Shown piece after piece: positions 1 through 64,000 of a stretch of DNA of 64,000 nt. This DNA is from Rugalucina vietnamica (lineage: Eukaryota > Mollusca > Bivalvia > Lucinida > Lucinidae): assembly GCA_964017185.1 (NCBI GenBank), contig OZ024876.1:12277726-12341725 (forward strand). The letters run 5' to 3'. The notes under the pieces were generated by a model. That model saw only the letters and a program-made list of their open reading frames with translations, ran no database searches and was not told where the DNA came from. Positions within the stretch are counted from its first letter, which is position 1; the number at the start of each line of letters is the position of its first letter. The position numbers and the translations under genes are program-made.

Positions 1-570
1 ATTGGTATATCAGATATCTAAATTAACAAATAAGATATCTAATATAATATATAAGATATCTTATTTAATAAATAAGATATCATATTTACGTCAATATATC
101 AGATATCTTATTTAACATATAAGATATCTTATATACATTTAAAAAAACTGGCTAATAATAGTTTCTTCCCTTGAAAATGGCTAATGAAGGAAATAAGATA
201 TCTCATATACTATATTAGATATCTTATATAGTTAGGTTTATATATGATTTATCAATGTAGATATCTTTTATACTATATCAGATATCTGAATTGTTAAATC
301 AGATATCTTATATACTATATAAGATATTTAATACAACATATTAGATATCACATATATCATATTAGATATCTAATACAATAATTCAGATATCTTATTTAGT
401 AAAGAAGATATCTGATACAGTAAATTAGATATCTTATATAAATGCGCATATAAGATATCTTATATACTTTATAAGATATCTGAATTATTATGAGATATCT
501 TATATAGCGTATAAGATATCTTAATCATTATATTAGATATCTAATATGATAAATCAGATATCTTATATGC
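1..570. repeat. AGATATCT palindromic-word array
   Basis: The perfect 8-bp palindrome AGATATCT (often AAGATATCTTATAT) recurs about every 15-35 bp, with AT-rich spacers that differ from copy to copy. The array is cut by the window edge and stops near 570. About 180-200 there is a short non-array spacer. It resembles, with a different word, the GGATATCC array at 5770-6625, which is bounded by TIRs, so this may also be the inside of a transposon. No gene is visible. Confidence 0.85.
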
Positions 571-654
571 TGTAGTAATTTTTGAAACAATGTGTAACCC
601 CTTTGTAAGACGCCAGTTTTACTAATGTAAGTAATTTGTTAAAGGTTCTACATT

Positions 655-860
655 GCACAGATCTGTTTGCATGATGGCATCAGGATAAACATGTCCTTGA
701 AGTAAAACTGAGGTTTACAGGGTTATCTTTTTTTCTGTTCCAAAACATAGATTGTGGGTACTGGTTAGAACATGTATCCATGCACAACTGTTCTGTCTAT
801 GTTCTGAGAATATAAAATTTTTTCAACTGAAAATTTTCAATTGTTACAGTTTAGGAAAAT
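655..860. mobile_element. Family-B fold-back MITE, degenerate
   Basis: It carries family-B words: CATGATG near a GCACAGATCTG end, AAAACATAGATTGTGGGTAC, then TTTCAACTGAAAATTTTCA. Half of the central hairpin is decayed. It lies in the presumed first intron of the CARD gene. Confidence 0.55.
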
Positions 861-866
861 CCATAA

Positions 867-1640
867 GTGTCGCATCATGAAAAAACAAACATTTTGCATT
901 AATGCAAAAAGAAAGGTGCAGATCAGCAGCTTTTTTTTGGCTACACAGATAGTACAATAAATTTATCCAAAAGGCCTAGGGAATTTAAGGCCTGATTTCG
1001 GCCTCATGTGTTGATAAAAAACTGAATTTTGGAATTTTGAGGAGAAACGTATTGCAAATAGCAGGTATAGGTCCCTGCTAATAAATTCTAGCACAACTAT
1101 CACATTCAAATTGCACATGTTGCCATGGCAACGCTCCGAAAACCATAGAAATATCACTTTTTGCAATTTTTGGTCTATTTTTCACCATTCAACATCATTT
1201 TCAACTACCGGCCCACGCGACGAACAATTTCTTATTGTGAAATAATTATGAAGTATCATCCAGAGATATTGTATGCTGAGTATAATTTTGTTCGGAGTGT
1301 GGGCTGGCACTCAAAAATTAAAAAATGTGTTCAGAAATGGTCCAAAATAGACCAAAAAGTGCAGAATGTGCTCTATCTATGGTTCTTCTGGGCGTTGTCA
1401 TGGCAACGCTTGTAGGATAAATGAAGTACTTGTTCTTGTTTTTAATAGAGGAGACATATGGCTGTTTTAAGGAATAGTTTTCTCACCTAAATTCCAAAAT
1501 TTACTTTTTAGCAAAATCTGAGGCCAAAATCAGGCGTTAAATGCCCTAGTCCTTTGCAGTCTTTAGCCATCTTCTGTGCTCGTACAACTCGATTTGTTTC
1601 AGACCTGTCAAACATTGTTGGTTTTTTCAAGACATGGCTC
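867..1640 (+). mobile_element. MITE-A copy interrupted by a fold-back element
   Basis: The left part (about 867-972) has CGCATCATG...GGTGCAGATCAGC and the CAGATAGTACAAT motif. The right part (1553-1640) resumes with TTTAGCCATCTTCTGTGC, TCAGACCTGT and ends at GACATGGCTCA. The gap is filled by the inverted-repeat element at 973-1552, so the MITE-A copy is older than that insertion. No clean target duplication is left. Confidence 0.65.
973..1552. mobile_element. 580-bp fold-back element, TIR GGCCTAGGG
   Basis: The two halves are inverted copies of each other. The left end GGCCTAGGGAATTTAAGGCC pairs with the right end, whose complement starts GGACTAGGGCATTTAACGCC. Inner blocks also pair, for example GTTGCCATGGCAACG near 1120-1134 against CATGGCAACGCTTG near 1398-1411. 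It has no coding potential and probably forms a long imperfect hairpin. Superfamily is unknown. Confidence 0.7.
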
Positions 1641-1684
1641 ATATATTACATATTGGAATGTGTTTGTAATAAAAAATGTTGCAC

Positions 1685-1819
1685 CTGTATAGAAGCCACC
1701 ATGGTCGGTGTTAGAACTCCCTTCTCCTGCAGTGCTGTCAGTAAACCATCTTCCATAATCACATTGTCCTGTAGATACTTCTGTCGTCTCCGCAAAAGTT
1801 CACGATGCAAATCTTCCAT
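1685..1819 (-). CDS. CARD-domain protein, first coding exon (caspase-2-like)
   Basis: On the minus strand an ATG at 1819-1817 opens 45 codons that end in phase 0 at a consensus-like donor (CAG/gtgcaac, GT at 1684-1683). The peptide has the pattern of helices 1-3 of a caspase recruitment domain: MEDLHRELLRRRQKYL near the start, then LLTALQEKGVLTPTM and a terminal SIQ. The spacing of the H..LL...R..L, L..L..KG.LT..M and IQ positions is as in caspase-2 and CED-3-type CARDs. CARDs mediate homotypic assembly of cytosolic apoptotic or inflammatory platforms. A splice-acceptor-like AAATAG stands 10 bases before the ATG, so the 5' UTR may be spliced. The rest of the gene lies left of the window. It could instead be a CARD adaptor, since no protease domain is in view. 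Confidence 0.65.
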
Positions 1820-1868
1820 GCCTGTCAGACTATTTACAAAAGTTGTCTATCTAGAAATATTTCGTTTA

Positions 1869-2165
1869 TAGGTTACTAGCCAATTCAGTTATTTTGCACG
1901 CATTAATTGGTTTATTGGCAGTCAATCCAGTTATTTGTGCACACAATGTGGCTTACTGGCTGTCTATCCAGTTATTTTGTAGACATTAGTTGGTTTATCC
2001 AGTTACATTTATTTTGTACACACAATGTGGTTTATCGGCTGTCTATCCAGTTATTTTTACACATAATGTAGTTTATTGGCTATCTGTCCAGTTATTTTGT
2101 TCACATAATGTGGTTTATCGGCCGTCTGTCCAGTTATTTTTTTACACACAATTGGTTATTCAACA
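1869..2165 (+). repeat. Diverged minisatellite, GGTTTATYGGCTGTCTATCC
   Basis: Units of about 50-60 bp contain TTTATCGGCTGTCTATCCAG followed by TTATTTTGT and ACACAATGTGG. It is the same sequence family as the array at 2585-3490 but with a longer, diverged spacer, and it stands just upstream of the CARD exon. Confidence 0.75.
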
Positions 2166-2340
2166 TTCTAATACAAGGTTATCATTATCCCTATAGAACC
2201 TAATGGAAACTTCACCATGTGAAAATTAGCAATAATTCACTATAAACGAAATTCCGCCCGGAAACTTGTGTTTTTGTGACATCGCATGTAAACATTCCTG
2301 TCCGCCGAGAATGAGTCCTCTGGAAAACATTTGAAAATAA

Positions 2341-2440
2341 AAACACTTCTTTATTAGTCGTGTTAGGATTAAAATGATAATTTTGAAAATGAAAACACTT
2401 CTTTATTAGTCGTGTTAGGATAAAAATAATTTTACTAATA
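2341..2440 (+). repeat. 52-bp tandem duplication
   Basis: AAACACTTCTTTATTAGTCG followed by TGTTAGGAT occurs at 2341 and again 52 bp later at 2393. The two units are nearly identical. Confidence 0.8.
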
Positions 2441-2580
2441 CATGTATTGTGAATTATCTTTGATTAACGTCTAATGTTGTCGGGCAGATGTGATTCACTC
2501 CGGTTGCGCTGTCGTGAATTAATACATCACAATCTGCCCTCCAACATCCCGCAATAATTGACAGTAAAGTAAAATTATTT
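2424..2580. mobile_element. 157-bp TIR element
   Basis: A perfect 13-bp inverted repeat AAATAATTTTACT (2424-2436) pairs with AGTAAAATTATTT (2568-2580). Inner blocks also pair: ATGTTGTCGGGCAGATGTG against the complement of CACAATCTGCCCTCCAACAT. It sits between the two minisatellite arrays and probably split one array. No clear target duplication was found. Confidence 0.65.
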
Positions 2581-2584
2581 CTTA

Positions 2585-3490
2585 AATAGGCTGTCTAGTA
2601 ATTTTGTTGGTTTATTGGCTGTCTATCAAGTTATTTTGGTTGTATAAATTAGTTGGTTTATTGGCTGTCTATGAAGTTATTTTGTTCTATGTAAATTAGT
2701 TGGTTTATCGGCTGTCTATCGAGTTATTATGGTTTGTGTAAATAAGTTGGTTTATCGGCTGTCTATTAAGTTATTTTGGTTGTGTAAATTAATTGGTTTA
2801 TCGGCTGTCTATGAAGTTATTTTGGTTTATGTAAATTAGTTGGTTTATCGACTGTTTATCAAGTTATTTTGGTTGTGTAAATTAGTTGGTTTATGGGCTG
2901 TCTATCAAGTTATTCTGGTATGTGTAAATTAGTTGGTAAATCGGCTGTTTATCAAGTTATTTTGGTTGTGTGAATTTGGTTTATCAGCTGTCTATCTAGT
3001 TATTTTGGTTTGTGTAAATTAGTTGGTTTATCGGCTGTCTATCAAGTTATTTTGGTTGTTTAAATTAATTGGTTTATCAGCTGTCTATTAAGTTTTTTTG
3101 GTAAATTAGTTGGTTTATCGGCTGTCTATCAAGTTATTTTGGTTGTGTAAATTACTTGGTTTATCAGCTGTCTATTAAGTTTTTTTGGTAAATTAGTTGG
3201 TTTATCGGCTGTCTGTCAAGTTATTTTGGTTGTGTTAATTAGTTGGTTTATCGGCTGTCTATCTAGTTATTTTGGTTTGTGTAAATTAGTTGGTTTATCG
3301 GCTGTCTATGAAGTTATTTTGGTTTATGTAAATTAGTTGGTTTATGGGCTGTCTATCAAGTTATTTTGGTTGTCTTAATTAGTTGGTTTATCGGCTGTCT
3401 ATCTAGTTATTTTGGTTGTGTTAATTAGCTGGTTTATCAGCTGTCTGTCAAGTTATTTTGGTTGTGTAAATTAGTTGGTTTATCGACTGT
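2585..3490 (+). repeat. 46-bp minisatellite array, about 20 units
   Basis: The unit is close to GTTGGTTTATCGGCTGTCTA followed by TCAAGTTATTTTGGTTGTGT and AAATTA, 46-47 bp, with single-base variants and a few shortened units. No open frame is conserved between units. Confidence 0.9.
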
Positions 3491-3499
3491 CAAGTTATT

Positions 3500-3950
3500 T
3501 TAACCCATACATGAGCCTGGCATCCTATTTAATTTTTTTTTTGTGTGTGTGTATTGAGGCTTTACATCCCAGTCAACTATTTTTCAGGCATGTCAGGATG
3601 GAGCCAACGCTTCTTGGGTTTAACCAGTACTGTAGGCAGTTAAAGTGTCTTGCTCAAGGACACAACACGGTGACACCTGTGGAGATCGAACCCAGGACCT
3701 CTCGGTTCGGTGTCCGACGCTGTACCACTATGCCACCATGCTCCCTATCCTATTTAGTGTGACATAGGCAAACAGAATAGACCCAGCTGTGACGCCGCAA
3801 ATGCTGCATCCCATCTGGAGCTAGCCTGTTTGCTTAGAGCAAAGTCATCAAAAAAATAAAGTATTAGTCATGCCCAACACCCCTTAGAATGACAATGGAC
3901 TCACCAAAATGATAATAATGGGAAAGCCCATTCGTCACTTATGGTTTACA
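3500..3950 (+). mobile_element. Family-C MITE interrupted by a SINE
   Basis: It begins TTAACCCATACATGAGCC and resumes after the SINE with GACATAGGCAAACAGAATAG, a CATCCCATCTGGAGCTAG core and a right part with ATGGACTCACCAAAATGAT. Comparison with uninterrupted copies at 53716 and 58400 shows that 3532-3746 plus one 10-bp duplicate is an insertion. Confidence 0.75.
3532..3746 (-). mobile_element. tRNA-derived SINE with 10-bp TSD
   Basis: On the minus strand it starts with a tRNA-like head: box A TGGCATAGTGG and box B GGGTTCGATCTCC. A body with TTGAGCAAGACACTTTAA, a motif shared by several animal SINEs, follows, and a T-rich stretch on the plus strand marks the tail. Perfect target duplications ATCCTATTTA flank it (3522-3531 and 3747-3756). 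It is non-autonomous and would be mobilised by a LINE. Confidence 0.85.
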
Positions 3951-4021
3951 CACGTAAGTCCACTGGTTTATTAACATCCTATTCTGTTATGTTGTGCACA
4001 GTAGTTCAAGTGAACATTATG

Positions 4022-4254
4022 TGAGCCGCCTCGTTGGAAAACCAACAATGTAGTTTCCGAACAGGTCTGACACAAACCGGCCTGTACAGCTACAGAAGGC
4101 TAGAAGCTTGAAATTTTGGATTTAAGTAGAGGAGGAATTGTACTATCCGAGTAGCGAAAACAAAGGCGCTGATCAGCTTCGCGGTTACCGCGAAGCTGAT
4201 CTGCGCCTTTGTTTTCGCCTATGCAGATTGTTGGTTTTCCCATGAGGCGGCTCA
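4022..4254 (-). mobile_element. MITE-A, full copy (family description)
   Basis: Type description of the commonest element here. Terminal inverted repeats read TGAGCCGCCTCRTGGGAAAA followed by CCAACAAT. In this orientation a long arm follows (CCGAACAGGTCYGACACAAA, CTGTACAG, GCTAGAAGCTTGAAATTT, GAATTGTACTATCC), then an off-centre perfect stem: GCGAAAACAAAGGCGC and GATCAGCTTCGCGG pairing with their complements around a GTTACC-type turn. Length is about 235-240 bp with no coding capacity. Several copies have 2-bp repeats at both ends (TA, AA or TT), suggesting a 2-bp target duplication. Superfamily is not assigned. Confidence 0.9.
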
Positions 4255-5024
4255 TGTATTGGTATCCCTATTCACAACATTGTAAAAATTTGGCTAATGG
4301 AACTATCTCTCGGAAAACTTTTTTATTTGATATGTGTCTCATGAAATTTAGCTTCAGGGCTTGCAACAACCCAAACCGACGCCTCCCCCCCCCACCCCTT
4401 GAAGAAAAAAGGTTATATTCTAAGAGGTGGAAACTTGCATTTCAGGTAAAGTTACTAAGTAGATGAATTGTTTTACTCATGATGCTGAAAAAACAGAAGT
4501 GTTGCACCTTAGTATTCAATTTCTATGCAAAAAGGCAAGTTGCTGCATAACTAGGCTCTACTAACTTTTGAAATATATTTCAGCTATAATTTTGAACAAA
4601 CATCAAAAAGTTTAAATAAAAATCTACACTATCTAAACATGCTAAATTAAAATATTTTTCTTTTCAAGGACCCATTAGTTGTTATATTGAATATTTTTTT
4701 TTGTAGTTGTAAATTATTAAAAATAACCAATGTCAATTTAACTTAAAAAAAAAAATATGTCAAGGGAACTTAAAAAATTTCAAAGCTCCAACAATTACCT
4801 TATGAAATTTTACTAATGACCGTAACAAACATTTTTTTTTTTTAATTTTACCTCAATTCAATACAGCTGTTCTCATTATTTTTATAATAAATATTACACT
4901 CCAACTTCAAAGTAGCTTCACAAAATGTCAAAACATTTTCTTATTCAGTTGATTTAAACCATCCAATAACCTTTGAAAAGGCAAAAAATACAATGACTTC
5001 TATAGAGAATTCTCCCATAACTTA
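4255..5024. other. No recognised feature
   Basis: AT-rich sequence with short A and T runs and one C run near 4385-4399. No gene or repeat could be supported. Confidence 0.5.
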
Positions 5025-5243
5025 AACATGTCCATGCATTAAACAGATTTTTAAGTTTTGAAAAATGAAAATTTTTAGAAGGAAAATGTGATTTTTTTTT
5101 CTCCTTAATTTTGCTCAAAAGCATAGATTGTGGGTATTTGTAAGTACCATCTCTGCGAGGTATACCCTCGTAAACCCCAGTTTTACTATATTGCAATGGG
5201 GGTAAAGGGGGTACATATTGCACAGACTTGTTAGCATGATGAA
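5025..5243. mobile_element. Family-B MITE, partial
   Basis: It shows ACATGTCCATGCA at one end, AGCATAGATTGTGGGTA in the middle and GGGGGTACATATTGCACAGA plus CATGATG at the other end. The central GC-rich hairpin is reduced. Confidence 0.6.
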
Positions 5244-5264
5244 CTCACATTGTCAAAAATTATT

Positions 5265-5500
5265 TGAGCCGCCTCATGGGAAAACCAACAATGTGGTTTC
5301 CGAACAGGTCCAACACAAACCGACCTGTACAGTCACAGAAAAGAGCTAGAAGCTTGAAATTTGGGATTTAAGTAGAAGAGGAATTGTACTATCCAAGTAG
5401 CGAAAACAAAGGCGCTGATCAGCTTCGCGGTTACCGCGAAGCTGATCTGCGTCTTTGTTTTCGCATATGCAGATTGTTGGTTTTCCCATGAGGCGGCTCA
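5265..5500 (-). mobile_element. MITE-A, full copy
   Basis: Both TIRs and the GATCAGCTTCGCGG stem are intact. It lies directly after a family-B copy. Confidence 0.9.
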
Positions 5501-5738
5501 ATTATTTATCAAGTATCAAATGCTTCTTGGGTTGACTATATTAACAGTATTGTTAATCTGACAGTATTTTCATATCAAGAGATCAGGGCAAACGACCAAA
5601 TGGAGAAAAAGAGACTTAAAATATGCATTCTATGATAACAATTAACAAAAGACAATCAGTACCATTCTTAAGTGCAGACCAATCTCCATGTGTAACTTTA
5701 TATTGTATGGTGGTTCATCCTTGAATAGGAAAGATATA

Positions 5739-6655
5739 TGGGGTGCCATTTTACTATTTATTCCTTAGTTATGGATATCCATAATTCATTTATGGGTATC
5801 CATAATTCATTTATGGATATCCATGATTTATTCATGGATATCCTAAATTGAATTCAGGATATCTTAAAATAATTATGGATATCCTAAATTATCCTAGAAT
5901 ATCCATAAATGAATTATGGATATCCAAAAATGAATATAGGATATCCATAAATGAATTAAGGATATCCATAAATACATAAAAGGATATCCTAAACTACATT
6001 TTTGGATACCCAAATATCATGCTGAATTAAGGATATCCGTAATCAGATTTTAGGATATCCTAAATAAAAATTATGGATATCCTTAAATATTTAAGGATAC
6101 CCTTAAATGTATTTATGGATATCCAAAAATAGTCTTAAATTTAGGATATCCATAATTCAAATTAAGGATTCAAATTAAGGATATCCATAATTCCGATCGA
6201 GGATATCCATAAATAGGCTGATTTAAGGATATCCATAATTCAATTCCAGGATATCCTAAATTCATTTTTTAAAACCTTCCCCATTTCTTTAAATAATTTT
6301 CTTGTGATTTAAGGATATCCTTAAATGAATTATGGATATTCTAAAACATAATCTTAATTTAGGATATCTATAAATGGATTGAAGGAAATCCATGAATTGA
6401 ATAATGGATATCCAATATTCATCCTATTTAAGGATATCCTTAAATCAAATTATGGATATCCTTAGATAACATTTTATTTTAGGATATCCATAATTCATTT
6501 ATGGATATCCTAAAATCAATTTATGGATATCCATAATTCAGCCACATTAAGGATATCCTTAAACGAATTATGGATATACTTAATTCATTTATGGATATAC
6601 AAAAATGATTTATGGATATCCATAAATAGGGAATAAATAGTAAAACAGCACCCCA
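5739..6655. mobile_element. TIR element filled with a GGATATCC array
   Basis: Ends TGGGGTGCCATTTTACTATT and the complement of AATAGTAAAACAGCACCCCA form a TIR of about 30 bp with few mismatches, flanked by TA on both sides (5737-5738, 6656-6657), as in Tc1/mariner-type insertions. The interior (5770-6625) is an irregular array of the 8-bp palindrome GGATATCC with AT-rich spacers rich in TAAAT and ATTCAT. It has no ORF. Confidence 0.8.
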
Positions 6656-6861
6656 TAGAGATAAGCCTCAAGTTATTGTCATTACAGACCACTGGCAAAC
6701 AATAATGTTGTAATATTGCTTTATTATTTCATTTTAAGCACCTTGTGCATCTCCAAGAACTACTTGAAAGAATTCATTGTCTGTCCATTGACTCAATTTC
6801 AATGAGCAAACTAGTACTTCTGACAGAGACAGCTGGTCTGCTAATTGATTTTGACTCTATT

Positions 6862-7051
6862 TTAATTCAGCCACGACAGGAGCTAGAATTTTAAAATTTT
6901 GGATATAAGTAGAGGAGGAATTGTACTATCCGTGTAGTGAAAACAAAGGCGCTGATCAGCTGTGCAGTTACTGCACAGCTGATCTGCACCTTTGTTTTCG
7001 CATATGCAAAATGTTAATTTTCTCATGATGTGGCCCATATAGATTTTCCTA
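6862..7051 (-). mobile_element. MITE-A, left-truncated
   Basis: It begins inside the long arm (GGAGCTAGAATTTT) and continues to a degenerate right TIR, CATGATGTGGCCCA. The stem uses the GATCAGCTGTGCAGT variant. Confidence 0.75.
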
Positions 7052-7140
7052 AACTGTAACAACTGAAAATTTTCAGATGAAAAAAATTTGTTTTAGCATA
7101 GGCAAAAGTCTGTTTTTATCATGACGTGGCTCAGTTAATA

Positions 7141-7469
7141 AAGATTTTGATAAAACTAATTTACATTTAGTATTTCATATACCGTAGAATGATTTTCATG
7201 ACTCCAGTGTCGTATTATATGAGCATCATCAAGAGGCGCCATTTTGTTTATCCGAATTCTTTATATACAGAATACTGAAAAAATAGCCCCATTGAATTTC
7301 TCCTGGTGAGGCTCATATGTTACTGCACTTATTCTTTTGTTTTCTGGTTTTATCTTTTATAGGTACATCTATACCTATCTTTAATAACTTTAAATATCAA
7401 ATTTCATAAGAGACTATTATGTAAATTGCTGATCAACTGGTTCAGTTTGTATAAAACAAACACTCAAGA
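7141..7469. other. No recognised feature
   Basis: Ordinary AT-rich sequence. A short decayed MITE-A end may lie just left of it (about 7090-7132). Confidence 0.4.
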
Positions 7470-7866
7470 CGGGCTGCTACGCAAGAAAATTGGTCTTCAG
7501 GATTTCTAACCTATACACCCACAGAAGAAAGCTAGAGTCTGGAAATTTTGTGTTAAGTAGGGCAGAAACTGTACAGAAACTGAGTAACTGCACAGCTGAT
7601 CAGCACCTTTGTTTTCGCTACATGACTAGTACAATCTTCTTCTTTTCAAATCCCAAATTTCAAGCTTCTAACTATTTTCAGGTCCGACGCAAACAAAGCA
7701 AATGGCTAGAGGCTCGAAATTTTGGATTAAGAAAGTAGTGGAATTGTACTATTCTTTGGCGAAAACAAAGGCGCTGATCAGCTTCGCAGTTACTGCGAAT
7801 TCGCTGATCTGCACCTTTGTTTTTGCATATGCAAAATGTTTGTTTTCCCAGACGCGGCTCATATAT
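7470..7866. mobile_element. Cluster of two decayed MITE-A copies
   Basis: 7470-7690 mixes long-arm and stem pieces in both orders, with a stem reduced to one half. 7700-7866 is a minus-oriented copy from GGCTAGAGGCTCGAAATTTT to GACGCGGCTCA whose stem loop carries an extra TTCGC. This looks like recombination between copies. Confidence 0.65.
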
Positions 7867-7962
7867 TGCACTAGGGACTGGCATGATATAGTCAGAGATA
7901 GCTTTCCTACCATCAGATAAAATCACAACCATTACAAAATTACTCAAATACATAGATTTAAT

Positions 7963-8090
7963 GCATGCCAAGTCACCCATAAGTAACAAATGGACTTTCC
8001 CATCGTCATCATCTGGGTGAGTCCATTTTCATTTTAAGGGCAATCAGGATTGGTTGTAAATTTATCTCTAAGCAAACAGAATTTGTTTGA
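7963..8090. mobile_element. Family-C MITE, half copy
   Basis: It has TAACAAATGGACTTTCCC, TGGGTGAGTCCATTTTCATT, ATCAGGATTGG and AAGCAAACAGAAT, the right half of family C. Confidence 0.65.
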
Positions 8091-8099
8091 ATTGGGTTT

Positions 8100-8540
8100 T
8101 TAGTTCCACTCCAATTTCCCTCCCCGGTATGTTACACTTTACAAATTTACTCCAATACTCCAGTCCATGACTCCAGTCCAATACTCCACTCTATGACTCC
8201 AATCAAAAAAATACACATTGCCAAAAATTGAACGCAGAAGGTTTCTGATATGGGCGTTAATTTCAAAGCATATTCCCTGTTGAAAAAATATTGACTGATT
8301 TATGTTTTGGGTGAACAAAAGTGTACAAAGATGATATGCTAAGAAATTTGTATACACCATATCACAAACTATCTTTGTATTTTACAAAGTATTAAGTGAC
8401 TCTCTCTGAAATGAGTTTTCTGTTCCAATGCAAGATTTCCCTCTAAGGTTCGACTCCATTAGAATCCACTTCAATATTCCAGTCCATGACTCCACACCAA
8501 GACTCCAATCCATAAATTACACAGTGCCTAAATTTTTAAC
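8100..8540 (+). repeat. About 315-bp direct repeat, two diverged units
   Basis: ATTCCAGTCCATGACTCCA-type text followed by ACTCCAATC and a TACACA-TTGCC-like end occurs at 8146-8222 and again near 8470-8532. The region is otherwise featureless. Confidence 0.5.
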
Positions 8541-8638
8541 TGCTGTTTAATACAGCCTTCTGGGAGATGTAATAGAAAAGAATAGGAAATCTTGATGTTT
8601 CAAAGAATTTTAATGAAAATGACTGTCATACATAAATT

Positions 8639-8761
8639 TGAGCCGCCTCATGGGAAAACCAACAATCTGCATAGGCGAAAACAAAGACGCAGATCAGCTT
8701 TGCGGTAACCGCGAAGCTGATCAGGGCCTTTGTTTTCGCTACTCAGATAGTACAATTCCTC
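8639..8761 (+). mobile_element. MITE-A, left half of a split copy
   Basis: It runs from the TIR through the complete stem to GATAGTACAATTCCT and then stops at the boundary of the 11.1-kb composite. The missing right half, starting with the duplicated AATTCCTC, is at 19875-19995. Confidence 0.9.
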
Positions 8762-8803
8762 GGCTCAAGGGCACTATTGGGGACCATACGTTAGGATCAC
8801 AGA

Positions 8804-8815
<12 letters not shown>

Positions 8816-8875
<60 letters not shown>
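8816..8875. repeat. TA microsatellite
   Basis: An uninterrupted TA run of about 60 bp lies 54 bp inside the left end of the composite. Its counterpart at 13904-13978 is about 15 bp longer. Confidence 0.95.
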
Positions 8876-8879
<4 letters not shown>

Positions 8880-11800
8880 ACCAATACATACATCAGGTGC
8901 TCTTCAATACATGTCCGATAACCTTCACTGCTCGATACAAATCATACATCGTATATCTGGGTGGCAAAAAGGATGCTGCCTAATGGCCACATCAGTATCG
9001 TGAAAGGTGAACAAGTCGATCATTTTACAAATCAATATCATTAATCTTTATACAAGGACGTGACCATGCAATAATCATAGGTTGACAAGACGACAGGTTG
9101 ACAAGTCGACAAGTCGACAAATCAGTATTGTCCCAATCTGTATATCAACAGTTAACCCTAACCCTAACACCAACCTAAGCCTAACCATAACCTAACCGTA
9201 TCCCTAACCCTAACCTGATCTTTGTTATAGACAATAGCACTAGGTCAACAGGTCGACGTCGACAGGTCGACAAGTCGACAATTCACTATTGAAAAAATGG
9301 TCATTATTCACTCATTCTGTATATCAACAGTTAACTCTAACCCTAATACAATCCTAACACCAACCTAACCCTAACCCTAACCTAACCCTAACCCTACCCG
9401 GATCTTTCTTATTGACAATAGCTCTAGGTCATCTGGTCGACAAGTCGACAGGTCGACAAGTCGACAAGTCGACAAATCTCTATTGTTTATACATGTATGT
9501 ATACATGTAAATGGATGTGTAGATGCCCTCATTAATGGTCATTATTGTCCATATCTATAGGACATATCTATAGGTTAACAGTTAAAAATCAGAAATCAGA
9601 ATTGACTAGGGAGATGGATCTTCTGTAATGTCCACATCAGTAAATCGACAGGTCGACAAGTCGACAAATCAGTATGAGTGGTGTATACAAATGGAGGTGG
9701 AGATGTTGGTCAACCGGATCTTTGTTATTGACATATTGTCCCAATCTGTATGTCAACAGTTAACCCTAACCCTAACCCAACCCTAACCCTAACCACACAC
9801 TAACCCTAACCCTAACCCTAACTTAACCCTAACCCTTACCGGATCTTTGTTATTGACAAGAGCACTAGGTCGACAGGTCGACAGGTCGACAGGTCGACAA
9901 GTCGACAAGTCGACAAATCAATATTGCCAAAATATATAAATGGATAGGTAAGTATAGTCCAAGCGGAAAATCAAGGACTAAGTGCATGATGGGAAAAAGA
10001 GCCTATGTGGTATATAGCTGTCAATACATAATAATCATCATATACCTGAAGCATGATAGCATACGACGCCTGGGGAGCAAGCACTAACCCTAACCCTAGC
10101 CAAGCCCTAACCCTAACCACACACTAACCCTAACACTAACCCTTATCTAACCCTAACCCTAACCGGATCTTTGTTATCGACAATAGCACTTGGTCGACAG
10201 GTCGATAGGTCGACAAGTCGACAAGTCGACAAATCAATATTGCCAAAATATATAAATGGATAGGAAGGTATAGTCCAAGCGGAACTACAAGGACTAAGTG
10301 CATGATGGGAAATAGAACCTATGTGGCACATTTAGCTGTCAATACGTAATAATCATCATATACCTGAAGCGGGAGGATCGCATACGACGCCTGTGGGACA
10401 AGCCCCCCCCCCTCGACCCCCAAGCTAAAGAAAGAATCCTCCGAGATTACTTTCACTGGCAATATCGACATGTGATAAGCCTTTAAGTTTCCAGTGGATA
10501 TGCGGCTGTACATCTAAATATGTCATTTATCTGTACTGCCAAAACTGAATTGTCGACTTGTCGACTTGTCGACCTATGAGATTAGGAAAAGGGTCCTCAT
10601 TAATGCTCATTATTGTCCCATTCTGTATGTCAACATTTAACCCTAACCCTTACCCTAGCCCAACCCTAAACCTAACCACACACTAACCCTAACCCTATCC
10701 CTAACCGGATCTTTGTTCTTGACAATAGCACTAGGTCGACAGGTCGACAAGTCGACAAGTCGACAGGTCGACAAGTTGACTCTTCAATTTTGGCAGTACA
10801 TATAAATGACATATATAGATGGTTGTTGTTGACAATAGCACTAGGTCGACAGGTCGACAAGTTGACAGGTCGACAAGTCGACAGGTCGACAAGTCGACAG
10901 GTCGACAAGTCGACAAGTCGACAAATCAATATTGCCAAAATATATAAATGGATAGGTAGGTATAGTACAAGCGGAAGTACAATAATTGGCTAGGGAGATG
11001 GATCTTCTGTAATGTCCACATCAGTAAATCTACAGGTCGACAAGTCGACAGGTCGACAAGTCGACAAATCAGTATGAGTGGTGTATACAAATGGAGGTGG
11101 AGATGTTGGTCAACCGGATCTTTGTTATTGACATATTGTCCCAATCTGTATGTCAACAGTTAACCCTAACCCTAACCCAACCCTAACCCTAACCACACAC
11201 TAACCCTAACCCTAACCCTAACTTAACCCTAACCCTTACCGGATCTTTCTTATTGACAAGAGCACTAGGTCGACAGGTCGACAGGTCGACAAGTCGACAA
11301 GTCGACAAATCAATATTGCCAAAATATATAAATGGATAGGTAGGTACAGTCCAAGCGGAAATACAAGGACTAAGTGCATGATGGGAAAAAGAGCCTATGT
11401 GGTATATAGCTGTCAATACATAATAATCATCATATACCTGAAGCATGATCCCATACGACGCCTGGGGGGCAAGCACTAATCCTAACCCTAGCCAAGCCCT
11501 AACCCTAACCACACACTAACCCTAACACTAACCCTAATCTAACCCTAACCCTAACCGGATCTTTGTTATCGACAATAGCACTAGGTCGACAGATCGACAA
11601 GTCGACAAATCAATAATGCCAAAATTGCTAACACTAACCCTTATCTATCCATAAACCTAACCGGATCTTTCTAACTGACAATAGCACTAGGTCGGTCGAC
11701 AGGTGGACAGGTCGACAAGTCGACAAGTCGACAAGTCAACAAATCAATATTGCCAAAATATATAAATGGATAGGTAGGTATAGTCCAAGAGGAACTACAA

Positions 11801-13620
11801 GGACTAAGTGCATGATGGGAAATAGAACCTATGTGGCACATTTAGCTGTCAATACATAATAATGATCATATACCTGAAGCGGGAGGAGCATGATCGCATA
11901 CGACGCCTGGGGGGCAAGCCCCCCCCCACCTCGACCCCCAAGCTAAAGAAAGAAAGAATCCTCCGAGATTACTTTCATTGGCAATATCGACATGTGATAA
12001 GCCTTTAAGTTTCCAGTGGATATGCGGCTGTACATCTAAATATGTCATTTATCTGTACTGCCAAAACTGAATTGTCGACTTGTCGACTTGTCGACCTGTC
12101 GACTTGTCGACCTATGAGATTGGGAGAAGGGTCCCCATTAATGCTCATTATTGTCCCATTCTGTATGTTATCATTTAACCCTAACCCTAACCCTAGCCCA
12201 TCCCTAAACCTAACCACACACTAACCCTACCCTAACCCTAACCGGATCTTTCTTGTTGACAATAGGACAAGGTCGACAGGTCGACAAGTCGACAGGTCGA
12301 CTAACCCTAGCCCAGCCATAAACCTAACCACACATTAACCCTAACCCTAACCGGATCTTTGTTGTTGACAATAGCACTAGCTCTACAGGTGGACAAGTCG
12401 ACAAGTCGACCGGTCGACAAGTCGACAAATCAATTTTGGCAGTACATATAAATGACATATATAGATGTTTGTTGTTGACAATAGCACTAGGTCGACAGGT
12501 CGACAAGTCGACAAGCCGACAGGTCGATAAGTCGACAAGTCGACAAGTCGACAGGTCGACAAGTCGACAAGTCGACAAGTCGAGAAATCAATATTGCCAA
12601 AATATATAAATGGATAGGTAGGTATAGTCCAAGCGGAAGTACAAGTACTAAGTGCATGATGGGAAAAAGAACCTATGTGGTACATAAAGCTGTCAATACA
12701 TAATAAGCATCATATACCTGAAGCATGATCGCATACGACGCCTGGGAGGGGCAAGCACCCCGACCCCAAAGCTAAAGAAAGAATCCTCCGAGATAGCTTT
12801 GTCTGGCAACATCGACATGTGATAAGTCTTTAAGTTTCCAGCGGATATGCAGCTGTACATCTACATATCTCATTTATCTGTACTGCCAAAACTGAATTGT
12901 CGACTTGTCGACTTGTCGACTTGTCGACCTGTCGACTTGTCGACCTATGAGCTTGGGAGAAGGGTCCTCATTAATGGTCATTATTGTCCCAATCTGAGTG
13001 TCAACAGTTAACCCTAACCCTAACCGAGCCCTAAACCTAACCACACACTAACCCTAACCCTAACCGGATCTTTGTTGTAGACAATAGGACTAGCTCGACA
13101 GGTCGACAGGTCAACCTATGAGATTGGGAGAAGGGTCCTCATTAATGGTCATTATTGTCCCAATCTGTTTGTCAACAGTTAACCCTAACCCTAGCCCAGC
13201 CCTATCCCTAACCACACACTAACCCTAACACTAACCCTAACACTAACCCTAATCTAACCCTAACCCTTACCGGATCTTTGTAATTGACAATAGCACTAGG
13301 TCGACAGGTCGACAGGTCGACAAGTCGACAGGTCGACAAGTCGACAAATCAATATTGCCAAAAATGCTAACACTAACCCTAATCTAACCCTAGCCCTAAC
13401 CGGATCTTTGTTATTGACAATAGCACTAGGTCGACAGGTCGACAAGTCGACAAATCAATATTGCCAAAATATATAAATGGATAGTTAGGTATAGTCCAAG
13501 CGGAACTACAAGGACTAAGTGCATGATGGAAAAAAGAGCCTATGTGGTACATATAGCTGTCAATACATAATAATCATCATATACCTGAAGCATGATCGCA
13601 TACGACGCCTGGGACGCAAG

Positions 13621-13647
13621 CCCCCCCCCCCCCCCCCCCCCCCCCCC
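13621..13647 (+). repeat. Poly-C run
   Basis: About 27 consecutive C. The counterpart in copy 2, starting near 18711, has about 20. Other modules have shorter C runs at the same place, so this is an unstable slot in each module. It produces poly-Gly frames on the minus strand. Confidence 0.9.
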
Positions 13648-13848
13648 GACCCCCAAGCTTAAGAAAGAATCCTCCGAGATAGCTTTGTCTGGCAACATCG
13701 ACATGTGATAAGCCTTTAAGTTTCCAGTGGATATGCGGCTGTACATATATATATATGTCATTTATCTGTACTGCCAAAACTGAATTGTCGACTTGTCGAC
13801 TTGTCGACCTGTCGACTTGTCGACCTATGAGATTGGGTGAAGGATTCT

Positions 13849-13891
13849 CGGCTCAAGGGCACTATTGGGGACCATACGTTAGGATCACAGA

Positions 13892-13981
<90 letters not shown>

Positions 13982-16900
13982 ACCAATACATACATCAGGT
14001 GCTCTTCAATACATGTCCGATAACCTTCACTGCTCGATACAAATCATACATCGTATATCTGGGTGGCAAAAAGGATGCTGCCTAATGGCCACATCAGTAT
14101 CGTGAAAGGTGAACAAGTCGATCATTTTACAAATCAATATCATTAATCTTTATACAAGGACGTGACCATGCAATAATCATAGGTTGACAAGACGACAGGT
14201 TGACAAGTCGACAAGTCGACAAATCAGTATTGTCCCAATCTGTATATCAACAGTTAACCCTAACCCTAACACCAACCTAAGCCTAACCATAACCTAACCG
14301 TATCCCTAACCCTAACCTGATCTTTGTTATAGACAATAGCACTAGGTCAACAGGTCGACGTCGACAGGTCGACAAGTCGACAATTCACTATTGAAAAAAT
14401 GGTCATTATTCACTCATTCTGTATATCAACAGTTAACTCTAACCCTAATACAATCCTAACACCAACCTAACCCTAACCCTAACCTAACCCTAACCCTACC
14501 CGGATCTTTCTTATTGACAATAGCTCTAGGTCATCTGGTCGACAAGTCGACAGGTCGACAAGTCGACAAGTCGACAAATCTCTATTGTTTATACATGTAT
14601 GTATACATGTAAATGGATGTGTAGATGCCCTCATTAATGGTCATTATTGTCCATATCTATAGGTTAACAGTTAAAAATCAGAAATCAGAATTGACTAGGG
14701 AGATGGATCTTCTGTAATGTCCACATCAGTAAATCGACAGGTCGACAAGTCGACAAATCAGTATGAGTGGTGTATACAAATGGAGGTGGAGATGTTGGTC
14801 AACCGGATCTTTGTTATTGACATATTGTCCCAATCTGTATGTCAACAGTTAACCCTAACCCTAACCCAACCCTAACCCTAACCACACACTAACCCTAACC
14901 CTAACCCTAACTTAACCCTAACCCTTACCGGATCTTTGTTATTGACAAGAGCACTAGGTCGACAGGTCGACAGGTCGACAGGTCGACAAGTCGACAAGTC
15001 GACAAATCAATATTGCCAAAATATATAAATGGATAGGTAAGTATAGTCCAAGCGGAAAATCAAGGACTAAGTGCATGATGGGAAAAAGAGCCTATGTGGT
15101 ATATAGCTGTCAATACATAATAATCATCATATACCTGAAGCATGATAGCATACGACGCCTGGGGAGCAAGCACTAACCCTAACCCTAGCCAAGCCCTAAC
15201 CCTAACCACACACTAACCCTAACACTAACCCTTATCTAACCCTAACCCTAACCGGATCTTTGTTATCGACAATAGCACTTGGTCGACAGGTCGATAGGTC
15301 GACAAGTCGACAAGTCGACAAATCAATATTGCCAAAATATATAAATGGATAGGAAGGTATAGTCCAAGCGGAACTACAAGGACTAAGTGCATGATGGGAA
15401 ATAGAACCTATGTGGCACATTTAGCTGTCAATACGTAATAATCATCATATACCTGAAGCGGGAGGATCGCATACGACGCCTGTGGGACAAGCCCCCCCCC
15501 CTCGACCCCCAAGCTAAAGAAAGAATCCTCCGAGATTACTTTCACTGGCAATATCGACATGTGATAAGCCTTTAAGTTTCCAGTGGATATGCGGCTGTAC
15601 ATCTAAATATGTCATTTATCTGTACTGCCAAAACTGAATTGTCGACTTGTCGACTTGTCGACCTATGAGATTAGGAAAAGGGTCCTCATTAATGCTCATT
15701 ATTGTCCCATTCTGTATGTCAACATTTAACCCTAACCCTTACCCTAGCCCAACCCTAAACCTAACCACACACTAACCCTAACCCTATCCCTAACCGGATC
15801 TTTGTTCTTGACAATAGCACTAGGTCGACAGGTCGACAAGTCGACAAGTCGACAGGTCGACAAGTTGACTCTTCAATTTTGGCAGTACATATAAATGACA
15901 TATATAGATGGTTGTTGTTGACAATAGCACTAGGTCGACAGGTCGACAAGTCGACAGGTCGACAAGTCGACAGGTCGACAAGTCGACAGGTCGACAAGTC
16001 GACAAGTCGACAAATCAATATTGCCAAAATATATAAATGGATAGGTAGGTATAGTACAAGCGGAAGTACAATAATTGGCTAGGGAGATGGATCTTCTGTA
16101 ATGTCCACATCAGTAAATCTACAGGTCGACAAGTCGACAGGTCGACAAGTCGACAAATCAGTATGAGTGGTGTATACAAATGGAGGTGGAGATGTTGGTC
16201 AACCGGATCTTTGTTATTGACATATTGTCCCAATCTGTATGTCAACAGTTAACCCTAACCCTAACCCAACCCTAACCCTAACCACACACTAACCCTAACC
16301 CTAACCCTAACTTAACCCTAACCCTTACCGGATCTTTCTTATTGACAAGAGCACTAGGTCGACAGGTCGACAGGTCGACAAGTCGACAAGTCGACAAATC
16401 AATATTGCCAAAATATATAAATGGATAGGTAGGTACAGTCCAAGCGGAAATACAAGGACTAAGTGCATGATGGGAAAAAGAGCCTATGTGGTATATAGCT
16501 GTCAATACATAATAATCATCATATACCTGAAGCATGATCCCATACGACGCCTGGGGGGCAAGCACTAATCCTAACCCTAGCCAAGCCCTAACCCTAACCA
16601 CACACTAACCCTAACACTAACCCTAATCTAACCCTAACCCTAACCGGATCTTTGTTATCGACAATAGCACTAGGTCGACAGATCGACAAGTCGACAAATC
16701 AATAATGCCAAAATTGCTAACACTAACCCTTATCTATCCATAAACCTAACCGGATCTTTCTAACTGACAATAGCACTAGGTCGGTCGACAGGTGGACAGG
16801 TCGACAAGTCGACAAGTCGACAAGTCAACAAATCAATATTGCCAAAATATATAAATGGATAGGTAGGTATAGTCCAAGAGGAACTACAAGGACTAAGTGC

Positions 16901-18932
16901 ATGATGGGAAATAGAACCTATGTGGCACATTTAGCTGTCAATACATAATAATGATCATATACCTGAAGCGGGAGGAGCATGATCGCATACGACGCCTGGG
17001 GGGCAAGCCCCCCCCCACCTCGACCCCCAAGCTAAAGAAAGAAAGAATCCTCCGAGATTACTTTCATTGGCAATATCGACATGTGATAAGCCTTTAAGTT
17101 TCCAGTGGATATGCGGCTGTACATCTAAATATGTCATTTATCTGTACTGCCAAAACTGAATTGTCGACTTGTCGACTTGTCGACCTGTCGACTTGTCGAC
17201 CTATGAGATTGGGAGAAGGGTCCCCATTAATGCTCATTATTGTCCCATTCTGTATGTTATCATTTAACCCTAACCCTAACCCTAGCCCATCCCTAAACCT
17301 AACCACACACTAACCCTACCCTAACCCTAACCGGATCTTTCTTGTTGACAATAGGACAAGGTCGACAGGTCGACAAGTCGACAGGTCGACTAACCCTAGC
17401 CCAGCCATAAACCTAACCACACATTAACCCTAACCCTAACCGGATCTTTGTTGTTGACAATAGCACTAGCTCTACAGGTGGACAAGTCGACAAGTCGACC
17501 GGTCGACAAGTCGACAAATCAATTTTGGCAGTACATATAAATGACATATATAGATGTTTGTTGTTGACAATAGCACTAGGTCGACAGGTCGACAAGTCGA
17601 CAAGCCGACAGGTCGATAAGTCGACAAGTCGACAAGTCGACAGGTCGACAAGTCGACAAGTCGACAAGTCGAGAAATCAATATTGCCAAAATATATAAAT
17701 GGATAGGTAGGTATAGTCCAAGCGGAAGTACAAGTACTAAGTGCATGATGGGAAAAAGAACCTATGTGGTACATAAAGCTGTCAATACATAATAAGCATC
17801 ATATACCTGAAGCATGATCGCATACGACGCCTGGGAGGGGCAAGCACCCCGACCCCAAAGCTAAAGAAAGAATCCTCCGAGATAGCTTTGTCTGGCAACA
17901 TCGACATGTGATAAGTCTTTAAGTTTCCAGCGGATATGCAGCTGTACATCTACATATCTCATTTATCTGTACTGCCAAAACTGAATTGTCGACTTGTCGA
18001 CTTGTCGACTTGTCGACCTGTCGACTTGTCGACCTATGAGCTTGGGAGAAGGGTCCTCATTAATGGTCATTATTGTCCCAATCTGAGTGTCAACAGTTAA
18101 CCCTAACCCTAACCGAGCCCTAAACCTAACCACACACTAACCCTAACCCTAACCGGATCTTTGTTGTAGACAATAGGACTAGCTCGACAGGTCGACAGGT
18201 CAACCTATGAGATTGGGAGAAGGGTCCTCATTAATGGTCATTATTGTCCCAATCTGTTTGTCAACAGTTAACCCTAACCCTAGCCCAGCCCTATCCCTAA
18301 CCACACACTAACCCTAACACTAACCCTAACACTAACCCTAATCTAACCCTAACCCTTACCGGATCTTTGTAATTGACAATAGCACTAGGTCGACAGGTCG
18401 ACAGGTCGACAAGTCGACAGGTCGACAAGTCGACAAATCAATATTGCCAAAAATGCTAACACTAACCCTAATCTAACCCTAGCCCTAACCGGATCTTTGT
18501 TATTGACAATAGCACTAGGTCGACAGGTCGACAAGTCGACAAATCAATATTGCCAAAATATATAAATGGATAGTTAGGTATAGTCCAAGCGGAACTACAA
18601 GGACTAAGTGCATGATGGAAAAAAGAGCCTATGTGGTACATATAGCTGTCAATACATAATAATCATCATATACCTGAAGCATGATCGCATACGACGCCTG
18701 GGACGCAAGCCCCCCCCCCCCCCCCCCCCCGACCCCCAAGCTTAAGAAAAAATCCTCCGAGATAGCTTTGTCTGGCAACATCGACATGTGATAAGCCTTT
18801 AAGTTTCCAGTGGATATGCGGCTGTACATATATATATATGTCATTTATCTGTACTGCCAAAACTGAATTGTCGACTTGTCGACTTGTCGACCTGTCGACT
18901 TGTCGACCTATGAGATTGGGTGAAGGATTCTC
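13849..18932 (+). repeat. 5.09-kb tandem duplication, copy 2
   Basis: Second copy of 8761-13848. At its right end TGAAGGATTCTC runs into ATTAATGGTCATTATTG, while at the end of copy 1 the same TGAAGGATTCTC joins GGCTCAAGGG. This places the junction within a few bases. Confidence 0.9.
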
Positions 18933-19874
18933 ATTAATGGTCATTATTGTCCCAATCTGTATGTCAACAGTTAACCCTAACCCTAGCCCAACCCTAAACC
19001 TAACCACACACTAACCCTAACCCTAACCCTAACCGTATCTTTGTTGTTGACAATAGCACTAGGTCGACAGGTCGACAAGTCGACAAGTCGACAGGTCGAC
19101 AAGTCGACAATTCAATTTTGGCAGTACAGATAAATGACATATATAGATGTACAGCCGCGTATCCACTGGAAACTTAAAGGCTGACAATAACAAAGATCCG
19201 TTTGACCAATATCTCCACCTCCATTCATATACATGATTTGTCAACTTGTCGACCTGTCGACTTGTCGACCTTTGTGTATATCTATTTATCTAAATTGATT
19301 TGTCGATTTGTGGACTTGTCGGCCTATCTACGGATATTTAAAAGGACTAAATGCATGGTTTGAAAGAAAGAGAAGGGTCCCCGTTAATACACTTGACCCG
19401 GATTCTCATTAATGGTCATTATTGTCCCAATCTGTATGTCAACAGTTAACCCTAACCCTAGCCCAACCCTAAACCTAACCACACACTAACCCTAACCCTA
19501 ACCCTAACCGTATCTTTGTTGTTGACAATAGCACTAGGTCGACAGGTCGACAAGTCGACAAGTCGACAGGTCGACAAGTCGACAATTCAATTTTGGCAGT
19601 ACAGATAAATGACATATATAGATGTACAGCCGCGTATCCACTGGAAACTTAAAGGCTGACAATAACAAAGATCCGTTTGACCAATATCTCCACCTCCATT
19701 CATATACATGATTTGTCAACTTGTCGACCTGTCGACTTGTCGACCTTTGTGTATATCTATTTATCTAAATTGATTTGTCGATTTGTGGACTTGTCGGCCT
19801 ATCTACGGATATTTAAAAGGACTAAATGCATGGTTTGAAAGAAAGAGAAGGGTCCCCGTTAATACACTTGACCC
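18926..19874 (+). repeat. 475-bp tandem duplication at the right end
   Basis: 18926-19400 and 19401-19874 are apparently identical. Each has GATTCTCATTAATGGTC, a CCCTAA stretch, GTCGAC runs in inverted orientation around a unique core, and GGGTCCCCGTTAATACACTT at its end. Only the second copy abuts the target duplication. Confidence 0.9.
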
Positions 19875-19995
19875 AATTCCTCTTCTACGTAAAACCGAAA
19901 TTTCAAGCTTCTAGCCTGCTTCTGTGACTGTACAGGTTGGTTTGTGTCGGACCTGGTCGGAAACCACATTGTTGGTTTTCCCACGAGGCAGCTCA
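19875..19995 (+). mobile_element. MITE-A, right half of the split copy
   Basis: It starts with the duplicated AATTCCTC and continues CTTCTACGTAAAACCGAAAT, GGACCTGGTCGGAAACCAC to the TIR. Together with 8639-8761 it makes one normal MITE-A with TT at both outer ends. Confidence 0.9.
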
Positions 19996-20284
19996 TTTAA
20001 CGAACAATGATAAATATAACCAATAGCTATTACAACATCAACAAAGTACAAAGACCCCATCTTCAATAAAACTTGTAACTGCGTAGACAAGATACAAAGA
20101 CACACTTCATAGATACATGTACCAAATATGCTCTTGTTTTTTACAGCATGAAAAACTGACACACTTTCACGATCTATTAATATATACTACAATCTAAAAT
20201 GTTTTCCGCAAATAATTGCAACACATTTGAACCGCGCTTGAAATGTATGCGTAGTAAAACTATAGTTTGTTGGATCTTTTAAAA

Positions 20285-20543
20285 AATGTCATTATGAAAA
20301 CACACCCATGGAATATACAGAAAATATTTTGGTTGTAAAAATGAAAATTTTCAGTAGAAAATTTTTTGATATTTTTATTTTTGCTGAAACATAGAATATG
20401 GGTACACGTTAGAATGAGAACCCACAATCTAGGTTTTGGTGCAAAAATAATAAAAATAGATGTACCCCTCCATACCTCAGTTTTGCTATGTAAAAGTGGG
20501 GTTCAAGGGGGTATACATTACACAGACATGTTTTCATGATGTT
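20285..20543 (+). mobile_element. Family-B MITE
   Basis: It runs from CATTATGAAAACACACCCAT through TTTCAGTAGAAAATT and the inverted pair GGGTACACGTTAGAA / GAGAACCCACAATCT to AGTGGGGTTCAAGGGGGTAT and ACATGTTTTCATGATG. The central GC-rich hairpin has been lost from this copy. Confidence 0.7.
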
Positions 20544-20560
20544 CAACAAGGATATAGCAC

Positions 20561-20749
20561 TATTTTATTTGTATTGAGGTCTACCATCCCAGTCAACAAT
20601 TTTCCAGTCATGTCGGGAAGACATAGCCACCACTTCCTGGGTATTGACCAGTACTTTGGAGAGTTAATGTGTCTTGCTCAAGGAAACAAGGGATTGAACC
20701 CAGGACCTCTTGATCGGCAGTCTGATATTCTTCTATCATACCACCACAC
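20561..20749 (-). mobile_element. tRNA-derived SINE, second copy
   Basis: It belongs to the same family as 3532-3746: GGGTTCAATCCC box-B-like, TTGAGCAAGACACATTAA, and CTGGAAAATTGTTGACTGGG in the body. A possible short duplication TAGCAC lies at 20555-20560 and 20750-20755. It is inserted next to or into the family-B copy. Confidence 0.75.
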
Positions 20750-21005
20750 TAGCACAAAGCACATGTTGTGTAGGTCAGGCAATAACCCCTCCCCCAAACA
20801 CCAAACACAGCAACTTAAAGCATTTATGTAGTCAAGTATACCCGAGATGCAACAAAATTTCTTAAACTTTGATGCAACATCACAAATCACATGATAAAAT
20901 GGAGAGTTGTGATTGGCTGATTGATTTGGCTAGAACCTACAGCAGTAGATTGTTTCCAATTTAATCAGGCTTCCATTACCTTCTTATTGCCATGCTCCAA
21001 TTAAT

Positions 21006-21241
21006 TGAGCCGCCTCATGAGAAAACCAACAATCTGCATATGCGAAAACAAAGACGCAGATCAGCTTCGCGGTAACCCCGAAGCTGATCAGCCTCTTTGT
21101 TTTCGATATGCGGATAGTACAATTCCTCCTCTTCTTAAATCCGAAATTTCAAGCTTCTAACCTGCTTCTGTGACTGTGCAGCCTGATTTGTGTCGGACCT
21201 CATCAGAAACCACATTGTTGGTTTTCTCACGATACGGCTCA
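21006..21241 (+). mobile_element. MITE-A, full copy
   Basis: Left TIR intact, right TIR GATACGGCTCA. The stem has a CCCCGAAG mismatch, so the hairpin is imperfect. AT occurs on both flanks. Confidence 0.9.
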
Positions 21242-21505
21242 ATTTTGTCATGTGTTGTGTAATGTTGCATCAATCCGCGCTGTAAGAATCATGAGTATAT
21301 AGGGTGTAGTTGTCAAACTGTTTAAATGAAACTTTGCTAGGCACCAGCACAAAGAAAAGACACAACTCACAGGACCAAAAAACATATACAAAATTAAAGA
21401 TAAAATAAAAAAAAATAAAACAAAAAATAAGTAAACATGACATTGCCAAATTCTTTCTTACTATGGATGAAGATTTTCATGGTAGATAGCAAGAAATTAA
21501 TAATA
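21242..21505. other. No recognised feature
   Basis: AT-rich sequence with an A-rich AAATAAAAC stretch around 21395-21425. Confidence 0.4.
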
Positions 21506-21611
21506 TGAGCTGCAACGTGAGGAAACCAGTCTTTGGGGTTTCTGACCAGGTTTGACCAAATCTTTGTATTTGCATAGGCAAAAATCTGGTTTTCCCATGA
21601 CACAGCTTGTA
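21506..21611 (-). mobile_element. MITE-A internal-deletion derivative
   Basis: Only the two ends remain: GAGCTGCAACGTGAGGAAAC with CTTTGGGGTTTCTGACCAGG, then TTTGCATAGGCAAAAATCTG and a degenerate CATGACACAGCTTG end. The stem is lost. Confidence 0.65.
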
Positions 21612-21734
21612 TATACTTACACACAAACTTCTGAGCATGCACAATATAACATTTATGAATGCATATGAAAAAAGAGTTTTATAAAGCAATGGCATAATTA
21701 TTGAAAGGTTGTGACTTGAAGAAGCACTTTATCA

Positions 21735-21945
21735 TCCTCTTTATCATCAGGAAATGAATACCCACTTACGCCCCTGTTTTATATAGTAAAACTGGGGTAA
21801 TCAGGTATACAGCTAGGGGTATATCAATAATATCAATATACAGGGGTATATCAAAATATAAATAATTTTCTCCTGAAAAAATTTCAATTCTTACAGCTGT
21901 AAAAATCTGTGTCTATTGCATGGGCAAATTTTCGTAATAATAAGA
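21735..21945. mobile_element. Family-B MITE, degenerate
   Basis: Recognisable parts are the ATATAGTAAAACTGGGGTAA block, repeated GGGGTATATCAA, CTCCTGAAAAAATTTCAATT and TATTGCATGGGCAAATTTTC. Confidence 0.55.
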
Positions 21946-22050
21946 CCAACAGAATATCAAACATCACACAATATCCTGGGCTGAACCCACCTAAAACATG
22001 AAAAACATGTTTCACTTTTTTATGTAAAACATGTTCCAAAATTCTTGAAA

Positions 22051-22280
22051 TGAGTCACGTCATGTGAAAACTAACAATGTGGTTTACAAACAGGTCCGAC
22101 ACAAACCGAGTTGTACAAGTCCAGAGGATGGCTGGAAATTTAGAATTTAGATAGCAGAGGAATTGTACTATCCATGTAGCGAATACAAGGGCTCTGATCA
22201 GCTTTACAGTTACTGCGAAGCTGACCTGCGCTTTTGTTTTTCGCATATGCAAAATATTGGTTTTCTCATGACACGGCTCA
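22051..22280 (-). mobile_element. MITE-A, full diverged copy
   Basis: Ends TGAGTCACGTCATGTGAAAA and GACACGGCTCA. The stem is mismatched in several places. Confidence 0.85.
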
Positions 22281-22399
22281 TATATGTGAAGCATGTTTCA
22301 ATACTGTAAGTCTTAATATGATAAACATGTTTGAATAACGTGATAAAAATGTTTGAATAATGTGATAAACATGATTCCAACTTCTTAATATGTAAAATA

Positions 22400-22635
22400 T
22401 GAGCCGTCTCGTGGAAAAACCAACAATGTGGTTTCCAAACAGGTCTAACACAAACTGGCCTGTACAGCTACAGAAGCAGGCTAGAAGCTTGAAATTTTGG
22501 AGTTAAGTAGAGGAGGAATTGTACTATCCGAGTAGCGAAAACAAAGGCGCTGATCAGCTTCGCGGTTACCGCGAAGCTGATCTGCGCCTTTGTTTTCGCC
22601 TATGCAGATTGTTGGTTTTCCCACGAGGCAGCTCA
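22400..22635 (-). mobile_element. MITE-A, full copy
   Basis: Both TIRs and a perfect stem. It was inserted in the AAACATGTTT array. Confidence 0.9.
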
Positions 22636-23033
22636 TTTGTCTTCAATTTCTTAATAGGTAAAACATGCTTCCAATTTCTTATGCAAGACATGTTTCCATA
22701 TAAAACATGTTTCCAATTCTAAATATGTATTACATGTTTCTATGTAATAACATGTTTTAAACTTCTTGTGCAAAACAAGTTTCAATCTTCACAACATATA
22801 AAACATGTTTCCAATTTCTTAATATGTGAAACATTTTTCATACTTCTTAATTTGGATCACTGTGACTAATTAAGCATTGTTAAATCTACATTTGTCATAA
22901 CTGAATTTGAAAACATATTATTCGTCTAAAGCTTCTAACTACCAGTTTTAAGCTTTATATTATATATGCAAGACTTGGCTATAACAGAAACTAATATAAA
23001 ATATTTTATGTAATCTGGCAAAGGTCCATTTCT

Positions 23034-24672
23034 CAGGCTGTCAACCAAGTCTTCTAAAAAATATAGGAGTTTATATAGGAATTTTTTCTAAGAAATATAG
23101 GAGGTTTCAGCTCATTTGGAGGAAAAATATAGGAGTTTTCTCGTGAAAATTGCTTCATTCTATGCTCCTTTACAAACAATCCTTACAACCGCACTCACTT
23201 TTTCTACATTAATTAATGTCTAAAATATCTAGATAAAGTAACCATTCAGTTCCACAGCATCACAATCGAGACAGGTGACCATTCATGTAATGATGAAGTG
23301 TGCTGAAGCATTATGCAGGAAGGTGATCCTACACAGGCCCATTAGCTGACTATCACAGAAAGGCATTCTTATGGCAAAATAAAGGCTTTTTCATTGAAAA
23401 TATATGTAAAGAATAAAGAGAAAATTAAGGTCTTTTCTCTACTTCTAAACCTAGACCTACTTTTATTTTTCACTGATAGTTTATAAAAGAAGAAAATATG
23501 AAAAATTCATAGTGACTTCTTTCTCAAAGGTAAAATAAATTCACAGCTCTGAATCTTAGCTGAAATTCCAATGTCCATATTATATATAGAACAGAATGTT
23601 TAATAATACATGCACTAGTATGTATGTAATATCTTGAAAATAGGCAGGGGTCTGGGGGCCACCTAGGCCCCCAGAAGCTCTAGGGTACATACCTTTGTCT
23701 CCTGTGATCTCAGCATTTCCTGGGATTTATTGTACACTGTACAGTTGCATCAATTTACAACAAAATTAAGGCATAGGAAGAAAGAAAATACAGGCCACCT
23801 GCGCTATCTCAAACTCGGTTGTCTCGAAAACCCCACTAATGTCGAATTGATCCCTCACTCCCAAGCGTCTCTCCCTATATGTTATTGTATTTCAACCTTG
23901 CTTGTGTCGAACACGGTTATGACGAAAACTCGGCTGTGTCGAAGTGATAATTCACTCCCCACAGAAAAAGAACATTAGTTTCACCCTTCCTGAGTCAAAC
24001 TTCGAAGTCAAAAATAGGTCTTTGATATCTACACACAACTTTTCATCACTGGAATTGTTAAAGAACGTTTTGAAATCATGTGTCAGGTCGGAGAATATAC
24101 GTTTGAAATCACTATCGATGTGGTAAACATGGTGGAAAGGAGAACCACCCAATCCGAGAATGTGAAAGAGTTGAGATTTTCTAAGAACATTGGCTGGTCT
24201 CAATTTGCCTATCTCAAACTTCGCAAAACTCGAAGTGGTTTCTCCATTCCCCTTGATTTTGAGATAGCGAAGGTGGCCTAGCTGTAGATAAAAACTACAC
24301 TATATAAAAAGCATGACAACTTTGATATAATTTTTAAATTGTTTTGAAAATGGGATATGCTTTGGACTTTTAAGTAATCCTGACTAAGGAGTGACATAAT
24401 GACCATACTATAGTATATAATATATAGTAAGAATATGATTTTATTAACAAAATAAAGAATGAAGAATAAAAAGGCAAAATGCAGTTTCAGAGCACTACTA
24501 TTTAGTATTTACTACATATGATCATTCATCGGCAACAGATTTTCCTAAAAATATAGGAAATATTTTCAAAATATAGGAGAATTTATAGGAATATAGAAGG
24601 TGCTTAAAAATATAGGATTTGGACTCAAAATATAGGAGTTTAATAGGAATATAGGAATTGGTTGACAGCCTG
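23034..24672. mobile_element. hAT-like non-autonomous element, 1.64 kb
   Basis: Ends CAGGCTGTCAACCAA and TTGGTTGACAGCCTG are inverted repeats and are flanked by ATTTCT on both sides (23028-23033, 24673-24678). Just inside, both ends carry several AAAATATAGGA words. No transposase frame exists. A pogo-like element (23791-24278) is nested inside. The CAG start and CAACC-type TIR suggest hAT, with a 6-bp instead of the usual 8-bp duplication. Confidence 0.7.
23791..24278. mobile_element. pogo/Tigger-like MITE
   Basis: The left end CAGGCCACCTGCGCTATCTC and the complement of the right end (GGCCACCTTCGCTATCTC) are inverted repeats with TA on both sides. Next to the ends stands CTCGGTTGTCTCGAAAACCC-type text, as in pogo/Tigger-related terminal sequences. 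It is about 490 bp and has no intact transposase. Confidence 0.65.
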
Positions 24673-24679
24673 ATTTCTG

Positions 24680-24903
24680 AGTATCATACATGTGATACCT
24701 CCCTCATCATCAGGGAGACTCCAGGAAATGGGTCATAAAATTTATTCTAACATGTACCACTTTTTAACAAAAATTCAAAATCTCCCTGAAATGAAACAGG
24801 AATTTTCCTATATATTCTATACATTTTTCAAAAATCTCCCTGAAATGGAAGAAAAATCTCCCTGATTCCTCTTTAAAATTCATCACATGTATGGAGTATC
24901 TCA
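24680..24903. mobile_element. Small fold-back element
   Basis: GTATCATACATGTGAT at the left and ATCACATGTATGGAGTATC at the right pair. Inside, CTCCCT...AGGGAG words also pair. Boundaries are approximate. Confidence 0.45.
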
Positions 24904-24955
24904 AATCTTTGTATGAATAAAGCACCTATAATATCTTAAGTTGTTAATTTATTCT

Positions 24956-25213
24956 TTTTTTTTTTTTTTTTTTGATTCAGTTTTACGTCCCTTTCAAGCT
25001 TTTTCACTCATATCGAGACGAATCAATCGGTAGGTGGGGCGAAAACCGGAGTACCCGGGGAAAAACCACCTGACACACCCGCAAGCAGAACATGGCTTGT
25101 CTCACATATGAATTCGTGCCCCGTGCGAGGCGCGAACCCACATCGGTGAGATGATCGAATGATCAAGAGCACTGAGGTCAGCGACCTTAACCACTCGGCC
25201 ACGGGGGCCGCCC
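24956..25213 (-). mobile_element. tRNA-derived SINE with poly-A tail and 12-bp TSD
   Basis: On the minus strand the head is tRNA-like (box A TGGCCGAGTGGTTAAGG, box B GGGTTCGCGCC, Leu/Ser-type). A conserved-looking body with CCCCGGGTACTCCGGTTTTC follows, and the element ends in a tail that is a run of T on the plus strand. Perfect duplications TTAATTTATTCT flank it (24944-24955, 25214-25225). It differs in head and body from the SINE at 3532, so two SINE families are present. Confidence 0.9.
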
Positions 25214-25319
25214 TTAATTTATTCTGTCTGTGAACACATTTTGTGAAGTATTTGGAACATAGGAACTACCAGTCATAACATAAAGGACATAGGGCATTTT
25301 ATAACGCATTAATTACAAA

Positions 25320-25555
25320 TGAGCCGCCTCGTGGGAAAAGCAACAATGTGGTTTCCGAACAGGTCCGACACAAACCGGCCTGTACAAGCACAGAAAAGAG
25401 CTAGAAGCTTGAAATTTCCGATTTAAGTAGAAGAGGAACTGTACTATCCGAGTAGCGAAAACAAAGGCGCTGATCAGCTTCGCGGTTTCCGCGAAGCTGA
25501 TCTGTGTCTTTGTTTTCGCCTATGCGGATTGTTGGTTTTCCCATGAGGCGGCTCA
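25320..25555 (-). mobile_element. MITE-A, full copy
   Basis: TIRs and stem are complete, with AA on both flanks. Confidence 0.9.
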
Positions 25556-25639
25556 AATGGTTCACCCATCTTAATCATTTGCATAAATCAGTCCAACACA
25601 AGCCAGGCTGTACAGCTACAGAACCTGGTTAAAGGAATA

Positions 25640-25800
25640 GGGTCACAAACTTCTATATGGTAAATAACAACCCTGTGACCAAAAATAAACCAATTTATTG
25701 GGCTAGGATTAGCAAACAGACTAAATGGCGAGCTTTCAGCGAGCCATTTCATCTGTTTACAGTCTGAGCCTGATAAATCGGTTTATTTTTGGTCAAGGGG
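25640..25800. repeat. Inverted repeat around GACCAAAAATAAACC
   Basis: GACCAAAAATAAACCAATTT near 25678 pairs with AAATCGGTTTATTTTTGGTC near 25776-25795, and CAGACTAAATGGC pairs with GCCATTTCATCTG between them. It is probably part of an unrecognised fold-back element. The sequence to 26200 shows nothing else. Confidence 0.6.
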
Positions 25801-26203
25801 TAGTAATTCACTTTATAATGCAATGGAAGTCGACAAATTTCGCGAAAAAACTCACCTGATGTAAGGATATTTACTTTCCACCATTTTGTTTATTTAGTCA
25901 ACAGCTCAGCAATCACTCTGCAGAAGGACTCTCAAAATAAGCCACCATAGCAGTGCATTTTGCTGATAATTTATATTTTTCTTGTTCACTGTTTCATCTA
26001 CGTAACGCTGCATATTAATGGCGGACGACGATGTCACAAAACGTCACTAGAATTGAAGTCACTAGCGCGCTTCTTTTTTTTGTGCGTTAAACAAAACCGT
26101 AATACAATCTTTATTCAGTCAGTAGAGGTGGCCTTTATTTGGTCAATACTCGATAAAGTGATAATTTATGAAACCCCTTTATATTTAGAGTCATTGAGTT
26201 ATT

Positions 26204-26225
26204 GTCTACGCGCCAGCGCGTAGAC
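26204..26225. repeat. Perfect GTCTACGCGC hairpin
   Basis: GTCTACGCGC, a CA spacer and GCGCGTAGAC form a perfect 10-bp stem. A related word, GAAGCGTAGACC, lies at about 26737. It could be a terminal hairpin of an unrecognised element. Confidence 0.7.
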
Positions 26226-26470
26226 TACTCTAACGTTTGAGATTGACCTACTTACAAGACAACTCATACACCTCTCTACAACTGGAACTGCACGTTTGAG
26301 TCTAGTGGCTTGACCATCGTGTTAGTAGGATTCCGGGTCGTTTCGCCAAGGACCGTGTAAACACCCCCAAACACCCATGCAAACCTCCCTTTGGTTGGTA
26401 ACATTTGTACCAATGGTGCAGTAGGTACCAAAACTGGGGCAAATTGTTAAATTCGTGGAACTCGTGCATG

Positions 26471-26640
26471 ATTGCATTCTATCTAAGCAACAACGGAATG
26501 AAGAGAACCGACGGTATTGTGACGCTATATGGTCAGGTATGACGCGCCACCTGCCGTGTAGCCAATTACATTCTATCCAAGCCACAACGGAATGAAATGA
26601 ACTGACAGTATTGTGACGGTCGATTGTCAGATATGAATGC
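26471..26640 (+). repeat. 94-bp direct repeat, two units
   Basis: ATTGCATTCTATCTAAGCAA / CAACGGAATGAA and TATTGTGACG recur 94 bp later with about one change in eight bases. Confidence 0.7.
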
Positions 26641-27264
26641 TTTCACCGCGCAGCGTTTTATTTCTGTTCAGTCAAATACACCACGATGAAATGGGAGTAC
26701 GGCCAGATTCTTTGGCATTCTAGTTTATATATGCGAAGCGTAGACCAAGCTTTTTGTTAAAGCTTATACTTGTAAAAACACTTAACATGAAAACCTTCAT
26801 GTAGATAAACAGTTTGCAACAAATTTCATGAAAATCAAACAATGTACAAGAAACTTGCGAAGGTTTGGAAATTTTGATGACTTCAATCTATAAGAGGTTT
26901 TCCTTTGGAACAGTTCAAAGGAGCACCGTAAAAAAAAATTAAAACTGAGATCCTTTAAGAGCAGTGAACACATTAATGAGCAAGGGGATGGACCATACCG
27001 CGGTTTCGACTATTAAAGTCTCATCAGTGACCGTTAAGATTTGGCAACATGGAGCCAAAGAGAATAACTGAAATTTTGCAACTTTCAACAGGGTAGGCGA
27101 TATAAAGACTAGTATTATCTAATTGGAGACAAATATATTAAACATTGGTTAGAAAATGAATCTTAACCGATAATAAATTTCTGATTTCTCAGAATATCCT
27201 CGCTGATCTCAAAGGACCAAAAAGACATATAACCTGCACTATGTAAAACCTCTTATACAGCATC
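26641..27264. other. No recognised feature
   Basis: No gene, inverted ends or tandem unit could be supported. Confidence 0.4.
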
Positions 27265-27545
27265 CAGGACGAACATTACAAAAACATGTCCACGGGATGT
27301 ACAGATTTTTCTTACATCTGTTAAAATAAAAAAAATTCAGTTCAAAATATTTGATATTTTCAAAATATTGACTGTGGATAGTTAGAACAGCCTATGCCTC
27401 GGCGAGGCAGTTCTTTTAGTGTACCCACAATCTTTGTTTTGAGAAATAATAAGAAAAATATAAAATTTATTTCAACTGAATATTTTCCATTTTTCCAACA
27501 TTAAAACCTCTGTTCATTTGATGGGCATGTTTTCATAATGAAAAC
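27265..27545 (-). mobile_element. Family-B MITE, near full
   Basis: It runs from CATTACAAAAACATGTCCAC to GGGCATGTTTTCATAATG with the central hairpin CCTCGGCGAGG and flanking GTGTACCCACAATCT. Confidence 0.7.
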
Positions 27546-27576
27546 TTCTTACACGGCATCTTGGTAGAACTTGAAG

Positions 27577-27812
27577 TGTCACAGCTTTGGAGAAAACCAA
27601 CATCTTGCCTAGGCAAAAACAAAGGCGCAGATCAGCTTCGCAGTAACTGCGAAGCTGATCAGCGCCTTTGTTTTCGCTAAACGGATAGTACAATGCCTCT
27701 ACTTTCTAAAACTAAAATTTCCAACCTCTAGCCATCTCCTGTGCTTGTACAGCTCGGTTTGTGTCGGACCTGTTCGGAAACCACACAGTTGGTCTTCTCA
27801 TGATGCAGCTCA
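27577..27812 (+). mobile_element. MITE-A, full copy with decayed left TIR
   Basis: A perfect stem of the GATCAGCTTCGCAGTAACTG type; right end CATGATGCAGCTCA. Confidence 0.85.
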
Positions 27813-27825
27813 AATGGCACGTCTT

Positions 27826-27925
27826 TGGAGAAACAGGAGTAATATCATCATGGAGAAACAGGAGTAACATCATCATGGAGAAACAGGAGTAACAACATCA
27901 TGGAGAAACAGGAGTAATATCATCA
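27826..27925 (+). repeat. 25-bp tandem repeat, four units
   Basis: TGGAGAAACAGGAGTAAYAT followed by CATCA, exactly 25 bp, four times with one-base variants; a fifth, broken unit follows. Confidence 0.95.
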
Positions 27926-27968
27926 TGGAGATGCATTACATTGATTCTGAAAGATAATACAGTCATAT

Positions 27969-28160
27969 TAACCCATGCGACAGATGGACTCAACCTTCAT
28001 TTCTAGGGGTATCAGGACTGATTTTTTGTTTCTATTTCATTTTTCTATGAAATTTCAATAAAAAACCTCAGAAAAGACCCTGATAGGTAGCCGCATTCTG
28101 CCGCGTCACATCAGGGGCTTTGCTGTTTCCCTATGTACCCAAAACAGTACAGCAGGATTA
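27969..28160 (-). mobile_element. Family-C MITE, partial
   Basis: It starts TTAACCCATGCGACAGATGG and continues to GCATTCTGCCGCGTCACATC and CCTATGTACCC. The left end as defined for family C is missing. Confidence 0.6.
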
Positions 28161-28607
28161 TAGGAGTTAAAATAATGTTAAGATTATCAGCATTTTTATT
28201 TCCAAATTGAATTATCCAAATTGGCAAAAAATATCAATCAATATGACTAATGTTATGGCAAGACTGAATTGGACCTTTATTCCATAAGTTGCTCTTTCTT
28301 CCCTGACATTAGTCAGGTGACAATTACCAGGGTTGCTACTCATTCTGTATTTCAACATTCCCTTACTTTGCCATGACTTTTCCCTGACTTTTTAGCTCAC
28401 CTGAGCCGAAGGCTCATAGGTGAGCTTATAGTATACCCATGCTCCGGCTCCGTCCATCCGTCCGTCGTCGTCCACAATTTCAAAGATCTTCTTCTCTGAA
28501 ACCGCTGTGCCGATTGTTCTCATATTACACATACACCATCTACAGGTAGGGGGAAAGAATAATTGTGTTTTTTGTTTTGATCGGATAAGGACTCTGGTTG
28601 CTATGGC

Positions 28608-29690
28608 GGTATACGGACAAAACACCCCACGGACAAAACACCCCATGTCCATTTTGTTATAGGTGGACGAAAACCACCACATGTTTTTTTGAAGGCTGAC
28701 AAAACACCCCACGCCCAAAAGTATAACGTGGACAAAACACCCCATGCAGATTTCAAAATTAGGACAAAACCCCCCTCATGTTTTTCTTAGTTCCCCATAT
28801 GACATGACTGAAAATTGATGGCTGGAAAATTTAGGCCTAACCAAATCTTATGTTTTCTTTATCAAAGATAATATGAATCATATGACATGACTAAAAATTG
28901 ATGACTTGGACAAGAAACCATAACCAAATTTGATTTCAATAAGAATGTCTTATGTTTTAGCTCCCCATATAACATAACAAAATTGATGACTTGGACATGA
29001 AACCATGGCCAAATTTTATTTATTTCTTTACATTAGTTAATGAAAGTTGCATATGAACTTATTTAAGATTTAAAATTTTTAATGAACAGATCTGGTTGTG
29101 TTAATGTGTATATGGGCTGTTACAAAAATAATAACACAACATATTTCAAATCATTTTAATCAGACAAACAAGCAATTAACAATTTGACTTCAATTGAAAA
29201 ACAACCATTTTAGCACAGACAGATTATAAAGGTGTTGGAGTTAATTGTGAAAGTTAATTAAATGATTAAATAATTCAGTTACCTTAATAGCACTCAATTA
29301 GCACATTATGATTTAAAAAAAAATGTACAAACACAATCAGTATACATGCATTTGATTTAATAAGTGATAATTGGAATGGCATCAAAGAAAATATCCATTC
29401 ATCTACATAGAATTGAAGGAAGGAAATAGAAGTGATATCAATTAATACCAGAAAATGCATGTTGTTTGCATTAGGATGCTTCTGTCTGCTTCCATCTGCT
29501 TATCTACACTGCAAAAACATGAGGAGGGTTTTGTCCTAATTTTAAAATCTGCATGGGGTGTTTTGTCCACGTTATACTTTTGAGAGTGGGGTGTTTTGTC
29601 AGCCTTCAAAAAAACATGTGGTGGTTTTCGTCCACCTATAACAAAATGGACGTGGGGTGTTTTGTCCGTGGGGTGTTTTGTCCTACACTC
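28608..29690. mobile_element. Mutator-like non-autonomous element, 1083 bp, 9-bp TSD
   Basis: Inverted repeats of about 190 bp at both ends are built from GGACAAAACACCCC words (right end read as the complement). Perfect 9-bp duplications TGCTATGGC flank it (28599-28607, 29691-29699), and removing it restores the host repeat GGTTGCTATGGCAACTTA seen at 36877 and elsewhere. Long TIRs plus a 9-bp duplication fit MULEs. The middle is AT-rich and has no transposase. Confidence 0.85.
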
Positions 29691-30387
29691 TGCTATGGCA
29701 ACTTATGCTTCCCATAGTACTTGGCAGTCCAAGTCCATAAAAGTCGCTTAGTTTTCGTTTTGTTGGCTTTTTTGAGTACATTATTCTACCTATGCTCATA
29801 ATATTCCTTGACATGTGCCCGAACTCGTACGGGTGGATGCCAGGTCTGTAAATGACCCTGGGTCACAAAACTAGGTCAAATGAGTGCAAAATAGCAAAAA
29901 TCTGTAAAAATGAAAATAGACATTATTATTTTGGAAAATCATTGAGTGATTTTAGGTAACTTGTACTCATGTCGTTCCTTGACATGTGTCCAAAGACATA
30001 GGGGTGGATATCAGGACTGTAAATGCTCCTGGGAGACAGAATTAGGTCAAAAGTCAAATGAGTGCAAAATAACAAACACCCGTTATAATAATCAAGCAAT
30101 TTGCATATCAAACATGGACTGACTTAAAGCAAAATATGCTTATTTCATTCATTGACAAGTGCTTAAATTCATACGGGTATATTCCAAGACTGTTACTGCC
30201 TCTGGGTCATAGAATTAGGTCAAAGGTCGTATGAGTGCAAAAAATATCAAAACTTGTAATGATTACTAAATAATTCATTTCTATCACAAAATCATGGGCT
30301 GGCTTAAAGAAAATTTCCCAAAGCATTTGTAGTACATCTCTGAGATGATTTAAGGCTAATCTAGAAAATAATGCATGTCAGCCATTG

Positions 30388-30400
30388 AGGTCAAAGGTCA
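30388..30400 (+). promoter_or_regulatory. DR1 nuclear-receptor motif in repeat
   Basis: AGGTCAAAGGTCA is a perfect direct repeat of AGGTCA with one-base spacing. Reverse copies (TGACCTTTGACCT) lie at 33697-33709 and 33860-33872. It is a match to a known binding consensus only; function is unproven. Confidence 0.4.
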
Positions 30401-32456
30401 GCTGAGGTCATCAATTCAAAACAGGGTATACCCTGAAAATGCATTCACAATTTCAGTTACTGGAACATTTCAGTTGTAAAAGTAGCTGACTTACTGTGCT
30501 TGTTCGGCATTGATAGTTTTAAGTATGAAATACAAAATCTGGACTATAGTCATCTGTTCTTGCAGGTCTATTTGTACCCCATCGCACTGTTTCGCTTAGG
30601 ATGAAAGTGTAGCAAAACAAGACTAAATCATTAAAACAAGCATGTCTCACTATAGCCCACAAAAATATTTTTTTTTAATCTAATTTACTTTTGTAAAGAT
30701 TATACCATAGGATGTCCATTTCATTTGTACATGATGTGAAAATCCCGTACTTAGTGAATGTAATTGCCCCAACCCATTGAACCCCTCCCCCACCCCCCTC
30801 CCGACGCAAGAAAGCAAACAAGCAAAACGACAAAACAAATCGTATGAATGCATTATTCATTTTGCCCATTTTCAGAACTGTAGCAAAGTCATGATATAAA
30901 ATTTGGAAATTATGGAATTTTAAAGATGGGGTACAAAATGGCTACCAACATAAAATGCTTGGCATTAGGAGAACAATATTGTTATGCTAAATTTACTGGT
31001 CCATTTTTGATTATGCAGTAGCTTTAAGTTTGGTATAGCTTTCCACAGTCAGTTGATATTTAGAAAATAAAACTGCATAAAACTGCATAATTGATAGGTT
31101 TTGCAGCGTTCCAAGAAGACAATGCTTAACTACATACGCTAAGAAGCAAACGTTTAGTCAGTGAAAATACATGTAAAACTCCATTGGGCCTGATCAATGT
31201 GTCTTCAAACCTCCTTGATAGTTTACGGTTGAAAATATTAACTAAACTTTCCAATATAAACAACTGAATTATCGTATAATGGTTTTGCCAGAGTGCATAC
31301 ACCAATTTTCCTTCTTATTTTAAATCAAAGGGGGGCAATCTCCAAATTCTTAATTTTTGACATATTATTTCTCGAGACTGCGGCTGAATTTTGCTGAGAG
31401 TTTTTCGGATTCTTGTCACTAGCAACAACTTCTATTCCATAATGCTATAAATAAAAGTAATAATTTTATCATTCATCGGGTAGTTGCAGAAATGATGTAT
31501 TGCGAATAAGACCAATGACTGTATCAAAATGTGCAACTTGGGCAATTTCTTATCAAATTTAGAAAGAAAAAATCTTTGCAAATTCAACAAGAAGGAACAG
31601 CTAAGGCCATCAGCAGGATAAATAGTTACGGAGCTAGTCAATGTCAAAACCTTATACTCTGAGTACAATTTCGATTAATATGAGCTGGGGTAAGCAAGGA
31701 GTGAATAAACCCATTTACACCATACTTGAGAGCTATGGTAAAATATGCAAATAAGAAACTTGGTATTTCTAGTATGAGCAAAGATAGCATGCATAAGTGC
31801 AGTAAACCAGTCTTTGTGGTTGCAGTGGTGGGATGATAACAATTGTCATGCCAGAATTGCCTAACCCATGCTATTCCTGGACCAAGCCTTGGGACAAGGA
31901 AGTAATGTGACACTGTGTGTCATGGATATGATACGCTTGTACAATTTATGAGAGCCATGGTGAAATTTACATAAAGAAACTCAGTACTTTGAGACACAAG
32001 TAAAGCTTGCATATATATGTGTGCAGTACTCTCTACTTGGTAAATGAGAATGACTTTTCATTGAAGTACGGCTCATGTTGCATAAATAGTGTACTGACAA
32101 TATGTTTAAGGTTTTAAATTATAGAATGAGAGCGACCTCAGTAAAGCTACACCAGACATTAGTTTGGATCTGCAGTGACTTTTCAATTTTATGTCTAAAC
32201 ACCAAACATACATAAGTTTATTTATTTCATAAGTAAAATGGTAGTAGTCTCGTCAAATGATAAAACGCAGCAGCTAAGCTTAATCAATGAAGTAATGCAT
32301 TTATGATAATCACGCAATAACATACATCTTATGATTTTGTATCATACTCTATTTTCGATTTTCGTAAAATTCTCCAAGTTGCTATATGATACCCTAATGA
32401 ATGGACGTATGTACAAATGCCTAAGTTAATCTCTCTACCAGTGCAAAACATCTTTA

Positions 32457-33000
32457 AATAATCAGAGTCTCCACAAAAGCGTAAAGATCTTGCATGTCGA
32501 AAGGCTTTAAATTCACGAAATTGCTCTTGATCATTCTACTGACAAACCATATCACATATCCATAAACCAAACCTAATGGCGGAGTCACGTCAATGTCCAA
32601 ACTCCCCAACAGTGCCAACACCTCCGTTGCTCTCCGATATTGTTTTATGAGAGGACTCACGTACGGAGGTGGAACACCGCGGCTTGGAATTTGGTCAATG
32701 TGCTTGTTTATTTATAATGGTGTGACGTCTTGTCGCATATTCCATGACGTTAAGCTCGAAAATTTAGCGTTTGGGCTGTTTCGAATTTCCAGTAAGTCTG
32801 ATTTAATGTCAATATCCGGAAGATCAGCAACAGTATTTTGGAACTAAAAGACAGATACTTGATTGATAATAAAAATGTAAATATAAGTACTGAAATTTAG
32901 ATGTTTAGCTTTCACTGGATGATGATAACCAGCAGTTTTAATGTCTTTGAGAGCCCCTTCGGGCTTCACAGGCGTCAAAACAGCCTGAATTTCAATCAAT
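32457..33000 (-). pseudogene. Unidentified coding-like segment with an in-frame stop
   Basis: On the minus strand an acceptor (GTCTTTTAG) at about 32845 opens a frame of 129 codons from 32844 to a TAA at about 32457, broken by one TAA at 32714-32712. Before the stop it reads, for example, DLPDIDIKSDLLEIRNSPN; after it, in the same frame, VPPPYVSPLIKQYRRATEVL and YGYVIWFVSRMIKSN. A possible preceding exon (acceptor AAATTCAG, about 32984 down) gives AVLTPVKPEGALKDIKTAGY and could join in phase 0. It is richer in CpG than its surroundings. The family is not recognised. It may be a gene fragment captured in the repeat nest, a decayed 3' exon of the semaphorin gene (phase fits) or an unrelated pseudogene. 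Confidence 0.4.
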
Positions 33001-33897
33001 TTATATTTATCATTAATACACTATTTATTGATCTGGCAGTTTCGAAGAATAGATTAGCTTGACAACTAAATTTCTGGAGGAATACACCCTAAAAAGAGTA
33101 ACTTGTGATTAAATCAAGACTACTTATGTTCTCCAAACGTAAGGTAATAACAATTCACCAATACATATTAATTTATTGCTGTTGTGGCAGCCATCTTGAC
33201 CACCATTATTATAAATAAGTAAAAAAATAAAACAATTTGACTCATTTGAAATGACTGATTACCATCAATATTCTTATTTTCTCAGGGTCGAAATTAGAAA
33301 ACAATGAGAAAATAATTATTATGACATTGAACCTCAAGTATATATATCAATATCATTTATAAATCCAAAAATAAATTTTTAACGCCATAAATGTATCAAA
33401 TGTTTCTTAGTTTAACAAATCTGATCAATTACAATATGAAATAGTACAATAAAATTGGATGTGTATGAAGATTTTTAGATGAGGGTAAGTTACTTGTACT
33501 TGTATCAACTGTTATAGCATTCTCTTCTTTTGACAGCCATATTGAACACCATCTTGAAATGACAAAAGCTACAAAATCAAACAGTAGTCTCCAGAAGTAC
33601 CTATAAGAACTTTAACCCCACCAGAATACCACTGGCGCTGATGTTTATACCGACAATTGTAAAAGGGCATAAAAATAAGCATTTTTTGCACTAACATGAC
33701 CTTTGACCTAAATCTGCACCACTGCGCTGTAACAATTGCAGCTGATTAAACCTCACAAATGTACTAGATGTAATTTAGGGGGTATTTTGACAAATAAATT
33801 GAAAAAAATTACATAAATTATTGCTGATATGTTGAAATATATGAAATTTTGTACTTAGTTGACCTTTGACCTACTTTTGGGACTCCGGGGCATTTTA

Positions 33898-36071
33898 AGC
33901 TCACCTGAGCCGAAGGCTCACAGGTGAGCTTATAGTATACCCATGCTCCGGTGTCCGTCCGTCGTCCGTCCGTCCGTCGTTCACAATTTCAAAGATCTTC
34001 CCCTCTGAAACCGCTTGGCCAATCAAAGCCAAACTTCATGTGGAGCATCCTTAGGAAGGGGGAACGAAAGTTTACATAAATGGTCCAGGTCACATGACCA
34101 AGATGGCCGCCATGGCTATAAATAGCAAAAACCTTTAAAATTTTCTTCTCCAGAACCAGTGGGCTGATTTCCACGAAACTTGATATGTAGCATCGGGGAC
34201 GCGGGCCCATCTTAGTCTATATAAATCATGACCCTAGGATGACCTTGACCTATTTTATGACAAGGTCAACTTAGGTCTCCAATGCATTTGAATGGGAAAA
34301 AATGGTAAAATGCTATTTAATGGGTAAAACTTACTTACAAACACTTTTCCCCATTCAAATGCATGAGCGACCTATGTTGACCTTGCCGTAAAATAGGTCA
34401 AGGTCATCCCAGGGTCATGATTTATATAAACTCTGTAGAGCTCCAGTCAATGATGCTTCACACCAAGTTTCAAAATCATTGGCCTTCTGGTTCTGGAGAA
34501 GAAGATTTTTAAAGGTTTTTTCTATTTATAGCCATGGCGGCCATCTTGGTCATGTGACCTTGACTATTTATTAGGGATGTCAACGAATATTCGAATGTTC
34601 GAATATTCGCATTTCATACGAATATTCGAATGCGATTTTTGGATTCGAATATTCGTATAATTTTCTAACCTGCAATATTGTCATGTATCAGTTTAAAGGA
34701 GGACTCAAATTTAGGGCCAAAGGTCGAAAAATAATATGACCAGTAATCCTGCTTGTCTGTTGAGTAATTCAAGATGGTCAACATTTTGACACACCTGCAA
34801 ATTGAGATTGCTCAATTAACAGTTTGACACTTTGTTGATTCAAGTGACACTTTGTTGATTCAAGTGACACTTTGTTGATTCAAGTTGAGAAGAAAGCATT
34901 GCTTGCTTTCAATAAATGTTTTTAAGGTGTGAAAGTCCTACAATTAGAGCTGTGTCATGTGAAAACTTAAGATGGCTGGATAGATTGACAACTTAATACT
35001 TTAGGAACAACACAGTCACAACAGACCTTTCACAAAGTACATGTAGGCCACACGATTACAATAGACCCTAAGCTTTCTTGGTGGCGGATATCAACGACAC
35101 GCATGCAGAACTTAATCTTGGCTTGACAATAATGGTGTGTCGTTGCTTTCTCAGATCATTATTAAACACCTCCAGATTGTCTAGTTTTCTGTGCAAAATT
35201 TGCTGATTTTCTTACATGGCGCCATTGGTATAGCCCAGATACGATACAATGCATATATAAGTTATGTACCTCATGTTTTCAATACATGTACCACCAAGTA
35301 AGTCATCGTAATGGGTCTATTGGGCATAGATGTGTATATCATTCGAATATTCGAATATATTCGAATATCCTATGCGAATATTCGAATACCAATTTCGGCA
35401 TTCGTTGACATCCCTACTATTTATATAAACTTTCTTTCCCCCTTCCCAAGGATGCTCCATGTGAAGTTTGGCTTTGATTGGCCAAGCGGTTTCAGGGGAG
35501 AAGATGTTTCATTATTATGAAAATATACATGTATATAGCCCCGGGGCAGGGGCAGACAACCCCCCCAGGGGCTAAAATTTTCCATTAACATTAATCTATT
35601 GTCCATTTGCCTATTCCCAGTAAGTTTTACCCATAAAATAGCATTTTACCATTTTTTCCCATTCAAATGCATTGGAGACCTAAGTTGACCTTGCCGTAAA
35701 ATAGGTCAAGGTCATCCTAGGGTCATGATTTATATAAACTATGATGGGCCCACGTCCCCGATGCTACATACCACGTTTCGTGGAAATCGGCCCACTGGTT
35801 CTGGAGAAGAAGATTTTTAAAGGTTTTTTCTATTTATAGCCATGGCGGCCATCTTGGTCATGTGACCTGGACCATTTATATAAACTTTTGTTCCCCCTTC
35901 CTTAGGATGCTCCACATGAAGTTTGGCTTTGATTGGCCAAGTGGTTTCAGAGGAGAAGATCTTTGAAATTGTGGACGACGGACGACGGACGGACGACGGA
36001 CGGACGACGGACGGACGCCAGAGCATGGGTATACTATAAGCTCACCTGTGAGCCTTTGGCTCAGGTGAGCT
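33898..36071. mobile_element. AGCTCACCTG element with two type-1 ends
   Basis: The left end (33898) and right end (36071) are inverted copies through the hairpin, the GTCC/GGAC microsatellite (33955-33985; 35967-36014) and GCGGCCATCTTGGTCATGTG. Without the hAT-like insertion at 34572-35416 it is about 1.3 kb, and it lies inside an older copy of the same family. Confidence 0.8.
34572..35416. mobile_element. hAT-like non-autonomous element, 845 bp, 8-bp TSD
   Basis: Ends TAGGGATGTCAACGAAT and ATTCGTTGACATCCCTA are inverted repeats, flanked by the perfect 8-bp duplication CTATTTAT (34564-34571, 35417-35424). Subterminal regions are arrays of CGAATATTCG, another palindromic word. The interior has a 20-bp unit TGACACTTTGTTGATTCAAG three times (34825-34884). 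No transposase. Confidence 0.9.
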
Positions 36072-38161
36072 AAAAAACCTTGAAAAATCTTTTTCTCCAG
36101 AACTAGAAGGCCTATGATTTTGAAACTTGGCATGAAGCATCAGGCAATGGGACATCTACAAAGTTTATATAAATCGTGACCTTTGGATGACCTTGACCTA
36201 TTTTACGGCAAGGTCAACTTAGGTCGCCCATGCATTTGAATGGGGAAAATTGTTAAAATGTCATTTGAAGGGCAAAACTTGCAGTAAATTGGCAAATGGA
36301 CTGCAGTTTTATGTTTTCAAAAAGAAATTGACTCCAGGGGTTGCTCTCACCCGGCCCTGGGGTTATATACATGTATAGTACCATTCTAGTCAAACAAGTT
36401 TATTGGTATATATCTCGCGTTTCAGGTGAGCGTTTACAGGACCATTGGTCCTCTGGTCAGACTTGGCATCCACCCTAGCGTGTATTGTTACACATCAAGG
36501 AACACATTTAGCGTGGATGCCAAAATGTACTCAAAAATGCCAACAGAAAAATATTTTGATGGCTCGAGAGGCCAACTATAGACTTATAATGGAAAAAAGT
36601 GAAAATTGCCAGTTTTTGCTGTCTTGTTGGAGATATTTGAATTTTGTTTTTACAGAAATATTTATTGAGTAGTCCTCTACGTTTCATGTGACTTTTGTCC
36701 TAATCCTTCATTTTGATATGTATATATAGGGCAAAATTTCAAAAAACATTCAAAAATCTTCTTCTCAGAAACTGTCAAGGGGATGAAGCCTATACTTTGT
36801 ATACTTGTATACATGTTCCTGACAGTGGCCTCTACATAATTTGTGTTTTTTATTCCAGGCGGATAAGAACTCTGGTTGCTATGGCAACTTAAAGTTTCCA
36901 TAGACTTATAATGGGAAAAGTGGAAATTGGTTATTTTTCCGCTAAAATTGCAGACTTTGAATTTTGTTTTTGCAGAAATGTTTATCGAGTAGTGTTTCTT
37001 GCAAGTTTTGTCCTAATCCTTTATTTTGATTGGTTGCTGGGGCCCCATAAAGGGCAAAATTTTGAGAAAAAAAAACATTAAAAAATCTTCTCCTCTGACA
37101 GAAACTGTCAAGAGGATGAATCCTGTACTTTGTATACATGTTCCTGACAGTAGCCTCTACATAATTTGTGTTTTTTATTCCAGTCGGATAAGAACTCTGG
37201 TTGCTATGGTAACTTTAAGTTTCCATAGACTTATAATGGGAAAAGTGGAAACTAGCTATTTTTTGAAAACTATTGCAGCCTGAGATCTGAAAAGTGGTAG
37301 ATGCAAACAACTAATGGATTAGATGAAGGTATATGATTAATTTAGGTCAAGGTCATCTCTTGACCTTGGCCGGTCTGTCGTCCATACACACTTTTCAAAG
37401 ATTTTTTTCTCTGAAACCACTTGGCCAATCAAAGCCAAATTTTATATGAAGCATCTATAGGAAGGGGGAACCAATGTGTATATAAATAATCCAGGTCACA
37501 TGACCAAGATGGCCGCCATGCCCATATATGGTAAAAAACCTTACAATATCTTCTTCTCCAGAACCGGTGAACCGATTTCAACGAAACTTTGCATCAAGTA
37601 TGCATGACTCAAGTACTACAATGTATATATAAAACATGACCCTGTGGTGACCTTGACCTATTTTATGGCAAGGTCAACATAGGTCGTCAATGCATTTGAA
37701 TGGGGAAAACTTTTAAAATGTCATTTTAAGTGAAATTCTTGCAAGAAATGGGCTGTAGGATTGAAATTAAATGATTCTGAAAAAAAAATGGACCCCAAGG
37801 GCTCATCTGCTTTAAAATGTTATTTGAAGGGGAAAATCAGCAGGAAATTGGCAAATGGACAGAATATTGATTATTCTGAAAAAAAGAAAATGGCCCAAGG
37901 GCTTCATCTGCCCCTGCACTGGGGTTAAATACCATAATATTCAAATATGTTTATTGGTATATGAAGCAGATCTCAGGTGAGCGTTTACAGGACCATTGGT
38001 CCTCTGGTTACAGTTTTCCAGACCTTTTTATTGACCTCTTGCCTCCATTTTTCAGCTTTCTGAAGACATCTATAAAGGCATAGGTTGTAAGGCTCTTCTT
38101 TACATTTTCCACTATAAATTTTTTCTTATGAAGGGAGTTAAACTATTTTCACCAAACTATA

Positions 38162-38397
38162 TGAGCCGCCTTATGGGAAAACCAACAATCTGTCTAGGCG
38201 AAAACAAAGGCGCAGATCAGCTTCGCGGTAACCGCGAAGCTGATCAGCGCCTTTGTTTTCGCTATACGGATAATACAATTGCTCTTCTACTTAAGTCCGA
38301 AATTTCAAGCTTCTAGCTGTTTTCTGTGCTTGTACAGCCCAGTTTGTGTCGGACCTGTTCGGAAACCACATTGTTGGTTTTCCCACGAGGCGGCTCA
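38162..38397 (+). mobile_element. MITE-A, full copy
   Basis: Complete TIRs and perfect stem, TA on both sides. It lies near the centre of the large inverted repeat, next to an inverted second copy. Confidence 0.95.
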
Positions 38398-38433
38398 TAT
38401 TATAGTTGTCCCCATAACAGTCTATGCGTAATA

Positions 38434-38669
38434 TGAGCCACCTCGTGGGAAAACCAACAATGTGGTTTCCGAACAGGTCTGACACAAACCAAACTGTACA
38501 AGCACAGAAAAGAGCTAGAAGCTTGAAATTTCGGATTTAAGTAGAAGAGGAATTGTACTATCCGAGTAGCGAAAACAAAGGCGCTGATCAGCTTCGCGGT
38601 AACCGCGAAGCTGATCTGCGCCTTTGTTTTCGCCTATGCACATTGTTGGTTTTCTCATGGGGCGGCTCA
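38434..38669 (-). mobile_element. MITE-A, full copy
   Basis: Complete, perfect stem, TA flanks. Opposite orientation to the copy 36 bp to its left. Confidence 0.95.
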
Positions 38670-41582
38670 TATGTATATTTAAAAAAAAACACAACAGTGA
38701 TATCCCAAAGTTGAAATAAAGCCTTGCTTCTTCCCGCTCCCCATGTTTCTCTTTTTTCCAGGCAATGTTGGAATTAGAGGGGAAATAAATTGTGGCGGGG
38801 GTCTTGGAGGCGGCCCCCAGAAGCTCTTGAGTTATTACTGCAATCTCCTCTATGTTGGCCTTTCTTGAGGTCACATGATTTTTTAGCATGCAGTAAATAC
38901 ATGTATGTATAAAAGGGTGATTTGAAGAAAAAGGTAGGATTCATAAAAGGTAGGTTAACACCTTAACCAGAGGACCAATGGTCCTGTAAACACTCACCCG
39001 AGATCTGCTGCATATACCAATAAACATGTTTGAATATTATGGTATTTAACTCCAGTGCAAAGGCAGATGAAGACCTTGGGCAATTTTCTTTTTTCAGAAT
39101 AATCAATATTCTGTCCATTTGCCAATTTCTTGCTGGCTTTTCCCTTCAAATGACATTTTATCAGTTTTCCCCATTCAAATGCATAGGCAACCCATGTTGA
39201 CCTTGCCATAAACTTGGTCAAGGTCATCACAGGGTCATGATTTATATAAACATTGGAGTACTTAAGCCATCGATGCTTCACGCCAAGTTTCCTTGAAATC
39301 AGTCAATTTGGTTTCAGAGAAGAAGATTTTTGAAGGGTTTTTACCATATATGGGCATGGCGGCCATCTTGGTCATGTGACATAAATTATTAATATACACA
39401 TTGGTTCCCCCATCCTATGGATGCTTCACGTAAAATTTGGCTTTAATTGGTCAAGCAGTTTCAGGGGAGAAGATGTTTGAATAATATGGTAATATACATG
39501 CATATTGCCCCGGGGTGGGGCCATATAAGCCCTAGGGTCCAACTTTTTTCAGAATCATTATATTCAGTCCTACTACCTATTTCCTGAAAGATTTTCACTT
39601 CAAATGACTTTTTAAAAGTTTTCTCCATTCAAATGCATAGGCGACCCATGTTGACCTTGTCGTAAAGTAGGTCAAGGTCACCACAGGGTCATGATTTATA
39701 TACACATTGTAATACTTTAGCCATCAATGCTTCATGCCAAGTTTCTTTGAAATCGGTCCACCAGTTCCGGAGAAGAAGATTTTTGAAGGGTGTTTACTGC
39801 ATATGGGCATGGCGGCCATCTTGGTCATGTGACCTTGATTATTTATGTACACATTGATTCCCCCTTTCTATAAATGCTTCATATCAAATTTGGCCTTGAT
39901 TGGCCTAGCGGTTTCAGAGAAGAAGATGTTTTAATACTATGGCAATATACATATACCAGAGGACCAATGGTCCTGTAAACGCTCACCTGAGATCTGCTTC
40001 ATATACCAATAAACATATTTGAATATTATGGTATGCAGATGAAGCCCTTGGGCCATTTTCTTTTTTCAGAATAATCAATATTCTGTCCATTTGCCAATTT
40101 CCTGCTGGTTTTCCCCTTCAAATAACATTTTAAAAGCAGATGAGCCCCTGGGGTCCTTTTTTTTTTCAGAATCATTAATATTCAGTCCTATTGCCTATTT
40201 CCTGCAAGACTTCCACTTTAAATGACATTTTAAAAGTTTTCCCCCTTCAAATGCATTGACGACCTATGTTGACCTTGCCATAAAATAGGTCAAGGTCACC
40301 ACAGGGTCATGATTTATATATACATTATAGTACTTGAGTCATCCATACTTCATGCAAAGTTTCGTTGAAATCGGTTCACCGGTTCTGGAGAAGATATTTT
40401 AAGGGTTTTTACCATATATGGGCATGGCGGCCATCTTGGTCATGTGACCTGGATTTTTTATATACACATTGGTTATCACTTCATATAGATGCTTCATATA
40501 AAATTTGGCTTTGATTGGCCAAGTGGTTTCAGAGAAAAAAATCTTTGAAAAGTGTGTATGGACAACAGACCGGCCAAGGTCAAGAGATGACCTTGACCTA
40601 GATTAAGCATATACCTTCATCTAATCCATTAGTCGTTTGCATCTACCACTTTTCAGATCTCAGGCTGCAATAGTTTTCAAAAAATAGCTAATTTCCACTT
40701 TTCCCATTGTAAGTCTATGGAAACTTTAAGTTACCATAGCAACCAGAGTTCTTATCCGAATGGAATAAAAACATAAATTATGTAGAGGCTACTGTCAGGA
40801 ACATGTATACAAAGTACAGGATTCATCCACTTGACAGTTTCTGAGGAGAAAATTTTTGAATGTTTTTTTTTTAAAAATTTTACCCTTTATGGGGCCCCAG
40901 CAACCAATCAAAATAAAGGATTAGGACAAAACTCACAAGAAACGTCAAACACTACTCAATAAACATCTCTGCAAAAACAAAATTCAAATGTCTGCAATTT
41001 AAGCGGAAAAATAGCCGATTTCCACTTTTCCCATTATAAGTCTATGCCATAGCAACCAGAGTTCTTATCCGCCTGGAATAAAAAACACAAAATATGTAGA
41101 GGCCACTGTCAGGAACATGTATACAAAGTACAGGCTTAATCCCCTTGACAGTTTCTGAGAAGAAGATTTTTGAATGTTTTTCGAAATTTTGCCCTATATG
41201 GGGCCCCTGCAACCAATGAAAATAAAGGATTAGGACAAAAGTCACATGAAACGTAGATGACTACTCAATAAACATTTCTGCAAAAACAAAATTCAAATAT
41301 CTCCAACAAGACAGCAAAAACTGGCAATTTTCACTTTTTTCCATTATAAGTCTATGGGAAGCATAAGTTGCCATAGTAACCAGAGTCCTTATCCGATCAA
41401 AACAAAAAACACAATTATTCTTTCCCCCTACCTGTAGATGGTGTATGTGTAATATGAGAACAATCGGCCCAGCGGTTTCAGAGAAGAAGATCTTTGAAAT
41501 TGTGGACGACGGACAGACGGACGGACGCCTGAGCATGGGTATACTATAAGCTCACCTATGAGCCTTCGGCTCAGGTGAGCTA

Positions 41583-42552
41583 ATAATGCCCAAGGGTGGG
41601 GGCACATGAGCCCCTTGGGTCCATTTTTTTTTCAGAATCATTAATATTCAGTCCTACTGCCCATTTCCTGCAAGACTTTCACTTTTAATGATTTTTTAAA
41701 AGTTTTCTCCATTCAAATGCATTCGCGACCTAAATGGACCTTGCCGTAAATTAGGTCAAGGTCATCATAGGGTCATGATTCATATATACATTGTAGTACT
41801 TGAGCCATTGATACTTCATGCCAAGTTTCATTGAAATCATTCCACCGGTTCCGGAGAAGAAGATTTTTATAGGGTTTTTACCATATATGGGCATGGCGGC
41901 CATCTTGGTCATGTGACCTGGATTATTTTATATACACATTGGTAAGCACTTCCTATTGATGCTTTACATAAAATTTGGCTTTGCTTGGCCAAGCGATTTC
42001 AGAGGAGAAGACGTTTGAATATTATGGAGATGTACATGTATATTGTCCCAGGGTGGGGGCACATGAGCCCTTGGGGTCCAATTTTTTTCAGAATCATTAA
42101 TATTCAGTCCTACTGCCCATTTCCTGCAGAGACTTTCACCTAAATGACATTTTAAAAGTTTTCCCAATTCAAATGCATTGGTGACCCATGTTGACCTTGC
42201 TGTAAAATAGGTCAAGGTCATCACAGGGTCATGATTTATATACACAGTGCTTAAGCCATCGATGCTTCATGCCAAGATTCGTAGAAATCGGTCCACCGGT
42301 TCTGGAGAAGAAGATTTTTGAATTGTTTTTACCATATGTGGGCATGGCGGCCATCTTGGTCATGTGACCTGGATTTCTTATATACACATTGGTTCCCCCT
42401 TCCTATAGATGCTTCATATAAAATTTGGCTTTGATGGCCAAGCGGTTTCAGAGAAGAAGATCTTTGAAAATGGTGGACGACGGACGGACGGACGGACGAC
42501 GGAGCATCGGTATACTATAAGCTCACCTGTGAGCCTTCGGCTCAGGTGAGCT
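41583..42552 (-). repeat. Two further 470-bp monomers and a type-1 end
   Basis: The monomers start with CCCAAGGGTGGGGGCACATG and CCCAGGGTGGGGGCACATG, each continuing to GGCGGCCATCTTGGTCATGT and TTTCAGAG. The unit ends with a GGAC microsatellite (42477-42500) and the hairpin. It adjoins the end at 41581 in direct orientation. Confidence 0.75.
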
Positions 42553-42877
42553 AAAAAGGCAAAATCAATTATTTGTCAAACAATTTTTAAAAAGACTTAA
42601 ACTGACAGAAACTGAAAGCCATTTATCTTTATGGAAAAGAGTTCACTTTTTCAAATTCTAAGACATTGATATTATGTCAAAGACTATCAATTTTGAGAAA
42701 ATTTTGAAATTCCCTGACTTTTCCCTGAACCGGAAAAAAAATCATTTTCCAGACTTTTTTCCCTGACCGTGGCAACCCTGAAAACTCATTTAACACACTG
42801 ATTTTTTGCAGCCTTAAAGCATCACATGATTTGGTGAAGGCATGTTTTAAAATTAACTGGTTAGAACCAAAGCATAC

Positions 42878-42966
42878 CATTAGAAAATCTTTGGAACATG
42901 ATTCCCACGTCCGGAATGATGAGGACCAATCAATAAAGGCTTGCTTCCACACTTCAACCAACTGTT
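42878..42966 (-). CDS. Semaphorin exon 11 (tail after Ig)
   Basis: Acceptor TATTTCAG, donor ATG/gtatgc. Starts with two bases that complete a codon with the G of the preceding exon. Encodes a W-rich tail (VEVWKQAFIDWSSSFRTWES), a pattern like the short W..EF..W tail I recall after the Ig domain in invertebrate class-2 semaphorins. Ends in phase 0, so another exon should follow, unless the frame runs on to a stop inside the hAT-like repeat. Confidence 0.6.
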
Positions 42967-45900
42967 CTGAAATATCAACCAGATTCCCATTATGAAAACT
43001 TCACCATGAACACTTGGGAAACTTTGTAAACTATATGGTTATTAATAGAATTAAAATAAACATTTTAAAACAAATTTGAATTTTGCATACAAATAAATTT
43101 TTATGAGATCTATATTGATGAAAATAAGCATTTAATTAAGTTTGAAATTCTCAAATTGTATGTTTTATTGATTTTTTCCCGAATCCATTCTAACTCCCCT
43201 TGTAGGGGTTTGACGGATTAAGTTTCCATGATAGTAACTACCGTATTCGTTCTAATTAGCGCACATGCTCCAATAAGCGCACACCCTGGTCGTTTTCGAA
43301 AAGCATGTGCATAAGCGCACACTGTCTGACGATTATATTGGTATTGATACCACTTTTACACATAAATACCGTAATAACCATATTAAAACTTAATCTTAGA
43401 CCATCAAACACTATTATGGAACGATTGGAACACTTACATGACATCATTATTGGTATTTTTGACATTGTTATTTCAACCGTTTATGTGTTGTTTCCGTTCC
43501 TAGCATGCGCTTATTAGAACAATATTTTGTTACCTTAACTTTCAGTTATCCTGAAAAGTTAAGCGCACTGTGCGCTAATTAGAATGAATACGGAAATAAG
43601 AAAACCAGCTTTATGTAAAAACAAAGGTGCAGATCAGCTGTGCACAATGTGATGCAACATTGAGAAAAGTAAGCTATTAGTTCTCAGCTTTTGTTACTGA
43701 ACCCTGTTTGTTCATGTATGAATATGTGTATATAGGAAACAAGAAATCCTTGTCAATGTGTCAGTTTGTATGTCTAAAATAACATATTTACTGTTATTTC
43801 TTAAATTTTTGTGTGACTTTTAATTACGTTTTTTTCTATTTCCGAATCATATGCAAGTTCTGAAGCTTACAAATAAGTATTCTTGCCATCTATAAAGCTT
43901 ATAGTAACACATTATTAGCGAGAATTTGCAAATATTAGTGAAAATTATGTTCTCCTGAACATTTCAGACTTTACAGTAATGCCTGCAGTGCTTTTGCTAT
44001 TTAACAGATCTTCAGAAGGATATGAAAATTACCACAAATTTTGAATTATTCAACATCATAATGTTACTGTTATGCCAAAAACAAAAAAAAAAAACAAAAA
44101 AAAAACAAAAAAAAACAAACAAAACAAAAAAAAAACAAACAAAATAAGAGCTGTCGCAGGACAGCGTAGCTCGCCTGACTTGTGCTTTGCCACTAAATTT
44201 ATCAAAATCTATGACCCATGACCTTGACCTCAAGGTCGCTCAGGTTGGTCATAAAAGCATAAAATTTCAGACCAATATGTACAAACATGCAAAGTATCAA
44301 CTTGATCCATCAACATGTTCAGGAGATATAGACTTCTAACTTTAATGAAAAACTTCAACAAAACATTTCTTAATCTGTGACCTTGACCTCACGGTCACCC
44401 AGGGTGGGTCATGATGGTACACCCAGGGTGGGTCATGATGGTACTCCATAAACTTCAGACCAATATCTTCAAACATGCAAAGTATCAACTTGATCCATCA
44501 ACATGTTCAAGAGATATAGACTTCTTAAATCTTTAATGAAAAACTTTAACATAAAATTTCTAAGTCTGTGACCTTGACCTCAAGGTCACCCAGGGTGGAC
44601 CACGATGGTACTGCATAAAACTTCAGACCAATATCTACCAACATGCAAAGTATCAACTTGATCCATCAATATGTTCAAGAGATATAGACTTCTAAAAACT
44701 TTTATGAAAAACTTTAACATAAGATTTCTAAGTCTGTGACCTTGACCTCAAGGTCACCCAGAATGGGTCATGATGGTACACTACTGCATAAAACTTAAGA
44801 CCAATATCTACCAATATGCAAAGTATCAACTTGATACATCTACATGTTCAAGAGATATAGACTTCTAAAAAACTTTAACCGAAAGTGTGTCGCGGACGTA
44901 CACGTAAATGTAAACGTAAACGACCGAGGTGACAACAATAGCTCTGTGCACTTCGTGCAGGCGAGCTAACAATAAAAATAAAAGCGCTGCAGGCAAAACA
45001 TAAATCGTGGGTACTAGTTAGAACTGCCTGACCGCGGCGAGGTGGTTCTAACATGTACCCACGAACTATGTTTGAGCAAAAATATTAAAAATGTCAGAAG
45101 TTTTGCTGATGAAATTTTCGTTTTTACAGCTAAAAAAAATCTTTGTATATTGCACTGGCAAGTTTTTGTAATGTCAAGTACCGTTTGTTTGTCCAGGATG
45201 AACTGTTAGGTTGTACTCCGCCACTTTTCTCCGTTGTCTGTATACAGTATCGAATGCTTCAAACTTCCCCGCATCATCCAAACTCACATTCTTAATTATT
45301 AAAGCTCCATCATAGGCTAAAAAGAATCTCTCTGCTTCGTCAAAATGGATTTCGGAATTATTTAAAGCCCATGATGTAGAGCCCGCCCTTTGGAGTCCAT
45401 AATCTATGCCTAATGTAACGTATAGGCCCTTTATTGCCGGCTCATTTGTCGGTGAAACTATAAAAAGAATACAAAGCTACTGTCTGTACACCATCTTTCA
45501 GAAACTGCATTTTTCAAAATCTCACTTTTTTGAAACATGAAGAGACAAATATGAACATGTCATCTTTTTGCTACCCAAAAGTTGTAAAAAGTGCCGCATT
45601 TTTTTTTTAAAATCAGTCCAATGATAAAATAAGTATGCCCATAAATGATTTTTGAATCGGCTTTTTTGCATGTGCGAGGGAGGTAATCTAAGCACCTTAA
45701 AATTGAAACTCAAGCAACTCTGTGGAATAATTTTAACAGTTTGGTACTAAGCTATGCATACAATACAATTTTGTTTTGTTTTGGTGCATTTTAAATGAAA
45801 AATAATAAATTTTGACCTTTTCCTGGAAAAAAGTTACTTCCCTTGTTGACAACTGCCCTATTCGAAATTGTTTTCTGGCATAAACATTTTGTTTGTTAAC

Positions 45901-46104
45901 CGATTTTCAAAATTTTTGTGACACTTTTTAAGACTTTTGGAATGCAAAAATGGTAACATGATCAAATTCCTCCTATCACATTTTACATCCCACTCTATTG
46001 CTAAGGTCACACGGAGATGGGAGGCAGTCCTTTTAGATCTTGACTACAGTCCAAGTAAATGATGCTATAAAGGAATACTTTTACTACAAAATTATGAGCC
46101 GCTG

Positions 46105-46139
<35 letters not shown>

Positions 46140-49100
46140 AAATGTGTTTACGAAACACTATGCCCCCAACTGGTAAGCCACTTTCAAGATGTAAAAATGT
46201 CCAAAAAATTGTAAAAAAGTGACAAAAATTAATCTGAGGAGTATATCCCAACCACATGCATATCTTCAAAGCATGGTCACAATGTCTGCAAAGTTTCAAA
46301 AGTATCGGTATTAAATTGTAGGAGGAGTTGCGCACACAAGTTACCCTCTATCCATCCACTAAAATGCCCGAAAAAATGACTATGTTCAAATTGTGAAAAA
46401 AATGACAAAAAATAATCCAAGGATTATATCCAAACCACATGCATATCTTCAGACCATGCCCATAATACATGTAAAGTTTTAAATGAATTGGCATGAAACT
46501 GTAGGAGGAGTTGCGCACACAAGGTACCCACTGCCCATTCACTTTCATTGTCAAAATGCCCGAAAAATGGCTAAGTTCAAGCAAATTGCTAAAAAAGTGA
46601 CAAATATAATCTGAGGATTATATCCAAACCACATGCATATCTTCAAAGCATGGTCACAACATCTGTAAAGTTTCAAGAGAATCGGAATAAAACTGTAGGA
46701 GTTGCGCACACAAGGTATCCACTATCTATTCACTTTATCAAGAATTAAAAAGGGAAATAACTCTCACAGAATTGGCCCCTAGCCCCTTGAATTTACCTGA
46801 AAGAAAAAATACGGGTCCTCTTAATTTTCATATACAAACTACATACCAAATTTCAAGATCCTAGCTCTAACGGTTCCTGACCGAGTGCTCACGCATCACA
46901 GACTGACTGACTGACTGCACGCACTCACTCACTGCACTGCACAGACAGAACCAAACCAATATGCCCCCTCAACTTCTTCGAAGTTGGGGGCATAAAAAAA
47001 CAGCAACCTACCTAAGTGAAAACAAAGCTACAAATCAGCTTACAGTAACTGCACAGCTGATCAGTGTTTTCGCTTCACAGATACAAGTACATTTCCTCTT
47101 CTTCTTAAATTAAAATTTCAAACATTCTTCTGTGACTATACAGGTCGACTTGTGTGGGAGCTGATCGGAAAACCCGAATACCAGTTTTCTCTTGATGGGG
47201 CTCAAATTATGTCTTCCTCTTGTGTTTTCCCTTTGTTTCACTCTGGTGTCTGAGATGTGATTTTAAACTTCATTGTATCGATTCACAGACTTTCTATTCT
47301 TAGTAACATTATGAGTCGCATCGTGAGAAAACCGGATTTTTGCCTATGCGAAAACAAAGGCGCAGATCAGCTTCGCGGTAACCGCGAAGCTGATCAGCGC
47401 CTTTGTTTTCGCTGCATGGATAGTATATTTCCTCTTCTTCTTATATCCGAAATTTCAAGCTTCTAGCCCGCTTCTGTGACTGTACAGGTCAGTTTGTGTC
47501 AGACCTTGTCGGAAACCCCGAAGACCGGTTTTCTCGCGTCGCGGCTCTTATAGAAGCCATGGCAGATCACACTATAGCCTCAATCATGTATAACAAACAG
47601 TGTTATAAAGTGAATAAAATGAGCCTGTGCCGTGATTCAACAATTTGGGTTCTGACCAGGTCTGACACAAACCAGCCTGTACAGTCACAGAAGCAGACTA
47701 GAAGCTTAAAATTTCGGATTTAAGAAGAAGAAGGATTGTACTATCCATGCAGTGAAAACAAAGGCGCTGATCAGCTGTGCAGTTACTGCACAGCTGATCT
47801 GTGTCTTTGTTTTCGCATAAGCAAATTGTTGGTTTTCTTGTGCAGCAGCTCAAATGTAATTACATGTACCTTGTACATCCAAAACTCTTACAATGTCTTC
47901 ACTCTGGCACTGGTCACCATTGGTCTGGTATATATTTTCATAGGTTACTTTTTGGCTACAGCTGAAAGGACAAATAATAATAAAAAAACATGCAATGAAA
48001 ATATGCCTGGATAGCATAGTGGATAACCTCTATTGGTCCAAACATTTTATTTTTATCACTTTGTTTGCAAATCGGGGAAGCTAAGGTACAGTCAGAGCCC
48101 AGTGCCATTCTAACACAAAATGCAAATCATTTTGACTAACATAACCACACAAAATGCAAATCAATTTGACTATTTAAAGTGACAAATAAAATTAAATAAT
48201 TTTTTTTTGCACAGACATTGTTTTAAATCTCATTTGGTTTTACACCCCCTTCAAGATTATTTTACATAAGACAGGCTGATCAGGTGTGGGGAAAACGTTG
48301 AAAACGTTGAGTACCCCCAAGAAAATACACCAGGCACAACCACAAGCAGACCTTAGCATGTCACTAAAGCCCTGCTCAGGGCTACAACCAATTCTGTACG
48401 CAGCTGTCTAACGATTAAAATCTGTAATCCAATCAGTGACCTAAAATACTTGTTCACAGGGTTCAGCTACAGAGTAGCGAAAACAAAGGCGCTGATCAGC
48501 TTCGCGGTTACCGCGAAGCTGATCTGCGTCTTCGTTTTCGCATATGCAGATTGTTGGTTTTCTTGTGCTCCACCAGGATAAAAGCCGTGATGCAAGAAAA
48601 CCCCGCTTCGGGGTTTCCGATCAGGTCTGACACAACCGGCCTGTCCACCCACAGAAGATGGCAAGAAGCTTGAAATTTTGAATTTAGGAATAAGACAAAT
48701 TGTGCTAGCTGCGTAGTGAAAACAAAGGCACTTATCAGCTGTGCAGTACTGCGTCTTGTTTTCACATATGTTTATACTAGCTTACATCCCTTTTTATTAA
48801 AACTGACGCAGATCAGATCAGCTTCACAGTAACTGCGAAGCTGATCAGCGCCTTTTCTCTACACGGATAGTACAATTCCTCTTCTTTCTAAATATAAATT
48901 TCCAGCCTCTAGCTATCTTGTGCTTGTACAGCTCAGTTCAGGGTTCCCACGCTTTCGCGATAACAGAATTCCCTGACATTTCCCTGACAAATTTCTGATT
49001 TTCCCTGACATTTCATCGACATTCGAACTATCGCAGAAATTACTGTATAAATTGTAATCCTTCAGAGATAAGGGGTGCAAATGCCTTTGAGATTCTCTAA

Positions 49101-52100
49101 TTTGTTTTCCAAAAAAATCCAAAACAGGTAATCAGTAATTTTAGCAATTTAAGCCAAAAAACAAGAAACTGCCTTAGCCTTGCAAGCCCTATAACCATCC
49201 CAATGAAAATTTCCCTGACACTGCTTCAAAATTCCCTGACATTTCCCTGACTTTTTCCTTATTTTTCAAATTTCCCTGACCCTTCTCAAAATTCCCTGAC
49301 ATTTCCCTGACTTTAACAAAATTTCATTTTTCCCTGACTTTTCCCTGACGCGTGGGAACCCTGCAATTTGTGTCTGACCTGTTTGGAAACCACATTGTTG
49401 GTTTACTCATGCCATGGCTCATTCCCTACCTATCCTGATTCCTGGATCTACAGGAGGCTTCAACAGCTGTATCATTACACCAATAACACAGTACGTCATG
49501 TATACAATTGTCCTTCTTTCCATACTTCGTACAGACATTGTAGTTGACTTTGACGACTTCGTAATCTGTGCCAAGGTACAGACTGGTTCTGTTCTCCTGA
49601 AACAATGGTAAAGAGAAATGAGCCTTTGCATGAGAAAACTAAACAATTTAGGTTTCCGACGAACCCTGGCACAAATGAGCCGCCTGGTGGGAAAACCTGG
49701 TTTCCAAACAGGTCTGACACAAACCGAGCTGTACAATCACAGAAAAGAGCTAGAAGCTTGAAATTTCGGATTTAAGGATGTTCGCTGCTAACATTTGACA
49801 TTTCCGAACTTCCGGTTTTTCTTTTGTTGAATATCTCGTAAACGGTTGCAGATATTTTCCCAATATCTTATATTTGGATACATAATGATGATATGCATTG
49901 AACGAGCCATGAAAATTGTCAATCTAAGAAACTTCATTTTTTCACCCCATTTTCTGCAACTTTTCAGAAAAATTTAGGTGTCAGTGAAATTTAGGGGGTA
50001 GGGTAGATTAAACTTGAATATTACACATCTTCAAATTAATTGCACTATTTCTTTGTTTATTTTAGCTGCAGTATATGTGTACATGGTCTTCTAAGTCAGT
50101 CTTTGTGTCTTTGGTGTGCTGGTTTTAAAATTTTAGGTGGTTTTATGAAATGGGCTTAAAGAAACAAAACGGCTGAAAAAAGGCTGAAAATGGTGACTAC
50201 CAAGTTGTTGGTTCTCTCTTATATGCACACTACCCTATATATTTCTTTCTTTTATTCGAACAATATTACAAAGTTCTATGGTGTGTGGAAATACAAGAAA
50301 AAGTTTGAATAAACAAATATGGGTTTGGCACATTTCAAAATATTGATTTTTTCCGACTATTCAAGTATGGGGGTAGGGTTGGAAAAATACTCGTAAAATT
50401 TTGTCATCCACTTCCAGTTGCAAATTTTTCTATGCGTTTGGTCCAAAATAGTCTGCGTCACATAAATATTATGACTTTTGAAAGCATTCTAGGTGTATTT
50501 TTGTTCAAGACAGGTTTGTTTCAAAGAATTAAAAATTAAATTAATTTTACTAAATTTAAAACATGTTGCTCAGAGGTCTCATTCAGAGGCCTGTAGCTTG
50601 AAAAAATGCACACTACCCTATATTTATTTTGCTTTCAAATGTCTTGTGTTGTATTTTGGAATCAAAAAAGGGTGGTTAGAAAAAAAGTTTGAATACTTTT
50701 TCATTGGCAGCGAACATCCTTAAGTAGAAGAGGAATTGTACTATCCAAGTAGCAAAAACAAAGGCACTGATCAGCTTTGCAGTTACTGCGAAGCTGATCT
50801 GTGCCTTTGTTTTCGCATATGCAGATTGTTGGTTTTCCCATGAGGCGGCTCAAATGTTGTGCATGATCTTTACAAGAAATGGTTCTATCGAGTTACGTGT
50901 TTGATATTTGGCTAAACCATGTCATTCTACATTTCCTTAGGTTCAAATTCGACCATGAACATTTTATAGTCTGTTGTCCTCTACTGAGGGTTGGACTTGT
51001 TTGACAAGTTGAAATCTCCTTCTTAGACGACCTCTCCACTCTGAGCGATTCTGTGGATCAGCATTATTCATTCCTAGTTTTTTCCTCTCGCCTAACAACA
51101 CTTCATCCCATGATTTCCTTGGCTTGCCAGATCTTTTCTGTGCAACTACGTTTAGTTTGCGTACTTGAGAAATCCAGCCTTTGCTACCCTCTACGTGTCC
51201 ATATTATCTCATTCTGCTGGAGCGGAGCACCACAACTATATCCTGGAGCCAAACCTTTGAGAAAAGGGAGTCTGAGCTTGATTCATCATTCACCTTGACA
51301 TTAAAGATCCAGGGGATCATCGCACTGTCACTGGCCCGTAGGCGATTAAGTGTAGCCTGTCATTACCCATTGTTTCTGCTGCATGCAAACGATGTATGGC
51401 ATGATTTGAGCCCCCTCATAGAAAAACCAACAATCTGCATATGCGGAAACAAAGACGCTGATCAGCTTCGCGGTAACCCCGAAGCCGATCAGCGCCTTTG
51501 TTTTCGCTATACGGATAGAACAATTCCTCTACTATCTAAATCCAAAATTTCAAGCTTCTGGCTGTCTTCTGTGACTGTGCAGGCCAGTTTGTGTCAGACC
51601 TGGTCGGAACCCAAATTGTTGGTTTTCTCACGCACAGGCTCATTTTTTCAATCCTGTTGGTATGATAACAAATGAGCCGCCTCATGGGAAAACCAACAAT
51701 CTGCATAGGCGAAAACAAAGATGCAGATCAGCTTCGCGGTAACCACGAAGCTGATCAGCGCCTTTGTTTTCGCTATTCGGATAGAACAATTCCTCTTATA
51801 CTTAAATCCGAAATTTCAAGCTTCTAGCTCTTTTCTGTGCTTGTACAGGTCGGTTTGTGTCGGACCTGTTCTGAAACCACATTGTTGGTTTTCCCACGAG
51901 GCGGCTCAAACGGAAGCTGGGTACCTGCCTATCCTATAAGCTCACCTACAGGCCTTCTGCTCTGGTTATCGAAAAATGTGTGTACAGGGGTATTCATTTC
52001 TTTCTTATTTTTTGCTTTAAAACATATTGTGGGTACCTGTTAGAACCTCCTCTGCAAGGTGTTTCTATCGCAAATATTTTCAACTGAAAAATTCAATTTA

Positions 52101-53596
52101 CAGTATAAAACGAGCATGATTTCATAATGAAAACAAAAAAAGAAGAATAAACATGCAAACATACCAGTAGCTTCATACTCCAGATTGGATTGGAGATATC
52201 AGCTTCAAACGGCGATAATTCGGTATTTTCCCATAGTTCAAAGTCTTTACCACAATCGTAAAGAAACAGGCTGTGAATCTTACCATCATCTAAAATATAT
52301 AAAATGTTTTTTTCTTCGTTGTTTTTATTCAGTTTTACCTCTTTTACATTACGAAAACATGCCCATGCAATATATAGGATTTTCTGAAGCTGTAAAAATT
52401 AAAAATTTTCAGTAGTAAAATTTTGATATTTTTCTTATTTTTGCTCAAAACATAGATTGTGGGTACACGTTAGAACCGCCTCACCGAGGCGGTTCTAACG
52501 AGTACCCACAATCTGTTTTGGAGCAAAAATAAGAAAAATAGGTATACCCCTGCATACCCCAGTTTTGCTATATAAAAGTGGGGTATAAGGGGGTATATAT
52601 TACACGGACATGTTTTCCTGATGAAAAATTATTCAAACTCATTAGATTTAAGCACACTGAGAAGGGCCAATCAGAAGGTTGGGTCAAAAATGGGAGTATC
52701 CAAAGATAAAACACCCAGAGGCAGAACTTGGCTTGTCTCACGTGCACTGCATGAGGCTCAAACCCACACTGGATACTGCAGTGTCAGAGATGACTGAATG
52801 AGCAGTACTGATATCACAACAGCGACCTGAACCACATGGCCATACCTCCATTTCTACAATGTACTGTACTGTGAATCTGTCTTTTAAAGCATCATTCATT
52901 AAACTGCTGTTATTTTTGCGTTTTCATCATTGAATAGTAGGAGAAATTTTTTTCCAACAAAATGTAATGGTGTGTTTTAAGCTCCTGAAGTTTCTTATAA
53001 CATTTATTTCTCAAAAAATTTCTATTTCCTAATTAGTGATTGATAGTGCATATTTCAGTTGTTAATTTAAAGCCTACCTGTAGCTAAATATATATTACTT
53101 CCACTGCCTTGTTTATCAGGATATACAGCTATTTTTAGATACTGGATTCCCGTTTTGCTAAAAATAGGTCTTTTATATAGAGAATCAACATTTTCTGCCA
53201 TCAGCTGATAACGAGACACTGTCTGTGGACCATCAAATACCTCTGGTGTAGTGTCGTGTAATTTGCACTGAAATGGAAAAAAGTATTACATGAGTCGCTA
53301 CGTGAGAAAACCAGTCTTTGGGGTTTCCATCCAGGTCTGACACAAACCAGCCTGTACAGTCTCAGAAGCAGGCTAGAACATTGAAATTAAGGATTTAAGT
53401 AGAAGAGGGATTGTACTATCCCTGTAGCGAAAACAGGCGCTGATCAGCTGTGCAGTTACTGCACAGCTGATCTGTGCCTTTGTTTTCGCATAGGCAATAA
53501 TCCCGTTTTCTCACGATGCGGCTCGTATGTGAAAAGATGCAACCTGAAAATTCCAGAAAATATGAAATTTTGTATGGTAAAAAAAATCACACACAC

Positions 53597-53633
<37 letters not shown>

Positions 53634-56600
53634 AGAAGAATTTTGTATGGTAAAAAAAAAATCAGAGAAATGGCATTTTGTATGGTAAAATTTTCAGAAT
53701 TGTTTGGATGGGATTTAACTCATTTAAGCCAGTAGTCCTCTTATGGAACATTGGCAAACGGTATAGCCCCAGATGTGACACCGCAGAATGCAGCATCCCA
53801 TCTGGAGCTATTCTGTTTGCTTGGAGGAATTTCATCCAAAAATGGAATAAAACTTCAAAATCACTCCTGATGCGCCTAACAATGACAGTGGACTTACCCA
53901 AATGATACGCATGGAAAAGTCCATTCATCATAAATGGGTTAACTTCCCACAAACAGCTGCAGTCATACAGAATGGGCTTAGATCATCAGGAAAACATGTC
54001 CGTGAAATGTTTACCCCCTTGAACCCCACTTTTATGTAGCAAAACAGGGGTATGCAGGGGTATACATATTTTTCTTATTTTTGCTCCAAAACATAGATTG
54101 TTGGTACTCGTTAGAACCGCCTCGCCGAGGTGGTTCTAACGTGTACCCACAATCTATGTTTTGAGCAAAAATAAGAAAAATATCGAAAACTTTCTTATAA
54201 AATTTTCATTTTTTACAACTTTAAAAATCTCTGTATATTGCATGGGCATGTTTTTGTAATGTTCCCACAAACAGCTGCAGTCATACAGAGAAGGGGCTTA
54301 GTCTCATCATCTCCACAAAATGCCCCTGTAATGTATACCCCCTTATACCCCACTTTTTATAATAGAAAACTGGGGTTATCAGAGGTATACCTATTTTCTT
54401 ACTTTTGATCCAAAACATAGATTGTAGATACTTGTAAGAAATTTTTCAGTTTTTACAAATTAGGAAAAATCTGTGTATTACAGGAGCCGCATCATGAGAA
54501 AACCGGATTTCTACCTTTGAGAAAACAATGGCACAGATCTGCACAGCTGATCAGCGCCTACTCGGCTTGTACAGTTCCTCTTCTCCCAAACTCCGAAATT
54601 TCAAGCTTCTAGCCATCTTCTGTGACTGTACAGGACGGTTTGTCTCAGACCTGGTCCCAAACCCCGAAGACCGCTTTTCTCGCGTCACGGCTCACGTTTT
54701 CCTCAAGAATACTCACATCATCGAGTCTGGGGTAGGGGTGAAGGTCATCTGGCAGGATCTCCCAAGTCTTGTTTACAAAACGTCTAAATTTCCCTCCGAA
54801 AACATCAAAGATGTCTGACTTTTTATACACACACACAGCTGATGAGTTATGGTCACCTCTGGAATATATGGTCAAATACAAGAATAAAAATGTTTTTGTA
54901 GCCACTAAAAGCTTTTCGTCAGAAAAAGTTATGTTTCCATGGCATCTTAGACAACAGAAACGGTAATCAATTCAGCATACAAAATTTTATGGATAAAAAT
55001 TGTTGACGGTGTTAATATTCACAATCATATGTTACGCATCAGCATAACTTTTAAGGACTTTTAATTTAGCAAATGATATTAACCTATTAAAGAGTTGCAT
55101 TTCTAAAGTCTGTCACACTTCATTTATTTTCATATTGTTATTTTACATCAGAATAACATGTCTGTGAAATATATACCCCCTCATACCCCACTTTTATATA
55201 GCAAAACTGGGATATGCAGGGGTATACCTATTTTTTCTTATTTTTGCTCCAAAACATAGATTGTGGGTACTCATTAGAACCGCCTCACCGAGGCGAGCAT
55301 AACATGTACCACAAAATGATTATCTTTATCTTCATATGATAAACATCCTTTCAATTAAGGGTCAGGGCGGCACCAGTTGCGGAGTGTTTATGAGCACTGA
55401 TTTCCTGTTTTCACCCAACCTTCTAACTCATACTATGAGCTAAAATAAATGAGCCGCATCGTGAGAAAACCGGAATTTTGCCTATGCGACAACAAAGGCG
55501 CAGATCAGCTTCGCAGTAACTGCGAAGCTGATCAGCGCCTTTGTTTTCGCCACTCGGATAGTACAATTCCTCTTCTTCTTAAATCCAAAATTTCAAGCTG
55601 CTAGCCCTTGTCTGTAACTGTACAGGCCGGTTTATGTCGGACCTGGTCGGAAACCCCGAAGACCGGTTTTCTTGCGTCGCGGCTCAAATTCAAGTGACAA
55701 TGATGGCAGCATAATTTTGTTAGTTTACAATAAGCTATTATGATGTACATAATGATAAGCAATTTGTTTTCTGGCTAAATATGACAGAAACTCACAACCC
55801 CTCAAATCAGGGTGTGACAACCTAACCACTGGGCTACCACAATCACAAACAATCAGCTGTTGCCGAGAAATAATGAAGACAAATCAAAATGAAAACATGC
55901 CTATGCAATATACAGAGATTTTTTCAACTGTAAAAGTAGAAATTTTTCATTGATTTTTCTTTTCTTTATGTTTGTATTATTTTTGCTCAAAACATTGATT
56001 GTGGGTACATGTTAGAATGTGATTCTAACGAGTACCCATAATCTGTTTTGGATCAAAATTAAGAAAACTAGTCATACCCCTGTAAAACCCAGTTTAGGTA
56101 TATAAAAGTGGGGTTTATGGGGGTATTCACTGCATGGACATGTTTGCATGATGTGTGTTCGAGTGACAATGATGGCAGCATAATTTTGTTAGTCATAAGC
56201 TATACTACTCAAAATTTGATAAGCATCAAATATTTATTTTAAATACAACACAATGCAAAACACCTCGAGTTTGACCCAATTTTAATGATATCATCAAAGG
56301 ACCAAAACGTCGGTTTATTTGATTTATCTTAGATAATGCCTTGTAGTTTCTTGATACAAGAAATTTGAAACCGGAAATGTCCTACCATAGCCCATTGAGC
56401 CATCTTTACATTGTCCGAAGTGCATTCTTACAGATGTGTGCAGTGCAGGATAAAAGCAAGCTTGTAATTGTCACGTGTGGGCCAATTTTCAAAACAACCA
56501 CTGTTTTTGTCAAAATTCAAATTTTAGAAAAACTGTTCTATGGACTTCGGTATGACATTTTTTGTTTCAAATTTCTTTTAGTCGGTAGCTTCAGACATTT

Positions 56601-59600
56601 TCTAACAAAATGCAAATGAATCCGTCATTCTTGCTAATTGGAGATTGTCATTAAATTTAGGTCAAACCCGGGGCCTCTTACACTGTGCTTTATAGCAATT
56701 GATACTTTGATGCTTATCAAATTTTGAGTAGTATAATATGAAGTATGATGATTGATTTTCTGGCTGAATATGACAGACAAAACTGCAAATCAAACAAGAG
56801 TAGGACCTTTTTACCGAAAATATCTTTACAAAAATCTTACATGGGAAGTCTGGGTCTATATTCAAAAAAATAAAACATATTTTAATCTATACAAACTACA
56901 GGAAACATTACCATTTGAGTCACTGCACAAGAAAACCAGCAACATGCATAGGCAATAAGAGCTGTCGCAGGACAGCGTAGCTCGCCTGACTTGTGCTTTG
57001 TCACTAAATCTATTAAATCTACGACCAAAGACATTGACCTCATTGTCACTCAGGTGGGTTGTGATGGTACAGACCAATATCTACCAACATGCTAAGTTCA
57101 ACTTGATCCATCTACATATTTGATATAGACTTATAACCTAAAATCTAAGTCTGTGACCTTGACCACAGGTGAGTCGAGATGCTACAGCATAATAAAAGAA
57201 TATAATATCCAACAGCAAAGTATCAAGTAGATCCATCCATTTGTTCCAGCAATATACAGTTCAAAACACTTTAAGCAAAAGCTTTAACATAAAATTTCAA
57301 AGTCTGTGACCTTGAACTCAAGATCACCCAGGTGGGTCATGATGGTACAGCATAAAACTTCAGACCAATATCTACCAACATGCAAAGTATCAACTTGATC
57401 CCTCTACATATTCAAAAGATATAGACTTATAAAAACTTTAACCAAAAAATCTAACACAAAATTTCTAAGTCCGTAACCTTGACCTCAAGGTCACCCAGGT
57501 GGGTCATGATGGTACAGCATAAAACTTCAGACCAATATCTACCAACATGCAAAGTATCAACTTGATCCCTCTACATATTCAAGAGATATAGACTTATAAA
57601 AACTTTAACCAAAAACTCTAACACAAAATTTCTAAGTCCGTAACCTTGACCTCAAGGTCACCCAGGTGAGTCATGATGGTACAGAATAAAACGTCAGACC
57701 AATATGTACCAACATGCAAAGTATCAACCTGATCCATCAACAACTTCAAGAGATATAGACTTATAAAAACTTTAACCAAAAACTTTAACAAAAAATTTCT
57801 AAGTCCGTGACCTTGACCTCAAGGTCACCCAGGTGGGTCATGATCGTACAGCATAAAACTTCAGACCAATATCTACCAACATGCAAAGTATCAACTTGAT
57901 CCATCAACAACTTCAAGAGATATAGACTCATAAAAACTTTAACCAAAAACTTTAACATTTTGAGCAACGCCGACGCCGACGCTAACGCCGACGCCGACGC
58001 CGGGGTGACTGCAATAGCTCTTCCTGTACTTTCGTACAGGCGAGCTAAAAACAAAGGCGCAGATCAGCTGTGCAGTAACTGCACAGCTGATCAGCGTCTT
58101 TGTTTTCGCTCCATACAGTACCATCCCTCTTCTTTCTACATTTCAAATTTCAAGCATCTAGCCTGCTCCTGTGACTGTACAGCCTGATTTGTGTCAGACC
58201 TGGTCGGAAACCCAAATTGTTGGTTTGCTCATGCAAAGTCCCATTTCTCAAAGTCTGACTCTTAGACTTGGTAACAGTATTTTGAAGGTACATGTGTTAC
58301 TAATTTTCTTTGCACAAATTTGAAAAATTAGTTTGTAGCAAAATGTGCAGCAAAAGTTTTCAAAATTGGTTAATAATTTAAAATACCGGTAAGGTAAGCC
58401 TTAACTCATTTAAGCCTGGTGTCCTTTTTATGGGACATAGGCAAACAGAATAGCACCAGATGTGATGCCGCGTAACGCCGCGTATTCTGTTTGCTTAGAA
58501 AATTTTCATCGAAAAATTGAATAAAATTGAAAAATTACTCCTTACGCCCCTAAAAATAAAAGTGGACTCACCCTAATGATAATGATGGGAAAATCCATTT
58601 GTCAAATATGGGTTAAAAAAATCCTTGGAGTATCACATACAAACCCCACTATGTTAGATTCAAACAAACTGAAAAATGTACCGCGCCATGAGAAAACCGT
58701 CATAGCTGATCAGCGCCATTGTTTTCGCTGCACGGATAGTGAAATTCCTCTTCTTCCTAAATCCGAAATTTCAACCATATATCTATCGTCTGTGACTGTA
58801 CAAAATGGTTTGTGTCAGACCGGGTCGGAAACACCGAAGCCCGGTTTTCTCACGTCACGGCTCAATTAGTACCCAACTTTTTCTTGATACATACATGCTA
58901 CTGGCTGTTACATGAAAAGTACAAACCGATACATGTATTAGCTTTGTCATTATTAAAACTGTATGTTTCAGTTTTATTTATAGATCTTTATATGAATTAG
59001 TACATGTAATTACCAAATCAGCCACATCATGAGAAAACCATTTCATTTTAAATGTCTTTGTTTTCGCTACTCGGATAGTACAATTTCTCATCTTCCTAAA
59101 TCCGAAATTTCAAGCTTCTAGCTATCTTCTGTGCTTGTACAGCCCGGTTTCTGTCAGACCTGGTCGGAAACCCCAAAGACCAGTTTTCTTGCATCGCGGC
59201 TCAATTGTTAGGAGTCAGTGAAGCCCCAACAAGCCTGTGGAAAACTAGGAGCATTATTCAATGATACCAGTGTCTCAATAACCATATATCTACAGTCACC
59301 GACTAGTTGTACATATGAGCCGCATCATGAGAAAACTAACAATGTGGTTTCTTAAAACATCCGACACAAACTGAGATGTACAAGCACTGAAGATGGCTAG
59401 AGGCTGGAAATTATGGATTTAGAAAGTAGAGGAATTGTAATATCTGTGTAGCAAAAACAAACGTGCAATCATTTCCGTAGTTACTGCGAAGCTGATCTGT
59501 GCCTTTGTTTTTGAATATGCAAAATGCTGGTTTTCTCATGACACCACTCATATATTGACATGCCAACACTAAATAAGGATGTGTACAGAAGTTAAGTGTA

Positions 59601-62600
59601 TATATAATATGCATAGTGTATAATGTTCATAATATCAGAAGACACATTATGCATGTTACATTGTTGTCCATATATGATGAATACTTTCAATCAATTTATT
59701 TCACTTTTCCACAAATGGCAAGAGAAAGTTAGAGCATTTTCTTTTACTTCCTCTTCAAAGGTATAATATTATTATAACACATCCCAAAGAAAAATGGACC
59801 GGGGACCAGGAGGAGGAGTGTGGGGGGGGCAGGGGGGGGGGACACTATTCTCAATACGATTCTATTGCAAGCACTTACCCTTGTTTGAAAAATAGAGCAT
59901 AAAACTTGTCACCAGCTTCATATACATCATCTGTAACAAAGTTTAACCTATTAATGATAAATGGACTTTCCCACTTAATCATTTGGGTGAGTCCACTTTC
60001 GTTTTTAGAAGAATCAGGAGTGATTTTAAATTTTCATTCACATTTTTTGATGAATTTTCTTTAAAGCAAACAGAATCTGGTCACACCCAGGATCTTTGAA
60101 TTCTGAATTTGAGCCACCTCGTGGGAAAACCAACAATGTGGTTTCCGAACAGGTTCGACACAAACTGACTTGTACAAGCCTAGAAAAGAGCTAGAAGCTT
60201 GAAATTTCGGATTTAAGTAGAAGAGGAATTGTACTATCCAAGTAATGAAAACAAGGGCACTGATCAGCTTCACAGTTACTGCAAAGCTGATCTGTGCCTT
60301 TGTTTCCGCATATGCAGATTGTTGGTTTTCTCATGAGGCGGCTCATTTTAATGCTGAACAACAAGACCACACTGCTTCACCAAAATTTTCTCCTGTATCA
60401 AGAGTTAGTCCTTGTCTAAGTTTCAAATATAAAAGGAGCCACAACACCAGAAAATCAACAATCTACATATGCAAAACCAAATGCGCAGATCAGCTGTGCA
60501 GTAACTGCACAGCTGATCAGCGCCTTTGTTTTCGCTCCATAGATAGTACAATGCCTCTTCTTTCTAAACCAGAAACAAGCGTCTAGCTGTTTCCTGCGGC
60601 TGTACAGCCTGGTTAGTGTTGGACCTGGTTGGAAACCTAGATTGTTTGTTTTCTCATGGGAAGGCTGAAATATGAGCCACATCGTGAGAAAACAAAATTT
60701 TTGCCTATGCGAAAACAAAGGCGCAGATCAGCTTAGCAGTGACTGCAGATCTGATCAGCACCTTTGTTTTCACTACTCTGATACTACAATTCCTCTTCTA
60801 CTTAAAGCCAACATTTCAAGCCTCTAGCCTGCTTCTGTGACTGTACAGGTTGATTTATGTTAGACCTGGTCGGAAACCACTAAGACCGGTTTTCTCGCAT
60901 CATGGCTCATATAATTCAGTAAGTACTTACAGATATCGTCCCAGTAGTATGGCTGTAAGCCTGGCAGTGAACAGTTAAGTACTTACAGATATTGTCCCAG
61001 TAGTATGGCTGTAAGCCCGGCAGTGAACAGACAAGTACTTACAGATATCGTCCCAGTAGTATGGCTGTAAGCCTGGCAGTGAACAGTTAAGTACTTACAG
61101 ATATTGTCCCAGTAGTATGGCTGTAAGCCCGGCAGTGAACAGTTAAGTACTTACAGATATCGTCCCAGTAGTATGGCTGTAAGCCCGGCAGTGACCAGTT
61201 AAGTACTTACAGATATTGTCCCAGTAGTATGGCTGTAAGCCCGGCAGTGAACAGTTGAGTAAGTACTTACAGATATCGTCCCAGTAGTATGGCTGTAAGC
61301 CCGGCAGTGAACAGTTGAGTCGAGCTTTCTGGTAGGATAGCCACTTCTTCTGGTTCCGCTCTATTGAGCCACCACCATGGTCTTTCTACAATTACATTAC
61401 CAAAACTTTTAAAAAAATGAAAATTTCCAGAAGAAAATGTTTGATATTTTTCTTATTTTTGCTCAAAACATAGATTGTGGGTACACGTTAGAACCGCCCC
61501 TCGTCGCCGCCTCACCGAGGCGGTTCTAATGAGAACCCACAATCTATGTTTTGGAGCAAAAGTAAGAAATAATAGGTTTACCCCTGCATACCCCAGTTTT
61601 GCTATATAAAAATGGGGTATAAGGTGAAATAACAATACGGAAATTAAAAAAAAAAGACTGATAAGGAACTGACAGACTTTAGAATGGCGACTCTTTATTA
61701 GGTTTATATCATTTGAGCCTGTGCGTGAGAAAAGCAAGGCATAGGCATAGCCCTGCATACCCCAATTTTACGATATAAAAGTAAGGTATAAGGGGTATAG
61801 TTTACATGGAAATGTTAGCATGATGACATGGTGTTGTTGAATATGTATGACTGGATACATAGAGGATCTTGCACGAGTGGTCATTTCATATGAAATTTAT
61901 TAAACAAGCCTCCAGCGAGTTTAATGAATTTCATATGAAATGAACATAAGTGTATAATTCATTTCATCCTGACTTTTAAAAATGGGATTTTCTCTCGCCT
62001 TCAAAGTGGACATATTTTCAATGAAAATTTATATTGTTGTTACAGACCATGTCAATAACGTTACGAATTCTCACAAAATTGTGCACACGCGTAGTCATAA
62101 AACTTTTTATTACACGATGTTATCCACTGGAAAACAGTGACGTCATATGAAAAATACACATGATACACAATATAAACAGGTGTGAAATCCATGTACAAGC
62201 AGGGTGATCCAATGAGTAATGCGAACTCATCTCTTACTTCGTTTTTCTCTTGACATGGCTCAAATACCTTCTTTTTTTTTTTTTGCTATAGTGCAAGCCC
62301 TCTACATCCTATAATGTTATATTTGTTTTAAGCATTAGGCATTCTGCCCATATTTTATCTTGTTGGTCAAGCCCAAAGAGTGTTCTCTCATAACACATTT
62401 CATTACAAAATCCCACGAAAGACGAAAACAGACTTTTAAATGTATTTGATGATGACAAAAAAACCCCACAAAAACTGTGACTTACTTTACAGACTTTAGC
62501 AACTCTGGAGAAGATTTTGGTTTTACTCTCCGTGTATTCCTCGGCAATCTCTCGGAAGAAGAAAAACACCTGACCCCCTTTATCTGTATCATTAACATCA

Positions 62601-63933
62601 AAGGAGCCAACAAACTGTGGAGCTGAAACAATATAAAATTAATACTGTCAACCAATTGAATTCTTATAAGCCTGGCGGCATTTTTATGGGACATAGGCAA
62701 ACGGTATAGCCCCAGATGTGACTCCACAGAATGTGGCTTCCCATCTGGGGCTATTCTGTTTGCTTAATGGAATTTCATCAAGTGGAATAAATGATAAAAT
62801 CACACCTGAAGCCCCTAAATATTAAGATGGACTCACCCAAATGATAATGATGGGTGAATCTATTCATCATTAGTGGGTTAATTTGAGCCACCTCATGGGA
62901 AAACCAACAATCTGCATATGCGAAAACAAAGACGCAGATCAGCTTCGCGGTAACCGCGAAGCTGATCAGCGCCTTTGTTTTCGCTACTCGGATAGTACAT
63001 TTCCTCTTCTACTTAAATCTGAAATTTCAAGCTTCTAGCCCTTTTCTGTGCTTGTACAGACCGGTTTGTGTCAGACCTGTTCGGAAACCACATTGTTGGT
63101 TTTCCCACGAGGCGGCTCATTTGTGAATGATGTCTTCTTGCATTTTACACAAGAAGAATTCAGGAAAATAAATCGCTATTAAATGTCCATTTCGACAAAC
63201 TGCATAAGAGACGTGACACAAGAAAACCAGTCTTCAGGGTTTCCGACTAGGCCCCACACAAACTGGTCTGTACAGTCACAGAAAAAACCTAGAAGCTTGA
63301 GATTTTGGGTATAAGAGGTATTGTACTATCCGTGTGGTTTTCTAGAAGCTTGAAATTTTGGGTATAAGAGGTATTGTACTATCCGTGTGGTGAAACTACA
63401 CAGTACAGTAACTACCCAGCTGATCTGTGCCTTTATTTTTGCATATGCAAAAATCCCGTTTTCTTAGGACACAACTCATATATATACCGTTACACATAAC
63501 ATAAGCATGAAGCACTATATGAGCCATCACATGGGAAAACAAGCATTCTGCACAGGCGAAAACAAAGGCGCACATCAGCTACGCAGTAACTGCGAAGCTG
63601 ATCAGCGCCTTTGTTTTCGCTACTCGGATAGCCCAATTCCTCTTCTACTTAATTTCCGAAATTTCAAGCTTGTAGCTCTTTTCTGTGCTTGTACAGGTCG
63701 GTTAGTGTCGAACATGTTCTGGAACCACATTGTTGGTTTTCCCACGAGGCAGCTCATATGACAATAGCTTCTCATTATCTTACCATGAAGCCACGTCACA
63801 TCTCCCTTTGCCGATACAAGGTCCGGGTATATAGAGATGTTGAACGATGGTCTGAACAGGACTGGCCGCTGCTTTATAAAGTCACCATAGAGACCAAAAT
63901 AGTGGGCTGGCTTGTCCCCCAGGTTACCACTCT
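42878..63933 (-). CDS. Semaphorin gene, partial (sema, PSI, Ig-like; class-2-like)
   Basis: Eleven exons on the minus strand, all with acceptor AG and donor GT and matching phases: 63784-63933, 62486-62622, 61271-61385, 59879-59930, 54717-54858, 53078-53267, 52165-52289, 49430-49596, 47870-47961, 45182-45457, 42878-42966. They join into one frame of about 510 residues without a stop. Residues 1 to about 322 are the middle and end of the sema beta-propeller, about 324-385 a PSI cysteine knot, about 392-475 an Ig-like fold, followed by a tail. About nine N-glycosylation sequons and paired cysteines indicate an extracellular protein; semaphorins act as guidance cues through plexin receptors. No membrane segment is seen after the Ig-like part, which suggests a secreted class-2-like protein. 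The signal peptide and N-terminal third lie right of 64000; the 3' end is uncertain. Confidence 0.9.
42967..43240. other. Intron sequence, no recognised feature
   Basis: AT-rich intron sequence left of the TIR element at 43241. Confidence 0.4.
43241..43593. mobile_element. 353-bp TIR element, ends CCGTATTC
   Basis: The left end CCGTATTCGTTCTAATTAGC and the right end (complement CCGTATTCATTCTAATTAGC) are inverted repeats, both continuing GCACA. Other GCGCA words lie just inside. No ORF; no clear target duplication. Confidence 0.8.
43605..43645 (+). mobile_element. MITE-A fragment
   Basis: AGAAAACCAGC, AAAACAAAGGTGCAGATCAG only. It is followed by unannotated AT-rich intron sequence to 44060 and an A/C-rich run (44080-44145). 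Confidence 0.5.
44148..44968 (+). mobile_element. GAGCTGTCGC-family element, copy 1
   Basis: It begins with the hairpin GAGCTGTCGCAGGACAGC and AGCTCGCCTGACTTGTGC and ends with stem TGCACTTCGTGCA and GGCGAGCTA. Between are four diverged units of about 175 bp, each with TGTGACCTTGACCTCAAGGT and CATGCAAAGTATCAACTTGA. A degenerate ACGTAAA run precedes the end hairpin. No ORF. Confidence 0.8.
44985..45173 (-). mobile_element. Family-B MITE, partial, against exon 10
   Basis: It has ACATAAATCGTGGGTACTAG, a hairpin of GAACTGCCTGACC and GGCGAGGTGGTTC, and ends TTGCACTGGCAAGTTTTTGT. The end lies within about 10 bases of the splice donor at 45181. Confidence 0.7.
45182..45457 (-). CDS. Semaphorin exon 10 (Ig-like domain without Cys)
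   Basis: Acceptor TTTTTATAG, phase 1 start, 92 codons. The Ig pattern is clear (GALIIKNVSLDDAGKFEAF, then YNLTVHP) but both cysteines of the domain are absent: YVTLGI stands where L-C is expected and GKFEAF where G-Y-x-C is expected. There is a weak donor G/gtacttg at the end; if unused, a TGA at 45176-45174 would end the protein. Exon 11, which fits in phase, favours splicing. Confidence 0.85.
45458..46108. other. Intron sequence, no recognised feature
   Basis: No repeat or exon was found in this stretch. Confidence 0.4.
46110..46137 (+). repeat. Poly-A run
   Basis: About 29 A, 20 bp before the TATGCCCCC element. Confidence 0.95.
46159..46994 (+). mobile_element. TATGCCCCC-family element
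   Basis: TATGCCCCCAACT at the left pairs with the right end AAGTTGGGGGCATA, which is part of the hairpin AACTTCTTCGAAGTT. Three diverged units of about 195 bp lie inside (ATGCATATCTTCARA, GGAGGAGTTGCGCACACAAG). Near the right end stands a GACTGACT microsatellite with CACTCACTCACTGCACTGCA. No ORF. It shares its plan with the AGCTCACCTG and GAGCTGTCGC families. Confidence 0.75.
46998..47204 (+). mobile_element. MITE-A, diverged copy
   Basis: Left end reduced to CAGCAACCTACC; broken stem; right end CTTGATGGGGCTCA. Confidence 0.75.
47312..47548 (+). mobile_element. MITE-A, subfamily A2
   Basis: Subfamily A2 ends: TGAGTCGCATCGTGAGAAAA at the left, and GACCGGTTTTCTCGCGTCGC at the right. The stem is perfect and the same as in A1, so the subfamilies differ mainly in their ends. 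Confidence 0.9.
47620..47852 (-). mobile_element. MITE-A, full copy next to exon 9
   Basis: Ends TGAGCCTGTGCCGTG and TGCAGCAGCTCA; stem of the GATCAGCTGTGCAGT type. The right end lies 17 bases from the exon-9 donor. Confidence 0.9.
47870..47961 (-). CDS. Semaphorin exon 9 (end of PSI)
   Basis: Acceptor TTGTCCTTTCAG, donor CAAG/gtacatg. 92 bases, 30 full codons: CSQKVTYENIYQTNGDQCQS and a linker to the Ig-like domain. NGDxxC is the usual end of semaphorin PSI domains. Phases fit both neighbours, and without this exon exons 8 and 10 would meet out of frame. Confidence 0.9.
48010..48224. repeat. Intron with a short direct repeat
   Basis: ACACAAAATGCAAATCAWTT with TGACTA occurs twice (48114-48143 and 48149-48177). 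Nothing else seen. Confidence 0.5.
48225..48390 (-). mobile_element. Degenerate SINE of the 24956 type
   Basis: It keeps GGTTTTACACCCCCTTCAAG, GAGTACCCCCAAGAAAAT and CACAAGCAGACCTTAGCATG. The tRNA head is not recognisable. Confidence 0.6.
48470..48770 (-). mobile_element. Two truncated MITE-A copies
   Basis: 48470-48572 has only stem and right arm. 48582-48770 has a long arm with a CCCCGCTTCGGGG hairpin-like end and a half stem. Confidence 0.7.
48805..49421 (+). mobile_element. MITE-A copy split by a hAT-like element
   Basis: It starts at a truncated stem (GACGCAGATCAG), reaches TTGTACAGCTCAGTT at 48938, and resumes at 49364 with CAATTTGTGTCTGACCTGTT to its TIR at 49421, only 8 bases from the exon-8 donor. 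Confidence 0.85.
48939..49363. mobile_element. hAT-like MITE, 425 bp
   Basis: Perfect 14-bp TIRs CAGGGTTCCCACGC and GCGTGGGAACCCTG; inside, TTCCCTGACATTTCCCTGAC words repeat at both ends. A 5-bp duplication with one mismatch (CAGTT/CAATT) is judged against the intact MITE-A sequence around it. Confidence 0.85.
49430..49596 (-). CDS. Semaphorin exon 8 (end of sema, start of PSI)
   Basis: Acceptor TTGTTTCAG, donor AG/gtaggg. The last strand of the sema propeller is present (TSLYLGTDYEVVKV), followed by the PSI domain (VCTKYGKKDNC, DVLCYWCND, ASCRSRNQD). The C..Y...C...D..C.WC spacing is diagnostic. Two sequons (NRT, NDT). 55 codons plus two bases. Confidence 0.95.
49621..49670. mobile_element. 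MITE-A end fragment
   Basis: TGAGCCTTTGCATGAGAAAA and TTTCCGACGAACC, 25 bases before the exon-8 acceptor. Confidence 0.5.
49676..50852 (-). mobile_element. MITE-A copy interrupted by a TTAA element
   Basis: The left part runs to GAAATTTCGGATTTAA and the right part resumes TTAAGTAGAAGAGGAATTGT to a complete TIR. AA is present on both outer flanks. Without the insert it is a normal 233-bp copy. Confidence 0.95.
49776..50719. mobile_element. TTAA-target TIR element, 944 bp
   Basis: TIRs GGATGTTCGCTGC and GCAGCGAACATCC, flanked by TTAA (49772-49775, 50720-50723). The site is the TTAA of the MITE-A long arm, so the duplication is proven by comparison with empty copies. TTAA targets are typical of piggyBac and Kolobok; the ends are not the usual CCC of piggyBac. 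ATGCACACTACCCTATAT occurs twice inside. No transposase. Confidence 0.9.
51010..51352 (-). pseudogene. LINE reverse-transcriptase 3' fragment
   Basis: On the minus strand one frame gives the C-terminal part typical of non-LTR retrotransposon polyproteins: LRASDSAMIPWIFNVKV, then YGHVE, KRSGKPRKSWDEVL, RKKLGMNNADPQNRSEW. One TAA stands where LRWYGHVE-type proteins have W. It is a 5'-truncated dead copy in an intron. It may represent the LINE group that moved the SINEs, but nothing links them directly. Confidence 0.8.
51417..51642 (+). mobile_element. MITE-A, full copy
   Basis: Left TIR TGAGCCCCCTCATAG; mismatched stem (CCCCGAAGCC); right end CACGCACAGGCTCA. Confidence 0.9.
51673..51908 (+). 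mobile_element. MITE-A, full copy
   Basis: Complete TIRs, AA flanks, one stem mismatch. Confidence 0.95.
51990..52135. mobile_element. Family-B MITE, partial, near exon 7
   Basis: Has AAACATATTGTGGGTACCTG, TTTTCAACTGAAAAATTCAA and TGATTTCATAATGAAAAC, ending about 30 bases from the exon-7 donor. Confidence 0.6.
52165..52289 (-). CDS. Semaphorin exon 7 (sema domain)
   Basis: Acceptor ATATTTTAG, donor CTG/gtatgt. Two bases complete a GAT codon with the G of exon 6; 41 codons follow: DGKIHSLFLYDCGKDFELW, ADISNPIWSMKLL. The propeller strand LATD.GKIHSL spans the exon 6/7 junction, as in other semaphorins (TD.G.V.KV). Confidence 0.9.
52350..52628 (+). mobile_element. Family-B MITE, full copy (family description)
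   Basis: Best copy of family B. Ends ATTACGAAAACATGCCCATG and ACGGACATGTTTTCCTGATG pair imperfectly. Inside lie CAAAACATAGATTGTGGGTA, the perfect central hairpin CGTTAGAACCGCCTC / GAGGCGGTTCTAACG, the complement GTACCCACAATCTGTTTTGG, and a right arm with ACCCCAGTTTTGCTATATAA and GTGGGGTATAAGGGGGTATA. No ORF. Confidence 0.85.
52655..52855 (-). mobile_element. Degenerate SINE of the 24956 type
   Basis: It keeps GCAGAACTTGGCTTGTCTCA, a GAGGCTCAAACCCACACTGG box-B region and GCGACCTGAACCACATGGCC, the complement of a box-A head. Confidence 0.65.
53078..53267 (-). CDS. Semaphorin exon 6 (sema domain)
   Basis: Acceptor CCATTTCAG, donor ACAG/gtaggc. 63 codons plus one base. Starts with the cysteine expected after the PRPG-like motif of exon 5, then LMAENVDSLYKRPIF (counterpart of HPLM...P), YLKIAVYPDK and SNIYLAT, the V.FLGTD strand. 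Confidence 0.95.
53291..53525 (-). mobile_element. MITE-A, subfamily A2
   Basis: Ends TGAGTCGCTACGTGAGAAAA and CGATGCGGCTCG; stem of the GCTGTGCAGT type. It begins 23 bases upstream of the exon-6 acceptor. Confidence 0.9.
53598..53631 (+). repeat. Poly-A run
   Basis: About 33 A with TTTTGTATGGTAAAA repeated around it (53569, 53641, 53677). Confidence 0.9.
53716..53942 (+). mobile_element. Family-C MITE, full copy (family description)
   Basis: Ends TTAACTCATTTAAGCC and the complement of TTAACCCATTTATGATG. Inside, TAGCCCCAGATGTGA and TCCCATCTGGAGCTA form a stem around CCGCAGAATGCAGCA, followed by TTCTGTTTGCTTGG and a right arm with GACTTACCCAAATGATACG. About 230 bp with TTAA at both ends; no ORF. 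Confidence 0.85.
53970..54262 (-). mobile_element. Family-B MITE, full copy
   Basis: Opposite orientation. Hairpin GTTAGAACCGCCTCG / CGAGGTGGTTCTAAC, right end ATGGGCATGTTTTTGTAATG. Followed by a partial copy. Confidence 0.85.
54305..54480. mobile_element. Family-B MITE, partial
   Basis: TGTATACCCCCTTATACCCC and CAAAACATAGATTGTAGATA only; hairpin lost. Confidence 0.6.
54484..54694 (+). mobile_element. MITE-A2, shortened, next to exon 5
   Basis: Stem reduced (GCACAGATCTGCACAGCTGA), right end CGCGTCACGGCTCA at 54694, 22 bases from the exon-5 donor. Confidence 0.85.
54717..54858 (-). CDS. Semaphorin exon 5 (sema domain)
   Basis: Acceptor CATATATTCCAG, donor GAT/gtgagt. The exon carries the strongest sema signature in the window: SSAVCVYKKSDIFDVFGGKF, then TWEILPDDLHPYPRLDD, equivalent to SAVCVY...I..VF.G.FK and the P.PRPG motif, here with LDD in place of PG. 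Sequons NSS and NKT. Confidence 0.95.
54859..55149. other. Intron sequence, no recognised feature
   Basis: No repeat seen. Confidence 0.4.
55150..55310 (-). mobile_element. Family-B MITE, truncated
   Basis: Starts AACATGTCTGTGAAATATAT, has CAAAACATAGATTGTGGGTA and half of the hairpin (GAACCGCCTCACCGAGGCG), then breaks off. Confidence 0.75.
55450..55686 (+). mobile_element. MITE-A2, full copy
   Basis: TGAGCCGCATCGTGAGAAAA to CTTGCGTCGCGGCTCA; perfect stem; AA flanks. Confidence 0.95.
55688..56205 (+). repeat. Direct repeat flanking a family-B copy
   Basis: AGTGACAATGATGGCAGCAT with AATTTTGTTAGT occurs at 55693 and at 56162. It might be a local segmental duplication. A decayed tRNA-like head (complement: GTAGCCCAGTGGTTAGG) lies at 55815-55845. 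Confidence 0.6.
55885..56157 (+). mobile_element. Family-B MITE
   Basis: From AAAACATGCCTATGCAATAT to GGACATGTTTGCATGATG. Only a remnant of the hairpin is left (GTTAGAATGTGATTCTAAC). Confidence 0.8.
56203..56733. mobile_element. Tc1/mariner-like MITE, 531 bp
   Basis: TIR TACTACTCAAAATTTGATAA followed by GCATCAAA at both ends (right end as complement) with TA on each side (56201-56202, 56734-56735). No transposase frame. Confidence 0.8.
56916..58243 (+). mobile_element. MITE-A copy split by a GAGCTGTCGC element
   Basis: Left end TGAGTCACTGCACAAGAAAA up to ATGCATAGGCAA; resumes at about 58048 with AAACAAAGGCGCAGATCAGC, the full stem and the long arm to a decayed end. Confidence 0.85.
56959..58047 (+). 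mobile_element. GAGCTGTCGC-family element, copy 2
   Basis: Same ends as 44148-44968: GAGCTGTCGCAGGACAGC and a stem CTGTACTTTCGTACAG with GGCGAGCTA. Five or six units of about 175 bp with TGACCTTGACCTCAAGGTCA. Near the right end a GACGCC microsatellite (57965-58001). Insertion into MITE-A left no clear duplication. Confidence 0.85.
58400..58615 (+). mobile_element. Family-C MITE
   Basis: TTAACTCATTTAAGCCTGGT to ATTTGTCAAATATGGGTTAA; the core is shortened to CCGCGTAACGCCGCGTATTC. Confidence 0.8.
58680..58864 (+). mobile_element. MITE-A2 with half-stem deletion
   Basis: The left half of the stem is missing (ATGAGAAAACCGTCATAGCTGA). Right part normal to TCACGTCACGGCTCA. Confidence 0.8.
59019..59203 (+). 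mobile_element. MITE-A2 with stem deletion
   Basis: CAGCCACATCATGAGAAAAC, then directly TGTCTTTGTTTTCGCTACTC and the long arm to GCATCGCGGCTCA. Confidence 0.8.
59316..59550 (-). mobile_element. MITE-A, diverged copy
   Basis: Ends TGAGCCGCATCATGAGAAAA and CATGACACCACTCA; the stem is decayed on the left side (GTGCAATCATTTCCG). Confidence 0.85.
59807..59841 (+). repeat. G-rich run
   Basis: GGAGGAGGAGTGT followed by runs of 8 and 10 G, a G-quadruplex-type composition inside the intron 38 bp from the exon-4 donor side. 59551-59806 holds nothing recognised. Confidence 0.7.
59879..59930 (-). CDS. Semaphorin exon 4 (sema domain, 52 bp)
   Basis: Acceptor TTTGTTACAG, strong donor GG/gtaagtgc. Two bases complete TAT with exon 3, then DVYEAGDKFYALFFKQ and two bases that complete GGA with exon 5. 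It is the propeller strand before SAVCVY. Confidence 0.9.
59945..60080. mobile_element. Family-C MITE, half copy
   Basis: TTAATGATAAATGGACTTTC, TGGGTGAGTCCACTTTCGTT and AAGCAAACAGAATC. It starts 15 bases upstream of the exon-4 acceptor. Confidence 0.75.
60110..60345 (-). mobile_element. MITE-A, full copy
   Basis: TGAGCCACCTCGTGGGAAAA to CTCATGAGGCGGCTCA; TT flanks; mismatched stem. Confidence 0.9.
60435..60669 (+). mobile_element. MITE-A, diverged ends
   Basis: GGAGCCACAACACCAGAAAA to CATGGGAAGGCTGA; stem of the GCTGTGCAGTAACTG type intact. Confidence 0.85.
60673..60909 (+). mobile_element. MITE-A2, full copy
   Basis: TGAGCCACATCGTGAGAAAA to CTCGCATCATGGCTCA; ends 21 bases from the exon-fragment array. 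Confidence 0.9.
60931..61270 (-). repeat. Tandem array of the exon-3 3' end and its splice donor
   Basis: Six units of 56 bp (the one next to the exon is 60 bp) repeat the last about 45 bases of semaphorin exon 3 together with its donor gtaagtac. On the minus strand each contains ACTGTTCACTGCCGGGCTTA, CAGCCATACTACTGGGAC, RATATCT and the donor. R alternates strictly from unit to unit (G, A, G, A, G, A, with G in the complete exon), which would change Asp to Asn. Each copy keeps an intact GT donor, and an AG within GGGCTTACAG could serve as acceptor. Confidence 0.95.
61271..61385 (-). CDS. Semaphorin exon 3 (sema domain)
   Basis: Acceptor AATTGTAG, donor ATCT/gtaagt. 38 codons plus one base: KDHGGGSIERNQKKWLSYQK, ARLNCSLPGLQPYYWDDI. 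The motif KARLNCS.PG is a hallmark of sema domains. The 3' part is amplified in the adjoining array. Confidence 0.95.
61396..61630 (+). mobile_element. Family-B MITE next to exon 3
   Basis: TTACCAAAACTTTTAAAAAA to AAAATGGGGTATAAGG; central hairpin with an additional CCTCGTCGCCGCC. It starts about 10 bases upstream of the exon-3 acceptor. Confidence 0.8.
61735..61825 (+). mobile_element. Family-B MITE, right end only
   Basis: GCCCTGCATACCCCAATTTT, ATATAAAAGTAAGGTATAAG and GTTAGCATGATG, preceded by a MITE-A-like end fragment (61714-61740). Confidence 0.65.
61884..61945. repeat. Long hairpin CATTTCATATGAAATT
   Basis: CATTTCATATGAAATTTATT followed by AAAC pairs with GTTTAATGAATTTCATATGA followed by AATG around a CCTCCAGCGAG loop; the stem is about 24 bp and itself contains the palindrome TTTCATATGAAA. 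61946-62470 holds nothing else recognised. Confidence 0.8.
62486..62622 (-). CDS. Semaphorin exon 2 (sema domain)
   Basis: Acceptor ATTGTTTCAG, donor AAA/gtaagt. Two bases complete GCT with exon 1, then PQFVGSFDVNDTDKGG, QVFFFFREIAEEYTE, SRVAKVCK. PxFVxS, V.FFFRE and SRVA.VCK are classic sema motifs. Confidence 0.97.
62656..62880 (+). mobile_element. Family-C MITE
   Basis: AAGCCTGGCGGCATTTTTAT to ATCATTAGTGGGTTAA with the TAGCCCCAGATGTGA / CCCATCTGGGGCTA stem. It ends where a MITE-A starts and begins about 34 bases upstream of the exon-2 acceptor. Confidence 0.85.
62884..63119 (+). mobile_element. MITE-A, full copy
   Basis: Complete TIRs, perfect stem, TT flanks. Confidence 0.95.
63212..63478 (-). 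mobile_element. MITE-A with 53-bp internal duplication
   Basis: AGAAGCTTGARATTTTGGGT with the following TATTGTACTATCC is present twice (63291, 63344). Stem decayed; end GACACAACTCA. Confidence 0.8.
63520..63756 (+). mobile_element. MITE-A, full copy next to exon 1
   Basis: TGAGCCATCACATGGGAAAA to CCACGAGGCAGCTCA; TA flanks; ends 27 bases from the donor of the first visible exon. Confidence 0.95.
63784..63933 (-). CDS. Semaphorin, first visible exon (sema domain)
   Basis: Acceptor GACATTGTAG, donor CATG/gtaaga. 49 codons between split codons: SGNLGDKPAHYFGLYGDFIK, RPSFNISIYPDL, GDVTWLH. LYGDF and WL..PxFV (across the junction with exon 2) match the conserved LY.GT..DF and WL.EP.FV positions. 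Further 5' exons are right of the window. Confidence 0.9.
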
Positions 63934-64000
63934 CTACAATGTCAAAAGGTCAATATTTACTGCCATCTACTTACGAAAATGCATGGAAGTGACATTATCT

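Follow-up and report, generated by a model that had tools for sequence, protein, structure and literature searches.

Here, we report that positions 8762-19874 of the window, a stretch of 64,000 nucleotides from the lucinid bivalve Rugalucina vietnamica, are occupied by two near-identical copies of one DNA element, the second of which lies inside the first. Our preferred explanation, at a probability of roughly 0.8, is that a non-autonomous Merlin (IS1595-like) element landed in a MITE and was later entered by a further copy of itself, that a Merlin transposase acts in trans, that the telomere-like stretches are passengers and that such nests are remobilised. Each of the two insertions produced its own 8-bp target duplication.

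The outer copy (E1, 5555 bp, plus strand) is interrupted by the inner copy (E2, 5550 bp, plus strand, 13850-19399) and consists of a 5' part of 5088 bp (8762-13849) that begins with GGCTCAAGGGCACTATTGGGGACC and a 3' part of 467 bp (19408-19874) that finishes with ACACTTGACCC. The two copies, of about 5.55 kb each, differ by 2 mismatches in 5536 aligned bp and by gaps at the (TA)n tract (8806-8876 in E1, 13894-13978 in E2), at one 13-bp unit and at the (C)n tract (13621-13647 in E1). E1 is bounded by the exact 8-bp target duplication AATTCCTC (8754-8761 and 19875-19882) and E2 by another exact 8-bp duplication within E1, GGATTCTC (13842-13849 and 19400-19407); E2 also carries an uninterrupted version of its own insertion site (GGATTCTCATTAATGG at 18925). 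Joining the flanks of E1 in silico yields an empty site that aligns unbroken across the join to the MITE copies of the window (up to 92%), with the two parts of the target MITE at 8632-8761 and 19883-19995 (outer limits approximate). The ends of both copies, GGCTCAAG and GGGTCAAG (the reverse complement of CTTGACCC), form imperfect terminal inverted repeats (TIRs) that match at 18 of 24 positions, located at 8762-8785 (plus) and 19851-19874 (minus) in E1 and at 13850-13873 (plus) and 19376-19399 (minus) in E2; the TIR of E2 scored 18/24, or 19/24 with the majority form of the right end. The outer boundaries with their 8-bp duplication, the position inside a MITE copy and the similar inverted ends had all been recognized in the initial annotation and are confirmed here. 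The nest is in direct orientation with all four ends intact and seems to be an intact intermediate. Because the right-end 20-mer with ...AACGGG has only two exact matches in the genome, both of them in this composite, E2 derives from E1 or from a donor immediately common to both.

That the 11.1 kb inserted once as a single unit whose satellite array then grew in place, as initially proposed, agrees with the exact outer duplication AATTCCTC and the repetitive interior but has next to no probability, as it is refuted by the inner duplication GGATTCTC and the uninterrupted site inside E2, as another full pair of ends, flanked by an exact 8-bp duplication of its own, lies inside, as the three single copies read whole elsewhere have the same make-up as E1 and E2, and as single copies with their own duplications measure 3.3 to 7.2 kb (paired with the nearest right end; copies of 9.7 kb and 22.3 kb aside). 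We regard as just as implausible an assembly artefact in which a mis-join duplicated one element. E1 and E2 are indeed nearly identical and odd palindromic or duplicated copies exist in the assembly (C15:46542304-46542505; C17:26860787 and 26864847), but a mis-join would not leave an 8-bp duplication placed precisely at the element ends, and E1 and E2 differ at (TA)n, (C)n, the 13-bp unit and two bases. A further nest, at C1:100282372-100294461, has its inner copy inverted and is marked by two different duplications.

The satellite-like make-up is concentrated in the composite, in line with the initial annotation (GTCGAC, 215 occurrences inside versus 2 outside in the window; TAACCC, 140 versus 8), with the correction that the satellite unit is the octamer GTCGACAR and not a 9-mer. 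In the interior of E2 (14181-19271), telomere-like (TAACCC)n stretches alternate with GTCGACAR octamer arrays, and GACAATAG occurs 14 times. Open reading frames touching the composite reach at most 140 amino acids and are all repeat read-through. A search with eight open reading frames of the window returned only two weak Ig-domain matches below the cut-off, and Rfam matches in the composite stayed far below gathering scores.

Many further copies with these ends and 8-bp duplications were found in the genome, as expected for the mobile non-autonomous element with telomere-like repeats that had been suggested. The family ends (GGCTCAAGGGCACTATTGGGGACC / GGGTCAAGTGTATTAATGGGGACC) begin with GG and share the octamers GG[CG]TCAAG. 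At up to 3 mismatches, the 1.09-Gb genome contains 279 matches to the left end (153+126; reversed-pattern control, 3+4) and 170 to the right end (93+77; control, 11+6), and 63 of the 100 left ends listed have a partner right end no more than 30 kb away, at a median of 5656 bp. Flanks were read for 35 elements, 30 of them drawn from the pair list in three blocks of ten and five picked for special structure. Exact 8-bp duplications flank 30 of these (25 of the 30 from the pair list, three of those only with a right end further out, and all five of special structure), two match at 7/8 positions, one is shifted by 2 bp and two have none; the exact duplications of E1 and E2 come in addition.

No transposase was found in the family DNA examined. 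The copy of 22.3 kb, which has the exact duplication GAGGGGTG, contains in the 18.9 kb examined a tandem array of a Penelope-like retroelement (RVT_1 and GIY-YIG Pfam matches, both below cut-offs) and no transposase-like frame, and the 9651-bp copy (L079) contains no transposase. On the element side of 38 end loci, only three frames exceed 171 amino acids (L019, L023, L029), all retroelement-like by eye. The transposase and DUF3987 proteins of a related element on C12, described below, gave no match in this family DNA even at E values of up to 1; for the transposase, this tblastn search covered the composite, the element sides of the 38 end loci, L079, L120, L121 and L125-L127.

Merlin elements are described as having 5'-GG ends, TIRs of 24-462 bp, 8- or 9-bp duplications and, in some families, internal tandem repeats (PMC8101967). 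The present family resembles them in its GG termini (GGCTCAAG, GGGTCAAG), its imperfect TIR of about 24 bp, its 8-bp duplications and its internal tandem repeats. No DDE_Tnp_IS1595 transposase is encoded within the element itself, so that the family is at most a non-autonomous member of Merlin. A related autonomous element is present in the same genome at C12:13645890-13654278. This 8.4-kb element has an exact 8-bp duplication (GATATATC), ends of the GGGTCAAG and GGCTCAAG types with octamers identical to those of the family, and GTCGAC arrays near both ends, and it encodes a Merlin/IS1595 transposase (PF12762, E 2.6e-27; NF033547, 112 bits versus a cut-off of 75). The family is therefore best read as non-autonomous Merlin. 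The initial annotation had called for a transposase with the same ends, and this was borne out for the octamers, by related elements with PF12762 transposases, and not for the whole TIR: the C12 ends match those of the family at 17/24 (right type) and 13/24 (left type) positions, and the inner TIR differs. The second transposase, on C2, is broken and 69% identical; its 20-bp end is the same as that of C12, and GTCGAC repeats form an array some 1.3 kb upstream. We infer that a Merlin-type transposase encoded elsewhere would recognize the GG[CG]TCAAG ends and move the element, and the GTCGAC octamer arrays, which it may recognize as well, are putative binding sites.

Several observations speak against the Merlin reading. 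No exact autonomous partner was found: an element combining the family's inner TIR (GGGGACC) with a transposase was not detected, and all 56 PF12762 matches are more than 80 kb away from every listed end of the exact family. The relative on C14 has a transposase and GTCGAC arrays but no recognized ends in 12.4 kb. In the relative on C9, GTCGAC is absent from the 3.3 kb examined, and its sole GGGTCAAG-type end (3/20 mismatches) is found 3' of the transposase at a distance of 0.8 kb, as opposed to the 5' side in C12 and C2. In addition, two of the 35 elements lack a duplication, and the internal right ends discussed below could equally stem from recombination.

Affiliation with another superfamily that makes 8-bp duplications (hAT, Zisupton/KDZ, P or Mutator-like) is nevertheless improbable, because the family has GG ends and shares its end octamers and GTCGAC arrays with PF12762-encoding elements. 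hAT elements prefer nTnnnnAn targets, whereas the 30 target duplications lean towards the opposite, nAnnnnTn (17 have A at position 2 and 20 have T at position 7). Helentrons and Helitrons are defined by the absence of TIRs and target duplications, both of which are present here. In favour of another affiliation, 8-bp duplications are also ascribed to Zisupton and a Dileera lineage (PMC12730594).

The telomere-like stretches look like passengers of the non-autonomous Merlin family. A function in recruiting telomerase or telomere proteins, or an origin as a repair patch derived from telomerase RNA, is unlikely but has several points in its favour. Strand bias is strict, with 70 TAACCC versus 0 GGGTTA in E2 (in the window, GGGTTA occurs 0 times inside and 7 times outside the composite), seven G-quadruplex-like motifs lie on one strand and none on the other, the genome contains TTAGGG arrays, and repair-borne telomeric inserts are described from vertebrates (PMC8537989). 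On the other hand, the longest perfect run in E2 is just 3 units, and the Merlin loci on C12 and C14 have no telomere-like arrays, with one TAACCC each in 10.5 and 12.4 kb. Telomere-like stretches are also missing from the element-side 1.5 kb at four of the 38 end loci (L023, L028, L030, L035), although 19 TAACCC lie deeper inside the copy behind L028 and the element side of L023 includes a retroelement-like frame. Among 16 contig-end stretches of 600 bp, 6 were all N and the other 10 had no telomere array.

Some family copies contain an internal right end that is directly followed by element sequence. All nine internal right ends read align onward into the element interior (searched in the same orientation only), one of them with 3 extra bases, and in all six such elements with both outer flanks read, the outer duplication is exact. 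One junction class was found at 13 sites in nine loci (control, 0), and the four of these loci with outer duplications read have exact and different ones. The composites therefore transposed after their formation, and the exact outer duplications together with the recurrent junction class suggest that self-inserted composites then travelled further as larger units. Both nested copies have ends, and a nest could thus be mobilized by its inner left and outer right end; used together, these would yield a longer element with an internal right end, and repeated end-swapping would lengthen the array. These patterns point to a family that enlarges through self-insertion and carries telomere-like repeats to new sites as it moves. 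The most serious alternative to end-swapping, one that we do not favour but consider a real possibility, is ectopic recombination of the left halves of a nest with each other, or tandem duplication. Recombination would produce an identical arrangement, from left end through internal right end to right end, and leave the outer duplication intact, and the repetition of the junction at a distance of 1365-1414 bp at four loci resembles tandem duplication. The exact and different duplications at four of the nine loci argue against it, in that the composites moved later, but bear on this later movement and not on first formation. We infer end-swapping as the origin of the internal right ends.

DUF3987 (helicase-like) genes are present at only four loci, with related Merlins in or near them. 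It is tempting, if doubtful, to propose a two-gene Merlin lineage, composed of an IS1595-type transposase and a DUF3987 helicase-like ATPase as a possible accessory regulator like TnsC, MuB or IstB. Such a lineage would drive the non-autonomous relatives, which would lengthen by repeatedly inserting into themselves and capturing the outer right end. Transposition itself would then build and disperse satellite-like and telomere-like arrays, and the window would hold an intact intermediate. The findings as a whole outline a concrete path, legible in the sequence, by which one transposon can give rise to a dispersed satellite-like array: self-insertion followed by movement of the composite, with precursor and products present in one genome. 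The findings further imply that telomere-like blocks scattered by such an element could pass for relics of chromosome fusion. They also connect a set of long non-autonomous elements with Merlin, which is usually a short one-gene transposon. Three curated Merlins in a bivalve library average 1635 bp (PMC10294476), unlike the 5.5-kb non-autonomous copies with telomere-like stretches and the 8.4-kb relative; the DUF3987 companion gene and recurrent self-nesting are further differences. Our literature search found no paper naming a DUF3987 companion ATPase gene together with Merlin and transposon.

Parts of this behaviour have parallels in known systems. In maize double Ds, one Ds copy is likewise inserted in another, but Ac/Ds belongs to the hAT superfamily, while here the nest in the window has direct orientation and there are amplified composites with internal ends. 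The Helentron class lacks TIRs with 8-bp duplications, whereas the present family has both. Oyster Cg_HINE Helentrons are nonetheless similar as non-autonomous elements with satellite-like cores that disperse satellite-like arrays (PMC7492417). Maize Ac/Ds also shares 8-bp duplications and short subterminal repeats, which are bound by its transposase (PMC3260210). Self-insertion of a DNA transposon is described for P{lacW} in Drosophila, an artificial construct for which the sections on self-insertion mention no amplified composites (PMC4744444).

Inside four elements, the inner 19 bp of the right end recur as near-copies (5, 5, 5 and 2 besides the terminal one; mean 0-0.05 in 20 Markov shuffles each). 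They might be fossils of earlier nestings, but nearly all run on into the same module sequence, so that one founding event with later module duplication is as likely an origin.

The stretch at 8762-19874 is a self-nest that arose from two insertions. It is hosted by a MITE, with AATTCCTC on both sides (8754-8761 and 19875-19882), and when the flanks are rejoined at AATTCCTC they match MITE copies of the window, by up to 92%, without a break where they meet. The initial annotation, which proposed that the stretch had inserted as one 11.1-kb unit and that its array might have expanded afterwards, thus had the outer limits right. The single expanded unit, however, is contradicted by a second set of ends: the left terminal sequence GGCTCAAGGGCACTATTGGG is present at 8762 and again at 13850, and the right terminal sequence CACTTGACCC ends at both 19399 and 19874. 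The inner ends bound a second full-length copy of 5550 bp (E2, 13850-19399), which is surrounded by its own exact 8-bp duplication GGATTCTC (13842-13849 and 19400-19407). The corresponding site without insertion, GGATTCTCATTAATGG, is visible within E2 at 18925. Separate inner ends, the inner duplication and this intact site therefore establish two insertions. Once rejoined, the outer element (E1, 8762-13849 and 19408-19874) measures 5555 bp and differs from E2 by 2 mismatches in 5536 aligned positions; the two are also unequal in (TA)n length, in a 13-bp unit and in (C)n length. As their right-end 20-mer has an exact match at only these two places genome-wide, the source of E2 was either E1 itself or an immediate donor common to both.

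Copies of this family are dispersed through the 1.09-Gb assembly (47 contigs; the window is C8:12277726-12341725). Allowing up to 3 mismatches, the left-end 20-mer has 153 + 126 matches versus 3 + 4 for the reversed pattern, and the right-end 20-mer 93 + 77 versus 11 + 6. Among 100 left and 100 right ends listed, 63 left ends have a right end within 30 kb, at a median of 5656 bp. The 8-bp duplications were exact in 30 of the 35 elements with both flanks read; two others match at 7 of 8 positions, one is offset by 2 bp and two have no duplication. This sample comprised three blocks of ten from the end-pair list, with exact duplications in 22 elements using the nearest right end and in three more using a more distant one, and five elements chosen for special structure, all exact.

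Further loci have unusual structures. A 22.3-kb copy at C4:31409366-31431680, with an exact 8-bp duplication, contains a tandem array of ~3.7-kb Penelope-like retroelement units (reverse transcriptase and GIY-YIG Pfam matches below cut-off). A 324-aa reverse-transcriptase-like frame, recognised by eye within another copy (positions 2-973 of locus L019, C2:75127208-75130227), is perhaps a second retroelement insertion. At C15:46542304-46542505, two left ends form a head-to-head palindrome, which in the 202 bp read also takes in flanking sequence; it represents either an inverted duplication or a misassembly. Two right ends 4.06 kb apart (C17:26860787 and 26864847), followed by the identical flank TCCAAATTTAGGTG, represent a local duplication or an assembly artefact.

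Self-nesting also occurs at C1:100282372-100294461, here with the inner copy inverted, with outer duplication CACCATTC and inner duplication GGTTTATG. In some family members a single left end is accompanied by two or three right ends. Each of the nine internal right ends read (same-orientation search) runs on into element interior, with 3 extra bases in one, and the outer duplications were exact in all six such elements with both outer flanks read (C1:3566436, C1:67531874, C6:28848977, C2:22717039, C2:71061714 and C5:55518850). A junction class, in which CCCTNATCTAACCC (with no more than 2 mismatches) comes after a right end, was found at 13 sites in nine loci (control 0). Four of these loci have the junction twice, spaced 1365-1414 bp, and five of the 13 sites have an altered right end (e.g., TACACTTGGCCC). 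For four of these nine loci the outer duplications were read, and they are exact and mutually different; these composites with internal right ends therefore moved by transposition as whole units. They would arise most simply by mobilisation of a nest through the left end of the inner copy and the right end of the outer one, an end-swapping step that we infer. Recombination between the left halves of a nest would yield an identical composite structure. The window nest, with all four ends present, is the stage preceding either end-swap or recombination.

Within E2, GTCGAC occurs 108 times, TAACCC 70 times and GGGTTA not at all. The GTCGAC array has a period of 8 bp, and the recurring module consists of a telomere-like stretch, GGATCTTTGTT..GACAATAGCACTAG and a GTCGACAR array; GACAATAG is present 14 times. 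The longest stop-to-stop frame touching 8762-19874 (140 aa) is repeat read-through. Searched genome-wide with up to 3 mismatches, a 42-bp cassette word gives 707 + 690 matches versus 0 for the control. A listed end lies no more than 10 kb away for 98 of the 100 matches listed and no more than 12 kb away for the remaining two, so that the cassettes, as far as listed, go with the window family. The longest perfect TAACCC run in E2 is three units. Five exact TTAGGG units have 1634 + 1501 overlapping matches and the genome thus carries a TTAGGG repeat, with no TTAGGG-type array seen at any of the ten contig ends that could be read. On C12 and C14, the Merlin loci are without telomere-like arrays. 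We read the telomere-like stretches as an acquired passenger of the non-autonomous lineage, strongly strand-biased and without shown function. TTAGGG runs were also seen in the listed units of an interstitial satellite (unit ~1.3 kb) at C1:60243762-60278096 and beyond.

Merlin elements are characterised, in an excerpt of PMC8101967, by GG ends, TIRs of 24-462 bp and 8- or 9-bp duplications, and some families by highly imperfect TIRs and internal tandem repeats. The assembly has 56 PF12762 (IS1595/Merlin) matches; among the 30 loci retrieved, two have GTCGAC arrays (10 and 35 copies) and 28 have 0-3 GTCGAC. The first of the two is the 8389-bp element at C12:13645890-13654278 (exact duplication GATATATC, ends GGGTCAAGTATAGTAAAGG and GGCTCAAGTCTAGTAAAG); it has AGGTCGAC arrays close to one end and GTCGACCT arrays close to the other, and encodes an IS1595-type transposase (PF12762, E 2.6e-27; NF033547, 112 bits versus a cut-off of 75). 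The transposases nearest to this one are on C2 (69%, broken), C9 (65%) and C14 (64%). The C2 copy begins with a 20-mer identical to that of C12, followed by 7 GTCGAC; in the C9 copy, GGGTCAAGTATAGTATAAGA (mismatched at 3 of 20 positions) faces inward but lies 3' of the transposase, with no GTCGAC nearby, and no element end was recognised at the C14 locus. The window family shares end and subterminal octamers with these transposase-bearing Merlins but differs in the inner TIR GGGGACC, and no transposase with this inner TIR, or close to the family ends listed, was found. We call it a non-autonomous Merlin, based on comparison with Merlin (PF12762; 30 of 56 loci read). A Merlin transposase would act on it in trans, and the GTCGAC octamers are putative binding sites, comparable to the Ac hexamers (PMC3260210, in excerpt). 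Four short Merlins of 1.56-1.75 kb (loci L151, L155, L166 and L167), with GG ends and 8-bp duplications, contrast with the long C12 type; three have ends near GGATAGAATGCATTTTAGCG.

In addition to its transposase, the C12 element carries a gene for a DUF3987 protein (PF13148, E 6e-19; PHROG 2373, DNA helicase, E 1.5e-9). Five DUF3987 matches fall at only four loci genome-wide: within the C12 element (C12:13648378-13649355), adjoining the C14 transposase in divergent gene order (C14:30088765-30090309), 11.5 kb from the transposase at C2:69.13 Mb (C2:69139626), and, for the fourth (C2:63568254), at a distance of 37 kb from the transposase fragment located at C2:63.6 Mb. Three of these four helicase-like loci are thus within 12 kb of transposases of one Merlin clade, which points to a two-gene Merlin lineage; no paper of the searched library joins Merlin, DUF3987 and transposon. 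The protein may act as an ATPase; a sequence search of solved structures returned no meaningful relative.

The MITE targeted by E1 is ~240 bp long, has ends like TGAGCCGCCTCATGGGAAAACCAA and is very abundant, with many copies in the window alone (5254-5507, 21005-21244, 22399-22635, 25317-25558, 38155-38676, 51404-51910, 62880-63122 and others). Tandem arrays occupy 193-568 (21-bp unit ATAAGATATCTTATATAATAT), 2598-3491 (46-bp unit GTAAATTAGTTGGTTTATCGGC..) and 5769-6627 (21-bp unit TTATGGATATCCATAATTCAT).
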